Positions 1 through 64,000 of a stretch of 64,000 nucleotides of DNA are shown here, piece after piece; the first letter of the stretch is position 1, and every line of letters begins with the position of its first letter. The notes below the pieces were generated by a model. The model was given only the letters and a program-made list of their open reading frames with translations, did no database searches and was not told where the DNA came from. The translations under genes and the position numbers were made by a program. Location of the stretch: positions 868,001 through 932,000 of the forward strand of contig CP073761.1 of NCBI GenBank assembly GCA_018399015.1. The letters run 5' to 3'. The stretch is from Cyanobium sp. M30B3 (lineage in GTDB: Bacteria; Cyanobacteriota; Cyanobacteriia; PCC-6307; Cyanobiaceae).

Positions 1-414
1 CCGAAAGGCCAGCACCGGCAGCCACTGCCCCAGCTGGGCGTCGCTGATGTCCAGCAAGCGTTGCAGATCTTCAGCCCCGCTCAGCTGCACCCCCCCCGCC
101 TGCAGCCGCAGCAGCAGGTCCACCTGCTGGGGCTCGATGCCGGGCAGCCGCCGCCAGTCGCTGGCGCTGGCCCGGTTCACATCCAGCCGCCAGCCCAGGG
201 CTGCGGCCTGGGCCACCTCCTCGCTCGTGCGCAGGGGACAACCGGGGTCGTGGCGCAGCCTGAGGAGCAGCAGCTCCTGTTCCACAGCGCTGGCATGGTT
301 GGCGGCTGGTGCGGCGGCTCGTGCGGAGGTTGGCGCCGTGGTGGGTTGGGGCAACTGGCCGGTGGCCCGCAGCAGCTGGCGGGCCAGGGGATCCAGCCAG
401 TGGCGCCGGGCCAT
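1..414 (-). CDS. Helix-hairpin-helix (ComEA-like) protein, 3' end outside window
   Basis: The minus strand is open from an ATG at 414 to the window edge (138 codons, no stop). The N-terminus reads MARRHWLDPLARQLL, then an Ala/Pro-rich linker, then LDVNRASASDWRRLPGIEPQQ, which matches the helix-hairpin-helix of ComEA-type and photosystem II PsbU-like proteins (residues about 78–98). A second partial repeat (SGAEDLQRLLDISDAQL) follows. Such domains bind DNA non-specifically. Whether this one acts in DNA uptake is inference; many cyanobacteria carry similar HHH proteins of unknown role. No signal peptide is evident. Confidence 0.6.
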   Translation of the reverse strand, partial: MARRHWLDPLARQLLRATGQLPQPTTAPTSARAAAPAANHASAVEQELLLLRLRHDPGCPLRTSEEVAQAAALGWRLDVNRASASDWRRLPGIEPQQVDLLLRLQAGGVQLSGAEDLQRLLDISDAQLGQWLPVLAFR

Positions 415-447
415 GGAGAGCGGGGACGAGCCTGCGTGCAGCTGAAG

Positions 448-1161
448 TTAGCCGCCGCCGAGCTCATCGGGCCAGTCGATCAGCCCCCAGCGCACCCCGC
501 GCAGGGCGGCGTGGGTGCGGTCGCGGGCGGGCAGTTTGCGCAGGATCCGGGCCAGGTGGGTCTTCACCGTGTCGGTGGAGAGGTAGAGAAACCTGCCGAT
601 CTCCTGGTTGCTCTCGCCCAGGGCCACCTGCTGCAGCACCTGGCACTCCCGCGCGGTGAGCGGCTCCAGGGGCCCGGAGCCATCTGGGCAGCTGTGGAAG
701 ATCTCCCGCAGGCTGCGGTCCACGTAGGCGCCACCCCCGCTCACCGCGCGCAGGGCGGCCGCCATGGTGCCGGTGCCCAGGCGGGACAGCAGCACGACAC
801 CGTCGCAGTGGGCCTTGATCGCCCGTTCGATGGCGTGGCGGCGCACGGGCTGCCCCACCATCAGAAACACGTGGATCTGCGGCTGCTGGCGCTTGATCTC
901 CTCCAGCAGGGTGATGGCGTTGCCCCGCTCCAGCTGGTCGGAGAGCAGCAACAGGGTTGGCCCATCCCGTTGCACGGCAGCCCGGCATTCCTCGGCCGTG
1001 GTCACCGCCGCCAGCACGGTGGCGCTCTCCATGGCCTGAGCCGTGAGCAGGCAGAGCAGGGCGCGGTCCCCCACGCAGAGCACCACCCGGGACTGGCGCA
1101 GCAGGTTGTGGGTTTCCTGTTGGTAGTCCTGCAGCTGGGGCAGCAGGGGCGTGAAGTTCAC
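448..1161 (-). CDS. LuxR-family response regulator with degenerate receiver domain
   Basis: A 237-residue protein with a receiver-like N-terminal domain (about residues 25–145) and a LuxR/NarL-type helix-turn-helix (about 168–210, LTARECQVLQQVALGES then TDTVKTHL). The HTH is canonical and predicts a DNA-binding transcription regulator. In the receiver, the position of the phospho-accepting Asp appears to be Ser74 (LLLLSDQL, where LLLLD is expected). The conserved Thr and Lys are also replaced (FLMVGQP, GVVLLSRLG). It may therefore work without phosphorylation, although the adjacent Asp75 could substitute. Its start faces the DUF1825 gene across about 170 bp. Confidence 0.8.
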   Translation of the reverse strand: MNFTPLLPQLQDYQQETHNLLRQSRVVLCVGDRALLCLLTAQAMESATVLAAVTTAEECRAAVQRDGPTLLLLSDQLERGNAITLLEEIKRQQPQIHVFLMVGQPVRRHAIERAIKAHCDGVVLLSRLGTGTMAAALRAVSGGGAYVDRSLREIFHSCPDGSGPLEPLTARECQVLQQVALGESNQEIGRFLYLSTDTVKTHLARILRKLPARDRTHAALRGVRWGLIDWPDELGGG

Positions 1162-1231
1162 CTGGGTCGCGACGGTCTCATCCCTGGATGCTGTGCGGCG
1201 AGGTGGCGGCTGTCAGCCTGGCGGTGGCCTG

Positions 1232-1251
1232 CTGTGGGCGTATCCCCACAG
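1232..1251. promoter_or_regulatory. Inverted repeat in divergent intergenic region
   Basis: CTGTGGG and CCCACAG form perfect 7-bp arms around a 6-bp centre. The repeat lies between the divergent starts of the LuxR-type regulator (1161, minus) and the DUF1825 gene (1330, plus), so it could be an operator for either. Only the symmetry is seen; the function is inferred. Confidence 0.3.
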
Positions 1252-1329
1252 GCCGTTACGTCTTTCCGCACTCGTCAGCCCCCTCACCCGAAGCCAGAAT
1301 CACGGCACTGCGCATCCGGCCCGTCGCCG

Positions 1330-1653
1330 ATGGCCTTCTTCGACTCCGACATCGTTCAGGACGAGGCCAAGCGCCTGTTCGGCGACTATCAGCAGCTGAT
1401 GCAGCTGGGCAGCGAGTACGGCAAGTTCGATCGCGAGGGCAAGAAGCTCTACATCGAGCGCATGGAGGACGTGATGGAGCGCTACCGGGTGTTCATGAAG
1501 CGCTTTGAGCTCTCGGAGGACTTCCAGGCCAAGCTCACGGTGGAGCAGCTGCGCACCCAGCTGGGCCAGTTCGGGCTCACGCCCGACACGATGTTCTCCC
1601 AGATGCACCAGACGCTGGAGCGGATGAAATCCCAGCTGGATCTGGCCAGCTAA
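1330..1653 (+). CDS. DUF1825 family protein
   Basis: A small 107-residue, charged, largely helical protein ([20 protein letters not shown] at its start). Family DUF1825 is found almost only in cyanobacteria and has no assigned function. The ATG at 1330 is chosen because residues upstream in the same frame are low-complexity and not family-like. The protein has no signal peptide or membrane segment, so a cytoplasmic location is likely. It is followed 59 bp later by tyrS. Confidence 0.85.
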
Positions 1654-1712
1654 GCGGCCTGAGCGCGGCTGTCTACGATCCGCCCGTTCCGCCAGCGCCT
1701 GTTCCCCTGCCG

Positions 1713-3011
1713 ATGCCTGCCCCATTGCCGCCCTGGTTGCAGCGGGGTGTGGCCGATCTCTTCCCCGCCGGCGAGGCCGACCCGGACCAGGCACTGGCCG
1801 CCCGCCTGGCCGAGGCCGGCGCGGCGGGCCGCCCCCTGCGCATCAAGCTGGGCATTGATCCCACCGGCGCCGACATCCACCTGGGCCACTCGATCCTGTT
1901 CCGCAAGCTGCGGGCCTTCCAGGACGCCGGCCACACAGCCGTGCTGATCATCGGCGACTTCACGGCCCGCATCGGCGATCCCACCGGCAAGAGCGCCACC
2001 CGGGTGCAGCTCAGCGCCGCCGAGGTGGAGGCCAACGCCGCCACCTATCTGCAGCAGCTGGGCCAGGGCCAGGCCCCCGAGCGCGCCCTGCTCGATTTCC
2101 ACACCCCCGGCCGCCTGGAGGTGCGCCGCAACAGCGAGTGGCTGGCGGGGCTGGATCTGCCGCAGGTGATCGACCTGCTCGGCACCAGCACCGTGGGCCA
2201 GATGCTCGCCAAGGAGGACTTCGCCAACCGATACGGCTCCGGCGCGCCGATCTCCCTGCACGAATTCCTCTATCCTCTGCTGCAGGGCTACGACTCGGTG
2301 CAGGTGCGTGCCGATCTGGAGCTGGGCGGCACCGACCAGAAGTTCAATGTGGCCATGGGCCGCGACCTGCAGCGCCACTTCGGCCAGCGGCCCCAGTTCG
2401 GGCTGCTGCTGCCGATCCTGCCGGGCCTCGATGGCGTGCAGAAGATGAGCAAGAGTCTCGGCAACACGGTGGGGCTGGGCGAGGACCCTCTCTCGATGTA
2501 TTCGAAGCTGGAGAAGGTGCCCGATGGGGTGGTGGAGGAGTACCTCACCCTGCTCACCGACCTAGAGCTCGACGCACTGCCCACCAACCCGCGGGAGCGT
2601 CAGAAGGCGATGGCCCTGGAGGTGACGCGCCAGCGCCATGGGGCTGAGGCGGCCGTCCAGGCCCAGAGCGAGGCGATCTACCGGATCAATTTTGTCCCGA
2701 GAGATGGCATCTGTGTCAGTGCTGGCAGCGTGGCAGAAGCCACCTCGATTGTTCCAGAACTATCCCTGGCGGCGGTGAACTTTCCCGCCAAGGCCTTCTA
2801 CCTGCTCAGCGCCGTGGGCCTCTGCGCCAGCAGCAGTGAGGCCCGGCGCCAGATCCAGGGGGGCGGAGTGAAGCTCGACGGCGAGAAGCTCAGCGATCCC
2901 AACCAGGAGTTCAGCGTTGCTGAGCAGCTGGAGGGCAAGGTGCTGCAGCTGGGCAAGAAGACCTTCCGGCGGCTCGTGCGCGGCACGCCCGCTTCCGCCA
3001 CCACCCCCTGA
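1713..3011 (+). CDS. tyrS: Tyrosine--tRNA ligase
   Basis: A 432-residue class I aminoacyl-tRNA synthetase that charges tRNA-Tyr with tyrosine using ATP. The ATP-binding HIGH-type motif is HLGH at residues 56–59, after GIDPTGADI. The second signature KMSKS is at residues 244–248. The C-terminal part (about 365–425) is an S4-type RNA-binding domain ([20 protein letters not shown], then VKLDGEK). Length and order match the TyrRS subgroup with a KMSKS loop and S4 tail. The ATG at 1713 starts a typical N-terminus. Confidence 0.96.
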
Positions 3012-3103
3012 GCTTCGGCGCACCCCGACACCCGCCCGGGGTGCCGGAGGACACGTTGCCCCTCGGCTCAGCTGGCTACAGCGGAGGTAGCTGCCGCCGG
3101 CCG

Positions 3104-4969
3104 ATGACCGCCACCACGTCACCGCCCCAGGCGTCGCCGGAGCTGCCCCAGGGGCGGGGGGCCGGCTTCTTGGTGACGCCGGAGATGGAGTTCCGCAAGG
3201 AAACCATCTATTTCATCGTGATCGATCGCTTCTTCAACAGCTGCCCTGGCAACGACCGGGTGGGGCGCGATGGTCTGTTCGATCCGAGCCGCCGCCAGTG
3301 GGGTCACTACTGGGGGGGAGATCTTCGGGGGGTGATTGAGAAGGCCGATTACCTGCAGGCTCTGGGCGTGAGCGCCATCTGGTTGTCGCCTCTGTTTGAG
3401 CAGGTGGATGACCTGGTGGGGGGGCACGCACCGATGCACGGCTACTGGACGCGTGATTTCAAACGCCTCAATCCCCACTTCATCGCTCCGGACGACAGCA
3501 CCTCCCTGACGCGCTCCCGCACACTGCGCCAGCTGGTGGACACCTTCCATGGGCTGGGCATCCGCCTGATCCTCGACATTGTCTGCAACCACAGCTCGCC
3601 GGAGATCAATGGCAGCAAGGGGGTGGTGACCGACGACGGTGAACCCCTGGCCGATTTCAACAACGACGGCAAAGGTTTTTATCACCATTACGGCCCGATC
3701 ACAGATTGGAATGATGAGTTCCAGATGATCCATCACGAAATGATGGGATTGGCCACGTTCAATGAGGCCAATATCGAATTCCGGCATTATATCAAAACAG
3801 CAATCAAAGCCTGGCTGGATATGGGTTTCGATGCCCTGCGTGTGGATACTGTGAAGCACATGCCGCTGTGGTTCTGGCAGGAGTTTGTGAGCGATCTGCG
3901 CCGCGCCTATCCTTCCACCTTCATCTTCGGAGAATACGGTTTCGGCAGCCCCTACGACGCCCGTACCCTGGCCTATGCCAACCACAGCGGCATGTCGCTG
4001 TTGGACTTCGGCCTGGCCTATGCAATCCGCGGAGCCTTTTCTGCTGGCGATTCCGGGGGGTTTCACCAAGTGGAGGCGCTGTTGAACCTGGATCACGTCT
4101 ACAAGCGCTCCACGGAGCTGGTCACCTTCATCGACAACCACGATATGCCGCGGTTTCTGTCGATCAACAACTGCCACCAGAATCTTGAGCTGGCCACGAT
4201 CCTGCTGCTCACTCTGCGCGGTATTCCCTGCCTCTTCTATGGCACCGAGCAGTACCTGGTGAACCACACCGATGGCGGCCAGGATCCCTACAACCGGCCG
4301 ATGATGGACACCTGGGACGAGCACGGCACCCTCTTTCGGGCCATCCGCGTGCTGGCGGATCTGCGCCGTGAGAACCGGGCCCTGGCCTACGGATCACACC
4401 AACAGAACTTCATCACTGAGGTGATCTATGGCTTCACCCGCCGCTACCGCGAGTCGCGGGTGTTCACCCTGCTCAACCAGGGGGATGCCACCAGGATCAC
4501 CATTGAGCACCTGGATCTGCCGGATGGGGAGCACCGCTGTCTGCTCAGTGACGAGCTCGTGTCGGTGCAGGGCGGCGCCATCCGCGATCTGCCGCTGCCG
4601 GCCAAGGCGGCCCGGGTGCTGAGCGTGCGGGGGCCGGCGGTGGAGGGCACGGTGATCGTGAAGTTCCAGCTCAACAATTTCTTCACCCAGCCGGGCCAGG
4701 TGGTGGTGGTGTGCGGCGATGTGCCGGAGCTGGGCAGCTGGGACCTGCGTCACGCCCCTCGGCTGGAGTACGTGAATGCCGACACCTGGTTCAACGAGAT
4801 TCCTTTTGCTGAATCCGCCGGTCATGCGATCTGTTTCCGTTTCGTGGTGGTGTGGCAGGGGGCTACCGACCCCTGCGCTGGCGCCTGCCATGAAAACCTG
4901 CTGCCCCGCCGCTTCCTGCTACCGGCTAGTGGTCGCCTGAAGATCGAGCACGACTGGGAGTCGTTCTGA
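3104..4969 (+). CDS. GH13 alpha-amylase / cyclomaltodextrin glucanotransferase-like enzyme with C-terminal CBM20
   Basis: About 621 residues from the ATG at 3104; a GTG at 3041 in the same frame is an alternative. The GH13 barrel shows region I (DIVCNHSSP), region II GFDALRVDTVKH with nucleophile Asp248, region III FIFGEYGF with acid/base Glu277, and region IV FIDNHD with Asp344. The last ~100 residues (VIVKFQLNNFFTQPGQVVVVCG, then ELGSWD) look like a CBM20 starch-binding module. The arrangement resembles CGTase-type GH13 enzymes acting on alpha-1,4-glucans. No signal peptide is seen, so a role in intracellular glycogen turnover is plausible; this is inference. Confidence 0.88.
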   Translation: MTATTSPPQASPELPQGRGAGFLVTPEMEFRKETIYFIVIDRFFNSCPGNDRVGRDGLFDPSRRQWGHYWGGDLRGVIEKADYLQALGVSAIWLSPLFEQVDDLVGGHAPMHGYWTRDFKRLNPHFIAPDDSTSLTRSRTLRQLVDTFHGLGIRLILDIVCNHSSPEINGSKGVVTDDGEPLADFNNDGKGFYHHYGPITDWNDEFQMIHHEMMGLATFNEANIEFRHYIKTAIKAWLDMGFDALRVDTVKHMPLWFWQEFVSDLRRAYPSTFIFGEYGFGSPYDARTLAYANHSGMSLLDFGLAYAIRGAFSAGDSGGFHQVEALLNLDHVYKRSTELVTFIDNHDMPRFLSINNCHQNLELATILLLTLRGIPCLFYGTEQYLVNHTDGGQDPYNRPMMDTWDEHGTLFRAIRVLADLRRENRALAYGSHQQNFITEVIYGFTRRYRESRVFTLLNQGDATRITIEHLDLPDGEHRCLLSDELVSVQGGAIRDLPLPAKAARVLSVRGPAVEGTVIVKFQLNNFFTQPGQVVVVCGDVPELGSWDLRHAPRLEYVNADTWFNEIPFAESAGHAICFRFVVVWQGATDPCAGACHENLLPRRFLLPASGRLKIEHDWESF

Positions 4970-5023
4970 GCCGCGCAGCCAGTTGGCACCACGCCCTTGT
5001 CCATCCTGATCCCTCTCTCTGTC

Positions 5024-5623
5024 ATGTCTTCTCTGGAGCTGCAACCCACCGATGTCGTGCTGGTGCGGCACGGCGAGACCGAATGGAGCCTGTCGGGCCA
5101 GCACACCGGCAGCACCGATATCCCTCTCACCCCTGCGGGGGAGGAGGCTGCTCGCCGCCTGGCTCCCCTGCTCTCCTCGCTGACCTTTGCCCAGGTGCTC
5201 ACCAGCCCGCTGCAGCGGGCCCAACGCACCTGTGAACTGGCCGGTTTCGCTGATCAGGCCGGGATCGACGCCGATCTGGTGGAGTGGAACTACGGCGCCT
5301 ACGAAGGCATCACCAGTGCTCAGATCCATGCACAAGCGCCGGGCTGGCAGGTGTTTACCGATGGCTGTCCGGCTGGTGAGAGTCCGGAGCAGGTGGGGGA
5401 GCGGGTGGATCGGGTGTTGGCGCGGCTGCGCGGGGCTGAGGGTCCATCGCTGCTGTTTGCCCATGGGCACCTGCTGCGGGTACTGGTGGCCCGTTGGATT
5501 GACCTGCCGCCGAGTGAGGGCCGGCGCTTTCTGCTGGACACCGCAACCCTGAACGTGCTCAGCCACTACCGCGGCACGCCGGCGCTGCAGTGCTGGAACG
5601 CCCCGATTGGCAAAGGAGGTTGA
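5024..5623 (+). CDS. Histidine phosphatase family protein (phosphoglycerate mutase-like)
   Basis: A 199-residue protein of the histidine phosphatase superfamily. The catalytic loop VLVRHGETEW (His16) and the second histidine (LLFAHGHLLRVLVARW) are both present. The family includes phosphoglycerate mutases, sugar phosphatases and alpha-ribazole phosphatases; the substrate cannot be assigned from sequence alone. The ATG at 5024 is preferred over an upstream start at 4997 because family members begin only a few residues before the RHGET motif. It ends just before the rRNA leader. Confidence 0.85.
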   Translation: MSSLELQPTDVVLVRHGETEWSLSGQHTGSTDIPLTPAGEEAARRLAPLLSSLTFAQVLTSPLQRAQRTCELAGFADQAGIDADLVEWNYGAYEGITSAQIHAQAPGWQVFTDGCPAGESPEQVGERVDRVLARLRGAEGPSLLFAHGHLLRVLVARWIDLPPSEGRRFLLDTATLNVLSHYRGTPALQCWNAPIGKGG

Positions 5624-6199
5624 GAGCCGGTGCTGCCCCGTGTTATGGTTTTGAGCTGCGCGGGGCCGGAGGTCATGCGCAGCTTGCAGAACCGGGGAAG
5701 GCGGAAGCCGCCGGTGATGTAAGTTTTCTGAGTCGCCGGGAGGCGACGAGCTGCCGAGAGCCCAGAGCCGGAAGGTGAGGGGGCGGAAGCAGCTGAACCT
5801 GGACAACCCAAAACGTTTAGGAACTGACGCTTTCACTGTGTCAAGGGCCTGAGGACGCGGGAGCTGGAGACGGCGAACGTGGAGGACGGATTTTGACGAA
5901 CGAGCAGTGAGGGTGTGAGGTCCCGTCAAAAGAAATGAAGCAGCGGCAAGCGCAGAGATGTGTTGCCGGTGCGACCGGATCTGAGATCTGGGAAAGTCAA
6001 GCGAGAGGAGCGCAGCTAATGTCTGAGAAGAGGTTAGGTGAGTTTTGATCCTTGCACTCTTGTGAGCCCTATCTGTCAGAAGAAGGGAGCTTAAACTGTC
6101 AGGCCTACGCGAGTAGGAGCTGATGGGAATAAGCAATTCAGATTGAGTTTGCTTTTATTTTCGATAAGGAGATAAGAGTGGGCAAGAGGATTTGAACTA
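5624..6199 (+). promoter_or_regulatory. rRNA operon upstream/leader region
   Basis: There are 576 bp without a supported gene between the histidine phosphatase and 16S rRNA. The region is less GC-rich than its surroundings, with an A/T-rich stretch at about 6145–6172 (TTGCTTTTATTTTCGATAAG). It must hold the rRNA promoter(s) and the 5' strand of the pre-16S processing stem. I cannot place a -35/-10 pair with confidence. A long minus-strand open frame here is not family-like and was rejected. Confidence 0.5.
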
Positions 6200-7680
<1,481 letters not shown>

Positions 7681-7851
7681 CAGGGAGACAAACCTGATCG
7701 TGATGTCTGAGTAATTTTATCTTAGGCCATGATCCTGTCACCTTAGGTCGATCGGTACCTCAAGGAGCGAATCAGAGAGTCTGAGCAATCAGAGGAGACT
7801 AGATTTGCTATTTCAGTTCTTAAACGTTGTCTAGGTCACCCCATGGCTCCT

Positions 7852-7925
<74 letters not shown>

Positions 7926-7960
7926 TTCAAAGCCTGCTGAGCAGGCAGGACTTGACAGCT

Positions 7961-8033
7961 GGGGGTTTAGCTCAGTTGGTAGAGCGCCTGCTTTGCAAGC
8001 AGGATGTCAGCGGTTCGAGTCCGCTAACCTCCA
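7961..8033 (+). tRNA. tRNA-Ala (TGC anticodon)
   Basis: A 73-nt cloverleaf from GGGGGTTTAGCTCAGTTGG to AACCTCCA. The anticodon stem-loop CTGCTTTGCAAGCAG gives anticodon TGC. The acceptor stem has the G3·U70 wobble that marks tRNA-Ala for alanyl-tRNA synthetase. It lies 35 bp after tRNA-Ile in the rRNA spacer. Confidence 0.97.
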
Positions 8034-8542
8034 TAGCAAAGCTCCACAAGCGTAAGCCAGAGAGCCGAGAGGGAGTGAACTAGACGGGAAGGAGAGGAGC
8101 TGAGGATGACTCCAGCCTTCAGGATTCAAGTGCAGAGAAGCACAGATGGTGGAGCATCGTTGCGATGCGAACCAGGGGATCTTGAATGCTGGACTCACAC
8201 CTGCTGACGGATGTTGGCCGGTGGGATGTTCAGCCTAGAACCTTGACAACTGCATAGGTGAGTCTGGAAAGAAAGCATCTCATGGATGCCGATGACCAGT
8301 TTTGATCAGTTTGGGAAACCGGGCTGATTGGGGTTGGTGATTGGGGATTCTATGACGTTTAGAGCCGAGACTTTCCAGTGTTCTTCCAAGGAATGGCCAA
8401 TCCAGCCAGGCTGCGGGAGTTCGATTTTGGTATTCAAACCACAAGCGACGATCAGGGAGCCTTGACCGGTGAGCTGATGGTGGTAAGCAGGTGAATCCGA
8501 GAGAAGCGGCGTCAACAGCCGTAAGACATTGGGAAGGATATT

Positions 8543-11428
<2,886 letters not shown>

Positions 11429-11566
11429 AACACTTGAGCTCTGAATGCCAAGCGAAGAAGCGTGGCGAGGCTTTCAATCCAGAGAGCATCAACTGGGCAG
11501 CGTGAGCTGTTGGGGAGGTGTTTTAACCTATGCAGTTCTCAGGGATCAACCTGAGGAGGAAGACTA

Positions 11567-11683
11567 TCCTGGTGTCCATGGCGCAGTGGAACCACGCCGA
11601 TCCATCTCGAACTCGGCTGTGAAACGCTGCAGCGCCGACGATATTTGGGGGGTAGCCCCCTGAGAAAATAGGTCGATGCCAGG
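11567..11683 (+). rRNA. rrf: 5S ribosomal RNA
   Basis: About 117 nt beginning TCCTGGTGTCCATGGCGCAG and ending GGTCGATGCCAGG, with conserved loop sequence CCACGCCGATCCATCTCGAAC. The 5' and 3' ends pair (CCTGG with CCAGG). It sits 138 bp after 23S in the normal operon order. Confidence 0.95.
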
Positions 11684-11698
11684 TAAAACTATTCTCCA

Positions 11699-11729
11699 GA
11701 AAAAAGCCACCGCAAGGGTGGCTTTTTTT
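11699..11729 (+). terminator. Rho-independent terminator of the rRNA operon
   Basis: GCCACC (11706–11711), a 5-nt loop and GGTGGC (11717–11722) form a stem extended by flanking A/T pairs. A run of seven T follows directly. It lies about 15 bp after the 5S end. Confidence 0.9.
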
Positions 11730-11803
11730 GTGCCTCGCCTCTCCTGAAGGCGTTTTGGCCCGGTTAGGCTGTTGAGCTGGGCGTGATCTGATCAGCACTT
11801 GGA

Positions 11804-12592
11804 GTGATGGGCGATTCGCGTCATGCAGAGAGTGCTGGGTCTGGCCGGGCAGGGTCTGGCCGGGCTGGGTCTGGCCTGGAGGCTGACCTGGTGATTCTGG
11901 CTCTCGATGGCCTGGGGCCGGAGCGGGCGCTGCGGCTGGTGGATGAAATCCCTGGGTTGCGCTGGGTGAAGGTGGGCCTGGAGCTGTTCACCCTGGCCGG
12001 CCCCCCGGTGGTGCGGCAACTGCGCGAGCGGGGACTGCGGTTGTTTCTGGATCTGAAATTTCACGATATTCCGGCCACCATGGCCGGGGCTTGTCGCAGT
12101 GCCGCGGGACTTGGGGCTGAGTTGATCACCGTGCATGCCTGTGCCGGCAGCGAGGCCCTGGCTCAGGCCCAGCAGGCGGCCGAGGCCGGAGCGGCGGCGG
12201 CGGGGATGGCCAGTGCTCCCACCCTGCTGGCGGTGACGGTGCTCACCAGCTGGCAGGAGCGGCGCTTCCGTCAGGAGTTGCAGATCAACGCCTCGATCGC
12301 TGAGCGGGTGGAGCATCTGGCGGGTCTGGCGGAGGCGGCCGGGTTGGGCGGCTGTGTGTGCTCACCCCTGGAGGTGGCAGCGTTGCGCCGGCGGCACCCG
12401 CAGCCCTTTGTGCTGGTGACGCCCGGCATTCGGCCCGACGGCAGCGACCAGGGCGACCAGGCTCGGGTGATGACTCCGGCCCAGGCCATGGCCGCAGGGG
12501 CCAGCAAGCTGGTGATCGGTCGTCCGATCACGGCGGCTGCCGATCCAGCTGCGGCCTTCGCTACCTGCTGTGCAGCGTTGGCTGGCAGCTGA
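11804..12592 (+). CDS. pyrF: Orotidine 5'-phosphate decarboxylase
   Basis: A 262-residue type I OMP decarboxylase, which makes UMP in the last step of pyrimidine synthesis. The catalytic motif [14 protein letters not shown] (the D-x-K-x-x-D triad) and the phosphate-binding end ([10 protein letters not shown] and KLVIGRPI) are present. The first ~24 residues ([12 protein letters not shown]) are unlike the family and are encoded by TCTGG-type pentamer repeats like those in nearby intergenic DNA. The repeat has either been captured into the coding region or the true start lies nearer the LVILALDG strand. The 3' end overlaps the convergent glycosyltransferase gene by 32 bp. Confidence 0.93.
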
Positions 12593-13829
12593 GGCTGGGA
12601 TTGAGCAGGTCGCCGTAGAGCTGCTCCAGGGCATTGATTGCACCCGTGAGGGTGTAGCGCTGCAGGGCGCGCTCGCGGGCGCGGCGTCCGAGTTCGGCGG
12701 TGAGTACGGGCTGCTCGCGCAGCACCGGCAGCAGGGTGCGCAGCTGGGTGGTGACGCCCTGGGTGCTGATCACGATACCGGCGCCGCCGCTGAGCACCTC
12801 GCCGTCGGCACCGGCATCGGTGGCCACGCAGGCTGTGCCGCTGGCCATGGCCTCCAGCAGCGACAGGCTCAGGCCCTCCACCAGCGACGGCAGCAGGAAC
12901 ACCTCCGCCACCTGCAGCAGCGCCTGGCGCATCGCTTCGCGCTGTTCGTAGCCCCACCACAGCAGGCTGGGGTCGTTGTAACTGGATTCCAGGGAACTGC
13001 GCAGCGGTCCGTCGCCGACGATCACCAGCACGCAGCCCTCGGGCGCCACCAGGCGCCAGGCCCGCAGCAGGGCCTCCACGTTCTTTTCCGTGGCGATCCG
13101 CCCCATGTAGAGGAACAGCCGCTGGCCGCCGGTGCGCTGGCGGATTTCCGTGTGCAGGGCTGTGTCCGCCTTAGCCGGCTGCCAGCTGTAGGTGTCCACG
13201 CCGTTGGGGATCACGGCCAGCCGCTCGCGGCGTACGCCCAGCCGCTGCAGCACCTCGGCCTGCAGCTCGGAGAACACGATCACCCGGTCGAAGCGGGCCA
13301 GGGCAGGCGCGTAGAGCTGGTAGGTGAGCTGCTGGGTGCCGGCGGTGAGGTTGCGCAGGCCGGCGTCGAAGGGCGGGTGGAAGGTGGCCACCAGCGGCAG
13401 GCCCAGCTGTTGGCAGAGCTCCGGCAGGCGGAAGTCGAGTGGAGAGAGGGTGAGGCTGGCGTGCACCAGATCGGGCTGCAGCCGCTCCAGCGACTCGCGC
13501 AGCTCCCGCAGCGCCCCTGGCGAGGGGATCGTGTACACCTGCGACTTCACCAGATAGGGCAGCGCCACCTCCGGGGATTCCCAGCCCTGGCTGCGGTCCT
13601 GCTGTAGCTCTGGCTGAGGCGCAGCCTTCCGGTCCAGCAGGGAGGGCGCCGCAACCTGGGCCGCTGGAGCGGGCTGCAGGCCAAGCTGCAGCTGGCCGGT
13701 GGCCGGGGTGTCGAAGTGGATGAAGCTGATGCCGTGCCCGCGGCTGCGCAGCGCTTCGGTGGTGGTCAGGCCGTAGGTGACGTTGCCGCAGAACGGCGAT
13801 TTCTTGCCCAGCCAGGCAATATGGGCCAC
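12561..13829 (-). CDS. Glycosyltransferase family 4 protein
   Basis: A 422-residue GT-B fold enzyme. The N-terminal domain starts [20 protein letters not shown] with the glycine-rich acceptor-side loop. The C-terminal domain has the GT4 donor-binding signature: [31 protein letters not shown] and the E-x7-E motif in [22 protein letters not shown]4 enzymes transfer sugars from nucleotide-sugar donors with retention of configuration, often to lipids or polysaccharides. The substrates cannot be told from sequence. No membrane helix is obvious. Confidence 0.88.
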
Positions 13830-13856
13830 CAGCCCTCGTGCGTCAGGAAAGCCAAA

Positions 13857-15236
13857 CTAACAGCGGCGCCAGGGGCGTTCGGCCAGGGCTGCCGCCAGGG
13901 CGATCGCCGCCAGGGTCCAGAGCACCGGCAGCAGGCCCCAGCGGCTCACCACCGCGCCGGCCAGCACCAGGGGCAGGCTCAGGGCGATGTTGATCAGGTT
14001 GTTCTGCAACCCGAACACCTTGCCGCGCAGATCCTCCGGCGTGTCCTCCTGGATGGTCGTCTGGGCCGGGATGGCCAGCAGGGCGGCCCCCACCCCGAGC
14101 ACGGCACACAGCAGCAGGGTGAAGGTGAGGCTGCCGCGCAACTGGCCCAGCAGCAGCAGGCTCCAGCCGATCGTGCCCAGGCCGGCGGCGGCCAGGTGGC
14201 GGCGGTTGAGGCGATGGCCCAGCTGGGCCACGGCCAGGGCGCCGCAGGCCAGGCCCAGGCCGCTCATCGCCAGCAGCAGGCCGAAGCGGGTGGGCCCCAG
14301 GCCGGGCACGGCGGCGGCCAGGCTGATCGCCAGCACATACAGGGCGGCCAGGAGGCTGTAGAGCAGCACCAGCTGGAGCATGGCGCGGGTGACGGCCGGT
14401 TGCTGGCGCAGCACGCCGAGCCCTTCGCCGATCTCCTGCCACACCGAACTGCGCCGGGCCACGCGGGCGGTTTCCCGCCAGCGGATCCGGCTGATGGCCA
14501 GGGCGGCGGCGCCGTAGCAGAAGGGGAGCAGCAGGAATTCCCCGCCGGCGATGCCCAGCTGGGCGAGCCCGTGCTGCAACCCGCGCAGGATCGGGTCGCC
14601 CAGGGCGAAACCCACGATCGTGGCCGCCATGCTGGTGGCCTGGTAGAGGGAGTTGGCGGCCAGCAGCCGGTCCGCCGGCACCAGCCTGGGGATGGCGGCC
14701 TGTTCGGCCGGCGCGAAGAACTGGGTGAGCACCGACTCCAGGAAGGTCATCGCCACCAGCCCCCAGTAGCCCCAGCTCAGGCCCAGCCAGGTGGGTCCCG
14801 GCAACAGGCAGAAGGGCGCCAACAGCACCAGGGCGGCCCTGAGACCGTTGGAGGCCACCATCACGGCCCGCTTGGGCCAGCGGTCGGCCCATACCCCGGC
14901 CACCGTGCCCAGCAGCATCGCCGGCAGGGTGTTGGCCACGTAGATGCCGGTGGCCAGCAGGGTGATCATCTGGGCCCGGGTCTCGGGCAGGTCGAGGCGG
15001 ATGGCTGAGGCCGCTTCGGCCAGGGCCGGATTGGCCTCCGGCGTGCCCTTCACCCAGGTCTGGGCGATCAGGAACACCATCAGCACGATGTAGAACTTGT
15101 CGGCCAGCTGGGAGAACACCTGGCCCAGCCACAGCCAGCGGAAGTCGCGCAGGCGCAGCACGGCCTGCAGTCCGGTGGCTCGGGCCAGTCGTGCCCTCGG
15201 TTTCAACCTGCCACCTGCCCGCGTACGGCTGGTCAT
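13857..15236 (-). CDS. MFS transporter
   Basis: A 459-residue hydrophobic protein with about 12 predicted membrane helices. It carries the major-facilitator loop 2–3 signature (GVWADRWPKRAVMVASN) and a similar loop 8–9 (LGHRLNRRHLAAAG). It resembles the MFS_3/enterobactin-exporter-like group, but the substrate is unknown. Its start overlaps the recO stop by 4 bp, which implies coupled translation with recO. The next gene downstream on the same strand is the GT4 gene. Confidence 0.85.
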   Translation of the reverse strand: MTSRTRAGGRLKPRARLARATGLQAVLRLRDFRWLWLGQVFSQLADKFYIVLMVFLIAQTWVKGTPEANPALAEAASAIRLDLPETRAQMITLLATGIYVANTLPAMLLGTVAGVWADRWPKRAVMVASNGLRAALVLLAPFCLLPGPTWLGLSWGYWGLVAMTFLESVLTQFFAPAEQAAIPRLVPADRLLAANSLYQATSMAATIVGFALGDPILRGLQHGLAQLGIAGGEFLLLPFCYGAAALAISRIRWRETARVARRSSVWQEIGEGLGVLRQQPAVTRAMLQLVLLYSLLAALYVLAISLAAAVPGLGPTRFGLLLAMSGLGLACGALAVAQLGHRLNRRHLAAAGLGTIGWSLLLLGQLRGSLTFTLLLCAVLGVGAALLAIPAQTTIQEDTPEDLRGKVFGLQNNLINIALSLPLVLAGAVVSRWGLLPVLWTLAAIALAAALAERPWRRC

Positions 15237-16048
15237 GATGCCCCAGCCCAGGCCCCGGCCAGCAGGCGGAAGGAGCGGGGCCGGCGGCCCAGGTGCTCGT
15301 CACACCAGCGGCTCACCAGCTCCAGCAGATGCAGCCACACGCTGGACGGGCCCATCAGCTCGCCGTCGCGGCGGCGGGGCAGCGCCGGCCGCACCAGCCG
15401 CTGCAGCAGGGCCAGTTCGGAGGCATTGAGCAGCAGCGGTGCGCCGGTGATGGCACCGATCACCAGGCCCTCGCTGCTGAGCAGGCTGCAGCGCCACTCC
15501 CACTGGCCGATCGGCGGGTTGAGGGGCTCGCCGCTGCGGGCGCAGCGGGCCAGGGGCAGGGCATAGCCGCCGAGGGCCAGCAGGTGCACGCTGGCCTGCA
15601 CGGCGATCGCCAGGGCCTCGAGCTGGCAGCAGGGTTCGCGCACCAGGGCCTCCAGGCGCCCCAGCTGCATCAGCACGTTGGCCAGCACCCCGGGGGCCGG
15701 CGCCTCGCCCGGCACCATCGCCAGGCAGAGCTCCGCCAGGGCCTGGGCGCAGGCCAGGCACTCCAGCTGCTGGGCCAGGGCGCTGTAGTTGCGCCGCACC
15801 CGCAGCTGGCGCACGCGCCGCAGGCCGCGTCGGCCGCCCACCTGCAGCTGCAGGTGGGCCAGGGGCACGGCGGCGGCCAGGCTGCTCTTCGGGCGGCGGG
15901 CGCCGGGCACGGCCAGGCGCAGCAGCCCGTGGCTCTCGGTGAGCAGGGTGAGCAGCCGGTCGTGTTCGCCCAGGGGCTTGCTGCTCAGCGCGAGCCCTTC
16001 CAGCATCTGGCCGTCCTGGAGGGGGCCGTAACCTGGCGGCGTGCTCAC
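15233..16048 (-). CDS. recO: DNA repair protein RecO
   Basis: A 271-residue protein with an N-terminal OB-fold (LEGLALSSKPLGEHDRLLTL, typical of RecO), a helical middle and a C-terminal part. RecO helps load RecA onto SSB-coated single-stranded DNA in the RecFOR pathway. In many RecO proteins the C-terminal half has a Cys4 zinc site, which is not evident here. It lies 6 bp downstream of deoC and overlaps the MFS gene by 4 bp, so deoC–recO–MFS probably form an operon. Confidence 0.9.
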   Translation of the reverse strand: MSTPPGYGPLQDGQMLEGLALSSKPLGEHDRLLTLLTESHGLLRLAVPGARRPKSSLAAAVPLAHLQLQVGGRRGLRRVRQLRVRRNYSALAQQLECLACAQALAELCLAMVPGEAPAPGVLANVLMQLGRLEALVREPCCQLEALAIAVQASVHLLALGGYALPLARCARSGEPLNPPIGQWEWRCSLLSSEGLVIGAITGAPLLLNASELALLQRLVRPALPRRRDGELMGPSSVWLHLLELVSRWCDEHLGRRPRSFRLLAGAWAGAS

Positions 16049-16054
16049 CGGCGC

Positions 16055-16729
16055 TCAGGCCCGCAGGGCCTGGATCAGGCTGACGCCGTGGCTGGTGCCC
16101 AGCCGGGTGGCGCCCGCTTCCACCAGGGCCAGGGCCAGCTCCGGCGTGGTGATGCCGCCGGAGGCCTTCACCCCCGCCCGGCCGCGGGCGAGCTGGTGCA
16201 GGCGGGCCACCTGCCCGGCGCTGACGGGCGGGCCAAACCCACTGCCGCTCTTGAGGACGCTGGCGCCGGCATCGATGCTCACCTCCACCAGCAGGTTGAG
16301 GGCGTCGGGTTCCAGGCGGCCCACCTCCACGATCACCTTCACCGGCAGGCCGAGGGCGCAGATCGGCGCCAGGTCGGCCAGCAGGGTGGCGTGGTCGCCG
16401 TCGGCCAGGGCGCCGAAGTCGGGCACCACATCCAGTTCGTCGGCGCCGGCAGCGGCGGCCATCTCCGCCTCGGCCAGTTTGAGCGGGGCGGGCACGGCGC
16501 CGAAGGGAAAGCCCACCACGCTCACCAGCAGTGGCACCGCCCCCCTGCCGCTGCCCTGGCGGGGCAGCAGCTCGCGGGCCAGCTCCAGCCAGCGGGAGGC
16601 CAGGCACACCCCGGCGAAGCCGAAGTGGCGGGCCTCCTCACAGCAGCGCTGCACCGCCCCGCGACCCTGGTGGGGGTCGAGCAGGGCGTGGTCGATCAAT
16701 GGGGCCAGGTCGGGCTGCTCTGCAGGCAT
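16055..16729 (-). CDS. deoC: Deoxyribose-phosphate aldolase
   Basis: A 224-residue TIM-barrel aldolase that splits 2-deoxyribose 5-phosphate into acetaldehyde and glyceraldehyde 3-phosphate. Strand motifs IDHALLDPH, LVSVVGFPFGA, ELDVVPDFGAL, VKVIVEVG and the C-terminal Schiff-base lysine segment GVKASGGI are present. The ATG at 16729 lies 12 bp after the hpf stop, so hpf–deoC–recO are likely co-transcribed. Confidence 0.93.
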   Translation of the reverse strand: MPAEQPDLAPLIDHALLDPHQGRGAVQRCCEEARHFGFAGVCLASRWLELARELLPRQGSGRGAVPLLVSVVGFPFGAVPAPLKLAEAEMAAAAGADELDVVPDFGALADGDHATLLADLAPICALGLPVKVIVEVGRLEPDALNLLVEVSIDAGASVLKSGSGFGPPVSAGQVARLHQLARGRAGVKASGGITTPELALALVEAGATRLGTSHGVSLIQALRA

Positions 16730-16741
16730 GGGGTTCGGCCG

Positions 16742-17329
16742 TCAGGCCGGCTTGGCCTGGATCACCCCGAAACCGCCGTGGTTGCGGTGATACACCACCT
16801 GCAGCTCGCCGCTGTCGGCGTCGCGGAACAGGAAGAAGTCGTGGTCGACCATCTCCAGCTGGTGCACCGCCTCATCGAGGCTCATCGGCGGCATGTCGAA
16901 ATATTTGCGCCGCACGCCGCGGCTGGGCAGTTCGGCCTCCTTGCCGTCGGTGAGGCTGGCTCCGGGCGGGGGCAGGGTGGCGGCACCGGCCTCCTCGTCA
17001 CGGGCGGAGCGGTGCACCGGCCCGTGGTGGCGCTCGTGCAGGCGCTCCTTGTAGCGGTTGAGCTGGCGGGTGAGCTTGTTGGCCACCAGATCGATGCTGG
17101 CGTAGAGGTTGTCGCTGCGCTCCTGGGCGCGGATCACCGTGCCGTTGGCGAACATCGTGACTTCGGCAATCTGCTGGGGCACGCGCGGGTTGCGGGCCAC
17201 CGACAGGTGCACGTCGGCCTCCTTGACCATGCCCTCAAAGTGGTTGATGGCACGGGTGAGCTTGGTTTCGGTGTAGTCCCGGATGGCGGGCGTTACTTCA
17301 AGATTGCGGCCATGAATCAGCAGTTTCAT
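16742..17329 (-). CDS. hpf: Ribosome hibernation promoting factor, long form (LrtA-type)
   Basis: A 195-residue protein beginning MKLLIHGRNLEVTPAIRDY. The N-terminal ~100 residues form the HPF/YfiA domain that binds in the 30S decoding channel. The C-terminal ~60 residues (VRRKYFDMPPMSLDEAVHQL, then DHDFFLFRD) form the dimerisation domain that drives 100S ribosome formation. Cyanobacterial members are known as LrtA, from light-repressed transcript. The ATG at 17329 is chosen by family alignment; a longer in-frame extension is not family-like. It is divergent from lipB with a 53-bp gap. Confidence 0.95.
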   Translation of the reverse strand: MKLLIHGRNLEVTPAIRDYTETKLTRAINHFEGMVKEADVHLSVARNPRVPQQIAEVTMFANGTVIRAQERSDNLYASIDLVANKLTRQLNRYKERLHERHHGPVHRSARDEEAGAATLPPPGASLTDGKEAELPSRGVRRKYFDMPPMSLDEAVHQLEMVDHDFFLFRDADSGELQVVYHRNHGGFGVIQAKPA

Positions 17330-17382
17330 CGGGTGGGAGCAGCCTCCGTTGCTCTCTGCACCCACGCTAGGTAGGCCCCCCC

Positions 17383-18063
17383 ATGGCACACCGGCTCGAC
17401 GCAATCCTTTTTGAATCCAGCGCGCCGGTGGGCTTCGAGCAGGGCTGGCGGGCCCAGCGGGCGTTGCAGCACCGGCTGCTGGTCGATCCCGAGGGCCCCG
17501 ACGCCCTGCTGCTGCTGGAGCACGAGCCCTGCTACACCCTGGGCCGCGGGGCCAGCACCGCCCACCTGCGCTTCCCGCCCCAGGCACCGCCGCTGCCCCT
17601 GCACCGCATCGACCGGGGCGGCGAGGTGACCCACCACGCCCCTGGCCAGCTGGTGCTCTACCCGGTGCTCAACCTGCGGCGCCACGGGGCCGATCTGCAC
17701 CTCTACCTGCGTCAGCTGGAGCAGGTGGTGATCGACCTGCTGGCGGAGCTGGGGCTGGCGGGCGAGCGGATCGAGGGCCTCACCGGTGTGTGGCTGGAGG
17801 GGCGCAAACTGGCGGCGATCGGGGTGGGTGCCCGCCGCTGGATCAGCCAGCACGGCCTGGCCCTCAATGTGGACTGCGACCTGGCGGGCTTCGCGGCGAT
17901 CGTGCCCTGCGGCATCGCCGAGCGGCCGGTGGGGCGGCTGTGCGACTGGCGGCCCCAGCTCACGGCCGCCCAGCTGCGCCAGCCCCTGTTGGCAGCTTTC
18001 GCCGAGCGGTTCCAGCTGCGGCTGCGCCCCCCCCACCCCCACGAGGCCCTGCAGGGGTGGTAA
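17383..18063 (+). CDS. lipB: Lipoyl(octanoyl) transferase
   Basis: A 226-residue LipB that moves octanoate from acyl carrier protein to lipoyl domains. The family signature [20 protein letters not shown] is intact. The catalytic Cys lies in IVPCGI and the catalytic Lys in [11 protein letters not shown] likely client is the pyruvate dehydrogenase E2 encoded about 5 kb downstream. Confidence 0.95.
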
Positions 18064-18089
18064 CCCTTGGGCTGGATACGCCCGTGCTG

Positions 18090-20016
18090 ATGGCCCTCGC
18101 CTCGATCATCTGGACGGCCAGCCGCCGCGACCGCCAGGCCCTGGCCCAGCGCCACGACTGGAGTGCGCTCACGGGGCTGGAGCAGCTCTGGCCGGAGCTG
18201 GCCCGCCTGCACGGCGATGCCCTGGCCCTGGAGGCGCCCCACGCGGCCGCGCCGGAGACCTTCAGCTACAGCCAGCTGCAGCAGGGGATCGAGCAGGTGG
18301 CGGCAGCCTTCGCAACCCTGGGGGTGGGCGCGGGCGCCGTGGTGGCCCTGTTCGCCGAGAACGGCCCCCGCTGGCTGCTCAGCGACCAGGGGCTGATGCG
18401 GGCCGGGGCGGCCGACGCGGTGCGGGGCAGCGCCGCCCCGCTGGAGGAGCTGCGCTACATCCTCCAGGACTCCGGCGCCATGGGCCTGGTGGTGGAGTCG
18501 GCGGCGCTGCTGGAGCGGCTCGAGCTCGCCGGCGAGCTGGCCGCGCCCCTGCGTTTCGTGGTGGTGCTGGAGGGGGAGGCGCCCGCGCTGGATGGGCTGC
18601 CGCCCTGCCTGGGCTGGGCCGACCTGCTGGGCCGCGGCGCGGAGGCCCTGGCGATGGGGCGGCCGGCGCCCACGCCCCCGGCGAGGAGCGGCGGCTGGCC
18701 ACGATCCTCTACACCTCAGGCACCACGGGCCAGCCCAAGGGGGTGCCACTCAGCCACGCCAACCTGCTGCACCAGCTGCGCCACTTCGGGGTGGCGGTGG
18801 CGCCCCGCCCCGGCGACCGGGTGGTGAGCGTGCTGCCGATCTGGCACTCCTATGAACGCAGCGCCGAATACTTCCTGCTCTCCTGCGGCTGCCGGCAGAC
18901 CTACACCACCCTCAAGCAGCTGCGCGCCGACCTGCAGCGGGTGCGGCCCCACTACCTGATCAGCGTGCCGCGGCTGTGGGAGGCGCTGCTGTCGGGCTTC
19001 GAGGCGGCCCTGGCGGAGATGCCGGCGGCGCGGCAGCGGCTGCTGCGGGGGCGCTGGCCAACAGCCGGGCCTACGCCGGGGCCCGCCGCCAGGCCCTCGA
19101 CCTCACCCTGGCGCCTGAGCCGGCCGGGGCACGGCTGCTGGCGGCCGGCCGCGCTGCCCTGCGCTGGCCGCTGCACGCCCTGGCGGCACGGTTGTTCTGG
19201 CCCAAGGTGCGCCAGCAGCTGGTGGGCGGCCGTCTGCGCACGGCGATCAGCGGCGGCGGTGCCCTGGCCCTGCACGTGGATGGCTTCTTCGAGGCGATCG
19301 GCATCGACCTGCTGGTGGGCTATGGCCTCACCGAGACCAGTCCGGTGCTCACCTGCCGGCGCGGCTGGTGCAACCGCCGCGGCAGCGCCGGCCAGCCCCT
19401 GCCCGGCACCGCCATTCAGATCGTGGATCCGGACACCCGCCGGCCGCTGGCCATCGGCGAGCGGGGCCTGGTGCTGGCCCGCGGGCCCCAGGTGATGGCC
19501 GGCTACTGGCGCAAGCCGGAGGCCAGCGCCAGGGTGCTGGATGGCGAGGGCTGGTTCGACACCGGCGACCTGGGCCTGCTGCTGGCCGATGGCACGCTGC
19601 TGCTCACCGGCCGCGCCAAGGACACCATCGTGCTCAGCAGCGGCGAGAACATCGAGCCGGCGCCGCTGGAGGAGGCGCTGCTGGCCAGCGACTGGATCGA
19701 GCAGGTGATGCTGGTGGGGCAGGACCGCAAGCAGCTGGGGGCGCTGATCGTGCCCTGGCCCGAGCCCCTGGCGGCCTTCGCGGCGGCGGCGGGGCTGCCA
19801 GGGGAGGTGGATGGGGCCTTGTTGCGGGCCCTCAGCCGCGACTGCAACCGGCTGCTGGCCTCCCGGCCCGGCGCCCGCCCCGACGAGCGGCTGGCCGGGG
19901 TGGCCCTGGTGGAGCCCTTCACCCTGGAGAACGGCCTGCTCACCCAGACCCTCAAACAGCGCCGCGACCGCATCGCCGCCCGTGACGCGGCGGCGATCGA
20001 GGCCATCTACGGCTGA
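18090..20016 (+). pseudogene. Long-chain acyl-CoA/acyl-ACP synthetase (AMP-binding), two frame breaks
   Basis: The reading passes through three frames. The start MALASIIWTASRRDRQ to about 18675 is one frame. The AMP-binding P-loop (LATILYTSGTTGQPKG) and PIWHSYERSAEYFLL are the next. From about 19050 (LTETSPVL, GWFDTGDLG, KDTIVLSSGENIEPAPLE) is the third. Each break fits loss of one base, in CCCCC at 18675–18679 and GGGGG at 19047–19051. With both restored the gene is 642 residues, normal for FadD/Aas-type fatty-acid activating enzymes that recycle free fatty acids in cyanobacteria. Sequencing error is more likely than decay, because the protein sequence is otherwise intact. Confidence 0.85.
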
Positions 20017-20060
20017 CCTGGAGGGTTGGCGGCATCGGGACGAGGGCTGGCTTGAGCTGA

Positions 20061-20255
20061 CTTGACTTGACTTGACTTGACTTGACTTGACTTGACTTGA
20101 CTTGACTTGACTTGACTTGACTTGACTTGACTTGACTTGACTTGACTTGACTTGACTTGGCTTGGCTTGGCTTGGCTTGGCTTGACTTGGCCTGGTCTGG
20201 TCTGGTCTGGCTTGGTCTGGCTTGGTCTGGCCCGGCTTGGTCTGGTCTGGTCTGG
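20061..20255. repeat. Pentanucleotide array (CTTGA)n–(CTTGG)n–(TCTGG)n
   Basis: There are 39 consecutive 5-bp units: 19 pure CTTGA (20061–20155), then mostly CTTGG, then mostly TCTGG. The 5-bp register is held across the unit changes. It lies between the convergent acyl synthetase and StpA-like genes. The open frame read through it on the minus strand (repeated KSSQV) is an artefact of the repeat. Confidence 0.97.
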
Positions 20256-20405
20256 CCTGTCGCCGGGTTGGTTGGTTTGCTGTTGAAGGAGCTGGTCTGG
20301 TCTGGTCAAGCTCCTAGTAACGTGAAAGGCCTGGCCTGCTGTTGGAGATCAGCGCTTGGCCGGAACGGCTCTGTGCAGTGGTTGTGTTCAGCTGCAGCGT
20401 TTCGT

Positions 20406-21764
20406 TTAGTGGTTGGGTTCAGTGGTTGAGCTCGGCTGGGTTTGGGGCAGGCCATCCGGGTGAGGGTTGTTGGTCCCGGACCCGTGCTCCAGCTCCTCGG
20501 CCAGCTCGGCGAAGAAGGCCCGGTACTGGCGGGGGCCGCCGGGGAAGAGGGCGTCGAGGCGCAGGGGATCGTGGGGGTCGCTGAGGCCGGCCAGGGAACC
20601 GCCTTTGAAGGAGGGGCGGCTCACCTCGCCGCTGCTGCTGTCGACCAGCACCACCCGGTTGGGGCGGTCGAAGGCCTGGCCCAGCTGCTGCAGCAGGGTG
20701 AGGAAGCCGCGGTCGCTGCCGCCCCGCTGCCAGCTGCCCGGTTCGGGGCCGGGGCGGGAGGTGATCGTGTCGGCCACGCCCACCAGCCGCGGCATCAGCG
20801 CGGCGGGGATGCGGCTGCGGGCCAGCTCCAGCAGGGCGCTGAGCTGGCGGGGGGCGCTGCGCACGTGGAAGCCGGCGCCGAGCGGATGCACGCCGTGGTG
20901 GCGGGCGATGTGCTCGTTGATCAGCACCAGCAGGCCCGCCTCCTTGATGGCGCCGCGCAGCATGAACTGCACGTCGGTGGTGCCCAGGCCGTCGGCGCTG
21001 GCCCACACGGGCTGCTCGCGGCCCTCGGCGTCCACCAGGTTGGGGGCGATGTGCAGGAAGAAGCTGTCGGCCAGGCCGGCCCGCTCGGCCTCCACCAGCA
21101 GCGCCTCCATCTGCTCCAGCAGGTTTTCCTGCAGGGCCACCGCCAGGCCTGGGTCTGGGTGGAGTCCCGCAGCGGCGTCGGCGATCCAGTTGAACAGGCC
21201 GTTGAGGTTCACCGTGGGCGAGAGGGGGTTGTCGAGCACGGCCAGGCGCAGCTGGCGCTCCAGCTCCGGGCCGTGCAGATCCGGCAGCAGCTGGAGGAGC
21301 CAGGCGCGCAGCCCGGCGCCGAGCCGCTCGGGCAGGGCCTGGAGGAAGGCCCGTTCGGCCTCGCTCACCCCCGGTGTGGACACGCTGCCGTAGCGGTTCT
21401 GCAGCTGCACGCCGCCGGCCGCCAGCCCCGGCAGGTAGAGCCCCTCGCGGGCGGGGTCGTTCTGGCCTGCCAGCGCGTTCTCCACCAGGCGGTTCACGCC
21501 CCGGTAGCCGGCGTGTTCGCCGTTGGTGAGCACGCAGAAGCGGCCGTCCAGCCGGCGGGCATGGCGCACATAGGCGGGCTCCAGCCGCCGCTGCAGGGGG
21601 TCGTGCACCAGCTCCATGCACACGCCGTCGAGGTCCTGCACCAGCAGCAGGTCGCTCGGGTGGCCGCGGTGGTGGCGCAGGTCGGCCAGCAGCTCGGCGG
21701 GGCTCAGGGCGTCGGCGGCGAGCATCGGGGTGGGTCTGGGTGCTGGGACGGGAGCCTGGGCCAT
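20406..21764 (-). CDS. stpA: Glucosylglycerol-phosphate phosphatase (StpA/GgpP-like)
   Basis: A 452-residue protein whose N-terminal region contains LLLVQDLDGVCMELVHDPL, a HAD-type DxDG motif in the context typical of cyanobacterial StpA. StpA removes phosphate from glucosylglycerol phosphate, the last step in making the compatible solute glucosylglycerol under salt stress. Other conserved stretches include CVLTNGEHAGYRGVNRLVE and DVQFMLRGAIKEAGLLVLIN. The partner synthase (GgpS) is not in this window. The C-terminal tail after EELEHGSG is low in complexity. The ATG at 21764 is used; an in-frame ATG at 21725 is possible. Confidence 0.8.
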   Translation of the reverse strand: MAQAPVPAPRPTPMLAADALSPAELLADLRHHRGHPSDLLLVQDLDGVCMELVHDPLQRRLEPAYVRHARRLDGRFCVLTNGEHAGYRGVNRLVENALAGQNDPAREGLYLPGLAAGGVQLQNRYGSVSTPGVSEAERAFLQALPERLGAGLRAWLLQLLPDLHGPELERQLRLAVLDNPLSPTVNLNGLFNWIADAAAGLHPDPGLAVALQENLLEQMEALLVEAERAGLADSFFLHIAPNLVDAEGREQPVWASADGLGTTDVQFMLRGAIKEAGLLVLINEHIARHHGVHPLGAGFHVRSAPRQLSALLELARSRIPAALMPRLVGVADTITSRPGPEPGSWQRGGSDRGFLTLLQQLGQAFDRPNRVVLVDSSSGEVSRPSFKGGSLAGLSDPHDPLRLDALFPGGPRQYRAFFAELAEELEHGSGTNNPHPDGLPQTQPSSTTEPNH

Positions 21765-21856
21765 GCGGGCAGGCGCGGCTGGTTCCAGCCTGGCAGGGGG
21801 GGGCAGTTGACCAGGGGCGGACCGGCTGACACGCTGAGCGCTGATCCTCAGAACCC

Positions 21857-22300
21857 ATGGCCGACGGCACCCTTCAGATCAAGCGCCAGATCACCGTGCG
21901 GGCCGTGGTGACGCCGCGCTGGAAGGAGGACGCCGAGCGCGAGCTGAGCAACGCGGTGAGCAACACCGACGCCCAGCTGGCCCAGCTGGAGCAGGAGGGT
22001 CAGCAGGTGATCGACGAGATCCGCCGCCAGAGCGTCAATCCCCTCGACCCCCGGGTGCAGGAGCAGGTGGGATCGGTGCAGCAACAGGTGGGGGCCAAGC
22101 GGGCCGAGCTGGAGCAGCAGCGCCGTCAGATGCTCGAGCAGCAGCGCCAGGTGCGCGAGCTGGAGATGGAGCAGATCGTGGAACAGGGCCAGCTGGAGAG
22201 CGTGGTGGAGGTGCGTGTGGGCGACAACCTGGTGGAGAAGCTGCAGGCCGCTGTGCTGGTGCGCGATGGTGTGATCGAGGCGATCGAGGGGTCGCTCTGA
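21857..22300 (+). CDS. YlqD family protein
   Basis: A 147-residue protein starting MADGTLQIKRQITVRAVVTP, with a long central coiled coil (about residues 35–110, rich in Gln, Glu and Arg) and a C-terminal beta segment (VEVRVGDNLVEKL). This layout matches the YlqD family, whose function is unknown. It lies 63 bp upstream of pdhC on the same strand and may be co-transcribed with it. Confidence 0.8.
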   Translation: MADGTLQIKRQITVRAVVTPRWKEDAERELSNAVSNTDAQLAQLEQEGQQVIDEIRRQSVNPLDPRVQEQVGSVQQQVGAKRAELEQQRRQMLEQQRQVRELEMEQIVEQGQLESVVEVRVGDNLVEKLQAAVLVRDGVIEAIEGSL

Positions 22301-22363
22301 ACGGGCGAACAGCCGTGCTGCGGCGCGACTCGTAAAATCCGCACCACTGCTGCGGCGCACCCG

Positions 22364-23761
22364 TTGGCCACCCACGAAATCTTCATGCCCGCCCTCTCCT
22401 CCACGATGACGGAGGGCAAGATCGTGGAGTGGCTGAAGCAGCCCGGCGACCGCGTTGAGCGCGGTGAGTCGGTGCTGGTGGTGGAGAGCGACAAGGCAGA
22501 CATGGATGTGGAGGCGTTCCAGGAGGGCTTCCTGGCAGCCGTGCTGATGCCCGCGGGTGGCACGGCGCCGGTGGGGGAGACGATCGGCCTCATCGTGGAA
22601 ACCGAGGCGGAGATCGCCGAGGCCGCCGCCAAGGCGCCGGCGGCTCCGGCTGCCGCCACAGCCACCCCAGCCCCAGCCACCCCAGCTGCGGCTGCGCCGG
22701 TGGCTGCCGCTGTCGCTGCCGCTGCTCCGGCTCCGGCTCCGGCCCCGGTCACAGCCGCTCCTCCCGCCCCGGCTCCCGTGGCGGTGGCGGTGGCGGCGCC
22801 GGCCTCCACGGCGAGCGGCCGGGTGGTGGCCTCCCCTCGCGCCAAGAAATTGGCATCCCAGCTGGGGGTGGATCTCAATGCCCTGCGCGGCAGCGGCCCC
22901 CACGGCCGCATCCAGGCTGAGGACGTGCTGGCCGCCGGCGGCCAGCCGGTGAGCGTGCCGCGGGTGGCCGAGGGCAGTGGCCCGGCCCTGGCCCCGGCGC
23001 CGGCGGGCGGCAATGGCGGTGGCGGTGGCAGTGGCAGGGGCGCGGTGGCCCCGGCTCCAGCAGGGGATGCTTTCGGGCGGCCCGGCGAGGCGGTGGCGTT
23101 CAACACCCTGCAGAACGCCGTGAACCGCAACATGCTGGCCAGCCTGGCGGTGCCCTGCTTCCGGGTGGGCTACACGATCACCACCACCAGGCTCGACGCC
23201 TTCTACAAGCAGGTGAAATCCAAGGGCGTCACCATGACCGCCCTGCTGGCCAAGGCCGTCGCCGTGACCCTGGCGCGCCATCCCCAGGTGAACGCCGCCA
23301 CCAGCGCTGACGGCAGCGCCATGGCCTACCCCGCCGCCGTGAACGTGGCCGTGGCCGTGGCGATGGAAGACGGCGGCCTGATCACCCCGGTGCTGGCTGC
23401 CGCCGACAGGACCGACATCTATTCCCTGGCCCGCAGCTGGGCCGATCTGGTGGCCAGGGCCCGCAGCAAGCAGCTGCAGCCGGAGGAGTACAGCACCGGC
23501 ACCTTCACCCTCTCCAACCTGGGCATGTTCGGCGTCGACCGCTTCGACGCGATCCTGCCGCCCGGCACCGGCGCCATCCTGGCGGTGGCGGCGTCGCGGC
23601 CCACGGTGGTGGCCGGCAAAGATGGCTCGATGCGGGTGGCCAACCAGATGCAGGTGAATCTCACCTGCGACCACCGCACCATCTACGGCGCCCATGCCGC
23701 CGCGTTCCTCAAGGACCTGGCCCAGCTGATCGAGACCAACCCGGAGAGCCTGGCGCTCTGA
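22364..23761 (+). CDS. pdhC: Pyruvate dehydrogenase E2, dihydrolipoamide acetyltransferase
   Basis: A 465-residue E2 enzyme. The N-terminal lipoyl domain carries the lipoylated Lys in VVESDKADMDV (about residue 45). An Ala/Pro-rich linker, a peripheral subunit-binding domain (VVASPRAKKLASQLGVDLNA, about 150–185) and the catalytic acetyltransferase domain follow, with the active-site stretch LTCDHRTIYGAHAAAFL. It transfers acetyl groups from E1 to CoA. The start appears to be TTG at 22364, since MATHEIFMPALSSTM fits the family and no ATG is near. Confidence 0.95.
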   Translation: MATHEIFMPALSSTMTEGKIVEWLKQPGDRVERGESVLVVESDKADMDVEAFQEGFLAAVLMPAGGTAPVGETIGLIVETEAEIAEAAAKAPAAPAAATATPAPATPAAAAPVAAAVAAAAPAPAPAPVTAAPPAPAPVAVAVAAPASTASGRVVASPRAKKLASQLGVDLNALRGSGPHGRIQAEDVLAAGGQPVSVPRVAEGSGPALAPAPAGGNGGGGGSGRGAVAPAPAGDAFGRPGEAVAFNTLQNAVNRNMLASLAVPCFRVGYTITTTRLDAFYKQVKSKGVTMTALLAKAVAVTLARHPQVNAATSADGSAMAYPAAVNVAVAVAMEDGGLITPVLAAADRTDIYSLARSWADLVARARSKQLQPEEYSTGTFTLSNLGMFGVDRFDAILPPGTGAILAVAASRPTVVAGKDGSMRVANQMQVNLTCDHRTIYGAHAAAFLKDLAQLIETNPESLAL

Positions 23762-23774
23762 CCGCCCCCTCACC

Positions 23775-23899
23775 GTGAACCAGCCCGCGGCTGCTGCTCT
23801 GTTCCGCTGGCTGTTGGTCCGGCCCCTGCCCAGGACCGCCGCCGCGACTGGGAGCGGCTGGTGGGCGATGCGCCCGTTCGCTACGACCTACCGGCATGA
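23775..23899 (+). pseudogene. Small ~41-residue protein upstream of queA, frame broken once
   Basis: A GTG at 23775 opens with [19 protein letters not shown]. The second half in another frame reads [21 protein letters not shown] and ends with TGA at 23897–23899. Adding one base to CCC at 23829–23831 joins them as [12 protein letters not shown]. The stop overlaps the queA ATG as ATGA, which implies translational coupling. I do not recognise the family. The bias and coupling suggest a real small gene with a single-base deletion, probably a sequencing error. Confidence 0.5.
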
Positions 23900-25110
23900 G
23901 CACCCCCGCTGATCTGCGGCTCTCGAGCTACGACTTCCCCCTGCCCCAGGAGCGCATCGCCCAGCGGCCGGTGGAGCCTCGCCATGCGGCTCGACTCCTG
24001 GCGGTGGATCCGCTGGGCAGCGGCCCTGCTCCCCATGTCCGCCATCTCAGCGTGTGGGACCTGCAGCAGGAGCTGCGGCCGGGCGATCTGCTGGTGGTGA
24101 ACGACACGCGGGTGTTGCGGGCGCGCCTGGAGGCGCGCCGGCCCACGGGTGGAGCCGTGGAACTGCTTGTGCTCGAGCCCTGGCAACCGCCCAACGCCAC
24201 CACGGATCCCGCTGGTACCGCAGCGGGGGTGGGGGCTGGGGTGGGTCGCTGGCTCTGCCTGGCGAAGCCGGCCAAGAAGCTGCAGGCCGGGCACTGGATC
24301 GAGGTGGTGGCGGCCGGTCAGCCCCCCCTGCCGGTGCAGGTGCTCGGCAGGGATCCCGCGACGGGAGGGCGCATCCTGCAGTTCCCTGCCGATTGCGCCG
24401 ACGCCGCTTCCCTGGAGCCGCTGCTGGTGCGCTATGGCGCCATCCCACTGCCGCCCTACATCCACGAGCACGACGCCGCCGACAACGAGCGCTACCAGAC
24501 TCGCTATGCCACCCGCCCCGGCGCCGTGGCGGCCCCCACGGCCGGGTTGCACCTGAGCGATGCGCTGCTGGAGGCGATCCGCGCGCGGGGCGTGGAGCTG
24601 GCCACCACCACCCTGCACGTGGGTCTGGGTACCTTCCGGCCGGTGGAGACGGAAGACCTGCGCCAGTTGGAGCTCCACAGCGAGTGGGTGGAGGTGACGC
24701 CGCAGCTGGTGGAGGCGGTGGCGGCCTGCCGCGCCCGCGGCGGCCGGGTGATTGCCATCGGCACCACCTCGGTGCGCAGCCTGGAGGCCGTGGCCCAGCT
24801 CCATGGCGGGGTGCTGGCGCCCCACACCGGCCCGGTGAATCTGGTGATCCAGCCCGGGTATCGCTTCGCCGTGGTGCAGGGGCTGCTCACCAACTTCCAC
24901 CTGCCCAGGAGTTCCCTGCTGCTGCTCGTGAGTGCCCTGATCGGCCGCGAGCGCCTGTTGGCTCTCTACGCCGAAGCAATCGAGCGCCAGTACCGCTTCT
25001 TTTCCTATGGCGATGCCATGTGGATCGCGCCGGAGGCGGTGCTCAACGCCGCGCGTCCAGCTGCAGGCAGGCATACGTCTGCACCACCGGATCAGCGCTC
25101 AGCAGGGTGA
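23896..25110 (+). CDS. queA: S-adenosylmethionine:tRNA ribosyltransferase-isomerase
   Basis: A 404-residue QueA, which moves the ribosyl part of SAM onto 7-aminomethyl-7-deazaguanine in tRNA during queuosine synthesis. Conserved stretches are [56 protein letters not shown] and the C-terminal [13 protein letters not shown]. Homologues end shortly after this point. Here the frame runs on about 20 residues into the convergent PIN toxin gene (68-bp overlap), as if the native 3' end had been replaced when the toxin–antitoxin pair arrived. Confidence 0.95.
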
Positions 25111-25435
25111 GGTTGTCGCACACCGACTGGGCGATCAGCAGGCGGTCGAAGGGATCGCTGTGGCGATGGGGAAGCTGGGCCAGCGAGATCAGGTGGGCCG
25201 GCTCCACGGGCAGCAGGTCGAAGCCGGACGCCGTGCACCACTGCATGGCCTGGGCGGTGGAGAGGGGCATGCCGGCCCCCTCCAGGCCCTGCTTGAGCGT
25301 GATCTCCCAGAGCGAGGCGTGGCTGAGCAGCACGCGGCTGGCCTCGATGGTGATCAGGGCGCGGCTGAAGGGCCCGAGCCGCGTGTCATCGCTGATGGCC
25401 CAGAGAAATACCTCCGTATCGAGCAGCAGATCCAT
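25043..25435 (-). CDS. PIN-domain toxin (VapC-like)
   Basis: A 130-residue PIN-domain protein. Acidic residues expected to hold Mg2+ in the RNase site occur in [24 protein letters not shown] and [13 protein letters not shown]. It resembles the type II toxin subgroup with the LLDTHxxLW signature, which cuts RNA. The gene lies just after its antitoxin, with a 1-bp overlap at 25435, and its 3' end overlaps queA. Confidence 0.88.
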
Positions 25436-25776
25436 CAGCTCTGCGGGCCAAACAGGCCGGCGATCTGCGGGTTGGCGCTGTCAATGGAGTCGGGCGCGGT
25501 GAACTGGCCGTAGGCCACCCCCAGGCACCTGCCGCGCCGCGCCGTGTCCAACGTGGTGAGCCGCGCCACCGGCCGGCCACTGCGGGCGATCACAATCTCG
25601 CTGTGCTCACCGGTCTCGATCGCCTCCACCAGCCGCGAGAGCTGGGTCTTGGCCTCGAGCATGTTCACCTGGCGCGGTGCCGGCGGCCGCGGCGGCGGAA
25701 TCGGACTGGCCGGCATGGGCCCGATGGGCATCGCAGCCGCCGGCCCGGGGTCGAACTCCATCGGATTGGCGGACAT
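25435..25776 (-). CDS. Phd/YefM-type antitoxin
   Basis: A 113-residue protein whose core VNMLEAKTQLSRLVEAIETG, then SGRPVARL, is the Phd/YefM antitoxin N-terminal DNA-binding fold. The C-terminal part should bind the adjacent PIN toxin. The Pro-rich first ~37 residues are unusual and may be untranslated; a start nearer VNMLEAK (GTG) is possible. Its upstream DNA is a repeat-rich intergenic tract. Confidence 0.8.
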   Translation of the reverse strand: MSANPMEFDPGPAAAMPIGPMPASPIPPPRPPAPRQVNMLEAKTQLSRLVEAIETGEHSEIVIARSGRPVARLTTLDTARRGRCLGVAYGQFTAPDSIDSANPQIAGLFGPQS

Positions 25777-25952
25777 CGGCCTGCATGCTTCCGCTTGACC
25801 AGACCAGGCTAGGTCGGATCGCGCCGCCGGCGACCATGGTTGTCGCGCCGGCAGACCTGGCCAGACCAGACCAGAATTTCGGGCCAGGGGATGGTCGAGT
25901 CGCGCCGCTGGAGCTGGCTAGACCAAGTCAGCCTGCGAGTGGCCGCCCGCAA

Positions 25953-26079
25953 AGAGGGCCCCCAGCAGAAAGGCCCCCCAGCAGAAAGGCCCCCCAGCAG
26001 AAAGGGCCCCCAGCAGAGAGGGTCTCCAGCAGAGAGGGCAGCCGGCGAAGAGGGCCCCAGCAGAGATGGTTGCCGGCAG
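25953..26079. repeat. 16-bp minisatellite, eight units
   Basis: Eight tandem units of about 16 bp. The best-conserved unit is AAAGGCCCCCCAGCAG at 25969–25984 and 25985–26000. Flanking units diverge (AGAGGGTCTCCAGCAG, AGAGGGCAGCCGGCGA), and one has 15 bp. There are no unique spacers, so it is not a CRISPR array. Confidence 0.95.
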
Positions 26080-26262
26080 AGGAGCCTGGTCTGCGGGATC
26101 AGGGGCGCTTGTTGAGTGCTTGTGCTGCGCAGGTCAGAGCTGGCCAGGCCCAGCCCTGGGCAGCGGAGGTCTGGGCAGATCAGGGCTTGGCTGCGGGGCA
26201 AGAGCAGGGCAGATCAGGGCTTGGCGCCGCAGGTCTGAGCCCGAACCGAGGTGGGCTGAGTC

Positions 26263-26302
26263 GAGCTGAGCTGAGCTGAGCTGGGCTGGGCTGGGCTGGG
26301 CT
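26263..26302. repeat. Pentanucleotide array (GAGCT)4(GGGCT)4
   Basis: Four GAGCT units are followed in register by four GGGCT units, and a few imperfect units trail to about 26318. The pattern of a single-base switch partway along a 5-bp array is the same as at 20061 and 30368. Confidence 0.95.
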
Positions 26303-26620
26303 GTGAGCTGGGCTGGGCGGTGTTTGGTTGTTGAGGTTGACCAGACCAGACCAGCTTTGCTGGTTCGACATGTGGATCTCGGTGGCTGGGATTCTGGCTA
26401 AGGCTGGTCAGGTGGGCTTGGCTGGCGGGGCTGGCGGGGGGTGGCTGGCAGGGCTTGGCAAGTGGTTTGGCCGGAGGGACTTGGCTCAAGTGGTTTGGCC
26501 GGTGGGGCTTGGTTGGCTTGGCTGAAGTGGCTTTGTTGGAGGAGTTTGGTTGGCGGGGACGGGTTGGCGCTGGGGTTTGGTTGGGGCTGGGGACGGGTTG
26601 GGGCTGGTGTTTGGTTGGGG

Positions 26621-26688
26621 CTGGTTTGGGGTGGGGGCCCGGTGATGGTTGGGGCTGGTTTGGGGTGGGGGCCCGGTGATGGTTGGGG
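26621..26688. repeat. Perfect 34-bp tandem duplication
   Basis: Two identical 34-bp units, 26621–26654 and 26655–26688, each begin CTGGTTTGGGGTGGGGGCCC. They lie at the sodB-proximal end of the G/T-rich tract. Perfect identity suggests a recent event. Confidence 0.95.
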
Positions 26689-26753
26689 TGGCCCTGTTGG
26701 TTTGCCTGGCGCGGCGGGGCTGGCTGGCGCGGCGGGGCGGGCGGGCTCTGCAG

Positions 26754-26785
26754 CAAAAAGCCCCCGGCGAGCTGGCGCGGGGGCT
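26754..26785 (-). terminator. Rho-independent terminator of sodB
   Basis: Read on the minus strand, AGCCCCCG and CGGGGGCT (plus-strand 26759–26766 and 26778–26785) form an 8-bp stem. It is followed by a run of U from plus-strand AAAAA at 26755–26759. It lies 29 bp after the sodB stop. Confidence 0.85.
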
Positions 26786-26814
26786 GGGGGTTGGCGGAAC
26801 TGGCGAGCAGAGGC

Positions 26815-27414
26815 TCAGGCGGCGGCCAGGTTGGCGGCCACGAAGTCCCAGTTCACCAGCTTCTCGAGGTAGGTGGTGATGTAGTCGGGCCGGCGGTTCT
26901 GGTAGTCGAGGTAGTAGGCGTGCTCCCACACGTCCATGGTGAGCAGGGCGGTCTGGCCGTGGGCGAGGGGCAGGTCGGCGTTGCCGGTTTTGGTGACCTT
27001 GAGGGTGCCGCCATCGAGCACCAGCCAGGCCCAGCCGCTGCCGAACTGGGTGGCGCCGGCAGTTTTGAACTGCTCCACGAAGGCCTCGAAGCTGCCGAAG
27101 TCGGCGTTGATCTTGTCAGCCAGGGCGCCGCTGGGCTGGCCGCCGCCGCCGGGCTTCATGCACTGCCAGTAGAAGCTGTGGTTCCACACCTGGGCGGCGT
27201 TGTTGAACACGCCGGCCTTGCCGGCGTCACCGGCCACGGCGGTGATGGTGTCCTCCAGGCTCTTGCCCTCCAGCTCGCTGCCGGCCACCAGGTTGTTGAG
27301 GTTGGTGACGTAGGCGTTGTGGTGCTTGCCGTGGTGGAACTCGAGGGTCTGGCGGGAGATGTGGGGCTCGAGCGCGTCGAGGTCGTAGGGCAGCGCGGGC
27401 AGCGTGTGAGCCAT
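26815..27414 (-). CDS. sodB: Superoxide dismutase, Fe type
   Basis: A 199-residue Fe/Mn superoxide dismutase that converts superoxide to oxygen and peroxide. Metal ligands fit the family: His in [14 protein letters not shown], His in [11 protein letters not shown], and Asp and His in [16 protein letters not shown]. Residues such as GGGGQPSG and the GSGWAWLVL segment favour the Fe form. No signal peptide is present, so it is cytoplasmic. It has its own terminator downstream. Confidence 0.96.
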
Positions 27415-27557
27415 GGGACGGGATCGGGTGCTTGTTGTTGCCGGCCGGGGTGCCCGACGGCCGCGGCATCCTAACGATCGCTACAGGTTTCCCAATTCCC
27501 GCCGGGGTGGGGTTATCCGGCGCGGGAGATCAGGCTGGGGCCGGGGCGACCGGTGAT

Positions 27558-28280
27558 TCAGCCGCGGATCTCCAGCAGTTCCACCTCGAAGATCAGGGTG
27601 GCGTTGGGGGGGATGACGCCGCCGGCGCCGCGCTCGCCGTAGGCCAGGTCGGGGGGGATCACCAGCTTGCGCTTGCCGCCCACCTGCATGCCGGCCACGC
27701 CCTCATCCCAGCCGCGGATCACCCGGCCGGCGCCGAGGGGGAAGGAGAAGGGGCCGCGGCCGTAGCTGCTGTCGAACTCCTTGCCGCTCTGCAGGGTGCC
27801 GCGATAGTTCACGATCACGGTCTGGCCGGAGCGGGCCTCAGGACCGTCGCCCACCACCAGGTCGGTGATGCGCAGACCGCTCTCGGTGACCCGCTCGCGG
27901 GCCGCCACCATCTCGCCGCCGAGGGCGCCGGCCTGGGCCAGCTGGCTGGTGTCGGCGGCGTCGGTGCCGGCGGCGTCGGTGCCGGCGGCGTTGGTGTCGG
28001 GGTTGCTGTCGCTGGCCATGGCGAAGAGGGTGGGGTTGGGGTCGTCGGGATCGAGTTCAAAGGCCGCTCGGCTGGGGGCCGCCGCCGCACCAGGCTGAAC
28101 CACTGCCGCCCTGCCCGCTGCGAAGGCGTCGGCTGCGCTGTTGAGGCCGGCAGCCGCGGCATTGGCCGGATCCACAGTGCTGATGGCGGCGGCCACGCTG
28201 GTGGGGCTCAGCAGCTGGCTGATCAGGGCCAGCAGCAGGCATGCCACACACACCCCCGAGCTGATCAGGATTTCACGCAT
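27558..28280 (-). CDS. FKBP-type peptidyl-prolyl cis-trans isomerase, membrane-anchored or exported
   Basis: About 240 residues from the ATG at 28280 ([20 protein letters not shown]); a start at 28301 is possible. A hydrophobic N-terminal segment (about residues 4–25) acts as signal or anchor. A low-complexity Ala/Asp/Thr linker with a short repeat ([11 protein letters not shown]) follows. The C-terminal ~110 residues form an FKBP domain ([12 protein letters not shown], then [16 protein letters not shown] and [15 protein letters not shown]). It likely helps protein folding in the periplasm or thylakoid lumen. Confidence 0.9.
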
Positions 28281-28310
28281 GGCCGGAGCGCAACTGCGCA
28301 CGATTCTTGC

Positions 28311-28694
28311 TCAGAGGCCGCTGGACGGGGGGGTGAAGGAGCTGCCGCTGCCGGCGCCTGAACCGGCGTCGCCGTTCTGGCGCTGGCGCAGGGCCTGCTC
28401 GAGCCGGTCGATGCGGCCGCGCAGTTCGTCGAGTTCGCGCTGCTGGGGCAGGCCGAGGTCCTGGAGCAGCTGGTCGCGGTTGCGCTCCAGCTGGCGGCTG
28501 GCCTGCTCCTCCAGGCCGGGGGTCTCGCCGCGCAGGGCGCGCAGCACGTCCTCCACCAGCACCGAGGCGTGGCTGGGGTCGAGCTTGCCGCTGCGCACCC
28601 ACTCCTGGCTCACGTAGCGGAGCCGCTCGGCCACCAGGGAGCCGGTGCCCAGGCCCCGCAGCAGCAGCTGTTGCAGTGGGTTGTTGGCGTCCAT
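28311..28694 (-). CDS. Conserved coiled-coil protein (phasin-like)
   Basis: A 127-residue protein starting MDANNPLQQLLLRGLGTGSL. The C-terminal half contains a predicted coiled coil (QRELDELRGRIDRLEQALRQ), and it ends in a Gly/Ser-rich tail. Similar small proteins in cyanobacteria are often listed as phasin-family or hypothetical. I cannot assign a role. It lies 30 bp upstream of the FKBP gene on the same strand. Confidence 0.7.
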   Translation of the reverse strand: MDANNPLQQLLLRGLGTGSLVAERLRYVSQEWVRSGKLDPSHASVLVEDVLRALRGETPGLEEQASRQLERNRDQLLQDLGLPQQRELDELRGRIDRLEQALRQRQNGDAGSGAGSGSSFTPPSSGL

Positions 28695-28831
28695 GGGCCG
28701 GGCTGGAAGGGTGTGCCATCAACCTTGGCGCCTTCCGTGGCCGCTGGCCATGGGGGAAACCGAAGCGCTGCGGTTCGGCCGCGCGCCGGTTGCCCCGGGG
28801 GTGGCTGGGGCGCTTTCTAGGCTGGGCGGCC

Positions 28832-30353
28832 ATGGGGGAGCGGTTGAACCTGGGGTGCTGGCTGCCGGCGTTGCTGGGCGGCGTGCTGGCGGGCTGGGCC
28901 CTGGCGCCGCCGGCCGTGCCCGCCCTGCAGCTGGCCGCATTGCCGCTGCTGTGGCTGGCGCTGGCGCTGCTCTGGCGGCTGCAGGAGCGCCCCGGGGCCC
29001 GGCGGCGTTCGGCCCTGTGGGGTGCCCTGGCGGTGATCGTGAGCCACCGCTGGCTGCTGGCGCTGCACCCGCTCGACTGGATCGGCGTGCCCCTGCCCCT
29101 CAGCCTGCCGATCTGCTGGCTGCTGCTGCTGGGCTGCGGCGCCCTGGCGGCGCTGTTGCTGCTGGGCTGGAGCGCCCTGGCCCGGCGGCTGGGGCCGCGG
29201 CGGCCCGGCAGTGCCCTGCTGCTGGCTGCGCTGTGGGGACTGGTGGAGGTGCTGCTGGCGCGGGGGCCGCTGTTCTGGTTCGGCCTGGGGGCGGCGGCCC
29301 TGCCCGGCAACCCGGCCCTGGCGGGGCTGGCGGCGCTGGGGGATCGGGACTGGTGGCGGCGCTGCAGCTGCTGATCGGCTGGGGGCTGTGGCGGCTGCTG
29401 GAGCAGCGGCTTGGCTGGCGGGCCTGGGGCGGGGCGGCGCTGCTGCTGCTGGCGCTGCACGGGCTGGGGGCGGCGCAGCTGCAGGCCGGCGGGACGGCAG
29501 TTGCCGCAGGGGAGCTGCTGCCGAGCGCCCCGGCGAGCGGGTGCTGCTGGTGCAGCCGGCGGTGCCCACCCGCGAGAAGCAGCAGTGGCCGGCGCGGCGG
29601 CGGCTCGAGCGGCAGTTGCAGGCGGCCCTGGCCCAGGCGGAGGCGGCCGGCGCCGACCTAGTGCTGCTGCCGGAGGGGGCCCTGGGGCTGGAGCCGCTGC
29701 TGGCCGCGCCGGCGCCGGTGGAGCTGATCAGCGGCGGCTTCCGCTGGTCGCCCGCCGTGGGGGCGGGCCCCCAGGAGCAACGCAGCGCCCTGCTGCGCTT
29801 TGCGCCAGGGGAGCGGCGCTTCAGCGGCGCCCTCGACAAGCACCGCCTCGTGCCCCTGGGGGAATGGGTGCCGCTCAGCGGACTGGTGCAGTGGAGTGGC
29901 CTCTCGGCGGTGGGGGGCGTGGCGCCGGGTGCGCCCTCCAGGCTGCTGCCCCGGCCGCCGGCGGCGCCGGCCCTGGCCGGGGCGATCTGCTACGAGATTG
30001 CCGACGGGGCGGCCCTGCGCCAGGCGGTGCGGGAGGGGGCCGGCTGGCTGCTGGCCAGCGCCAACCTCGACCCCTACCCGCCGCTATTGCAGCGGCAGTT
30101 CACGGCCCTGGCGCGGCTGCGGGCGATCGAGGCGCGCCGCTGGCTGGTGAGCGTGGCCAACACCGGCCCCAGCCAGCTGATCGACCCGTCGGGCCGGGTG
30201 GAGCGCAGCCTGCCGGCGGGGGTGCCGGCCACCGGCCTGGTGACGGTGCCCGCCCTGGCGGGGCTCACCCCCTACGGCCGCTGGGGTGAGCTGCCCCTGC
30301 TGGGCGTCGCCCTGGCCGGGCTGCTGCTGGTGAGGGCCCGGCCGGCGGGGTGA
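28832..30353 (+). pseudogene. lnt: Apolipoprotein N-acyltransferase, two frame breaks
   Basis: The N-terminal half is a run of membrane helices (MGERLNLGCWLPALLGGVLA onward). The C-terminal half is a nitrilase-type domain with Glu in LLPEGALGLEP, Lys in ALDKHRLVPLGEW and Cys in GAICYEIADGA, the Lnt catalytic triad. The frame is lost at GGGGG (29338–29342) and CCCC (29528–29531); one added base at each restores a 507-residue protein. Lnt adds the third acyl chain to lipoproteins in the inner membrane. All catalytic residues survive, so sequencing error is the likelier cause. Confidence 0.85.
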
Positions 30354-30367
30354 TCATTGGTGCGCTG

Positions 30368-30412
30368 CCAGACCAGACCAGACCAGACCAGGCCAGGCCA
30401 GGCCAGGCCTGG
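30368..30412. repeat. Pentanucleotide array (CCAGA)4(CCAGG)4CCTGG
   Basis: Four CCAGA units pass in register into four CCAGG units and one CCTGG. It begins 15 bp after the lnt stop. This is the reverse-complement family of the TCTGG array at 20191–20255. Confidence 0.95.
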
Positions 30413-30471
30413 TTGCGGTCGGCGGGCGGATGCTCAGTAGTTTTAGGGTGGAGGGGCCTGAGCGCACTTCC

Positions 30472-30711
30472 ATGCGAATCACGCAGTGCGAAACCGAGGT
30501 TGTGGTGGCCTTCAGCGGCAGGGAAGCGTCGCGCTTGATGGATGCCTGCGCGATGGTTGTGCTGGCCGCTGAATCGGTGCCCGACGTGCGCCTGCCTGCC
30601 GATCTGGCCGCCGTGTTGTGCGACCTCTTCGACGGCCTGCGGACCGCCACCGATCAGACCGGCGGGCTCGACCGGCCCCATGGTTTACCCAGTTCTCTGC
30701 AAGGCCCATGA
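30472..30711 (+). CDS. Small hypothetical protein A, paralogue of the next gene
   Basis: A 79-residue protein from the ATG at 30472 (MRITQCETEVVVAFSGREAS); an upstream in-frame start at 30430 is less likely. I do not recognise the family. It shares a pattern with the next protein: M-(R/K)-(I/V)-T at the start, an F/L-S-x-x-E motif, L-x-D-x-C, an LP pair and a final (D/V)-x-L-x-T region. Its stop overlaps the next start as ATGA. The pair lies between lnt and the polysaccharide exporter gene. Confidence 0.6.
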   Translation: MRITQCETEVVVAFSGREASRLMDACAMVVLAAESVPDVRLPADLAAVLCDLFDGLRTATDQTGGLDRPHGLPSSLQGP

Positions 30712-30926
30712 AGGTCACTCACCACGGCGACGAGCACCTGCTCTGCCTCTCCTCGGAGGAGGTGGGGCTGCTGGTGGACCTCTGCCATGCCGGAGCATTT
30801 TCCGATCTGCTGCCGCGCTCGCGTGCCAAGCGGCGGCGGCTGGAGAGCTTTCTGGGCGATGTGCGCACCACACTGATGCGCACGGCCCAGGGGCTGCGCC
30901 GCCCCCAGCCGTCGGTGCAGTCCTGA
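30708..30926 (+). CDS. Small hypothetical protein B, paralogue of the previous gene
   Basis: A 72-residue protein (MKVTHHGDEHLLCLSSEEVG, then LLVDLCHAG and RLESFLGDVRTTLM). It overlaps the previous gene by 4 bp and looks like its diverged tandem copy. It is basic in the middle (RSRAKRRRL). No known domain is recognised. The exporter gene starts 57 bp downstream, so this pair could be part of the polysaccharide export operon. Confidence 0.6.
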   Translation: MKVTHHGDEHLLCLSSEEVGLLVDLCHAGAFSDLLPRSRAKRRRLESFLGDVRTTLMRTAQGLRRPQPSVQS

Positions 30927-30982
30927 TGCTGGTGCTGGTCTGGCATCGGTCAAGTTTGCACAGATGAGGCGGCAGCCAGCCG

Positions 30983-32338
30983 ATGCACGTGCTCACGCCC
31001 GCCGGGCCGCTCCGCCTCAACCGCCGGCGCGCACGTCTGGTGGCGCTGGTGAGCGGCGCCCTGATGGTGGGCCATCCGCTGCAGCCGCTGGTGGCTTTCG
31101 CCCAGGCCCCCCAGCAGCAGCGGAGCCAGTCCGCCACCTCCAACCCAGCAGCCACCGCAGCTCCAGCCCCAGCGCCCGCAATCGATCCTGCGCTTTACGC
31201 CCAGGACGCCTACATCCTCGGGCCTGGTGACCAGGTGCAGCTCACGGTGCTGGATCCGGGCGCCAAGGACCTCAACGGCGCATTCGACATCCTCAACGAC
31301 GGCAGCGCCTCGTTTGCGCTGCTCGGTTCGGTGGTGATCTCGGGCCTCACTCTCAACCAGGCCCAGCTGTGGCTGCAGTCGCTGTACGCACGCCACCTGC
31401 TCCGGCCGGCTCTGAACCTCAAGGTGCTGCGTCCCCGGCCGCTGCAGGTGTCGGTGGTGGGCGAGGCGGTGGCACCGGGGCTCTACACGCTCACAGCAGG
31501 CGAGGGGTCCCAGGTGGAGGGGGCTGCGGTGAGCCTGAGCGGTCTGCCCACGGTGGTGACGGCGATCCAGAAGGCGGGCGGGCTCACCCTCAACGCCAAC
31601 CTGGCGGACGTGCGGCTGCAGCGGCGCATCCCCGGCGATGCCAGCCAGCTGCGTGAAACCCAGCTGAATCTGATCAGCCTGTTGCGCTCCGGCGACAAGG
31701 CCCAGAACCCGTTCCTGTTCGACGGCGACACGATCGTGATCGGCACGGCCCCCACGCCCGACCGGGAGGTGATGGAGCTGGCGGCGGCCAACCTCTCGCC
31801 GCAGCAGATCAACGTGACGGTGGTGGGCGAGGTGGTGACGCCGGGGCGGCTGAACCTGGCGGCCAACACCCCGGTGGTGCAGGCGGTGCTGGCGGCCGGT
31901 GGCCCGAAGAACTGGCGGGGCAAGCGCAGCGACGTGGAGCTGGTGCGGATCAACCGCAACGGCACGGCGACCCGCCAGCTGATCTCGATCGACTACAACC
32001 AGGGGGTGAGCGGCCTGCGCAACCCACCGCTGCGCGACGGCGACACGGTGGTGGTGAACCGCAGCACGTTGGAGGAATTGGGCGCGATCGTGGGCCGGCA
32101 CCGCACCAGCCTGGAACGCAGCGGCCTGCCGCCCCAGAGCAAGGAAGGGCAACTGGGGCTGCTGTTTCTACGGGTGATGCGCAGCCTCGATGCCCTGATG
32201 GGCTCCGATCCGGAGCTGATGCGCCACTGGCTGGAGCAGCCCAATCACCACCTGGGCGAGCAGCCACCAAGCCAGTTGCTGGCTTCGGTGGAAGGCCTGG
32301 CGCGGGTGGCGGCCTATCTCGATGCCATGCGTGCTTGA
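30983..32338 (+). CDS. SLBB-domain polysaccharide export protein fused in frame to an Xre/ParS antitoxin C-terminus
   Basis: 451 residues. An N-terminal signal peptide (residues ~15–41, RRARLVALVSGALMVGHPL) is followed by a polysaccharide biosynthesis/export domain (YILGPGDQVQLTVLDPGAKD). Two SLBB domains follow, each led by a VVGEAV/VVGEVV motif and ending FDGDTIVI and RDGDTVVVN. At residue ~363 the sequence switches to EELGAIVGRHRTSLERSGLP, identical to residues ~34 onward of the antitoxin at 44626–44991. The last 88 residues are thus the toxin-binding part of a MbcA/ParS/Xre antitoxin. The exporter's own C-terminus is lost. Whether the exporter or antitoxin part still works is unknown. Confidence 0.85.
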   Translation: MHVLTPAGPLRLNRRRARLVALVSGALMVGHPLQPLVAFAQAPQQQRSQSATSNPAATAAPAPAPAIDPALYAQDAYILGPGDQVQLTVLDPGAKDLNGAFDILNDGSASFALLGSVVISGLTLNQAQLWLQSLYARHLLRPALNLKVLRPRPLQVSVVGEAVAPGLYTLTAGEGSQVEGAAVSLSGLPTVVTAIQKAGGLTLNANLADVRLQRRIPGDASQLRETQLNLISLLRSGDKAQNPFLFDGDTIVIGTAPTPDREVMELAAANLSPQQINVTVVGEVVTPGRLNLAANTPVVQAVLAAGGPKNWRGKRSDVELVRINRNGTATRQLISIDYNQGVSGLRNPPLRDGDTVVVNRSTLEELGAIVGRHRTSLERSGLPPQSKEGQLGLLFLRVMRSLDALMGSDPELMRHWLEQPNHHLGEQPPSQLLASVEGLARVAAYLDAMRA

Positions 32339-33052
32339 GGCCCATCTCCAGCCGCTGGCGGGCGCGGTGGTGCGCATCACCGACCGCCAGGGCTACCAGG
32401 CCAGCGAACGTTGGACCGATTCACTGCAGGAGCAAGCCCGGCTGGAGGCCCTGATTGAGCGGGTCAAGCCGCCTGCCCCGCCGGGGCAGCACCGGCTGCT
32501 CACCACGCCCTTTCGCTATCCGCCCTTGCGCAGCGGCTCCCGTTTCACCGCTGCCGACCAGCGGGAGCTGTTCTATGGCGCCAGGGGCCTGGGCACGGTG
32601 TTGGCCGAGCGGGCCTTCCATGCCCTGCGGCTGCTGGAAGGTTCACCGCTGCCGGCCGGCAAGGTGATCCAGCGCGAGCAAACATCGTTTCAGGTGGAGA
32701 TCGCGGTGCAGCGGGGCCTGCAGCTGCAGCACTGCCTGAGCGCCGCAGACCTGGCGGCGGTGACCGATCCCTGCAGCTATCACGCCAGCCAGGCGCTGGG
32801 ACGCCAGATGCGCCAGCTCGATGTGGAGGCCTTTGAGGTGCCCTCAGCCCGTGCACCGCTGGAGCCTCCCTGCGTGGGGTGCTCACCCCAGCAGCGTTTG
32901 CCAGCACCCCCTTTGATTTGCAGGACTGGGCGCTGGAGATCCGCCCCGATGGGGTGACGTTTGCCTCGTTTGGCCTGAGCCAGGTGGTCACGCTCCTGCG
33001 GGAGCAGTTCCTGGTGGAAGGCCGCTGGCCTGATCCTGTAGCGAGTGGATAA
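32322..33052 (+). pseudogene. RES-domain toxin (copy 1), one frame break
   Basis: Same gene as 44975–45706: RES-type NAD+ phosphorylase toxin with the GSRFTAADQRELFYGARG core and the AERAFHALRLL segment. It has GGGG at 32876–32879 where copy 2 has GGGGG, so the frame is lost at about residue 186. The truncated product would be 211 residues and lack the C-terminal strand region. It overlaps the end of the exporter–antitoxin fusion gene by 17 bp. The break could be a sequencing error, because the rest is identical to the intact copy. Confidence 0.8.
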
Positions 33053-33081
33053 GCGAGCCCTCCCCCGTCTCACCCGCCTTC

Positions 33082-33112
33082 GTCATTTGGGGCTAGCATC
33101 TCTTCAAATGAC
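33082..33112 (+). promoter_or_regulatory. Inverted repeat upstream of second Xre antitoxin (copy 1)
   Basis: GTCATTTG (33082–33089) and CAAATGAC (33105–33112) are perfect 8-bp arms 15 bp apart. They lie 21 bp before the TTG start at 33134. A symmetric site at this place would suit autoregulation by the antitoxin. Function is inferred. Confidence 0.45.
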
Positions 33113-33133
33113 CCCGCCCGGAGCGTTCTGCCC

Positions 33134-33601
33134 TTGGCACCCGCGATCCCCGTCCCCGCGCTGGAAGCAGCCCAGGATGCAGACCTGAATCAAGGCTTCT
33201 GGCAACGCGCTGCCGAGCTCGGCGCCCTGGATGAGCAGCAGCGCCTGGCGGCGATTGAGCGGGGCTGGAGCAGCAACTGGCTGGCGGCCCTGCGCCAGCA
33301 CCTGCACCTCAAGCCGGCAGATCTGGAGCCACTGCTGGCCCTCTCGGAGGCCACGATGGCGCGCCGCAGCCGCGAGCAGGCGGCGCTGGATCTGGTGGCT
33401 TCTGAGCGGCTGGACCGCCTGGTGGAAGTGATCAGCCTGGCCTACGGGGTGTTTGAGCAGCCATCCAGCACCGAGGCCTGGCTCAAGGCACCCCACCCGC
33501 TGCTGCATCAGGCGAGCCCACTGCAGCACTGCCGCACGGCGATCGGCGCGGGCCAGGTGCGGCGGCTGCTGCAGGCGCTGGAGCAGGGCGCACCGGTGTG
33601 A
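33134..33601 (+). CDS. MbcA/ParS/Xre-type antitoxin, second module (copy 1)
   Basis: A 155-residue, largely helical protein (MAPAIPVPALEAAQDADLNQ at the start, with TTG initiation). The C-terminal part (RLDRLVEVISLAYGVFEQ, then EAWLKAPHPLL) matches the toxin-binding DUF2384 domain of Xre–RES systems. It overlaps the RES gene by 4 bp. It is only distantly like the first-module antitoxin, so the two modules are not recent copies of each other. Confidence 0.85.
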   Translation: MAPAIPVPALEAAQDADLNQGFWQRAAELGALDEQQRLAAIERGWSSNWLAALRQHLHLKPADLEPLLALSEATMARRSREQAALDLVASERLDRLVEVISLAYGVFEQPSSTEAWLKAPHPLLHQASPLQHCRTAIGAGQVRRLLQALEQGAPV

Positions 33602-34068
33602 GCGAGGGTGTGCTTCGGGCCTGGCGGCTGAGCAAGGCCCGCTATGCCGGTGATCTCACGGGCCAGGGAGCGGCCCGCGATGGCCAGCGCTGGAACCAAC
33701 CCGGTCAGCGAGCGGTGTATCTGGGGATGACACCCGAGATCACGGTGCTGGAGGTGCTGGTGCACCTCAACGGCGTGCTCAGCGCCCCGCTGGCGCTGTG
33801 TGGCTACGACGTACCCGATACGCCTGGGCTGATCGCCGAAGCCGATCCCATCGCTCTGCCTGCGGGCTGGAACGCCATCCACCATGGCCACGCCAGCGCA
33901 ACGTTTGGTGGCGACTGGCTGCGGGTAGGAGAGCAGCTGGGCCTGGTGCTGCCCTCGGTGGTGGTGCCCCAGGCCCGCAACCTGCTGCTCAACCCCCTGC
34001 ATCCGGCCATGGCCCAGGTGGCGCTGGTGCATCAGGAGGCCTTCCAGCTGGATCAACGGCTGGGCTGA
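33598..34068 (+). CDS. RES-domain toxin, second module (copy 1)
   Basis: A 156-residue RES-family protein. The core RWNQPGQRAVYLGMTPEITV, with conserved Arg and Tyr, fits enzymes that degrade NAD+ by phosphorolysis. The C-terminal LVLPSVVVPQARNLLLNPLH is the usual VPSV-NxLxNP motif. It starts inside the end of its antitoxin gene (GTG, 4-bp overlap). It differs from the 46252–46722 copy in its last ~25 residues. Confidence 0.88.
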   Translation: MSEGVLRAWRLSKARYAGDLTGQGAARDGQRWNQPGQRAVYLGMTPEITVLEVLVHLNGVLSAPLALCGYDVPDTPGLIAEADPIALPAGWNAIHHGHASATFGGDWLRVGEQLGLVLPSVVVPQARNLLLNPLHPAMAQVALVHQEAFQLDQRLG

Positions 34069-34085
34069 CCTGCGCATCAGCCACC

Positions 34086-34118
34086 GACCTGGCCGCCTGG
34101 CTGGCCGCCAACCGCTGA
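34086..34118 (+). pseudogene. Remnant of Rpn/DUF4351 C-terminal tail
   Basis: Reads TDLAAWLAANR and stop, matching the last residues of the intact Rpn gene (ADLAAWLAAHTFNA). It directly follows the right edge of the duplicated RES/Xre block. It is one of several relics of this tail in the region. Confidence 0.6.
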
Positions 34119-34145
34119 AGAGGGGGCCTTGATTCGGCTGTTCAG

Positions 34146-34170
34146 GATTCTGTACAGCCTGTACGGAATC
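34146..34170. promoter_or_regulatory. Near-perfect 25-bp palindrome
   Basis: GATTCTGTACAG and CTGTACGGAATC flank one central base, with one mismatched pair. It is 58 bp before the decayed sugar-nucleotide gene fragment. It resembles an operator, but no owner is known. Confidence 0.4.
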
Positions 34171-34227
34171 GTGCACGCCATGGCTTGCTTGCCGCCTGCG
34201 GTGGGGGGCTGTGTTCAGTGATGCGGA

Positions 34228-34394
34228 GTGGTGGTGACTGAAACGGTGCTGATCACTGGCGGCGCCGGCTTCGTGGGCTCCCACCTGGTGGACCGGTTGA
34301 TGGCGGCCGGTGAGGAGGTGATCCGTCACGACGTCACCGGCCGATCAAGCTGGAGGTGGACCGGATCTGGCACCTGGCCTGCCCCGCCTCGCCG
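34228..34394 (+). pseudogene. Fragment of UDP-glucuronate decarboxylase-like NAD-dependent epimerase
   Basis: The Rossmann start [20 protein letters not shown] is followed after a deletion by IRHDV. In another frame it continues [18 protein letters not shown], the usual UXS-family continuation. The full enzyme is about 310 residues; only about 50 remain. The fragment is joined directly to an unrelated membrane tail. UXS supplies UDP-xylose, which fits the polysaccharide locus. Confidence 0.75.
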
Positions 34395-34487
34395 CTGGCG
34401 GTGGGTGGTTCAGCGGTGCTGCTGCTGGTGGTGTGGATGGTGGTCCGGCTGGCGATGCCGATCCTGATCGAGCGGATGAGTGCCTGA
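34395..34487 (+). pseudogene. C-terminal membrane tail of an unidentified protein (copy 1)
   Basis: Reads [20 protein letters not shown] then RMSA and stop, with a hydrophobic helix. The ending [12 protein letters not shown] recurs at 35299–35336, directly before an ABC ATPase start. The parent gene is therefore probably a membrane protein of the export locus that once preceded the ATPase gene. Confidence 0.55.
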
Positions 34488-34636
34488 GGCACTCCATGGA
34501 GCCCAACAGGACACCCCACATCTGGGTTTGTCCAACCCAAAAAATCCCAAGCGCGCCGGTGGGGTTCCCCTAAGCCGCCAGGTGCCCCCGCTCCCTTCTC
34601 CCTGTTCGCCGGCCAGCGCTGCCGCATCCGCCTTAG

Positions 34637-34657
34637 CATGTGCTGATCATGCACATG
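34637..34657 (+). promoter_or_regulatory. Inverted repeat at start of the ribbon-helix-helix gene
   Basis: CATGTGC and GCACATG are perfect arms around TGATCAT. The site covers the likely start codon of the next gene, a position that suits autorepression by a ribbon-helix-helix protein. Inference from symmetry and location. Confidence 0.5.
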
Positions 34658-34975
34658 AACATCGTGGCAACCGGCAAGAGACCGCAGCATCCCCCAGAGC
34701 GAGCCACAGAGCGGATAGCCGTGTTGATGACACCCACAGAAAAGGCTGCCTATGCCGATCGGGCCCACAGCCTTGGCCTCTCACTCGGGCAGTTTTTCCG
34801 AGAGGCGGGAGCGGCGTACGCCGGCATCAACGCTGAAGCCGAAACGCGCTCCCTCGCGGAAGCGGAAGCCCTGGAAGCGGCCCTCAGGCAGCTCGAACTC
34901 AGCAGCAGCCGCACTGAACAAACCCTGGATCTGGCACTGGCCGAAGTGAGAGCTGCCTTGGGCGCTCAGCCATGA
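34649..34975 (+). CDS. Ribbon-helix-helix (MobC/CopG-like) protein
   Basis: About 108 residues; ATG at 34649 or 34655. The segment RIAVLMTPTEKAAYADRAHS, then GLSLGQFFREAGAAYAG, is a ribbon-helix-helix pattern as in plasmid MobC-type and CopG-type proteins. The C-terminal third is helical (SLAEAEALEAALRQLELSSS). It overlaps the next gene by 4 bp. Such proteins bind DNA as dimers; here it may be an antitoxin-like repressor or a relic of a mobilisation module. Confidence 0.65.
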   Translation: MHMNIVATGKRPQHPPERATERIAVLMTPTEKAAYADRAHSLGLSLGQFFREAGAAYAGINAEAETRSLAEAEALEAALRQLELSSSRTEQTLDLALAEVRAALGAQP

Positions 34976-35193
34976 GCGTCACAGATCGGATTCTCTCGGC
35001 TCTAACCACCGTGATCCGGATGAACGACAAGGTGGAAGAGATGGCCGGGCTGATGAGGGAGCAGCAACGCCGTCTCGACGATCTCCAGGGCCGGGTGATC
35101 CGTCTGGAAACGGTGCTCGAGATTGCCCTGCATCGATCGTCAGGGTCTTCCGGCCGGTTGCTGGAAGCGGATGGCGACCCAACCATCGGCTGA
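34972..35193 (+). CDS. Small coiled-coil protein paired with the RHH gene
   Basis: A 73-residue protein (MSVTDRILSALTTVIRMNDK, then VEEMAGLMREQQRRLDDLQ and GRVIRLETVLEIAL). Most of its length is a heptad-like coiled coil. It starts within the end of the RHH gene (ATGA-type overlap), so the two are co-translated. No enzymatic motif is seen, and the family is not one I can name. Confidence 0.6.
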   Translation: MSVTDRILSALTTVIRMNDKVEEMAGLMREQQRRLDDLQGRVIRLETVLEIALHRSSGSSGRLLEADGDPTIG

Positions 35194-35298
35194 GGCCCTG
35201 CCACACACACACTTCATCACCAGCCAGCTTCACACCTTGCAAACCCGTGACCATCCACGCGTCCTTGACTGCCATCCGCACCTGGTTCACCTGACGGC

Positions 35299-35336
35299 TG
35301 GCAATGCCCATCCTGATCGAGCGGATGAGTGCCTGA
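35299..35336 (+). pseudogene. C-terminal membrane tail (copy 2)
   Basis: Reads [12 protein letters not shown] and stop, nearly identical in DNA to 34450–34487. It precedes the ABC ATPase fragment by one base, which shows the original neighbour order. Confidence 0.55.
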
Positions 35337-35337
35337 G

Positions 35338-35484
35338 ATGAGCGACGACGTGCTGGTGAGAGTGGAGAACGTGAGCAAGCGGTTCTGCCGCAGCCTCAAG
35401 CGTTCGCTCTGGTCTGGCCTGCAGGACGCCGCCATGGCGGGGGAAGCGGACGAGTTCTGGGCGGTGAAGGATGGGAGCTTCCCT
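35338..35484 (+). pseudogene. N-terminal fragment of polysaccharide ABC transporter ATPase (KpsT/Wzt-like)
   Basis: MSDDVLVRVENVSKRFCRSL, KRSLWSGLQDAAM and EFWAVKDGSF match the first ~50 residues of Wzt/KpsT ATPases. The sequence then runs into the DNA that precedes the Rpn gene and stops at 35556. The Walker A and all later motifs are missing, so it is non-functional. The partner permease lies intact 8 kb away at 43682. Confidence 0.8.
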
Positions 35485-35539
35485 GACGCCACACACACCA
35501 CATCTGGTGTGCTCAACGGCCAAATTCCTAAGCGCACTG

Positions 35540-35693
35540 GAGGGACTTCCCCCTGAGCTACCCGGCTTCCCAGCCCGAACGATCTGCTCAGCCACCATCC
35601 GCCAACGAGGCCCCACATCCAATAGGCCCCTCACGGGCTGCAGCCCTAACCCCAAGCCGCCGTTACCTTTTCGCCAGCAAGCGCCCTCAGCCG
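35540..35693 (+). repeat. Conserved DNA upstream of Rpn gene (copy 1)
   Basis: Contains TTCCCCCTGAG, then CCCAGCCCGAACGA, GGGCTGCAGCCC and GCCGCCGTTACCTTTTCGCC. The same blocks in the same order precede the second Rpn gene at 42570–42723. Parts of it recur alone at about 36920, 38458 and 39065. It seems to travel with, or mark breakpoints of, the Rpn element. Confidence 0.7.
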
Positions 35694-36656
35694 TTGAACA
35701 CCGACCGCTGGTATTACCGCGTCTTCCAGAGCGCCCCGGATCTGATTCGCTCACTCCTGCCCGGATCAGCCACTGGCGCCAAAAACGAGCTGAGCCTCGA
35801 CCCGTCCGACTCCGGCGATCGCCACTACCGCTTCCAGGCCCTGGAGATCAAAGAACTGAGCCACCGCCTCGATGGCGTGCTCTGGCCCAGGGAGAGCACC
35901 GGCTGCGCTGAAACCGGCAGCCCCGAGTTCCCGGTGGTGCTGCTGGAGGTGCAGATGCACCTCGACCCAGGCTTCCGCCACCGACTGGCGGCGCAGAGCA
36001 GTCGGTTCCTGCAGAAGCACCCGCAGGTGGAGCACCTGGAGGTGGTGGTGATCACGCCCCACAAGCGGATGAGCCTCGGCCCCACCAGGCTTCCCAGACT
36101 TCTGCAGGCGCTCCTGCAGGAGGTGCATTGGATCAGCCTGGAGGAGCTGAGCCAGCAGGCCAACCTCGACCCCCTGCTCAACCTGCTCACCTTGCCGGTG
36201 CGGCCCGAGAGCGAGCTGGCGGCCAGCAGTCAGCAGATCCTGGCCAGCCGCCCGGATCTGAAAACGGTTGTGCTGCCTATGTTGGTGCAACGGTTTCCCC
36301 AGTTCAGCGAGGAGCAGATCATGGTGATCGCCGGCATCCCCCGCGAAGAGATCCGCCACACCAGGGCGGTGCAGGACTGGCTGGCCGAAGGCCGCCAGGA
36401 AGGCCTCCAGGAGGGCCGTGAGGAAGGCCGTGAGGAAGGCCGTCAGGAAGAGGCAGCTTCTGTGACCCTCCGCCAACTCAACCGCCGCTGCGGCACCCTT
36501 ACGGACGCCACCACCGCCCAGATCCAGGCCTTACCCGTGGATCAGTTGGAAGCCCTGGCCGTAGGCGAAGCCTTCTCCGCAGGAGTGGCCCTGCTCGACT
36601 TCCAGGGCCCGGCCGACCTGGCCGCCTGGCTGGCCGCCCACACATTCAACGCCTGA
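35694..36656 (+). CDS. Rpn family nuclease-like protein (DUF2887) with C-terminal DUF4351
   Basis: 320 residues with TTG start, then NTDRWYYRVFQSAPDLIRSL. The PD-(D/E)XK-like core has FPVVLLEVQMH and FRHRLAAQSSRFLQ. The middle ends in a charged repeat (EGREEGREEGRQEE). The last ~55 residues (LRQLNRRCGTL, then DQLEALAVGEAFS and GPADLAAWLAA) are DUF4351. Rpn proteins of E. coli are nucleases that promote RecA-independent recombination and are linked to DNA-damage or phage responses. This is the only intact copy in the window. Confidence 0.88.
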   Translation: MNTDRWYYRVFQSAPDLIRSLLPGSATGAKNELSLDPSDSGDRHYRFQALEIKELSHRLDGVLWPRESTGCAETGSPEFPVVLLEVQMHLDPGFRHRLAAQSSRFLQKHPQVEHLEVVVITPHKRMSLGPTRLPRLLQALLQEVHWISLEELSQQANLDPLLNLLTLPVRPESELAASSQQILASRPDLKTVVLPMLVQRFPQFSEEQIMVIAGIPREEIRHTRAVQDWLAEGRQEGLQEGREEGREEGRQEEAASVTLRQLNRRCGTLTDATTAQIQALPVDQLEALAVGEAFSAGVALLDFQGPADLAAWLAAHTFNA

Positions 36657-36684
36657 CGCCGCGCCACCAACGCCTGGCGCCTTC

Positions 36685-36715
36685 AGCCCCGCTGCGCAGG
36701 CAGCGGGGCTTCTTA
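36685..36715 (+). terminator. Hairpin terminator after Rpn gene (copy 1)
   Basis: AGCCCCGCTG and CAGCGGGGCT form a perfect 10-bp stem with loop CGCAGG, followed by TTCTTATT. A matching hairpin after the second Rpn gene has the loop inverted (CCTGCG). Confidence 0.75.
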
Positions 36716-36743
36716 TTGCAGGCCTCCCACACCCCCCCAAACC

Positions 36744-36929
36744 TTGCCCCACATCCCCACCGAGCACCTGCCGCCGCCGCTGCACAAGCTGCTGGCGCCG
36801 CTGCTCAGCCAGGAACCGGCGGCCCAGCTGATCCGCATCCAGATCGAGCAGAGCGGCCAGCTGCTGGCGGTGGCGCTGATGGGCGCAGCTTTGAACGACT
36901 GGGACGAACCCGGATTGGCTTCCCCCTGA
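36744..36929 (+). pseudogene. Short internally deleted fragment of a type-1 ABC exporter (copy 1)
   Basis: Reads PPLHKLLAPLLSQEPAAQLI, then jumps to QIEQSGQLLAVALMGAAL and ends EPGLASP. Both halves match parts of the longer fragment at 37945–38466, with the middle ~110 residues deleted. No ATPase part remains. Confidence 0.65.
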
Positions 36930-37058
36930 GCCGCCGGGCACCCCAGCCCGAACGATCGCAGGGGCCACCGTCCGCCGTAGATCTCTCCAAACCATCAGCC
37001 CCTGCACGGCCTGCAGCCCTGAGGATGGCTAGGGTGATGAAGCTGAAGAGGAGGGAGT

Positions 37059-37259
37059 TTGTCACCCACCGTCTTTCGTGAGGGTGAGTTCCGTTTTTAC
37101 TTCTTCTCTCGGGAGGAAAGTCGGATGCATGTTCATGTCAGCCACCCCGACGGCGAAGCGAAGTTCTGGCTTACCCCCTCCATTGAACTGGCTCGCAACA
37201 TCGGCCTCTCCGCAACGAAACTCGGCCAAGCCGAACGCCTTGTTCACTTTGGACGCTGA
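37059..37259 (+). CDS. DUF4160 domain protein
   Basis: 66 residues with GTG start: PTVFREGEFRFYFFSREESR, then MHVHVSHPDGEAKFWLTPSI. This is the DUF4160 pattern (HVHV then AKFWL). Genes of this family commonly precede DUF2442 genes and are suspected toxin–antitoxin partners, though their mechanism is not established. It overlaps the next gene by about 20 bp. Confidence 0.8.
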   Translation: MSPTVFREGEFRFYFFSREESRMHVHVSHPDGEAKFWLTPSIELARNIGLSATKLGQAERLVHFGR

Positions 37260-37482
37260 GGTCACCAACATCTCAGGGCATTGCCTCTGGGTCCTGGTTG
37301 ACGACGAAGAGCTGGCATTACCCTTTTCTGAATTTCCTTGGTTCAGATCGGCGACGATCGATCAGGTTCTGAATGTGGTTCGGCCCTCTGGTCCGCATCT
37401 TTACTGGCCCGATCTTGACGTTGATCTTTCTTTGGATTCAATCCGTCACCCCGATCATTACCCCCTCAAAGCGAAAGTCTGA
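37240..37482 (+). CDS. DUF2442 domain protein
   Basis: About 80 residues beginning LFTLDAEVTNISGHCLWVLV, then ELALPFSEFPWF and ending DLDVDLSLDSIRHPDHYPLK. This is the DUF2442 fold paired with DUF4160. The start is TTG at 37240 or 37249, inside the previous gene. Base composition is lower in GC than the neighbours, which suggests transfer. Confidence 0.78.
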   Translation: MFTLDAEVTNISGHCLWVLVDDEELALPFSEFPWFRSATIDQVLNVVRPSGPHLYWPDLDVDLSLDSIRHPDHYPLKAKV

Positions 37483-37485
37483 CTT

Positions 37486-37915
37486 GAGGTGCAGATGCAC
37501 CCCGACCCAGGCTTCCACCACCGCCTGTCAGCGCAGACCTACCGCTCGATCCACTGCTGGCCGCCACCAGTCAGCAGATCCTGGCCAGCCGCCCGGATCT
37601 GAACACGAGCAAACCATGGTGATCGCTGGCATTCCAATGGAAGAGCTGCGCCACACCCGTGCGGCACAGAACTGGCTCGCAGCAGGGCGCCAGGAAGGCG
37701 AAGCCCTCGGCGAAGCCAAGATGACCCTCCGCCTCCTCAACCGCCGCTGCGGCCCCCTCAACGAGCCCACCACCGCCCAGATCCAGGCCTTACCAGTGGA
37801 TCAGTTGGAAGCCCTGGCCGTAGGCGAAGCCTTCTCCGCAGGAGTGGCCCTGCTCGACTTCCAGGGCTCGGCCGACCTGGCCGCCTGGCTGGCCGCCCAC
37901 ACATTCAACGCCTGA
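37486..37915 (+). pseudogene. Internally deleted Rpn/DUF4351 gene
   Basis: DNA at 37486–37600 matches parts of Rpn (the EVQMHPDPGFHHRL region and the ILASRPDL region) in several frames with deletions between. From about 37612 one frame reads MVIAGIPMEELRHTRAAQNW and continues through an intact DUF4351 to WLAAHTFNA. It starts right after the DUF2442 stop. Confidence 0.8.
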
Positions 37916-37944
37916 CTCCGTACCACCAACGCCTGGCGCCTTCA

Positions 37945-38466
37945 GCCCCGCTGCACAAGCTCCTGGCGCCCCTGCTCAGCCAGGAACCGGCAGCCCAGCT
38001 GATTCGCAGCACGGCAAGGCAGCAGTGGCGCCTGCTGGCGGTGAACCTGCTCAGCAGCGTGGTGGAGGCGCTCAGCGAGGGGGCCACGCTGGCGGTGGTG
38101 TTTCTGGCGGTGGAGGTGCTGGCCGCACCGGAGGGCACGCCCTTCAACTGGGCGACCAATCCGGTGGTGGCCTGGTGGCCGGCGGCGGCGGGCTGGCTCA
38201 ACGCCCTGCCGCCCACGGCGCTGTTCATCAGCCTGCTGGCGCTGGCGGTGCTGCTGCAGGGGCTGCAGAGCCTGGGGCGCTTCGCCAACAACGTGAGCGT
38301 GGGGTATTTCGCGGCCGAATGCCGGGCCGGGGTGACGGCGCGTATCCACAGCCAGGGGCCGGAGGCGATCCGCAACCAGATCGAGCAGAGCGGCCAGCTG
38401 CTGGTGTTGCTGCTGATGGGCGGGGCTTTGAGCGACTGGGGCGAACCTGGATTGGCTCCCCCCTGA
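37945..38466 (+). pseudogene. N-terminal fragment of type-1 (MsbA-like) ABC exporter
   Basis: Reads PLHKLLAPLLSQEPAAQLIR, then RLLAVNLLSSVVEALSEGAT, membrane helices, FANNVSVGYFAAECRAGVTA and GPEAIRNQIEQSGQLLVLLL. This is the transmembrane domain of an ABC exporter with internal deletions, ending in unrelated EPGLAPP and stop. The 5' end merges with the tail of the preceding Rpn hairpin. The C-terminal ATPase remnant lies at 40100–40190. Confidence 0.7.
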
Positions 38467-38568
38467 GCCTCCAGGAGCCCCAGCCCGAACGAACCCCGAA
38501 GCCGGCGCCGCCAACCAACGCCCGATACCAAACGCTCCCTCACGACCTGCAGCCCCAGCACCCGGGAC

Positions 38569-38781
38569 CTACACGCTCACCATCTCCACCGAACTGCTGG
38601 AGGCCGGAGCCACGAAGCCATCACTGGCCAGGCCCTCCAGGTGGAACTGGATGGCGGCTCGAATCTCGTCCAACACGGCCTCGCGGCTGGAGGCAGCGGC
38701 CACACAACCCGGCAGGTCGGGCACATAGGCCGAAAATCCGGTGCCAGCCGGTTCAATCACCACGGCGTAAGTCTTGGTCAT
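38569..38781 (-). CDS. hicB: HicB family antitoxin
   Basis: A 70-residue partial-RNase-H-fold protein: YAVVIEPAGTGFSAYVPDLP, then GCVAAASSREAVLDEIRAAI and a short tail. This is the HicB pattern (short form, without a long DNA-binding domain). It should neutralise HicA. Its gene lies after the toxin with a 4-bp overlap. Confidence 0.9.
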   Translation of the reverse strand: MTKTYAVVIEPAGTGFSAYVPDLPGCVAAASSREAVLDEIRAAIQFHLEGLASDGFVAPASSSSVEMVSV

Positions 38782-38969
38782 CGAAAGGGAACTCCAGACT
38801 GCTTTTCAATGCTGCGCAGGGTGCCGTGCGCCAGTTCATCACTGGGCTTTCCCGCCACCGTAACCCTGCCGGGCCGGATCGGATGCTTGCACTGCCGGTG
38901 GCTTCCGCGGGTCGCCACCAGGAACCAGCCGGCCGCCTCCAGCCGCTTGATCACCACACCAACCTTCAC
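38778..38969 (-). CDS. hicA: HicA family mRNA interferase toxin
   Basis: 63 residues from GTG at 38969: VKVGVVIKRLEAAGWFLVAT, then RGSHRQCKHPIRPGRVTVAG and LAHGTLRSIEKQSG. The HicA dsRBD-like fold and the catalytic His in RGSHRQ are intact. It cleaves mRNA when free of HicB. An in-frame start further upstream (39038) adds non-family residues and is rejected. Confidence 0.9.
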   Translation of the reverse strand: MKVGVVIKRLEAAGWFLVATRGSHRQCKHPIRPGRVTVAGKPSDELAHGTLRSIEKQSGVPFR

Positions 38970-39097
38970 CGCATCCGCCCATTGAGCCCTCAGGCCAGAC
39001 CAGCACAGCAGCGCACACGGGGGCATCCGTGAAAACACGGCTTGTTGGCGAGCCTGCTGAGGCGCTTCCCCCTGAGCCGCCAGGAGCCCCAGCCCGA

Positions 39098-39639
39098 ATG
39101 AATCAGGAATACCGGCGCGTGCTGGCCCCGGTCGCGGGCCAGCCCACAGGGGGCAGCCGCCAGCTGGGCTTCCGTGAGCTGCTCTATTTCGAGCTGATTA
39201 GCAGTCTGAGCGAACAGGGCCTACAGCTCTCGCCCTCGCAGAAACAGGAGGTGTTTGGCTTGCTGGTGCGCCGGACAGGCAGAGCAGCAGCAACTTGCGG
39301 CGGCAGCCGGGCCAATTGGTGCGGCTGGGCCCGGTGCCTTTGAGCCTGGATCTCTCAGCGGTAGGGCGTGTCATCCGCTATCGCTACCAGTTGGTGAGCC
39401 GCCCCCATCAGCTGGTGGAGAGCAATCCATCGATCTGCTCGGGCCAGCCGGTGTTCCGGGGCACCCGGATCCCCGTGGCCGTAGTGGTGGAACAGCTGCG
39501 CGCGGGCACGCCTCGCCAGGAGCTCGAGCTCGACTTCCCCCAGCTGAGCCGTGAGGCTCTCGACTATGCCGAGATCCAGGCCCGCCTGCCCAAGCCACCC
39601 GGCCGGCCGCGCAAAAGCCTGAAGCTGCATTCAGGCTGA
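39098..39639 (+). pseudogene. DUF433 domain antitoxin-like protein, one frame break
   Basis: The first part MNQEYRRVLAPVAGQPTGGS, then FRELLYFELISSLSEQGLQL, is in one frame to about 39280. The rest, beginning LRRQPGQLVRLGPVPLSLDL and containing NPSICSGQPVFRGTRIPVAV, is in another. The latter is the DUF433 motif. One base is missing near 39276–39285, not in an obvious run. Restored length is 180 residues. DUF433 proteins are often antitoxins of PIN-type partners; no PIN gene adjoins, but two small genes follow. Confidence 0.75.
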
Positions 39640-39645
39640 TTTCCC

Positions 39646-39822
39646 ATGCAGTTCAGCCTCAACCGGGGCGGCAGTCGGGCACGGGTGTTCACGTTTCTGG
39701 ATCGCCCCTGGGTGGCCGTGCTCACTCCGGATGACGCCAGGGTGATTACGGTGTATCCAACCGACCAACGCACCGTTGAAGCCCGGAGGGCTGGAGGACG
39801 ATGGCTGTTTCTGAACCGTTGA
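39646..39822 (+). CDS. Small 58-residue hypothetical protein
   Basis: MQFSLNRGGSRARVFTFLDR, then PWVAVLTPDDARVITVYPTD and RWLFLNR. It starts 7 bp after the DUF433 gene and overlaps the next gene by 22 bp. It is basic and mostly beta-like by eye. Position suggests the partner of the DUF433 protein. Family not recognised. Confidence 0.6.
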   Translation: MQFSLNRGGSRARVFTFLDRPWVAVLTPDDARVITVYPTDQRTVEARRAGGRWLFLNR

Positions 39823-40058
39823 CCCTGCCGGATCAGCTGCGGAGCATGCGCCAGTCGGTGGATGCAGACACCGGCGCGATCCTGTTTCGCCATCCCACGC
39901 TCCAGGGCATCCCCGATCTGGTGGTGGAGGGAGACGGCTACACCCTGGAATTCATGGGCCCCACCCTGCTCTGCCTCGACATCATCGATCCAGGAGCCCT
40001 GGGCCGCCTGCTGGCAGAACCGATCAAGCAGCAACTTCCTGTGGGCCTTGGCCATTGA
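39801..40058 (+). CDS. Small 85-residue hypothetical protein
   Basis: MAVSEPLTLPDQLRSMRQSV, then DADTGAILFRHPTLQGIPDL and LEFMGPTLLCLDIIDPGALG. It overlaps the 58-residue gene by 22 bp. It is acidic, while its neighbour is basic, as in many toxin–antitoxin pairs. No domain is recognised. Confidence 0.55.
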   Translation: MAVSEPLTLPDQLRSMRQSVDADTGAILFRHPTLQGIPDLVVEGDGYTLEFMGPTLLCLDIIDPGALGRLLAEPIKQQLPVGLGH

Positions 40059-40190
40059 CTGTCCAGGGCCCGGCCGACCTGGCAGCCTGGCTGGCCTCCC
40101 AGCAGAGTGTGATGGCGGCGATCGAGGGGCTCAGCCGTGAGCTCACGATCGTGCTGAGTGCCCACCGGCTCAGCACCGTGGACCGCTGCT
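40055..40190 (+). pseudogene. Chimera of DUF4351 tail and ABC exporter C-terminal ATPase remnant
   Basis: Reads TVQGPADLAAWLASQQ, an Rpn/DUF4351 tail, and continues VMAAIEGLSRELTIVLSAHR then LSTVDRC. The latter is the end of an ABC ATPase (H-loop His in AHRLSTV). It is likely the 3' end of the exporter whose N-terminus is at 37945. HicAB and the DUF433 group now sit between. Confidence 0.7.
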
Positions 40191-40242
40191 GGCCCAGACC
40201 TGAACAGCCCCGCTACCCTGAACTGACCGCAGGTCTGGGGAG

Positions 40243-40890
40243 ATGACCCTCACCACCAGCCCAGCCACTTCCCCCACTGCTTCGGCAACGACCCTGGATG
40301 CGCTGGCTACGTTGCGGCTGCCGCCCGAACTGCGGCTCACGCCGGAGCAGTTTGCGCTGGTGTGTGCTGAGAACAGGGAGGCGGTGCTGGAACTCGATGC
40401 GGAAGGCCGGCTGATCGCGATGACGCCAACTGGAAGCGAAACCGGAGCGCGCAACTCCAGGCTGGAGATGCGCTTGCTCGTCTGGGCGGATCAGCAGGGT
40501 GGCTGGAAGGTGTTCGGTAGCTCCACAGGCTTCCGTCTTCCCGATGGGTCGGTCTTCAGCCCTGATGCCTCCCTGCTGCGTCTGGACCGCTGGCAGGCCC
40601 TCAGCCCAGAGGAGCGCCGTGGCTTCGCGCCGCTGTGCCCCGATCTCGTTGTGGAGCTGGCCAGCCCCAGCGATGAAGGCCCCCGCGGCCTGAGCGCCCT
40701 GCGCCGCAAGATGGCGGCTTATCAGGCCAATGGCGCTCGCCTGGGGTGGCTGCTGATTCCCCAGGAGCAGGCGGTGGAGGTGTGGCCCGCCAGCGGTGAG
40801 CCGCAGCGCCTGGAGCAGGCTGCGCTGCTGGAGGCTGGTGCGGACTTTCCGGGGCTGCAGCTGCAGCTGGCCGAGATCTGGGCGGGGTGA
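40243..40890 (+). CDS. Uma2 family endonuclease-like protein (DUF820)
   Basis: 215 residues. PELRLTPEQFALVCAENREA starts the domain, with a PD-(D/E)XK-like core: GRLIAMTPTGSETGARNSRL, FSPDASLL and APLCPDLVVELASPSDE, then a Lys in LRRKMAAYQANGARLGWLL. Uma2 proteins are very numerous in cyanobacteria, are predicted nucleases, and have no settled role. The start is ATG at 40243. It follows the ABC exporter remnant. Confidence 0.88.
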   Translation: MTLTTSPATSPTASATTLDALATLRLPPELRLTPEQFALVCAENREAVLELDAEGRLIAMTPTGSETGARNSRLEMRLLVWADQQGGWKVFGSSTGFRLPDGSVFSPDASLLRLDRWQALSPEERRGFAPLCPDLVVELASPSDEGPRGLSALRRKMAAYQANGARLGWLLIPQEQAVEVWPASGEPQRLEQAALLEAGADFPGLQLQLAEIWAG

Positions 40891-40944
40891 GGCGATCTGG
40901 AGGACTTCCCCCCAATCCGCCCTCCCCGCCTGCTGCAGGTCGTT

Positions 40945-41036
40945 CTCGATGGGCTGTTCAGGACTGGCTGGCCGAGGGTCGTCAGGAAGGCCGTCAGGAC
41001 GGGCGAGGCAGCTTCGATGACCCTCCGCCTCCTCGT
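40945..41036 (+). pseudogene. Rpn middle fragment
   Basis: Contains AVQDWLAEGRQEGRQDG in one frame and a following MTLRLL in another, matching the charged hinge of Rpn just before DUF4351. Both ends are cut. Confidence 0.65.
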
Positions 41037-41163
41037 TGGCCACCAACACCTGAGCCACACACACCGCATCTGGTGCCTGCAGCTGCGGCAGTTTGGAGAT
41101 CAACCCAGCTGATGCCAGTACTGCTCTCGGTACCAAACTTGAGCTTCGGGCACTCGCTGGGCG

Positions 41164-41445
41164 ATGGATCAGGAGAACGCGCTCACCTCAGCTGAGCTCA
41201 AGCGCTGTGGGATCGCAGCGATTGAGCAGGCGCTGCAGCATGGCTCTGTTCATCTGTTGAAGCGCAACCGATCAGCGGCTGTGGTGCTGAGTTAACAGCA
41301 CTACCGCCAGCTGCAATTGCAGGCCTCACGAGCTCCTGTGACCGAAGCATCGGCGTTGCAGTGGCTGCTGGCTCTGCCGCCATCCACCAGCCCGCGCAGC
41401 AAGGCTGAGATCGATACGGAGCTGGCGGCCGAGCGCGAGTGGTGA
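41164..41445 (+). pseudogene. PIN-partner antitoxin with in-frame stop
   Basis: MDQENALTSAELKRCGIAAI, then QHGSVHLLKRNRSAAVVLS, a TAA at 41293–41295 (codon 44), and in the same frame QHYRQLQLQASRAPVTEASA to the TGA at 41443. It looks like a Phd/YefM-type antitoxin in which a sense codon became a stop. It overlaps the broken toxin gene by 4 bp. Confidence 0.7.
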
Positions 41446-41674
41446 TTGCCTTCCTCGATGCCAGCGCCTGGATCGTTTTGAGGCGTTATTTGCTCAGCCG
41501 GATCTGCTGGTTGTTGACCTGAGCGGCGCAGTCGTTGAACGGGCGACGCAGTTGCGAGCCACCCATGGACTGCGCACGCCGGATGCCTTGCAGGCGGCGT
41601 GCTGCCTGCAGCTGGGGCCTGGTGCCGTGATGATCACCGGTGATGCGGGCTTTCAACGCCTCCAGGCTTTGTAG
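41442..41674 (+). pseudogene. PIN-domain toxin, internally deleted
   Basis: Begins VIAFLDASAWIV, the first PIN strand with its catalytic Asp. It resumes after a deletion and frame change with FAQPDLLVVDLSGAVVERAT, LRTPDALQAACCL and MITGDAGFQRLQAL. The central acidic residues are gone, so it should be inactive, matching its broken antitoxin. Confidence 0.75.
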
Positions 41675-41717
41675 GTGCGCCTGATTGCCTGCTCCTCATC
41701 CCCAATCTGATTCCAGG

Positions 41718-41758
41718 GCCTAGCCGACCTCGCCGCCTGGCTGGCCGCCCACACCTAA
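41718..41758 (+). pseudogene. Remnant of Rpn/DUF4351 tail
   Basis: Reads LADLAAWLAAHT and stop, the last residues of DUF4351, with no upstream Rpn sequence. The ~230 bp that follow hold no gene I can support. Confidence 0.65.
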
Positions 41759-41988
41759 GGCCTCCCACATCCCAATCTGGTGTCTTCATCCCTGAAAGTT
41801 CTCAGCGCGCCGCTGCGGTCAGCATGGGATCGGGGGGGGGCTGTGGCCGGCCAGCGCATTGATATGGGAGCGCTGCCTGGTGGCCGGCTTGAGCCGCATG
41901 GGGAGCAGGCCACAGGCAGCATCGATGGCATCCGTGCACTGCAGTGACGACGAGCTGGTGGGCTTCCCCCTTAGAAGCCGACGCCGCA

Positions 41989-42279
41989 TCAATAGGCCGA
42001 GTCGTGATCGGGGTGGAGCGAGAGCAACCGCAGCCAGGGGCCATCGCGCCAGGCCACGGCCCGGCAGCTGCGGCTGATCCGCAGGGAATACAGCCGCTCA
42101 CCCGCAGGTCCCTGGCGACTTTGGATCAGCTCCCAACGGAGGCCCTTGCTGCTATGCAGCTGCTCCCAGCTCATCGCCTGAAGCAGGCGCAGGGTCTTCA
42201 GTACAGCCCAGGCGTCTGGCTTGGCCAACGCCAGCAGATTGGCCTGAAACTCGGGGTTGTTGAGGTCGAGCCGAATCAC
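41989..42279 (-). CDS. RelE/ParE-like toxin
   Basis: A 96-residue basic protein: MIRLDLNNPEFQANLLALAK, then DAWAVLKTLRLLQAMSWEQL, GLRWELIQ and RLYSLRISRSCRAVAWRDGP. The strand pattern and the Arg-rich (Y/L)SLRIS-x-x-RAV segment fit RelE-type proteins that act on the ribosome. Its gene overlaps the antitoxin stop by 4 bp. Confidence 0.75.
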   Translation of the reverse strand: MIRLDLNNPEFQANLLALAKPDAWAVLKTLRLLQAMSWEQLHSSKGLRWELIQSRQGPAGERLYSLRISRSCRAVAWRDGPWLRLLSLHPDHDSAY

Positions 42280-42542
42280 CGCATCCCCAGGTGCTGCTCC
42301 AGGGCATCGAAATCGGCGGCGATAGGCGGCGAGGTCATGACGGCCATGGCCCGATCGAGACGCGCGGCGGCTTCCGGTTGATGCAACCAGAGCTCGCTGT
42401 CGGGGATGGTCTGGGCCGTTTTGATCACCCAGACCCCGGGCTCGCTGCTGTCCACCACCACGGTGCGACCAGCGAACTCCTTGCCTAAGGAGATCTGGCC
42501 GCTGGCCCCCACCTGCTTCACAACCTGCTTGGCGGTTTTCAT
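42276..42542 (-). CDS. Antitoxin of the RelE-like pair (AbrB-like start)
   Basis: An 88-residue protein: MKTAKQVVKQVGASGQISLG, then KEFAGRTVVVDSSEPGVWVI and a helical, acidic C-terminus. The VGASGQISLGKEFAG segment recalls AbrB/SpoVT-type DNA-binding loops. Its place just before the toxin with a 4-bp overlap supports the role. ATG at 42542. Confidence 0.7.
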   Translation of the reverse strand: MKTAKQVVKQVGASGQISLGKEFAGRTVVVDSSEPGVWVIKTAQTIPDSELWLHQPEAAARLDRAMAVMTSPPIAADFDALEQHLGMR

Positions 42543-42569
42543 GCTGACTTAGCTTTCATGCCTTCATGC

Positions 42570-42723
42570 TAGGCATTGACATCCTGAGCCGCCAGGCGCC
42601 CCAGCCCGAACAAACCACTCAGCCTCCTGCCGCCAACGGGGATCCACAGGCAGCAAGCCCCGCACGGGCTGCAGCCCCAACTCCAAGCCGCGGCTACCTT
42701 TTCGCCAGTCAGGGTTGCTGCCC
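42570..42723 (+). repeat. Conserved DNA upstream of Rpn gene (copy 2)
   Basis: CCTGAGCCGCCAGGCGCCCC, then AGCCCGAACAAA, GGGCTGCAGCCCCAA and GCGGCTACCTTTTCGCCAG. It matches 35540–35693 in order and spacing. Confidence 0.7.
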
Positions 42724-43575
42724 GTGAACACCGACCGCTGGTTCTACCGCGTCTTCCAGAGCGCCCCCGACCTGATTCGCGCTCTGCTGCCCGGCTCAGC
42801 CGCCGCCGCAAACGCACTGAGCCTCGACCCAGGTGCCCCCGGCGATCAGCTCTACCGTTTTGAAGCTCTGGAAACTCGGAGCTGAGCCACCGCTTCGATG
42901 GCGTCCTCTGGCCTGGTGGTGCTGCTGGAGGTGCAGATGCACCCCGACCCAGGCTTCCGCCACCGACTGGCGGCGCAGAGCTCTCGGTTTCTGCAGAAGC
43001 ACCCGCAGGTGGGGCACCTGGAGGTGGTGGTGATCACGCCACACCAGCGGATCAACCTCGGCCCCACCAATCTGCCCAGGCTTCTGCAAGCGCTCCTGAA
43101 CGAGGTGCACTGGATCAGTCTGGAGGAGCTGAGCCAGCAGCCCAACCTCGATCCCCTGCTGGCGGCCAGCAGTCAGCAGATCCTGGCCAGCCGCCCGGAT
43201 CTGAAAACAGTTGTGCTGCCTATGCTGGTGCAACGGTTTCCCCAGCTGAGCGAGGGGCAGATCATGGTGATCGCCGGCATCCCCCGAGAAGAGATCCGCC
43301 ACACCCGTGCCGTCCAGGACTGGCTGGCAGAGGGCCGCCAGGAAGGCCGTCAGGAAGGCCGCCAAGCAGAGGCGGCCTCTGTCACCCTCCGCCAACTCAA
43401 CCGCCGCTGCGGCACCCTTACGGACGCCACCACCGCCCGGATCCAGGCCTTACCCGTGGATCAGTTGGAAGCCCTGGCCGTAGGCGAAGCCTTCTCCGCA
43501 GGAGTGGCCCTGCTCGACTTCCAGGGCCCGGCCGACCTGGCCGCCTGGCTGGCCGCCCACACATTCAACGCCTGA
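42724..43575 (+). pseudogene. Rpn/DUF4351 gene (copy 2), frame breaks near the N-terminus
   Basis: GTG start, then NTDRWFYRVFQSAPDLIRAL to ALETRS and stop at 42885; about 25 residues are missing or shifted where copy 1 reads LSHRLDGVLWP. The frame resumes at VVLLEVQMHPDPGFRHRLAA and is open to the end, with DUF4351 intact. A 17-residue part around LLNLLTLPVRP is also absent. The remaining 225-residue frame might be made from an internal start, but the N-terminal nuclease part is damaged. Confidence 0.8.
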
Positions 43576-43603
43576 CGCCGCGCCACCAACGCCTGGCGCC
43601 TTC

Positions 43604-43634
43604 AGCCCCGCTGCCTGCGCAGCGGGGCTTCTTG
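43604..43634 (+). terminator. Hairpin terminator after Rpn gene (copy 2), loop inverted
   Basis: AGCCCCGCTG and CAGCGGGGCT form the same 10-bp stem as at 36685, with loop CCTGCG in place of CGCAGG, then TTCTT. The two loops are reverse complements. Confidence 0.75.
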
Positions 43635-43681
43635 CTGCTGGCCCCCCGCACGACCTGCAGCCCCACCCCACCAGCTCCCTG

Positions 43682-44551
43682 ATGCCCGCCACCCGCGTTC
43701 GCCGCGCCACCAGCTCCCGCGACCCCGCCCAGCAGTGGCTGGTGCTCGAGCCCAACCGGATCGAGAAGCAGTACTGGAAAGACCTGTGGCGCTACCGGGA
43801 GCTGTTCGCGATCCTGGCCTGGCGTGACATCACCGTTCGCTACAAGCAGACCGTCATCGGCGTGGCCTGGGCGCTGATCCGCCCGTTCCTCACCATGGTG
43901 GTGTTCACGGTGATTTTTGGGCGGCTCGCCAATCTGCCCACCGAAGGGGATGCGCCCTATGCGGTGCTGGTGTTTGCCGGGATGCTGCCCTGGCAGTTTT
44001 TCAGCACGGCGCTGAGCAGCTGCTCCGACAGCCTGATCGCCAATAGCAACCTGCTCACCAAGGTGTATTTCCCGCGGCTGATCGTGCCGGCCTCAGCAGT
44101 GATCACCAGCTTTGTGGATTTCCTGATCTCCTTTGTGATCCTGGCCGGGTTGATGGTGTGGTTCCAGTGGTGGCCCAGCTGGCGACTGCTCACGTTGCCG
44201 CTATGGGTGGCGGTGGCGTTCGCGGCGAGCATGGGCGCGGGTCTGTGGCTGGCCAGTCTGAACGTGCAATACCGCGACTTCCGCTATGTGGTGCCGTTTC
44301 TGGTGCAGTTCGGCCTCTACGTGAGCCCGGTGGGCTTCTCCAGCGCGATTGTGCCCGAACAGTGGCAGCTGCTCTACGCGCTCAACCCGATGGTGGGCGT
44401 GATCGAGGTGTTCCGCTGGGCGATCATCGGCCGGGGAGCCTTCATCAACCCGCTGGGCTTTGGGCTGTCGATGGCGATCGTGGCCCTGCTGCTGGTCACG
44501 GGCATCCGCCAGTTCCGGCGGATGGAGAAGCGCTTTGCCGATGTGATCTGA
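43682..44551 (+). CDS. ABC transporter permease for polysaccharide export (KpsM/Wzm-like, ABC-2 type)
   Basis: 289 residues with six predicted membrane helices. YRELFAILAWRDITVRYKQT, then VIGVAWALIRPFLTMVVFTV, is the typical N-terminal signature. Later come FAGMLPWQFFSTAL and LNVQYRDFRYVVPFLVQFGL, then YVSPVGFSS. It moves lipid-linked O-antigen or capsule with a Wzt/KpsT ATPase. The ATPase gene normally follows. Here the RES/Xre block follows, and only a fragment of an ATPase remains at 35338. A functional ATPase may lie elsewhere. Confidence 0.92.
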   Translation: MPATRVRRATSSRDPAQQWLVLEPNRIEKQYWKDLWRYRELFAILAWRDITVRYKQTVIGVAWALIRPFLTMVVFTVIFGRLANLPTEGDAPYAVLVFAGMLPWQFFSTALSSCSDSLIANSNLLTKVYFPRLIVPASAVITSFVDFLISFVILAGLMVWFQWWPSWRLLTLPLWVAVAFAASMGAGLWLASLNVQYRDFRYVVPFLVQFGLYVSPVGFSSAIVPEQWQLLYALNPMVGVIEVFRWAIIGRGAFINPLGFGLSMAIVALLLVTGIRQFRRMEKRFADVI

Positions 44552-44625
44552 GCAGACCCACTCCGACCGTCATAGCGCATTCGCTCGAAAGCCCCTAAGA
44601 TCTGTGCATCTGCACGAAGCCTGGC

Positions 44626-44991
44626 ATGGCCGTTCTGGAGCGGCGGCAGGACGCCTCGGCCGCTGATGCTCAACTGATCGCCGAGGCCTGCCTGCGGGCG
44701 GCTGCTGAGGTGGGCCTGTCCAAGGAGGAATTGGGCGCGATCGTGGGCCGGCACCGCACCAGCCTGGAACGCAGCGGCCTGCCGCCCCAGAGCAAGGAAG
44801 GGCAACTGGGGCTGCTGTTTCTACGGGTGATGCGCAGCCTCGATGCCCTGATGGGCTCCGATCCGGAGCTGATGCGCCACTGGCTGGAGCAGCCCAATCA
44901 CCACCTGGGCGAGCAGCCACCAAGCCAGTTGCTGGCTTCGGTGGAAGGCCTGGCGCGGGTGGCGGCCTATCTCGATGCCATGCGTGCTTGA
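44626..44991 (+). CDS. MbcA/ParS/Xre-type antitoxin, first module (intact copy)
   Basis: 121 residues: MAVLERRQDASAADAQLIAE, an HTH (VGLSKEELGAIVGRHRTSLE), then the DUF2384 toxin-binding region (LFLRVMRSLDALMGSDPELM, then HWLEQPNHHLG). It should block and co-repress the RES toxin. A short symmetric site (GTGCA TC TGCAC at 44605–44616) lies 9 bp before the ATG. It overlaps the RES gene by 17 bp. Confidence 0.88.
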   Translation: MAVLERRQDASAADAQLIAEACLRAAAEVGLSKEELGAIVGRHRTSLERSGLPPQSKEGQLGLLFLRVMRSLDALMGSDPELMRHWLEQPNHHLGEQPPSQLLASVEGLARVAAYLDAMRA

Positions 44992-45706
44992 GGCCCATCT
45001 CCAGCCGCTGGCGGGCGCGGTGGTGCGCATCACCGACCGCCAGGGCTACCAGGCCAGCGAACGTTGGACCGATTCACTGCAGGAGCAAGCCCGGCTGGAG
45101 GCCCTGATTGAGCGGGTCAAGCCGCCTGCCCCGCCGGGGCAGCACCGGCTGCTCACCACGCCCTTTCGCTATCCGCCCTTGCGCAGCGGCTCCCGTTTCA
45201 CCGCTGCCGACCAGCGGGAGCTGTTCTATGGCGCCAGGGGCCTGGGCACGGTGTTGGCCGAGCGGGCCTTCCATGCCCTGCGGCTGCTGGAAGGTTCACC
45301 GCTGCCGGCCGGCAAGGTGATCCAGCGCGAGCAAACATCGTTTCAGGTGGAGATCGCGGTGCAGCGGGGCCTGCAGCTGCAGCACTGCCTGAGCGCCGCA
45401 GACCTGGCGGCGGTGACCGATCCCTGCAGCTATCACGCCAGCCAGGCGCTGGGACGCCAGATGCGCCAGCTCGATGTGGAGGCCTTTGAGGTGCCCTCAG
45501 CCCGTGCACCGCTGGAGCCTCCCTGCGTGGGGGTGCTCACCCCAGCAGCGTTTGCCAGCACCCCCTTTGATTTGCAGGACTGGGCGCTGGAGATCCGCCC
45601 CGATGGGGTGACGTTTGCCTCGTTTGGCCTGAGCCAGGTGGTCACGCTCCTGCGGGAGCAGTTCCTGGTGGAAGGCCGCTGGCCTGATCCTGTAGCGAGT
45701 GGATAA
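44975..45706 (+). CDS. RES-domain toxin, first module (intact copy)
   Basis: A 243-residue RES-family NAD+ phosphorylase-like toxin. The active-site surroundings show GSRFTAADQRELFYGARGLG, then AERAFHALRLLEGSP, with conserved Arg, Tyr and Glu expected in the NAD pocket. The Ser region is YHASQALGRQMR. The C-terminus is WALEIRPDGVTFASFG. It is longer than the second-module RES protein (156 residues). Known RES toxins deplete NAD+ and halt growth. Confidence 0.88.
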   Translation: MPCVLEAHLQPLAGAVVRITDRQGYQASERWTDSLQEQARLEALIERVKPPAPPGQHRLLTTPFRYPPLRSGSRFTAADQRELFYGARGLGTVLAERAFHALRLLEGSPLPAGKVIQREQTSFQVEIAVQRGLQLQHCLSAADLAAVTDPCSYHASQALGRQMRQLDVEAFEVPSARAPLEPPCVGVLTPAAFASTPFDLQDWALEIRPDGVTFASFGLSQVVTLLREQFLVEGRWPDPVASG

Positions 45707-45735
45707 GCGAGCCCTCCCCCGTCTCACCCGCCTTC

Positions 45736-45766
45736 GTCATTTGGGGCTAGCATCTCTTCAAATGAC
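45736..45766 (+). promoter_or_regulatory. Inverted repeat upstream of second Xre antitoxin (copy 2)
   Basis: GTCATTTG (45736–45743) and CAAATGAC (45759–45766), identical to the site at 33082–33112. Possible autoregulatory operator separating control of the second module from the first. Confidence 0.45.
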
Positions 45767-45787
45767 CCCGCCCGGAGCGTTCTGCCC

Positions 45788-46255
45788 TTGGCACCCGCGA
45801 TCCCCGTCCCCGCGCTGGAAGCAGCCCAGGATGCAGACCTGAATCAAGGCTTCTGGCAACGCGCTGCCGAGCTCGGCGCCCTGGATGAGCAGCAGCGCCT
45901 GGCGGCGATTGAGCGGGGCTGGAGCAGCAACTGGCTGGCGGCCCTGCGCCAGCACCTGCACCTCAAGCCGGCAGATCTGGAGCCACTGCTGGCCCTCTCG
46001 GAGGCCACGATGGCGCGCCGCAGCCGCGAGCAGGCGGCGCTGGATCTGGTGGCTTCTGAGCGGCTGGACCGCCTGGTGGAAGTGATCAGCCTGGCCTACG
46101 GGGTGTTTGAGCAGCCATCCAGCACCGAGGCCTGGCTCAAGGCACCCCACCCGCTGCTGCATCAGGCGAGCCCACTGCAGCACTGCCGCACGGCGATCGG
46201 CGCGGGCCAGGTGCGGCGGCTGCTGCAGGCGCTGGAGCAGGGCGCACCGGTGTGA
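45788..46255 (+). CDS. MbcA/ParS/Xre-type antitoxin, second module (copy 2)
   Basis: 155 residues, identical to the product of 33134–33601. It starts with TTG 82 bp after the first RES gene and overlaps its own RES gene by 4 bp. The N-terminal half (LAALRQHLHLKPADLEPLLA) is HTH-like; the C-terminal half is DUF2384-like. Confidence 0.85.
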   Translation: MAPAIPVPALEAAQDADLNQGFWQRAAELGALDEQQRLAAIERGWSSNWLAALRQHLHLKPADLEPLLALSEATMARRSREQAALDLVASERLDRLVEVISLAYGVFEQPSSTEAWLKAPHPLLHQASPLQHCRTAIGAGQVRRLLQALEQGAPV

Positions 46256-46722
46256 GCGAGGGTGTGCTTCGGGCCTGGCGGCTGAGCAAGGCCCGCTATG
46301 CCGGTGATCTCACGGGCCAGGGAGCGGCCCGCGATGGCCAGCGCTGGAACCAACCCGGTCAGCGAGCGGTGTATCTGGGGATGACACCCGAGATCACGGT
46401 GCTGGAGGTGCTGGTGCACCTCAACGGCGTGCTCAGCGCCCCGCTGGCGCTGTGTGGCTACGACGTGCCCGATACGCCTGGGCTGATCGCCGAAGCCGAT
46501 CCCATCGCTCTGCCTGCGGGCTGGAACGCCATCCACCATGGCCACGCCAGCGCAACGTTTGGTGGCGACTGGCTGCGGGTAGGAGAGCAGCTGGGCCTGG
46601 TGCTGCCCTCGGTGGTGGTGCCCCAGGCCCGCAACCTGTTGCTCAATCCCCTCCACCCAGCGATGGCAGCGGTGACGCTGGTGCACCAGGAGCCCTTCCA
46701 GCTGGATCAACGGCTGGGCTGA
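46252..46722 (+). CDS. RES-domain toxin, second module (copy 2)
   Basis: 156 residues. The core RWNQPGQRAVYLGMTPEITV and the end LVLPSVVVPQARNLLLNPLH are shared with copy 1. The final ~20 residues differ (AAVTLVHQEPFQLDQ against AQVALVHQEAFQLDQ). This part alone has accumulated DNA changes, as if exchanged with another homologue. Confidence 0.88.
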   Translation: MSEGVLRAWRLSKARYAGDLTGQGAARDGQRWNQPGQRAVYLGMTPEITVLEVLVHLNGVLSAPLALCGYDVPDTPGLIAEADPIALPAGWNAIHHGHASATFGGDWLRVGEQLGLVLPSVVVPQARNLLLNPLHPAMAAVTLVHQEPFQLDQRLG

Positions 46723-46760
46723 GCCGACCACCCCAGAATGGAAGCAGAACTGGCCCTGCC

Positions 46761-47237
46761 ATGGACCTTTCCTTCCTGATCGAGAGGGCAACGCATCAGC
46801 CACCTCCACAGCCCAGCCAGCAGCGCTGGTTGGAGCGGCGTGAGACCTGGTTGCGGGAGCTTGAGCAGCTGTCCCGCCAGGTGCAGCAGTGGCTGAAGGA
46901 GGCCGGTGTGTCCGCAGCTGCCTTTCAGCCCTATCAGGAAGCCCGCAACGAGGAGTGGATCGGTAGCTACCTGGTGAACTGCTGGCTCGTGGACATCGGC
47001 TCGTTCCGGCTGCGCTTTGATCCGCGCGGAACCCTGATGGTGGGGGCCTGCGGGCGGGTGGATATCAGGAGTTCCCAAGCGGGCACCCCGGTGGTGAAGC
47101 TGATTGCGGAGGAGGGAGATCGCTCCGGGGATCCCTGGCGCTGGAGTATCTATTGCGATGAGGCGGGACTGGATGACCTGGAGTTGAATCCAGAAAACCT
47201 GGCTCAGGCCCTCAGCCTGCTGATGCCAGAGGGGTGA
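46761..47237 (+). CDS. Hypothetical accessory protein
   Basis: 158 residues from the ATG at 46761: MDLSFLIERATHQPPPQPSQ, then a coiled N-terminal half (ERRETWLRELEQLSRQVQQW) and a beta-rich C-terminal half (IGSYLVNCWLVDIGSFRLRF, then GTLMVGACGRVDI). Family not recognised. It directly follows the RES/Xre block and is 7 bp from the next gene, so the two may form a unit. Confidence 0.6.
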   Translation: MDLSFLIERATHQPPPQPSQQRWLERRETWLRELEQLSRQVQQWLKEAGVSAAAFQPYQEARNEEWIGSYLVNCWLVDIGSFRLRFDPRGTLMVGACGRVDIRSSQAGTPVVKLIAEEGDRSGDPWRWSIYCDEAGLDDLELNPENLAQALSLLMPEG

Positions 47238-47244
47238 GGCGTGG

Positions 47245-47562
47245 ATGGAGCTCGACAGTGGCGGAAATTGGAAAACACTCCAATTGGTTCGAAGCAAGCA
47301 TCAGTTCTTTATCGCCAGCATTGAAAGATATAAGCCAGCTGCGCAAATCAAATCCAGCCAGGGCAGAGTTCTTCCTGTCGAGCTGACATTACTGGTGCGC
47401 CTCTCTGGGAAAGATTGGGATGCTGCTGCGGAGGTTCTGAAGGAGGCCAGCGAGCGGCAGGCCATCATGCACCTGTTCGCCTGTTTTGAGCGGATCATCC
47501 GCGTGGATGGCCAACTGAGAGGAGAGCAACAGTCCCGCCAACATCATGCTTTTTTGACGTGA
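47245..47562 (+). CDS. Hypothetical accessory protein
   Basis: 105 residues: MELDSGGNWKTLQLVRSKHQ, then FFIASIERYKPAAQIKSSQG and a helical end (AAEVLKEASERQAIMHLFAC). It is basic, with lower GC than the surrounding genes, which suggests recent arrival. No domain is recognised. Confidence 0.5.
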   Translation: MELDSGGNWKTLQLVRSKHQFFIASIERYKPAAQIKSSQGRVLPVELTLLVRLSGKDWDAAAEVLKEASERQAIMHLFACFERIIRVDGQLRGEQQSRQHHAFLT

Positions 47563-47644
47563 AGATCCTGCTCAACACCCTGCTGCGCCTGCGCTCCTCC
47601 CACGCTGACTGGGGCGTGGTGAGGTGCGTTGGGTGTTGTTGCTT

Positions 47645-47673
47645 CGCTTGACCAGACCTGGTCTGGTCAAGCG
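47645..47673. repeat. Perfect 29-bp palindrome with the TTGACCAGACC motif
   Basis: CGCTTGACCAGACC and GGTCTGGTCAAGCG are perfect 14-bp arms around one base. It lies between the accessory genes and the convergent conserved gene. The half-site TTGACCAGACC recurs in other intergenic spots of the window (about 25795, 26338 and, reversed, 20300). It could form a strong hairpin; no T-run follows. Confidence 0.9.
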
Positions 47674-47738
47674 GCGAACACATTGTCCCTGCGGAGTGGC
47701 AGCTTGCTCAGCAGTGGTGCTTCAGCCGGGCGCGACGT

Positions 47739-48257
47739 TCAGCCCAGGTCGAAGTAGCGCCTGCCGTCGGTCCGCTTGAGTGCGGCCCGCCGCGCCGAGC
47801 GCCGGCTGAACTGGCTCACGCTGGGGTTGGGCACCAACGGATCCACATGCGCCACCTGCTGCCACAGGTCGCGCGGCGCCCAGCGCACGTCGTGGCGCAC
47901 CTTGTCGTGGCGCACCACATGGCACCAGCGGCTGGAGCCGCACTCCGGGCAGAACAGCTCCTCCAGCCACTCGTTGCTCAGCACCAGCACCGGGTGGGCC
48001 TGGATCACCAGCCGCGCCCGCTTGTCGCTCATGCCCCGCTGCTTCAGCTCCTCCGGTTGCAGCAGGTGCAGGTAGTACTTGCGGCCGTTGCCGGAAATGG
48101 GCGTGTCCGGGTGCGCCGGGCAGAACAGTTCCCGCCCCCTGGGCCGGCCGCGCTGGCGCCGCGGCTTCCGGCTGGGGCTGTCCCCAGCTTCGGGGGCGCT
48201 GGCTGGGGGAGTGTCTGGAGTCGTTGCTGGGGAGGTGCTGGACCTGTTTTCGCGCAT
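47739..48257 (-). CDS. Conserved cyanobacterial protein with zinc-ribbon-like cysteines
   Basis: 172 residues. A Pro/Arg-rich N-terminal region is followed by ELFCPAHPDTPISGNGRKYY and EWLEELFCPECGSSRWCHVV, where Cys and His could bind zinc. RDLWQQVAHVDPLVPNPSVS, then QFSRRSARRA, is a stretch I have seen in cyanobacterial hypothetical proteins. The function is unknown. It is transcribed toward the palindrome at 47645. Confidence 0.7.
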   Translation of the reverse strand: MRENRSSTSPATTPDTPPASAPEAGDSPSRKPRRQRGRPRGRELFCPAHPDTPISGNGRKYYLHLLQPEELKQRGMSDKRARLVIQAHPVLVLSNEWLEELFCPECGSSRWCHVVRHDKVRHDVRWAPRDLWQQVAHVDPLVPNPSVSQFSRRSARRAALKRTDGRRYFDLG

Positions 48258-48490
48258 CCCTTCGCCTGGATGAATAGCTTCACCAGTACCAATCTTACCT
48301 GCTCAAAACGGGCCCATCCGTTGGTTTCGGTTTAGAGTGATTTGATACGGCTGCAGATAGTGTTCCCTCCAGGCCCATTTCTGCTGTTCGGTTTGGCGGC
48401 TCCCAACGCCCTCACTACCCCCGCTGGGCCCAGCTGGAGCGTGCGGCCAGCACCCCAGCAGGCATCGCCCCCCCACCCCCCACCCGGCTG

Positions 48491-49318
48491 GTGCCCGTTG
48501 GCCAGGGGGCACCGCAGACGCGCCTTTTGCCCACCGCTTCCCAGCCCACCGCAGTCGCCGGGGAGCCGGAGCCCCAGGAAACCCTGGCTGCGGCCCCCAC
48601 GCTTCGCCCCTACCGGCTGCGCCCCTCCCTGGGTGGCGGCAAGCCCACCGGCTACGTGGGCGGCTGGGGCGACTACTTCATCGCCGGCACCGCTGCCACC
48701 CCCGACCGCCTGCGCGAGAACAACGCGCCCGATGGCTCGGTGAATGCCGGCTTCGCCATCGGCGACCCCGTGCGGGCCATCGGCGTGGAGCTGTACTGGG
48801 GCACGGGCAGCATCAACAACTTCAATGCCAACGGCGGCTTCGGTTTTTCGGCCGGCCGCCTGCTGGTGAACCGCTGGAACCTGCAGGTGGCCGCAGCCGG
48901 CGGCGTGATCGATTTCTATCAGTACGGCGATGAGCCCGGCCGCCGCTTCAGCAGCCCCTACGGCGCCTTGACCTTTGCCACGCCCCTGCGCCCCCGCAAT
49001 CCCCAGTTCCAGCAGGTGTTGCAGTTCACCGTGGGTGGCGGTGGCAAGGGGTTTGCCCAGATCGATTCCAACTTCCAGATCTCCGACGGTGGCTTCTTCG
49101 CGGCGGCAGGGGTGGAGGTGCTGCCCAACCTGGGCGTTTCCGCCGGCGTGAGCAACCGCAGCACTGTGGTGAACCTCTCTTACATCCCCTTCCGCAACCT
49201 GCCGATCTTCGTGAACCTGGCCGCCGCCGATGTATTCGACGCTACCCCTTACGGCGCTATAGGCCTGCTCACCGTGGGCTGGAGCGACAACTGGCGCAAC
49301 GGCTTTTTTACCCAATAG
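48491..49318 (+). CDS. Outer-membrane beta-barrel-like protein, possible 5' frame break
   Basis: A 275-residue frame with GTG start. Alternating strands such as GFAIGDPVRAIGVELYWGTG, VLQFTVGGGGKGFAQID and GAIGLLTVGWSDNW suggest a beta-barrel. It lacks a signal peptide in this frame. A signal-like stretch (VFPPGPFLLFGLAAPNAL, from GTG 48360) lies just upstream in another frame. Loss of one C from the runs at 48468–48474 or 48476–48481 would join them. The likely full gene is therefore 48360–49318. Family not recognised. Confidence 0.65.
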   Translation: MPVGQGAPQTRLLPTASQPTAVAGEPEPQETLAAAPTLRPYRLRPSLGGGKPTGYVGGWGDYFIAGTAATPDRLRENNAPDGSVNAGFAIGDPVRAIGVELYWGTGSINNFNANGGFGFSAGRLLVNRWNLQVAAAGGVIDFYQYGDEPGRRFSSPYGALTFATPLRPRNPQFQQVLQFTVGGGGKGFAQIDSNFQISDGGFFAAAGVEVLPNLGVSAGVSNRSTVVNLSYIPFRNLPIFVNLAAADVFDATPYGAIGLLTVGWSDNWRNGFFTQ

Positions 49319-49413
49319 CTGACAAGGGTCAGCCAGGGTCGCCTCAGGTGTTCTAATTCAGCAGAAGGAAGATTTTTTAGTCTCTTATGAGACCCTTCGC
49401 TACGGACCAAGCC

Positions 49414-49665
49414 ATGAAGCGTCTTTCCATCCCTCGCATGGTTGCCCGTGCGGCCCTTGGGTTTGCCGTGATGGCCATCTCAGCATCGGCAGTCCACGCC
49501 AGGCCACCTCGGCCCACGGCGCCAGCGCCACCGCCACCAGCACCACCTTCGTCCGGTGTCATTACGCGACCGACCGTAAGCCCTCCACAGGCAGGCACTA
49601 ACACCGGGTTTGCATCATTTGGCGCCACTCAGACACAAAATAATTTTCCTCCGCCCCCTAATTAA
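49414..49665 (+). CDS. Small secreted proline-rich protein
   Basis: 83 residues. A signal peptide (MKRLSIPRMVARAALGFAVM, then AISASAVHA, cleaved about there) leads a Pro-rich stretch (RPPRPTAPAPPPPAPPSSG) and a polar tail. An in-frame ATG at 49387 is less likely. No domain is recognised. It probably works outside the plasma membrane. Confidence 0.65.
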   Translation: MKRLSIPRMVARAALGFAVMAISASAVHARPPRPTAPAPPPPAPPSSGVITRPTVSPPQAGTNTGFASFGATQTQNNFPPPPN

Positions 49666-49737
49666 TCCGCGAGACCTTCCGGCTCTTCATCATTAGTTCT
49701 CTTCACGCTGTTATTCATTCATTCATTTATTAAACCT

Positions 49738-50493
49738 ATGCTTGCCTCCAAGCTGTTTCAATCAGCGGTCGCTGCCAGCCTCGCCATTTCTGTGTTTCAG
49801 GCAGCCCGGCCAGCACATGCTTTTTCGCCATCTAATGTATTCCCGTTCATTGAATCCCGCGGGCCTGGAGTAGGTGGGTCTCTCAACACGATTGGGACTA
49901 ACGATGGAAGTTATGGTTATTTCTTTGATGTCACAGGCGATCAAAGGGTCGTGAACGCTCTGGGTTTTTCAGCCCAAGACAACTGGACGAACACCAGCCT
50001 TGCCTACACAGTACAGCTTTGGTCGTACTTGGTGGACGAAAACGATCCCGACCCGAACACCGCCACCACTTATACGACTATCGCCCAACTCACGTTCAAT
50101 CCCAGCGACCCTGACTTGCTCCTTGTTGGGACTGACTAATGGAAACCTCTCCCGGCTCCAATCAGTCTTGCAGCTACCTCCGGCGACCCCTTGACGGGTT
50201 ATGTCATTGGAGCTATAGGTAGTTTTAATGATAATCCAGATTCCACTCTGCGCGGTAACTTTATCGAATCTGGAGCAGACGTAACTTTTTCAACTCTGGC
50301 TGCCTACGACGCCAACGGTTTTAATATTCAAGGTTTCCAGGACTTCCCTGTACCTGTTTTTGATGGGGGTCAGGTCGGTTATTGGAATGCCAATTTATCT
50401 ATTGATGTCCCTGGCCCGCTACCGCTTCTCGGTGCTGGTTCTGCTTTCCTGTGGTCCCGCCGCCTCAAGAGCAAAATTAATTCAAAAGTCTGA
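49738..50493 (+). pseudogene. PEP-CTERM-like secreted protein with in-frame stop
   Basis: A signal peptide (MLASKLFQSAVAASLAISVF, then QAARPAHA) leads a beta-rich domain. At codon 134 there is TAA (50137–50139). The same frame then continues WKPLPAPISLAATSGDPLTG to the tail VPGPLPLLGAGSAFLWSRRL, then KSKINSKV. The tail is a cyanobacterial PEP-CTERM-like sorting signal. Without the stop the protein would be 251 residues. A nonsense mutation, a sequencing error or programmed readthrough are all possible; a mutation or error is simplest. Confidence 0.75.
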
Positions 50494-50519
50494 TTGAAAC
50501 GTGTAATCAATCCTTGGGG

Positions 50520-50543
50520 GGGGTGCAGTTGCGCCCCTTTTTT
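50520..50543 (+). terminator. Rho-independent terminator after the PEP-CTERM-like gene
   Basis: GGGGTGC and GCGCCCC pair (one G·U) around AGTT, followed by TTTTTT. It lies 27 bp after the stop at 50493. Confidence 0.8.
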
Positions 50544-50606
50544 GTTGCATCAAAAACGCATGTTGAAACATTCAACATTCGACCTTAGTTGAAAAAATGG
50601 AGCCAC

Positions 50607-50642
50607 GCGGACTCGAACCGCTGACCCCCTGCATGCCATGCA
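50607..50642. repeat. Attachment site (att) copy distal to tRNA-Ala(GGC)
   Basis: 36 bp identical to 53433–53468 inside the tRNA gene. The similarity extends left to 50598 with one mismatch, so the 3' ~45 nt of tRNA-Ala are duplicated here. It marks the far edge of an integrated element. Confidence 0.92.
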
Positions 50643-50747
50643 ATAAATGGCACCCCCTGAGACACCGCTCACCAGCTCACAAAACCGCTGCAGGGCAAGG
50701 GTTCTCGGAGAAGCGGTTGACCATGTGAATGCCTCTGGATGCATCGG

Positions 50748-50778
50748 TTTTGCGCTTTTTTGCGCTAGGTTTTGCGCT
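50748..50778. promoter_or_regulatory. Cluster of TTTTGCGCT repeats near the left end of the element
   Basis: TTTTGCGCT occurs at 50748, 50758 and 50770. The last two are 12 bp apart. The same pair with the same spacing is found near the other end (53328 and 53340). Likely arm-type sites bound by the integrase or an excision factor. Confidence 0.6.
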
Positions 50779-50824
50779 ACCGGCGGCCTGGGGCTGACCC
50801 GCTGCCTTCTTTCCTGCGGGCTCC

Positions 50825-52015
50825 ATGCCACGTGTCAACCCCGGCCTCACGCCCCCCTGGGTCCGGGCCCTGCGCGACCAGATCAAGCTTGAGCACGGGC
50901 GGGGTTGATCGATTCGAGAGCAGGCCGGGAAGGTCAAGCTCTCCCGTCGGTTTTCTGATGGCTCGACCAGCAGTGTGACCCTCGATATCCATTGGGGACC
51001 CCGTTGTGGAACGTCCGTGCTCAGCGCCATGGCGGTGCTGCAGGAACGGATGGAAAACCAGCAGCTGGGCCTGGCGGAGGCTCATGCCCTGCTTGCAGAC
51101 GGGCGCGCGCCGGGTAATGACGATGCCGTCGATTGGCCCGCGGTCGCCGCGTCCTTTCTTGAGTCGCGGCAGGACCGACGCTCCACGACCCTCGTGGACC
51201 TGCATCGGCGTGTGGGGCTGGCGCTCAAGACGCTTGAAACACGGCCACGGCCGCAGGACGGTCGCAGCCTGATGCGTGCCTATGCCAAGCAGCATTTCAA
51301 GCGAAGCCCCCCTGGAGGGCAGGGCCGCAAGCGCCACCTCGGTGACGTCGCTGCTTTCCTGCGTTTTGCGGTGACCCGGGCGGGGGCGCCTGCCCGTTGG
51401 ATGCCCCTGGAGGGTGAGCAGCTGGAGGAGCTGATCGGAACGGCAGATCCCGGTGTGGGTGCTGACGACCTGACACCCCCGGTCAAACCCGAGCAGCTTG
51501 CGTCCCTGCTCGATCATCTGCAGCAGGACAAGAACGACGAGCTCTGGCTCGCTGTGGCCCTGGTTGGCCTGTTCGGACCCAGGCCGGCTGAGCTTGCCGC
51601 CCTGAAGGTGGTTGATGGACGACTGCGCGTCGGCGGCCAGGTCAAGCGCAACCGCCGCACGATGAAGCAGCCCAAGCCCGATCGCCTCGTGCTGCCCCTG
51701 GATATCCCGGGCTGAGAAGGTGAGGGGCAGCGTGCCCTTGATCTCCAATCTCCATGCCAGCGGCAAGGTGAAGCTCCCCTATGCGATCCGCACGGCCATC
51801 AGGGGTGGTGAGTTCAAGCCAGTTGGTGATGCCTTCCGTCAGCTGCTCGAGCGTCTACCCCACTGGCAGGGGATCGTCGAGGCCACCCCAGGTCTCACTC
51901 CCTATTCGCTGAGGCACGGCTATGCGTGGCGTGCGCACAAGTGCTACGACCGCAGCCTCAGCATTCGGGACGTGGCTGCCCTCATGGGGCATAACCCCGC
52001 TACACACCACCGTCA
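50825..52015 (+). pseudogene. Tyrosine recombinase/integrase, decayed
   Basis: The frame starts MPRVNPGLTPPWVRALRDQI and meets TGA at 50906–50908 (codon 28). It continues SIREQAGKVKLSRRFSDGST to LPLDIPG and a TGA at 51713. After a +1 shift it goes on SGKVKLPYAIRTAIRGG to PYSLRHGYAWRAHK and DVAALMGHNPATHHRH. The H-x-x-R box (LRHGYAWR) and the GHN…H box are visible; the final catalytic Tyr region is cut off by the junction with the next fragment. Two nonsense codons plus a shift mean it is dead. Confidence 0.85.
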
Positions 52016-52278
52016 CTTACGTCTTCGGGAAGCAGCAGGTCACGATCCGCCCGGCAGCTGCCTGGAACTTCCTGCTGCCCGATCGCCCCGCCGGCCAGGC
52101 GATCCGGGCACTCACCTGGCTTGGCCCGGATCAGGCCGCAGCAGCCCTGCCAGAGCTCCGCCGTGCGCTGCCGCCGGTGGAGTGGGATGCCCTGCTCTCC
52201 GTCCGTGCCGAGCTGCCCCTGTGGCTGGCGGAGCTGCTGAGTGAACAGCCGCTCGAGCCGCACAAGGCTCGTGGCTGA
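52016..52278 (+). pseudogene. AbiEi-like antitoxin, C-terminal fragment
   Basis: The frame YVFGKQQVTIRPAAAWNFLL, then GQAIRALTWLGPDQAAAALP and LSVRAELPLWLAELLSE, resembles the end of AbiEi/DUF6088 antitoxins. The N-terminal winged-helix part is missing; the sequence joins the end of the integrase fragment instead. It overlaps the AbiEii gene start by 38 bp, the usual order of AbiE systems. Confidence 0.6.
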
Positions 52279-53223
52279 GGCCTGGTTCGCGCTTTCCCCA
52301 GAGGACCAGACGGAAGCCCTGGCGGTGGCTGCTGCCGAATCCGGCTGGCCGGCGAACCTGCTGGAAAAGGACATCTGGGTGGTCTGGGCGCTGCAGACCC
52401 TGGGGACAGAGCAGCAGTTGCTGGAGACCCTCACCTTCAAAGGGGGCACCTCCCTCTCCAAGGCCTATGGGCTGATCGATCGCTTCTCGGAAGACGTCGA
52501 TCTGACCCTCAACATCCAGCACCTCTGGCCTGAGGTTGACCTGACTCCGGCAGTCAATCCCAGCCAGGCGGACAAGCGCCGCAAGGACGCAGACAGAAAG
52601 CTCAAGCAGTGGGTCCGGGAGATCCCCCTGCCGCTGCTCCAGGTTGCTGCGGCTGCAACCGGTGTCACCCTTGAGCTGGTGCTGGAGCAGTTGAGCTGGT
52701 GCTGGAGCAGTCCGAAGCTGGCCGCCGCCAGCCACCCACCATCGTCATCCACTACCAACCGCTGATCCCGGCGCCAGATCACAGCTCCGGGTATGTGCGG
52801 CCGACGCTGCGGCTGGAGTTCGGAGCCCACTCCACCGGCGAACCGCATGGGCCGATGCCCATCTCATGCGAAGCGGCGACCCATCTGGCGATGCTCGACT
52901 TCCCGGCCGCCAGGCCACTGGTGATGGATGCCAGGCGCACCTTCCTGGAGAAGGCCGCGGCCATCCGTGACCGGCCCCTCGCCGTTGAGGTGGCGCAGCA
53001 CAAGGAGGACTTCTGGCGTGCCACGGATGCCGATGGGCAGCCGATCAACTACAGCCAGGTGATCAATGGCCAGCTGCAGCTGGTGCCGACCGCTGCTGCG
53101 AGGGAGGATCTTGAAGCGGACTACAGGGCCATGACCGACTCCGGGATGCTGCGCGGTGAGATCCCGGGCATCCCGGAGCTGCTGGAGCAGCAGTGCAATG
53201 CCATTGCCCGCATTGTCAGTTGA
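52241..53223 (+). pseudogene. AbiEii nucleotidyltransferase toxin, disrupted by a 20-bp tandem duplication
   Basis: The N-terminal part has LEKDIWVVWALQTL and the nucleotidyltransferase motif LTFKGGTSLSKAYGLI, then RFSEDVDL. At 52671–52690 the 20-mer TTGAGCTGGTGCTGGAGCAG is repeated exactly at 52691–52710, which shifts the frame. Removing one copy gives LVLEQSEAGRRQPPTIVIHY and an intact 320-residue protein to 53223. AbiEii is the toxin of the type IV AbiE phage-defence system. Both partners are broken here. Confidence 0.88.
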
Positions 53224-53279
53224 GCCGCCAGGCCGATACGTCTTAGTGCCAAGGGGGTGGCGACGTTTTTTCGCTACGT

Positions 53280-53348
53280 AGCGCAAAACGGGTCGAGCCC
53301 CGGCTCAAGGGCAGCTGCTTGCCTCAGTTTTGCGCTGGATTTTGCGCT
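53280..53348. promoter_or_regulatory. Cluster of TTTTGCGCT repeats near the right end of the element
   Basis: AGCGCAAAA at 53280 (reverse orientation), then TTTTGCGCT at 53328 and 53340. The 12-bp spacing matches the left end (50758 and 50770). Candidate integrase arm sites. Confidence 0.6.
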
Positions 53349-53423
53349 ACCGGGCAGGATCGCGGCTCTGCGGGCAGCCTGAACAAAAGAGAAGACCCTT
53401 GCAGCGCAAGAGGTCTGACTGAA

Positions 53424-53496
53424 TGGAGCCAAGCGGACTCGAACCGCTGACCCCCTGCATGCCATGCAGGTGCTCTACCAGCTGAGCTATGGCCCC
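53424..53496 (-). tRNA. tRNA-Ala (GGC anticodon)
   Basis: A 73-nt cloverleaf on the minus strand: GGGGCCATAGCTCAGCTGG at the 5' end, anticodon stem-loop CTGCATGGCATGCAG, T arm GGTTCGAGTCC, 3' end TTGGCTCCA. It has the G3·U70 alanine identity pair. It is intact because the element carried a copy of its 3' part. Confidence 0.97.
53433..53468. repeat. Attachment site (att) copy within tRNA-Ala(GGC)
   Basis: 36 bp identical to 50607–50642, covering the anticodon loop to the T arm of the tRNA. This is the usual place for tyrosine-recombinase integration. Confidence 0.92.
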
Positions 53497-53588
53497 TTAG
53501 ATACGCGCAAGGCGGCTGGAACGCTGGTCGTTCAGCCCTGGCCCGAAGGCCTTGCCTGGCACTGCGAAATCTTACATGGCGGCGGGGC

Positions 53589-54245
53589 TCACACCTGGCG
53601 CCATACCGCCACGAGCTTGCCCTGCACCTGCACCTGCTCGGCCGGCAGCGCGATCGGCGCGTAGCTCGGGTTGGCCGCCTCCAGGATCACCGTGTCGCCA
53701 CGGCGCTGGAAGTGCTTGAGGGTGGTGCCGCTGCCCGCTACCAGGGCGCTCACGATCGTGCCGTCGCGCAACCGTGCCGGGTCGTTCACCGGCTCCATCA
53801 GCACCACGTCGCCGTCGGCGATGTGGGCCTCCACCATCGAGTCGCCGTTCACGGTGAGGGCGAACAGCCCGCGGGTGGCCAGCAGCGGCGCCAGATCGAG
53901 GCTCTCCTGCACGTCGTCGAACGTCTCCACGAGGCCGCCGGCCGCCACCGCCCCCAGCACCGGGATCGCCGGGGTGCCGCCACCCGCGCCCGCCCTGCCG
54001 AAGGCCGCCGCCGCCTCACCCAGCAGCTGCAGGGTGCGGGCCTGGCCCTCCTTCCAGGTGAGCCAGCCCTTCTGCTGCAGGTGGCGCAGCCGGCTCTGGA
54101 TCGGCGCCGGTGAGCGCAGCCCCATCGCCTCCATCATCTGGCGGATCGAGGGGCTGTGGCGGTGTTCGCCGATGTAGCTCTCCAGCCAGTCGTACAGCTC
54201 CTGCTGGGCTGGGGTAAGCGGCTGCTGGGGCTGGCTGGCGGGCAT
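53589..54245 (-). CDS. lexA: LexA repressor
   Basis: 218 residues from the ATG at 54245. An N-terminal winged helix (LTPAQQELYDWLESYIGEHR, then SPSIRQMMEAMG) is followed by the self-cleavage Ala-Gly in LGAVAAGGLVE and the S24 peptidase dyad: Ser in VNGDSMVE and Lys in TTLKHF. It represses SOS or, in some cyanobacteria, other stress and redox genes. A LexA-box-like site lies 26 bp upstream of its start, which fits autoregulation. Confidence 0.93.
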   Translation of the reverse strand: MPASQPQQPLTPAQQELYDWLESYIGEHRHSPSIRQMMEAMGLRSPAPIQSRLRHLQQKGWLTWKEGQARTLQLLGEAAAAFGRAGAGGGTPAIPVLGAVAAGGLVETFDDVQESLDLAPLLATRGLFALTVNGDSMVEAHIADGDVVLMEPVNDPARLRDGTIVSALVAGSGTTLKHFQRRGDTVILEAANPSYAPIALPAEQVQVQGKLVAVWRQV

Positions 54246-54270
54246 GACAGACAACGGGGACGGGATGGCT

Positions 54271-54284
54271 AATACAGATGTACC
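54271..54284 (-). promoter_or_regulatory. LexA-box-like operator upstream of lexA
   Basis: On the minus strand the site reads GGTACATCTGTATT. It agrees with the cyanobacterial LexA box RGTACNNNDGTWCB at all but one position. Location just before the lexA start suits autorepression. Confidence 0.6.
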
Positions 54285-54358
54285 GCCTCGCCGCTGTTTT
54301 GTAAAGGCCGGTTTTGCAAAGGCCTGTCGTTGCTTGGGTTGGTCTGGTCTGGTCCGGT

Positions 54359-55351
54359 TCAGGCGTCGGCCAGCAGGGCCGCCAGCAGGGCCTGCTGGGC
54401 GTGCAGGCGGTTCTCGGCCTGGTCGAACACCCGGCTGCTGGGCCCCTCGATCGCCCCGGCGCTGATCTCCAGGCCCCGGTAGGCCGGCAGGCAGTGCAGC
54501 ACGATCGCCCGGCTGTCGGCCTCGGCGATCAGCGCCTCATCCAGGCACCAGCCGGAGAAGGCCCGCTCGCGCTCGGCCTTCTCCTCCTCCTGACCCATCG
54601 AGGCCCACACGTCGGTGTAGAGGGCGTGGGCGCCGCGCACCGCCGCCACCGGGTCGTGCAGCACCTCCACCGTGGATCCGCTGGCGGCGGCCAGCGCCCG
54701 CGCGCGCTCCAGCACGCCGGCATCCGGCTCGAAGCCCGCCGGGCAGCCGATGCGCACGTTCACGCCCAGCAGGGCGCCGCAGAGCATCAGCGAATGGGCC
54801 ACGTTGTTGCCGTCGCCGAGATAGCTGAGGGTGAGACCCTGCAACTGGGCGAGCTCGAGTTGGCCGTTCTCGCCCCGGGTGAAACACTCCGCCAGGGTGA
54901 GGTAGTCGGCCAGGGCCTGACAGGGGTGTTCCAGGTCGGTGAGGGCGTTGATCACCGGGATCGAGGCCCAGTGGGCGTACGCCTCCAGTTCGCTCTGGGC
55001 GAAGGTGCGGACCGCCAGGGCATCCACGTAACGGCTCAGCACCCGCGCCGTGTCGGCCACCGGCTCACCCCGGCCCACCTGGCTCACCTGGGGGTTGAGG
55101 TCGATGGTCTGGCCCCCCAGCCGCGCCATCGCCACCGTGAAGCTCACCCGGGTGCGCGTGGACGACTTGGTGAAGATCAGCCCCAGGGTGCGGCCGCCCA
55201 GATCGATGCTGCTGCGGCCGGCCTTGAGATCGGCGGCCAGCTGCAGGAGCGCCCGGGTGGCCTCAGCCGTGAGGTCGGCCGAGGAGAGCAGGTCGCGGCC
55301 GCGCAGCTCGGCCAGCGCGGGGGGCAGGGGGGTGGAGGCGGCGCCGTGCAT
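54359..55351 (-). CDS. argF: Ornithine carbamoyltransferase
   Basis: 330 residues. The carbamoyl-phosphate motif FTKSSTRTRVSF, HPCQALADYLTL, the ornithine-side SLxMCG equivalent (SLMLCGALLG) and the C-terminal HCLPAYRG are all intact. It forms citrulline from ornithine and carbamoyl phosphate in arginine synthesis. It lies 59 bp after ftsH on the same strand. The short gap to the lexA promoter holds a TCTGG-type repeat (about 54340). Confidence 0.96.
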   Translation of the reverse strand: MHGAASTPLPPALAELRGRDLLSSADLTAEATRALLQLAADLKAGRSSIDLGGRTLGLIFTKSSTRTRVSFTVAMARLGGQTIDLNPQVSQVGRGEPVADTARVLSRYVDALAVRTFAQSELEAYAHWASIPVINALTDLEHPCQALADYLTLAECFTRGENGQLELAQLQGLTLSYLGDGNNVAHSLMLCGALLGVNVRIGCPAGFEPDAGVLERARALAAASGSTVEVLHDPVAAVRGAHALYTDVWASMGQEEEKAERERAFSGWCLDEALIAEADSRAIVLHCLPAYRGLEISAGAIEGPSSRVFDQAENRLHAQQALLAALLADA

Positions 55352-55410
55352 CGGCCGGTCTCAAACAACCCTTATCGGCCATCGGCGCACCCGCCGTCAA
55401 GTGGGCCAGC

Positions 55411-57290
55411 TCAGGCCGCCAGCTGGGCTTCGGCGGGCAGCACGCTCTCGGCCAGCAGACCCTTGAGTTCGTCGCCCTCGATCACCTCCTTGTCGAGGAT
55501 CTCCTGGGAGATGCGCTCCAGCAGGTCGCGGTTGTGGTGCAGGATCGCCAGGGCCCGGTCGTGGGCCCGGTCCACCAGGCCGCGCACCTCGCGGTCGATC
55601 GCCTGGGCGGTGGTGTCGCTCACCACCCGGCGGGGTTGTTGCCGCCGCCGAGGAAGCGGCTGCCGCCCTGCTTGTCGTAGGCCAGCGGGCCGAGGGTTTC
55701 GCTCATGCCGTAGGTGCCCACCATCTGCTCGGCGATGTCGGTGGCGCGCTGCAGGTCGTTGGCGGCGCCGGTGGTGACGGCGCCGAACACCACCTCCTCG
55801 GCGCTGCGGCCGCCCAGCAGGGTGGCGATCTGGCCCTCGAGGTCCTCCTTGGAGTTGAGGAAGCGCTCCTCGGTGGGCAGCTGCAGGGTGTAGCCCAGGG
55901 CGCTCATGCCGCGGGGCACGATCGAGATCTTGGCCACCTTGCTGCCGCCGGGCATCAGGTGGCCCACGATCGCGTGGCCCACCTCGTGGTATGCCACCAC
56001 CTTCTTCTCATCGGGCTGCAGCACCCGGCTCTTCTTCTCCAGGCCGGCCACCACCCGCTCGATCGCCTCGTTCAGGTCGCCCTGCTCCACCGAGGTGCGG
56101 TTCACCCGGGCGGCCAGCAGCGCCGCCTCGTTCACCAGGTTGGCCAGGTCGGCGCCGGCAAACCCTGCTGTGGCCTGGGCAATGCGATCGAGATCCACCT
56201 CCTCGGCCAGCTTCACCTTCTTGGCATAGATCTCCAGGATCGTGCGCCGGCCGGAGAGATCGGGCCGGTCCACCAGCACCTGGCGGTCGAAGCGGCCCGG
56301 GCGCAGCAGGGCGGCATCGAGGGTTTCCGGCTGGTTGGTGGCCGCCAGCACGATCACCGGCTTGTCCTTGCCGGCGAAGCCATCCATCTCGGTGAGCAGC
56401 TGGTTGAGGGTCTGCTCGCGCTCATCGTTGCCGCCCACCACACCCATCGAGCCGGAGCGGCTCTTGCCGATGGCATCGAGTTCGTCGATGAAGATGATGC
56501 AGGGCGCCTTCTTCTTGGCTTCTTCAAAGAGGTCGCGCACGCGGGCCGCGCCGGCGCCCACGAACAGCTCCACGAACTCCGAACCGCTGATGATGAAGAA
56601 GGGCACGCCCGCTTCACCGGCCACCGCCTTGGAGAGCAGGGTCTTGCCGGTACCGGGGGGGCCCACCAGCAGCACGCCCTTGGGGATGCGGGCGCCGATG
56701 GCGGCGTAGCGCTCGGGCTTCTTGAGGAAGTCCACGATCTCGGTGAGCTCGGCCTTGGCCTCATCCACACCGGCCACATCAGCGAAGGTCACCCGCGATT
56801 CCTCATCAGGCACATACACCTTGGCCTTGCTCTTGGTGAAGCTCAGCGCCCCCTGGGCACCGCCCATGCCGCTGCGGCGGGCGAAGAACTGCAGCACCAG
56901 GATGAAGATCAGCGGGGGCACCACCCAGCTGAGGATGGTTGTGAAGATGTTGGGCTTCTGGGGCGGCGCGGCGGCGAATTCCACCCCGTGCTGCTCCAGG
57001 CGCTGGGGCAGCTCCATGTCGAAGATCGGCGTGGTGGCCAGCACCGACGGCGCGCCCTCTTCCGGGGCTTCCTTGAGCTCGTAGCGGATCTGGTCGGAGG
57101 TGATGTAGGCCCGCCGCACGTTGTCGTCGTTCACCTGGTCGATGAACAGCGAATAGGGCACCCGCGGCACCTGGTTGGCGGAGTTCGGCAGGAAGTTGCT
57201 GAACAGCAGCAGCACGCCGAAGCCGATCAGCACCAGGTTGATCAGGCCGAAGCGCCGGCTGGGGCGGTTGTCGTCCTGGCGGATGGGCAT
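55411..57290 (-). pseudogene. ftsH: ATP-dependent zinc metalloprotease FtsH, one frame break near the C-terminus
   Basis: Two N-terminal membrane segments are followed by an AAA domain with Walker A GPPGTGKT, Walker [12 protein letters not shown] and the second region of homology. The protease domain has the zinc motif HEVGH. The main frame ends at 55620 in NNPAGW. The true C-terminus, beginning RRVVSDTTAQAIDREVRGLV, continues in another frame to 55411. One C is missing from the CCCC complement at 55632–55635. Restored length is 626 residues, normal for FtsH. FtsH is needed for membrane and photosystem II quality control, so the break is probably an error in the sequence. Confidence 0.93.
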
Positions 57291-57410
57291 GGCGCGCGGC
57301 CTGCAGCTCGACCCAGGCTAGGGGTGACGTTCCGCCCCCGCCCCCCCCTGCCGGGGTGGGAACCGGGGTGGGAAACCGAATGACGCCGGAGTGGGCGGCA
57401 GAGTGGGGCC

Positions 57411-58105
57411 ATGTGCGGCCGCTATTCGCTCACCACCGCCATCGACCGGCTGCTGCCGCGGCTGCAGGGGGAACTGCCGCCCCAGCTGGCCGGGCACTAC
57501 GCCCCCCGGCCCCTGATCCGGCCGGGCGAGCCGCTGCTGATCCAGCGCCAGCAGCAGGGCCGCCTGGAGGTGGCCTTCGCCCTGTGGGGGCTGCTGCCGG
57601 CCTGGGTGAAGGATCCGGCCGACCCCCTCCGGCCCGCGCGTCGGCCGATCAATGCCCGCGCCGAAACCGTGGCCGAGAAGGCCAGCTTCCGCGGCCCCTG
57701 GCGCCACCACCGCTGCCTGATTCCCGCCGATGCTTTTTCGAGAAGGGCCAGCGCATTGCCCGTCGCGATCGGGCGCCGTTCTGGCTGGCGGGGCTGTGGG
57801 AGCGCTGGCTGGGGGCCGACGGCAGCCAGCTGGACACCTGCTGCATCCTCACCACCCGCCCCAACGCCCTGATCGCGCCGATTCACCACCGCATGCCGGT
57901 GCTGATCCCCGATGGCCTGGAGGCCGCCTGGCTGGCGCCGGTGCACGGGGCCGAGCTGCGCGCCCTGGAGCCGCTGCTGCAGCCCTGGGATCCGGCCGGC
58001 TGGTTGATCGAGCCGATCGCTGCCAGCCCCTCGGCCGCCAAGTCACCTCCTGCTGCGGCTGCGGTAGACCGCCAGCAACTCAGCCTCAGTCTGGAGTCGC
58101 CATGA
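57411..58105 (+). pseudogene. SOS response-associated peptidase (HMCES/YedK family), one frame break
   Basis: It starts MCGRYSLTT, where Cys2 is the residue that links to abasic sites in single-stranded DNA. The catalytic Asn (INARAET), the Glu in ADAFFEKG, and His in IHHRMPVLI are all present. The frame changes at TTTTT (57734–57738); one more T restores FFEKGQ and a 231-residue protein. The usual GFYEW motif is altered. HMCES proteins shield abasic sites during replication. The stop overlaps the next start by 4 bp. Confidence 0.85.
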
Positions 58106-58601
58106 CTGCCCAACCCCAGGCCCCAGAGCGGGTGGCCGCCTACCCGCGACCGCCGGCCCTGGTGGCCAGCGCCGAGCACGTGCGGGTGGAGGCCCTGGGC
58201 CAGCTGCTGGCCGACAGCCACCGCTCGCTGCGGGTGCTCGAAACCTTCCATCCCCCCACCTACTACCTGCCGCCCGAGGCCCTGCGGCTGCAGCTGCTGC
58301 AGCCGGCCCCCGGCCGCAGTTTCTGCGAGTGGAAGGGGTGGCCCGCTACTTCGACGTGGTGAGCGATCCCGGCGGCCCCGGTGAGCGCCGCCTCAGCAGG
58401 GCCGTGTGGAGCTACCCCGATCCCACGCCCGCCTTCGCCGCCCTGGCCGGCTGGTTTGCCCTCTACCCAGCCCTGATGGACGGCTGCTGGATCGACGGCG
58501 AGCGGGTGATCCCCCAGCCCGGCGGTTTCTACGGCGGCTGGATCACCTCCCGGGTGCGGGGCCCGTTCAAGGGCGATCCGCTCCACCCGGAGCTGGTGTG
58601 A
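58102..58601 (+). pseudogene. DUF427 domain protein, one frame break
   Basis: The ATG at 58102 opens MTAQPQAPERVAAYPRPPAL, with the VEALGQLLADSHRSLRVLET strand, and TYYLPPEALRLQLLQ. CEWKG then VARYFDVVSDPGG spans a missing G in GGGG (58335–58338), and the frame continues to VWSYPDPTPAFAALAGW and the stop at 58601. Restored length is 166 residues. DUF427 has a beta-tent fold and an unknown role. The 3' end overlaps the convergent mscS gene by 35 bp. Confidence 0.8.
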
Positions 58602-59673
58602 GCGGGTTGGCCGTTAACAATGTGCGGGTGGGGAAGGGCATCGAGGCGCCATGGCGCTCCACCACCGCGCCGATGGCGAGCAGCAGGTCCTGCTGCAGGG
58701 CCCAGCCGTCCTCCACAGCATGGCCGGTGCTGTGGCAGAGCAGGCGCAGATCGAGGCTGCTCTCGCCGTAGCCGGTGAAGTGCACCGCTTTCAGCTTCGC
58801 CTGGGCCACGCGCGGGTGGCTGGCCAGCACCTGCTCCAGCTCGGCCACGATCGGCGGGATGCGCAGCCGGTCGTCGTAGCTGAGGCTGAAGTTGATGCAC
58901 ACGCGGCGGTTGTCGATCGCCGTGGTGTTGATCACCGGTGAGCGGGTGAAGATCGTGTTCGGTACGTACACCGGCTGGCGCTCACGGCTGCGCAGCTGCG
59001 TGTAGAACCAGCCGATCTCCTCCACGGTGCCCGAGAGCTGCTCGGAGGGGATCTCGATGAAGTCGTCCACGATGAAGGGGCGGTTCACGTAGAGGCTCAG
59101 GCCGCTGAGGGAATTCGACACGATCCCCTGGGCCCCGAAGCCCACCGCCGCCGCCCCGAAGCCGCCGGCGGTCACCAGCACCGTCGCCGACACGCCCAGC
59201 TGCTGCATCAGCTCCACGATCACGATCGCCCAGATGGCGATGCTGATCAGCTTCTGCACCACGTCGAACAGAAAGTGGCGGTCCTTCTCGTTCAGGCGGG
59301 GCAGCATCTCCGCGGCGTAGCGGTCGCGGTTGCGCCGCAGCTCCGTGTGCCAGCGCAGCGGCGTCCAGGCCAGGCCCAGGGCCACCAGCAGTTCGCGCAC
59401 CTCGTGGCCGTTGCGCTCCAGGTCGATCACCGCCGGGTCGAGCAGCAGCGCCAGCCACCAGCCCAGGCCCGCCAGCAGGCAGGTGAGGGCCACGCTCAGC
59501 CGGCTGGTGAGCAGCAGGCCGCGCAGCATCGAGCGGGGGCGGCAGCGGCGCCCCGCCAGCTCCAGCACCAGCCAGCTCAGCGCCGCCAGCAGCAGGCCGC
59601 CCAGGGGGATCTGCAGCTGCAGGGGCAGGGTGAGCTCCGCTAGCTCGCGGGGAATGGTGAGCTCCGGGGACAT
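58567..59673 (-). CDS. Mechanosensitive ion channel, MscS family
   Basis: 368 residues. Three or so N-terminal membrane helices precede the pore helix TVLVTAGGFGAAAVGFGAQG, then IVSNSLSGLSL, the Gly/Ala-rich TM3 signature of MscS. A beta domain (PFIVDDFIEIPSEQLSGTVE, then VYVPNTIFT) and a C-terminal alpha/beta domain follow. It should open on membrane stretch to release solutes, useful with glucosylglycerol as osmolyte. It lies 16 bp downstream of ribD. Confidence 0.9.
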   Translation of the reverse strand: MSPELTIPRELAELTLPLQLQIPLGGLLLAALSWLVLELAGRRCRPRSMLRGLLLTSRLSVALTCLLAGLGWWLALLLDPAVIDLERNGHEVRELLVALGLAWTPLRWHTELRRNRDRYAAEMLPRLNEKDRHFLFDVVQKLISIAIWAIVIVELMQQLGVSATVLVTAGGFGAAAVGFGAQGIVSNSLSGLSLYVNRPFIVDDFIEIPSEQLSGTVEEIGWFYTQLRSRERQPVYVPNTIFTRSPVINTTAIDNRRVCINFSLSYDDRLRIPPIVAELEQVLASHPRVAQAKLKAVHFTGYGESSLDLRLLCHSTGHAVEDGWALQQDLLLAIGAVVERHGASMPFPTRTLLTANPLTPAPGGADRP

Positions 59674-59689
59674 GGCTGGCGGCAGGCCT

Positions 59690-60805
59690 TCAGCCCTCAG
59701 GTTGCCTGAGTCGCCAGAGCAGGTCGGTGCCGAGGGCGCGGCGGCCGGTTGTGGCCCAGGGGGCTTCGGCCAGGGCGGTGAGCTGCAGATCGCCCAGCGG
59801 GGTGCGGGCCGGGGTGCCGCCCAGCAGCTTGGGGGCGATCACCGCCGCCAGCTCCTGCACGCAGCCCTGGCGCAACGCCGCCGCCGCCAGCTCCGGCCCG
59901 CACTCCCACAGCACCTGGTTGCAGCCCCGGCGGGCCAGCTCCTCCAGCAGGGCGCGCGGGCCGCAGTCGGCCAGCACCAGCCGCTCCACGCCGGCCTGGT
60001 CGAGCTGGAAGCGGGCCTGGCTGGGGGTGCCAGTGCCGTGGGCCACCAGGGTGGGGGCCTGCTCCTGCCGCCACAGCCGGGCCTCGGCCGGTAGCTCCAG
60101 CCGGCGGCTGAGCACCACCCGCAGGGGTTCCGGATCGCGGCGGCCGCGGCTGGTGAGCAGGGGATCGTCGGCCCGCACCGTGCCGCCGCCCACGATCACC
60201 GCGTCGCACCCGGCGCGCAGCTGGTGCACCCAGGCCCGGGCCTCGGGCCCGCTGATCCACTGGCTGGCGCCGTTGGCCAGGGCGGTGCGGCCATCGAGGC
60301 TCATCGCCCACTTGAGCAGGCCCAGGGGCCGGCCCGTGGCGAGCCGGTGGCAGAAGGGGCGGTTGAGGGCCCGGGCCTCGGCTTCGGCCACGCCGCTGAT
60401 CACTTCAATCCCCGCAGCCCGCAGCTCCGCCAGGCCGCCGCCGCCCACCTGGGGGTTCGGGTCGGCCATCGCCACCACCACCCTCTGGATGCCGGCGGCG
60501 ATCACCGCCTGGCTGCAGGGGGGCGTGCGGCCGTGGTGGCAGCAGGGCTCCAGGGTCACCACCAGGGTGCCGCCCCGGGCCCGCTCCCCCGCCTGGGCCA
60601 GGGCACCCACCTCGGCGTGGGGCTCGCCGGCCCGGGCGTGGTACCCCTCCCCCACCAGCTCGCCTGCGCCATCGAGCACCACCGCCCCCACCAGCGGGTT
60701 GGGGCTGGTGCGCCCCCGCCCCAGCTCGGCCAGCTGCAGGGCGCGGCGCATCCAGGGCAGCCAGGGGCTTGATCCGGGGGGTGGCACTGAAGGGATGGAC
60801 GCCAC
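59690..60805 (-). CDS. ribD: Bifunctional riboflavin deaminase/reductase RibD
   Basis: About 371 residues. The deaminase domain has the zinc motifs HAE (EPHAEVGAL) and PCCHHGRTPPC. The reductase domain starts near PLGLLKWAMSLDGRTAL and has VIVGGGTVRADDPLL. Together they carry out the second and third steps of riboflavin synthesis. A GTG at 60805 is chosen because it gives a family-like N-terminus and avoids overlap with the divergent gene; ATG at 60826 or 60751 are alternatives. Confidence 0.93.
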   Translation of the reverse strand: MASIPSVPPPGSSPWLPWMRRALQLAELGRGRTSPNPLVGAVVLDGAGELVGEGYHARAGEPHAEVGALAQAGERARGGTLVVTLEPCCHHGRTPPCSQAVIAAGIQRVVVAMADPNPQVGGGGLAELRAAGIEVISGVAEAEARALNRPFCHRLATGRPLGLLKWAMSLDGRTALANGASQWISGPEARAWVHQLRAGCDAVIVGGGTVRADDPLLTSRGRRDPEPLRVVLSRRLELPAEARLWRQEQAPTLVAHGTGTPSQARFQLDQAGVERLVLADCGPRALLEELARRGCNQVLWECGPELAAAALRQGCVQELAAVIAPKLLGGTPARTPLGDLQLTALAEAPWATTGRRALGTDLLWRLRQPEG

Positions 60806-60824
60806 GGCTCTGGTTGATCCCTCC

Positions 60825-61154
60825 ATGCTGGCTTTTCTGGCCCTGCTGCGCTTTTTTATCGATGGAACCGTTGAATCTGCCCACCAGAGCGGAGCGCCCG
60901 CTGCCCTGCTGGGTTGGAGCCTCGCCGCCTTTGTCGTGGCGTCAGCGGCTCTCCTGGTTGATCTCGGCCTTGAGTGGCACGGTGGAAATCGTCGAAGAGA
61001 CGGCCAGGTTGCGAGACGAAAACGCCAGGTACGACGCCTGGATCGCGACGCTCGATTCCGCCGAGCGCTTGCCCAGCTGCTCCTCGACCCCTCCGACGCC
61101 AGCCGAACCGAACTCCGGCAGCTGATCAAGGTTGACTGTTCATTCGACGGTTGA
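60825..61154 (+). CDS. Hypothetical membrane protein, possibly frame-disturbed
   Basis: 109 residues: MLAFLALLRFFIDGTVESAH, then a membrane helix (LLGWSLAAFVVASAALLVDL) and a very Arg-rich stretch (NRRRDGQVARRKRQVRRLD). In the same stretch another frame reads VEIVEETARLRDENARYDAW, a better-looking coiled coil, and AQLLLDPSDASRTELRQLIK returns in the first frame. Two small indels may thus be present. The function is unknown. It is divergent from ribD. Confidence 0.45.
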   Translation: MLAFLALLRFFIDGTVESAHQSGAPAALLGWSLAAFVVASAALLVDLGLEWHGGNRRRDGQVARRKRQVRRLDRDARFRRALAQLLLDPSDASRTELRQLIKVDCSFDG

Positions 61155-61285
61155 GGCGTTGGGGGGTGCGCAACGGTCTGGGGCGTTCAGGCTGGGGCGT
61201 TCAGGAGGCATCGTGGCTCAGCACCAACAAACTAGGTTGCAAACCAGTTAGGTTGAAAGCCAGCGACGGTCCTGGGGGTGGATGC

Positions 61286-61528
61286 ATGGAGAGTTCCGTC
61301 GGTGCCTTTGAGGCCAAGGCCCAGCTGTCAAGGCTGCTGCGTGCCGTGGAACGGGGCGAGCACTTCACGATCACCGTGCGCGGGCGGCCCGTTGCCGATC
61401 TCGTGCCCCATCGCCCCAGCACCAGCCATGCCCTTGCGGACGCCATCGACGCATTGCAGGCTTTCCCGCGCATCCGTGGCCTCAGCGATGCCGATGTGGC
61501 CAGCTTCGTGGCGGAGGGTCGGCGTTGA
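61286..61528 (+). CDS. Phd/YefM-type antitoxin
   Basis: 80 residues: MESSVGAFEAKAQLSRLLRA, then VERGEHFTITVRGRPVADLV. This is the usual Phd/YefM antitoxin, with C-terminal DADVASFVAEGRR for toxin binding. Two direct repeats TAGGTTG (61233 and 61249) lie upstream and might be operator elements. It overlaps the toxin gene by 4 bp. Confidence 0.88.
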   Translation: MESSVGAFEAKAQLSRLLRAVERGEHFTITVRGRPVADLVPHRPSTSHALADAIDALQAFPRIRGLSDADVASFVAEGRR

Positions 61529-61944
61529 CTGTGGTGATCGACGCATCCATGGCCCTGGCCTGGGTGTTTGAGCGGGAGCAGGCCGGGGATTCAGCCCTCG
61601 CCGGGCGGCTCCTGAAGGCCTGCGGTGAGCAGGCCTGGTGGGTACCGGGTCTGTGGCACCTGGAGGTGGTCAACGCCCTGCTGGTGGCTGAGCGCCGGGG
61701 CGTGATCGCTGCAAACGCGAGTGATCTGTTCCTCGATCGGCTTCGCAGCCTGCCGATCAGCACCGACGCCGACGGCGCGCAGGAGCGCCAGCCGAGGGTG
61801 TTCGCTCTGGCGCGTATCCATGGCCTGTCCAGCTATGACGCCGCTTACCTGGAACTGGCCCAGCGGCTGGGGGCCATCGTGGCCAGTTTCGATCGCAGGC
61901 TCAATCAAGCCGCTGCAGACCTCTCGCTTGCGCTCTACCGCTAG
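61525..61944 (+). CDS. PIN-domain toxin (VapC-like)
   Basis: 139 residues with TTG start overlapping the antitoxin stop. MTVVIDASMALAWVFEREQA holds the first catalytic Asp, WHLEVVNALLVAERRG the Glu, LSSYDAAYLELAQRLG the Asp, and IVASFDRRLNQAA the last. All four acidic positions of the VapC RNase site are kept. Its 3' end meets the DUF3122 gene with a 4-bp convergent overlap. Confidence 0.9.
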   Translation: MTVVIDASMALAWVFEREQAGDSALAGRLLKACGEQAWWVPGLWHLEVVNALLVAERRGVIAANASDLFLDRLRSLPISTDADGAQERQPRVFALARIHGLSSYDAAYLELAQRLGAIVASFDRRLNQAAADLSLALYR

Positions 61945-62411
61945 CCGGGCAAACTGCGCCATTCCGCCACCACGTAGGGGGGCACGGGCAGCTCCACGAA
62001 CACCCCCGGCAGCTGCAGGCGCAGGGGGCGGTTGCGGTCGAGGTGGGCCAGCAGGGGGGCGAGGTTGAATTCCGCGGCGGCGGCGCGGCCGTCGCCGGCC
62101 AGCCTGGGGTTGGCCAGGGTGATGTCCTCCAGCTGCCAGCTGTTCCGGCCGCTGCGCACCAGCAGGGCGGTGGGGTGGTCGAGCCGCACCTTGCCCGGGA
62201 AGCCCACCACCCGCAGGCGGAGCGGGCCGCCGGGCGGGCCCTCCCGGTAGGCCACCAGCTGCCAGCTCTGGTAGTCCAGATCGCGCAGGCTCTCCAGGCT
62301 GCGCAGCACCGGCGTGCCGTTCTCGTCCGGGTGGTTGTGCAGCAGGGCCTGGGCCGGCGGGGGCTGCACAAGCGCCACCAGCAGGGCGAGCAGCAGGCTG
62401 AGCAACCTCAT
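61941..62411 (-). CDS. DUF3122 domain protein, exported
   Basis: About 156 residues from the ATG at 62411: MRLLSLLLALLVALVQPPPA is a signal peptide cleaved near AQA. The mature part starts LLHNHPDENGTPVLRSLESL, then QSWQLVAYREGPPGGPLRLR, the DUF3122 pattern seen mainly in cyanobacteria. Function unknown. It overlaps the GH116 gene by 4 bp (ATGA), so the two are probably co-translated. Confidence 0.85.
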   Translation of the reverse strand: MRLLSLLLALLVALVQPPPAQALLHNHPDENGTPVLRSLESLRDLDYQSWQLVAYREGPPGGPLRLRVVGFPGKVRLDHPTALLVRSGRNSWQLEDITLANPRLAGDGRAAAAEFNLAPLLAHLDRNRPLRLQLPGVFVELPVPPYVVAEWRSLPG

Positions 62412-64000
62412 AGCTTTTGCACGGCACACGGCTGTCGCTCAGCACAGGGCTGGCGCTCAGAGCCCGGGATCGGCTGCCAGCCGGTGTGGGTGGCCCACAG
62501 GGCCCAGATCGCCATGGCGCGCAGGTAGTGGCAGGCCCGGAAGGTGTTCACGCCGGTGATCGCCTCGGGGGTGCGGAACTGCAGGCCGCCCGTGTACACC
62601 TGCTCCACCACCGCGCCGGTGATCGCCAGGGCAGTGGCGGTGTCGCCCATCAGCCGGTAATAGGCGGCCAGACCGAAGTTGATGCCGGTCCACACCTCCA
62701 GCGGGTGGGTGCCGTTGGGATCGAGGGGGGTGCCGTCGCGGCGCAGGCCGTTGGCCACCCCCAGCCTGCCGCCGGCGAAGCCCTCGAAGCAGGCCTCCTT
62801 CACCGCCTTCAGGGCGCTCTGGGCCCGCGCATCGGCCACCACCGGCGGCAGGCCCAGCAGACGGGCGTAGAAGTCGCCGCAGAGCTGGTCGGCCATCACC
62901 ACCGGCGTGCCGCTCTCGGCGTCGATGTTGTAGTACTCGCCGTTCCAGAGCAGGCGCTCAAAGTTGGCGCGGCTCTGCTCCAGCCAGCCGCTGAAGTCGC
63001 GTTGGGCGCCGGAGGTGTCGAGCCCCAGCTCCAGTTGCAGCCGCTGGCCCATGGCCAACGCCGCCTCCAGCGCCGCGATCCAGAGGGCGCCGCAGTAGGC
63101 GCTCACCCCCTGGAGCGGCCAGTCGTCGAAGGTCTGGTCGGGGGCGCCGCCGTTGTCCGGCAGGCCGTCGTTGTTGGCGTCGAAGGTCTTGAGATAGCGC
63201 AGGGCCTGCACCGCCGCCGGCCAGCAGTCGGCCAGGAAGCTCAGGTCTTCGCCACTGGGGGCGAGCTTGAAGGTGCGCCACACCTGCAGCACGAAGTCGC
63301 TGGCCAGGTCCTTCCAGAGGTTGCAGTCCTGGTAGGCGGTGTAGTTGCTGGCGTCCCAGGGGCGCTCGTTGGGGGCGCCCAGGTCGTGGGGGGTGGCGCC
63401 GGCCACCTTGCGCGGGGCCTCCACCCGGCCCTTGCCCTGGGTGAAATACCAGCCGATCGGCCGCGGCGTGGGGTCGGCGGCGGGAATGGCGCGGGCGAAG
63501 CTGCGCAGCACGCTCTTGTCGAGCTCCGGCCACAGCTGCAGCAGGGCGAACGAGCCGTAGAGCCGCACGTCCAGGCTCTCGTACCAGGCGTAGTCGAGGC
63601 ACTCGAGCACGCCGAAGCGGCCCACCGGATCCTCCGGGCTGGCGGCGCTCCAGAGGCTGCCGCCGCTGGCCAGGTCGTAGAGCTCGTTGAACAGGGCCAT
63701 GCGCAGGGGCTCCGGCAGGTCGGAGCGCTCCAGCACCGGCTGCTGCCAGGCCTCGATCGCCGCGTGCCAGTCGCGCCAGTCGCGCAACGCTTCGGCGGCG
63801 AGGGCGGCGGCGGCGTTGCCCTCGGCGCCGAAGAAGTCGGTGTAGCGGCGCAGGCAACGCCTGCCGCTGGCGAAGGCCGTGACCGGCAGGTCCCAGCTGA
63901 TCACCACGGGGATCTCGATGCTCTCGCCCGGCTCCAGCCGGCAGCGCACGGCCAGGGCGGCGCTGGCCGGGTCGTGCTCGCCGCTGGCGCGGTCGTTGTT
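62408..64000 (-). CDS. GH116 family glycosidase (bile acid beta-glucosidase-like), 5' end outside window
   Basis: 531 codons open to the window edge. The (alpha/alpha)6 catalytic domain shows LFNELYDLASGGSLW, FGVLECLDYAWYESLDVRLY (with the likely nucleophile Glu), GAPDQTFDDWPLQGVSAYCG and NGTHPLEVWTGINFGLAAYY (acid/base region). GH116 includes beta-glucosidases acting on glucosylceramide-like lipids. In cyanobacteria they are cytosolic with uncertain substrate. It is coupled to the DUF3122 gene. Confidence 0.9.
   Translation of the reverse strand, partial: NNDRASGEHDPASAALAVRCRLEPGESIEIPVVISWDLPVTAFASGRRCLRRYTDFFGAEGNAAAALAAEALRDWRDWHAAIEAWQQPVLERSDLPEPLRMALFNELYDLASGGSLWSAASPEDPVGRFGVLECLDYAWYESLDVRLYGSFALLQLWPELDKSVLRSFARAIPAADPTPRPIGWYFTQGKGRVEAPRKVAGATPHDLGAPNERPWDASNYTAYQDCNLWKDLASDFVLQVWRTFKLAPSGEDLSFLADCWPAAVQALRYLKTFDANNDGLPDNGGAPDQTFDDWPLQGVSAYCGALWIAALEAALAMGQRLQLELGLDTSGAQRDFSGWLEQSRANFERLLWNGEYYNIDAESGTPVVMADQLCGDFYARLLGLPPVVADARAQSALKAVKEACFEGFAGGRLGVANGLRRDGTPLDPNGTHPLEVWTGINFGLAAYYRLMGDTATALAITGAVVEQVYTGGLQFRTPEAITGVNTFRACHYLRAMAIWALWATHTGWQPIPGSERQPCAERQPCAVQKL

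Follow-up and report, generated by a model that had tools for sequence, protein, structure and literature searches.

The tRNA-Ala(GGC) locus

The window analysed here is a 64-kb stretch of the Cyanobium sp. M30B3 genome (contig CP073761.1, positions 868,001 to 932,000). On the 3' side of a tRNA-Ala(GGC) gene lies a relic of about 2.8 kb (50598-53423), in which an integrase gene and an AbiE gene pair, all broken, stand between two copies of the tRNA end. The features of the locus are:

30330..50595: outer 20.3 kb of inserted DNA, as compared with the empty sites of genomes G001, G004 and G010; not part of the integrase element
50596..50642, plus strand: distal att copy, the displaced 3' part of tRNA-Ala(GGC)
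50748..50778, plus strand: left arm, three TTTTGCGCT direct repeats (50748, 50758, 50770)
50825..52017, plus strand: tyrosine integrase pseudogene
52017..52018: deletion junction, integrase gene joined to abiEi
52018..52278, plus strand: abiEi (DUF6088-type antitoxin), 3' third only
52274..53223, plus strand: abiEii pseudogene (AbiEii nucleotidyltransferase-like toxin; PF08843, PADLOC AbiEii)
53280..53348: right arm, TTTTGCGCT at 53280 (minus strand), 53328 and 53340 (plus strand)
53422..53468, plus strand: proximal att copy, within the intact tRNA gene
53424..53496, minus strand: tRNA-Ala(GGC), intact

An initial sequence-only reading had the element bounded by a 36-bp direct repeat of the tRNA 3' region. 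This is correct, and the full repeat is longer: 46 of 47 bases are identical between the att copies, with 36 exact bases after the mismatch. No equivalent was found in 100 shuffles and the chance expectation is about 1e-21. The att copies run from the 3' end of the tRNA to the anticodon loop, stopping at a near-symmetrical core, TGCATGCCATGCA, and the same end point is seen in G009, G197, G198 and G250. A restored tRNA gene at one end and a displaced fragment at the other are the standard signature of tRNA integration (PMC4383910). As in the islands defined by Islander (PMC4383910), the tRNA gene is intact, the displaced 3' fragment has the same orientation, an integrase gene lies between them, here as a pseudogene, and the site is empty in some relatives.

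Empty sites and the surrounding insertion

Relatives with an empty site, for which the sequence-only reading had suggested looking, are found among the congeners. In G001, G004 and G010 the tRNA gene is separated from a conserved block by 0.1-0.35 kb, and the stretch examined showed no second att copy. The block was pointed to by a noisy all-against-all tblastx comparison and then confirmed with blastn. None of the 12 congeners searched carries the relic DNA at this site; it is not core genome shared by all relatives without att repeats.

In the window genome the conserved block begins at 30329, so that the insertion measures 23.1 kb; the relic makes up its inner 2.8 kb. An att copy was sought at the outer edge near 30.3 kb and was not found. 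The outer 20.3 kb contain export, toxin-antitoxin and DUF2887/DUF4351 genes, some of them repeated. A RES/Xre-type toxin-antitoxin pair lies in a 2-kb segment that occurs twice, with 99% identity between the copies (32071-34068 and 44725-46723). At the first of these, the C-terminal domain of the antitoxin is fused to a polysaccharide-export (Poly_export/SLBB) protein (30983-32335). Just outside the distal att copy, an AT-rich gene with a PEP-CTERM-type-looking tail (49738-50493) has an in-frame stop at 50137-50139 and is probably another pseudogene.

The integrase pseudogene and the putative arm repeats

The integrase had been described as carrying two nonsense codons and a shift, and these are present: the nonsense codons are at 50906-50908 and 51713-51715, and a tandem duplication of 7 bp near 51734-51747 puts the rest out of frame. 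To these lesions a terminal truncation can be added, as homology to intact integrases stops at 52017, immediately before the codon for the catalytic Tyr. The complete set of catalytic residues needed by a functional mobile element is therefore missing.

An uninterrupted homologue of 425 aa, with 85-86% identity, was found in a scan of named genomes. It is encoded in two draft genomes, those of an uncultured cyanobacterium (L089) and a Cyanobium sp. (L090), and the intact versions with the same integrase that the sequence-only reading had proposed to search for thus exist. The intact integrase has no Pfam match at the limits used; it was classed by PHROG matches, a weak match to a XerC-like recombinase of known structure and the catalytic motifs in the alignment. 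No relatives of it were found among viral contigs or in the phage and plasmid collections, and phage matches to the window DNA are at the tRNA only. On the branch of the pseudogene dN/dS is 0.13, equal to that of its intact sister (0.13), with no relaxation. This indicates that most of the divergence is older than the loss of function; either the decay is recent or the counts are too small to reveal it.

The exact sequence TTTTGCGCT occurs six times in the window, three times at each end of the relic. The spaced pair TTTTGCGCTNNNTTTTGCGCT has only two copies in the whole 3.18-Mb genome, one per relic end, and among 196 other genomes searched there is a single copy, adjoining tRNA-Ala(GGC) in G073. 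The TTTTGCGCT repeats are putative arm-binding sites of the integrase.

The AbiE pair

That both genes of the AbiE pair are broken was also seen at the outset, to which the loss of the 5' part of abiEi is now added. What remains of abiEi is the last ~80 codons, corresponding to positions 116-192 of 202 in the PADLOC AbiEi profile. In abiEii there is a frameshift caused by a 20-bp tandem duplication (52671-52710), and 111 bp are missing at about 52964-52969; intact homologues are 353-405 aa. The relic does not have the two intact coding regions of an AbiE system, which are present in G055, G197, G198, G215, G250 and G372. On the abiEii branch dN/dS is 0.50, against 0.24 in the intact sister, a difference that is suggestive and not significant (p = 0.12).

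The lesions could be errors of sequencing or assembly, the genes being intact in the organism. The number of lesions is all that speaks for this. Against it, the genome is a single contig and 99.99% complete, the neighbouring lexA is full length, and read errors do not typically produce a gene fusion, a 111-bp deletion or perfect tandem duplications of 7 and 20 bp. Moreover, G073 independently has a decayed abiEii at the same tRNA. An artefact is scarcely credible.

In two published accounts, both stabilisation of elements and phage defence are described for type IV toxin-antitoxin pairs of this kind (PMC7725324; PMC11062541). As element cargo, AbiE could serve either defence or element maintenance. 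The pair was most likely once an element-borne type IV toxin-antitoxin or abortive-infection module, keeping the element in place, blocking competing phages, or both. The remnant most likely has no function today.

The probable parent element and deletion junction

In both draft genomes with the intact integrase (G197 and G198) the left end of the element reads att, the same three TTTTGCGCT repeats, the integrase gene, a small gene and a gene for an 849-aa Prim-Pol/PriCT_2/DUF3987 protein. The small gene has no Pfam or PHROG match and, judged by its size and place, we take it for a xis-like (excisionase) gene. On another contig of the same two genomes, the right end reads abiEi, abiEii, four repeats, tRNA-Ala(GGC) and lexA. 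When the relic is compared with G197, G198 and G055, the homology switches at 52017/52018 (query 1458/1459), where the left end stops and the right end starts. This suggests that the relic is most simply the product of one internal deletion in a larger element.

Three observations count against this explanation. In neither G197 nor G198 do the left and right ends share a contig; the matching arm arrays suggest that they belong to one continuous element. In addition, the AbiE DNA of the relic is nearer to that of G055, which is not at this tRNA (90%), than to that of G197 and G198 (81%), which implies that cargo has been exchanged. The third is the dN/dS of the integrase branch, with its lack of relaxation against the intact sister.

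The separate contigs would also suit a history in which there was never one element, and two side-by-side elements at the same tRNA, one with the integrase and one with AbiE, were merged by a deletion between them. Tandem arrays do exist at such sites. In G085 (L084, G085:C1:958000-977900) there are two tRNA-Ala(GGC)-type att copies 12.4 kb apart, each followed by its own full-length integrase gene, an arrangement that is a tandem accretion of elements. However, the same TTTTGCGCT repeats are found at both ends of the relic and at the ends in G197 and G198, the spaced arm pair is otherwise absent from the genome, there is no third att copy inside the relic, and G250 holds an integrase scrap together with AbiE between one att pair. 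A merger of two elements is therefore unlikely.

The relic is thus best seen as the dead remnant of a larger tyrosine-integrase element of the G197/G198 type at tRNA-Ala(GGC), shaped by one internal deletion and further lesions, a reading to which we give a probability of about 0.8. From the anatomy of the att copies, a large element would have entered the tRNA gene, its own copy replacing the 3' part and the original being displaced as the distal att. This parent would have had arm sites, integrase, xis-like gene and primase-helicase at the left end, and abiEi-abiEii and arm sites by the tRNA at the right end. A single deletion at 52017/52018 would have joined the middle of abiEi to the integrase gene at a point immediately ahead of the catalytic Tyr codon, removing everything between the ends and disabling integrase and antitoxin together. 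With the integrase inactivated, the remnant is unable to excise by its own integrase. The two nonsense mutations, the 7- and 20-bp duplications and the 111-bp deletion have also accrued, before or after the fusion, and the att and arm sites are still readable.

The size of the parent bears on the initial description of the relic as what is left of a small defence island. That it is dead, integrated at a tRNA and equipped with AbiE is borne out. The small island is not supported, as the intact relatives are large and the 2.8 kb are best explained by the deletion that fused the two ends. The left contig of G198 runs for 17 kb from att to the contig end, with replication and virion genes. Farther on in this contig (L130, G198:C57) are genes for a terminase, a sigma factor, a portal, a scaffold and a head protein that is 46% identical to that of cyanophage PSS2. 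The right contig (L128/L129, G198:C34) has tail-fibre-like genes as well as Gam-like and Rad52-like genes next to AbiE, and this Gam-Rad52-AbiE neighbourhood is also found in several other genomes. The parent of the relic was probably prophage-like, as judged from one draft genome, G198. No virion genes were found within 50598-53423, and the relic is not itself a prophage.

The G198 element is a candidate temperate phage of freshwater Cyanobium. Terminase homologues are present in 55 of 300 genomes of the family, with up to four matches per genome. Outside the window, the window's own genome has a second phage-like cluster (L190, G000:C1:664000-683500), with an 851-aa ORF that is primase-like at its start and a terminase homologue (63% to the terminase of G198).

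Further stages at this tRNA

Several stages of erosion are found at this tRNA in other genomes. In G250 the two att copies stand 2.2 kb apart; abiEi and abiEii between them are intact, and the integrase gene is reduced to a 74-bp scrap. The G215 mini-element, about 2.25 kb long, has no integrase gene; it retains the left arm repeats, an intact AbiE pair and some 15 bp of the distal att. A second abiEii fossil is present in G073, where part of abiEii is kept and an insertion separates it from the tRNA-proximal arm pair; in our reading of the translation, the inserted gene may encode an IS66-like transposase.

The relic might still be mobile, as a non-autonomous, CIME-like cassette on which a related integrase could act in trans through the att and arm sites. 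In favour of this, it has kept the two att copies and five or six of the arm repeats, and AbiE mini-elements of similar size occur in other genera. However, the sole other integrase match in the relic's own genome is a distant one, at 36% across some 100 residues. G250 has no left arm sites, G215 has lost most of the distal att and the left junctions of the two differ, so these look like separate deletions; in both, the AbiE homology sets in a little upstream of abiEi, at almost identical points. Mobility of this kind is very unlikely, more so than a merger of two elements.

Homologous integrases with an att pair and other cargo are found at this tRNA in G009 and G201. The cargo consists of Hma-like and kinase genes in G201 and, from the translations, apparently of type I restriction and copper genes in G009. 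The integrase gene is at the tRNA end in G009 and at the far end in G201 and in the window.

It can be proposed, tentatively and with somewhat more doubt than confidence, that in freshwater picocyanobacteria a temperate-phage-like element has its graveyard at tRNA-Ala(GGC), where AbiE is repeatedly the last working part to be kept. A large element would become a mini-element without integrase and then a fossil, since the pair resists loss or still protects the host.

Comparison with known systems

The relic is ordinary in kind and its documentation is unusually good. As a rule, a remnant is recognised only by its repeats and broken genes. For this one tRNA, the intact ends of the parent can be compared directly with the deletion junction, with empty sites and with several stages of erosion. 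Such a comparison makes it testable which cargo outlives its mobile element. To our knowledge, prophages have rarely been reported in freshwater picocyanobacteria, and the finding suggests that this group harbours a family of integrated elements of phage-like character.

With the Islander-type tRNA islands, which have a tyrosine integrase and an anticodon-loop att (PMC4383910), the relic shares the restored tRNA gene, the displaced 3' fragment, the internal integrase and the crossover in the anticodon loop. It differs in the decay of integrase and cargo to pseudogenes and in the loss of most of the parent. The AbiE type IV toxin-antitoxin or abortive infection systems have the same abiEi-abiEii order and the same PADLOC AbiEi/AbiEii and Pfam AbiEii matches, whereas both genes of the relic are broken.

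The tycheposons of picocyanobacteria, as described in PMC10872708, are similar in tRNA association, tyrosine recombinase, variable cargo and host group. In contrast to them the G198 relative encodes virion genes, and the likeness need not mean a common integrase family or membership. A further comparison is with the picocyanobacterial prophage-like elements represented by the left contig of G198, for which cyanophage PSS2 provides the nearest protein from an isolate. These share the integrase family, the att site and the left-end arm repeats with the relic, which differs in keeping no virion gene.
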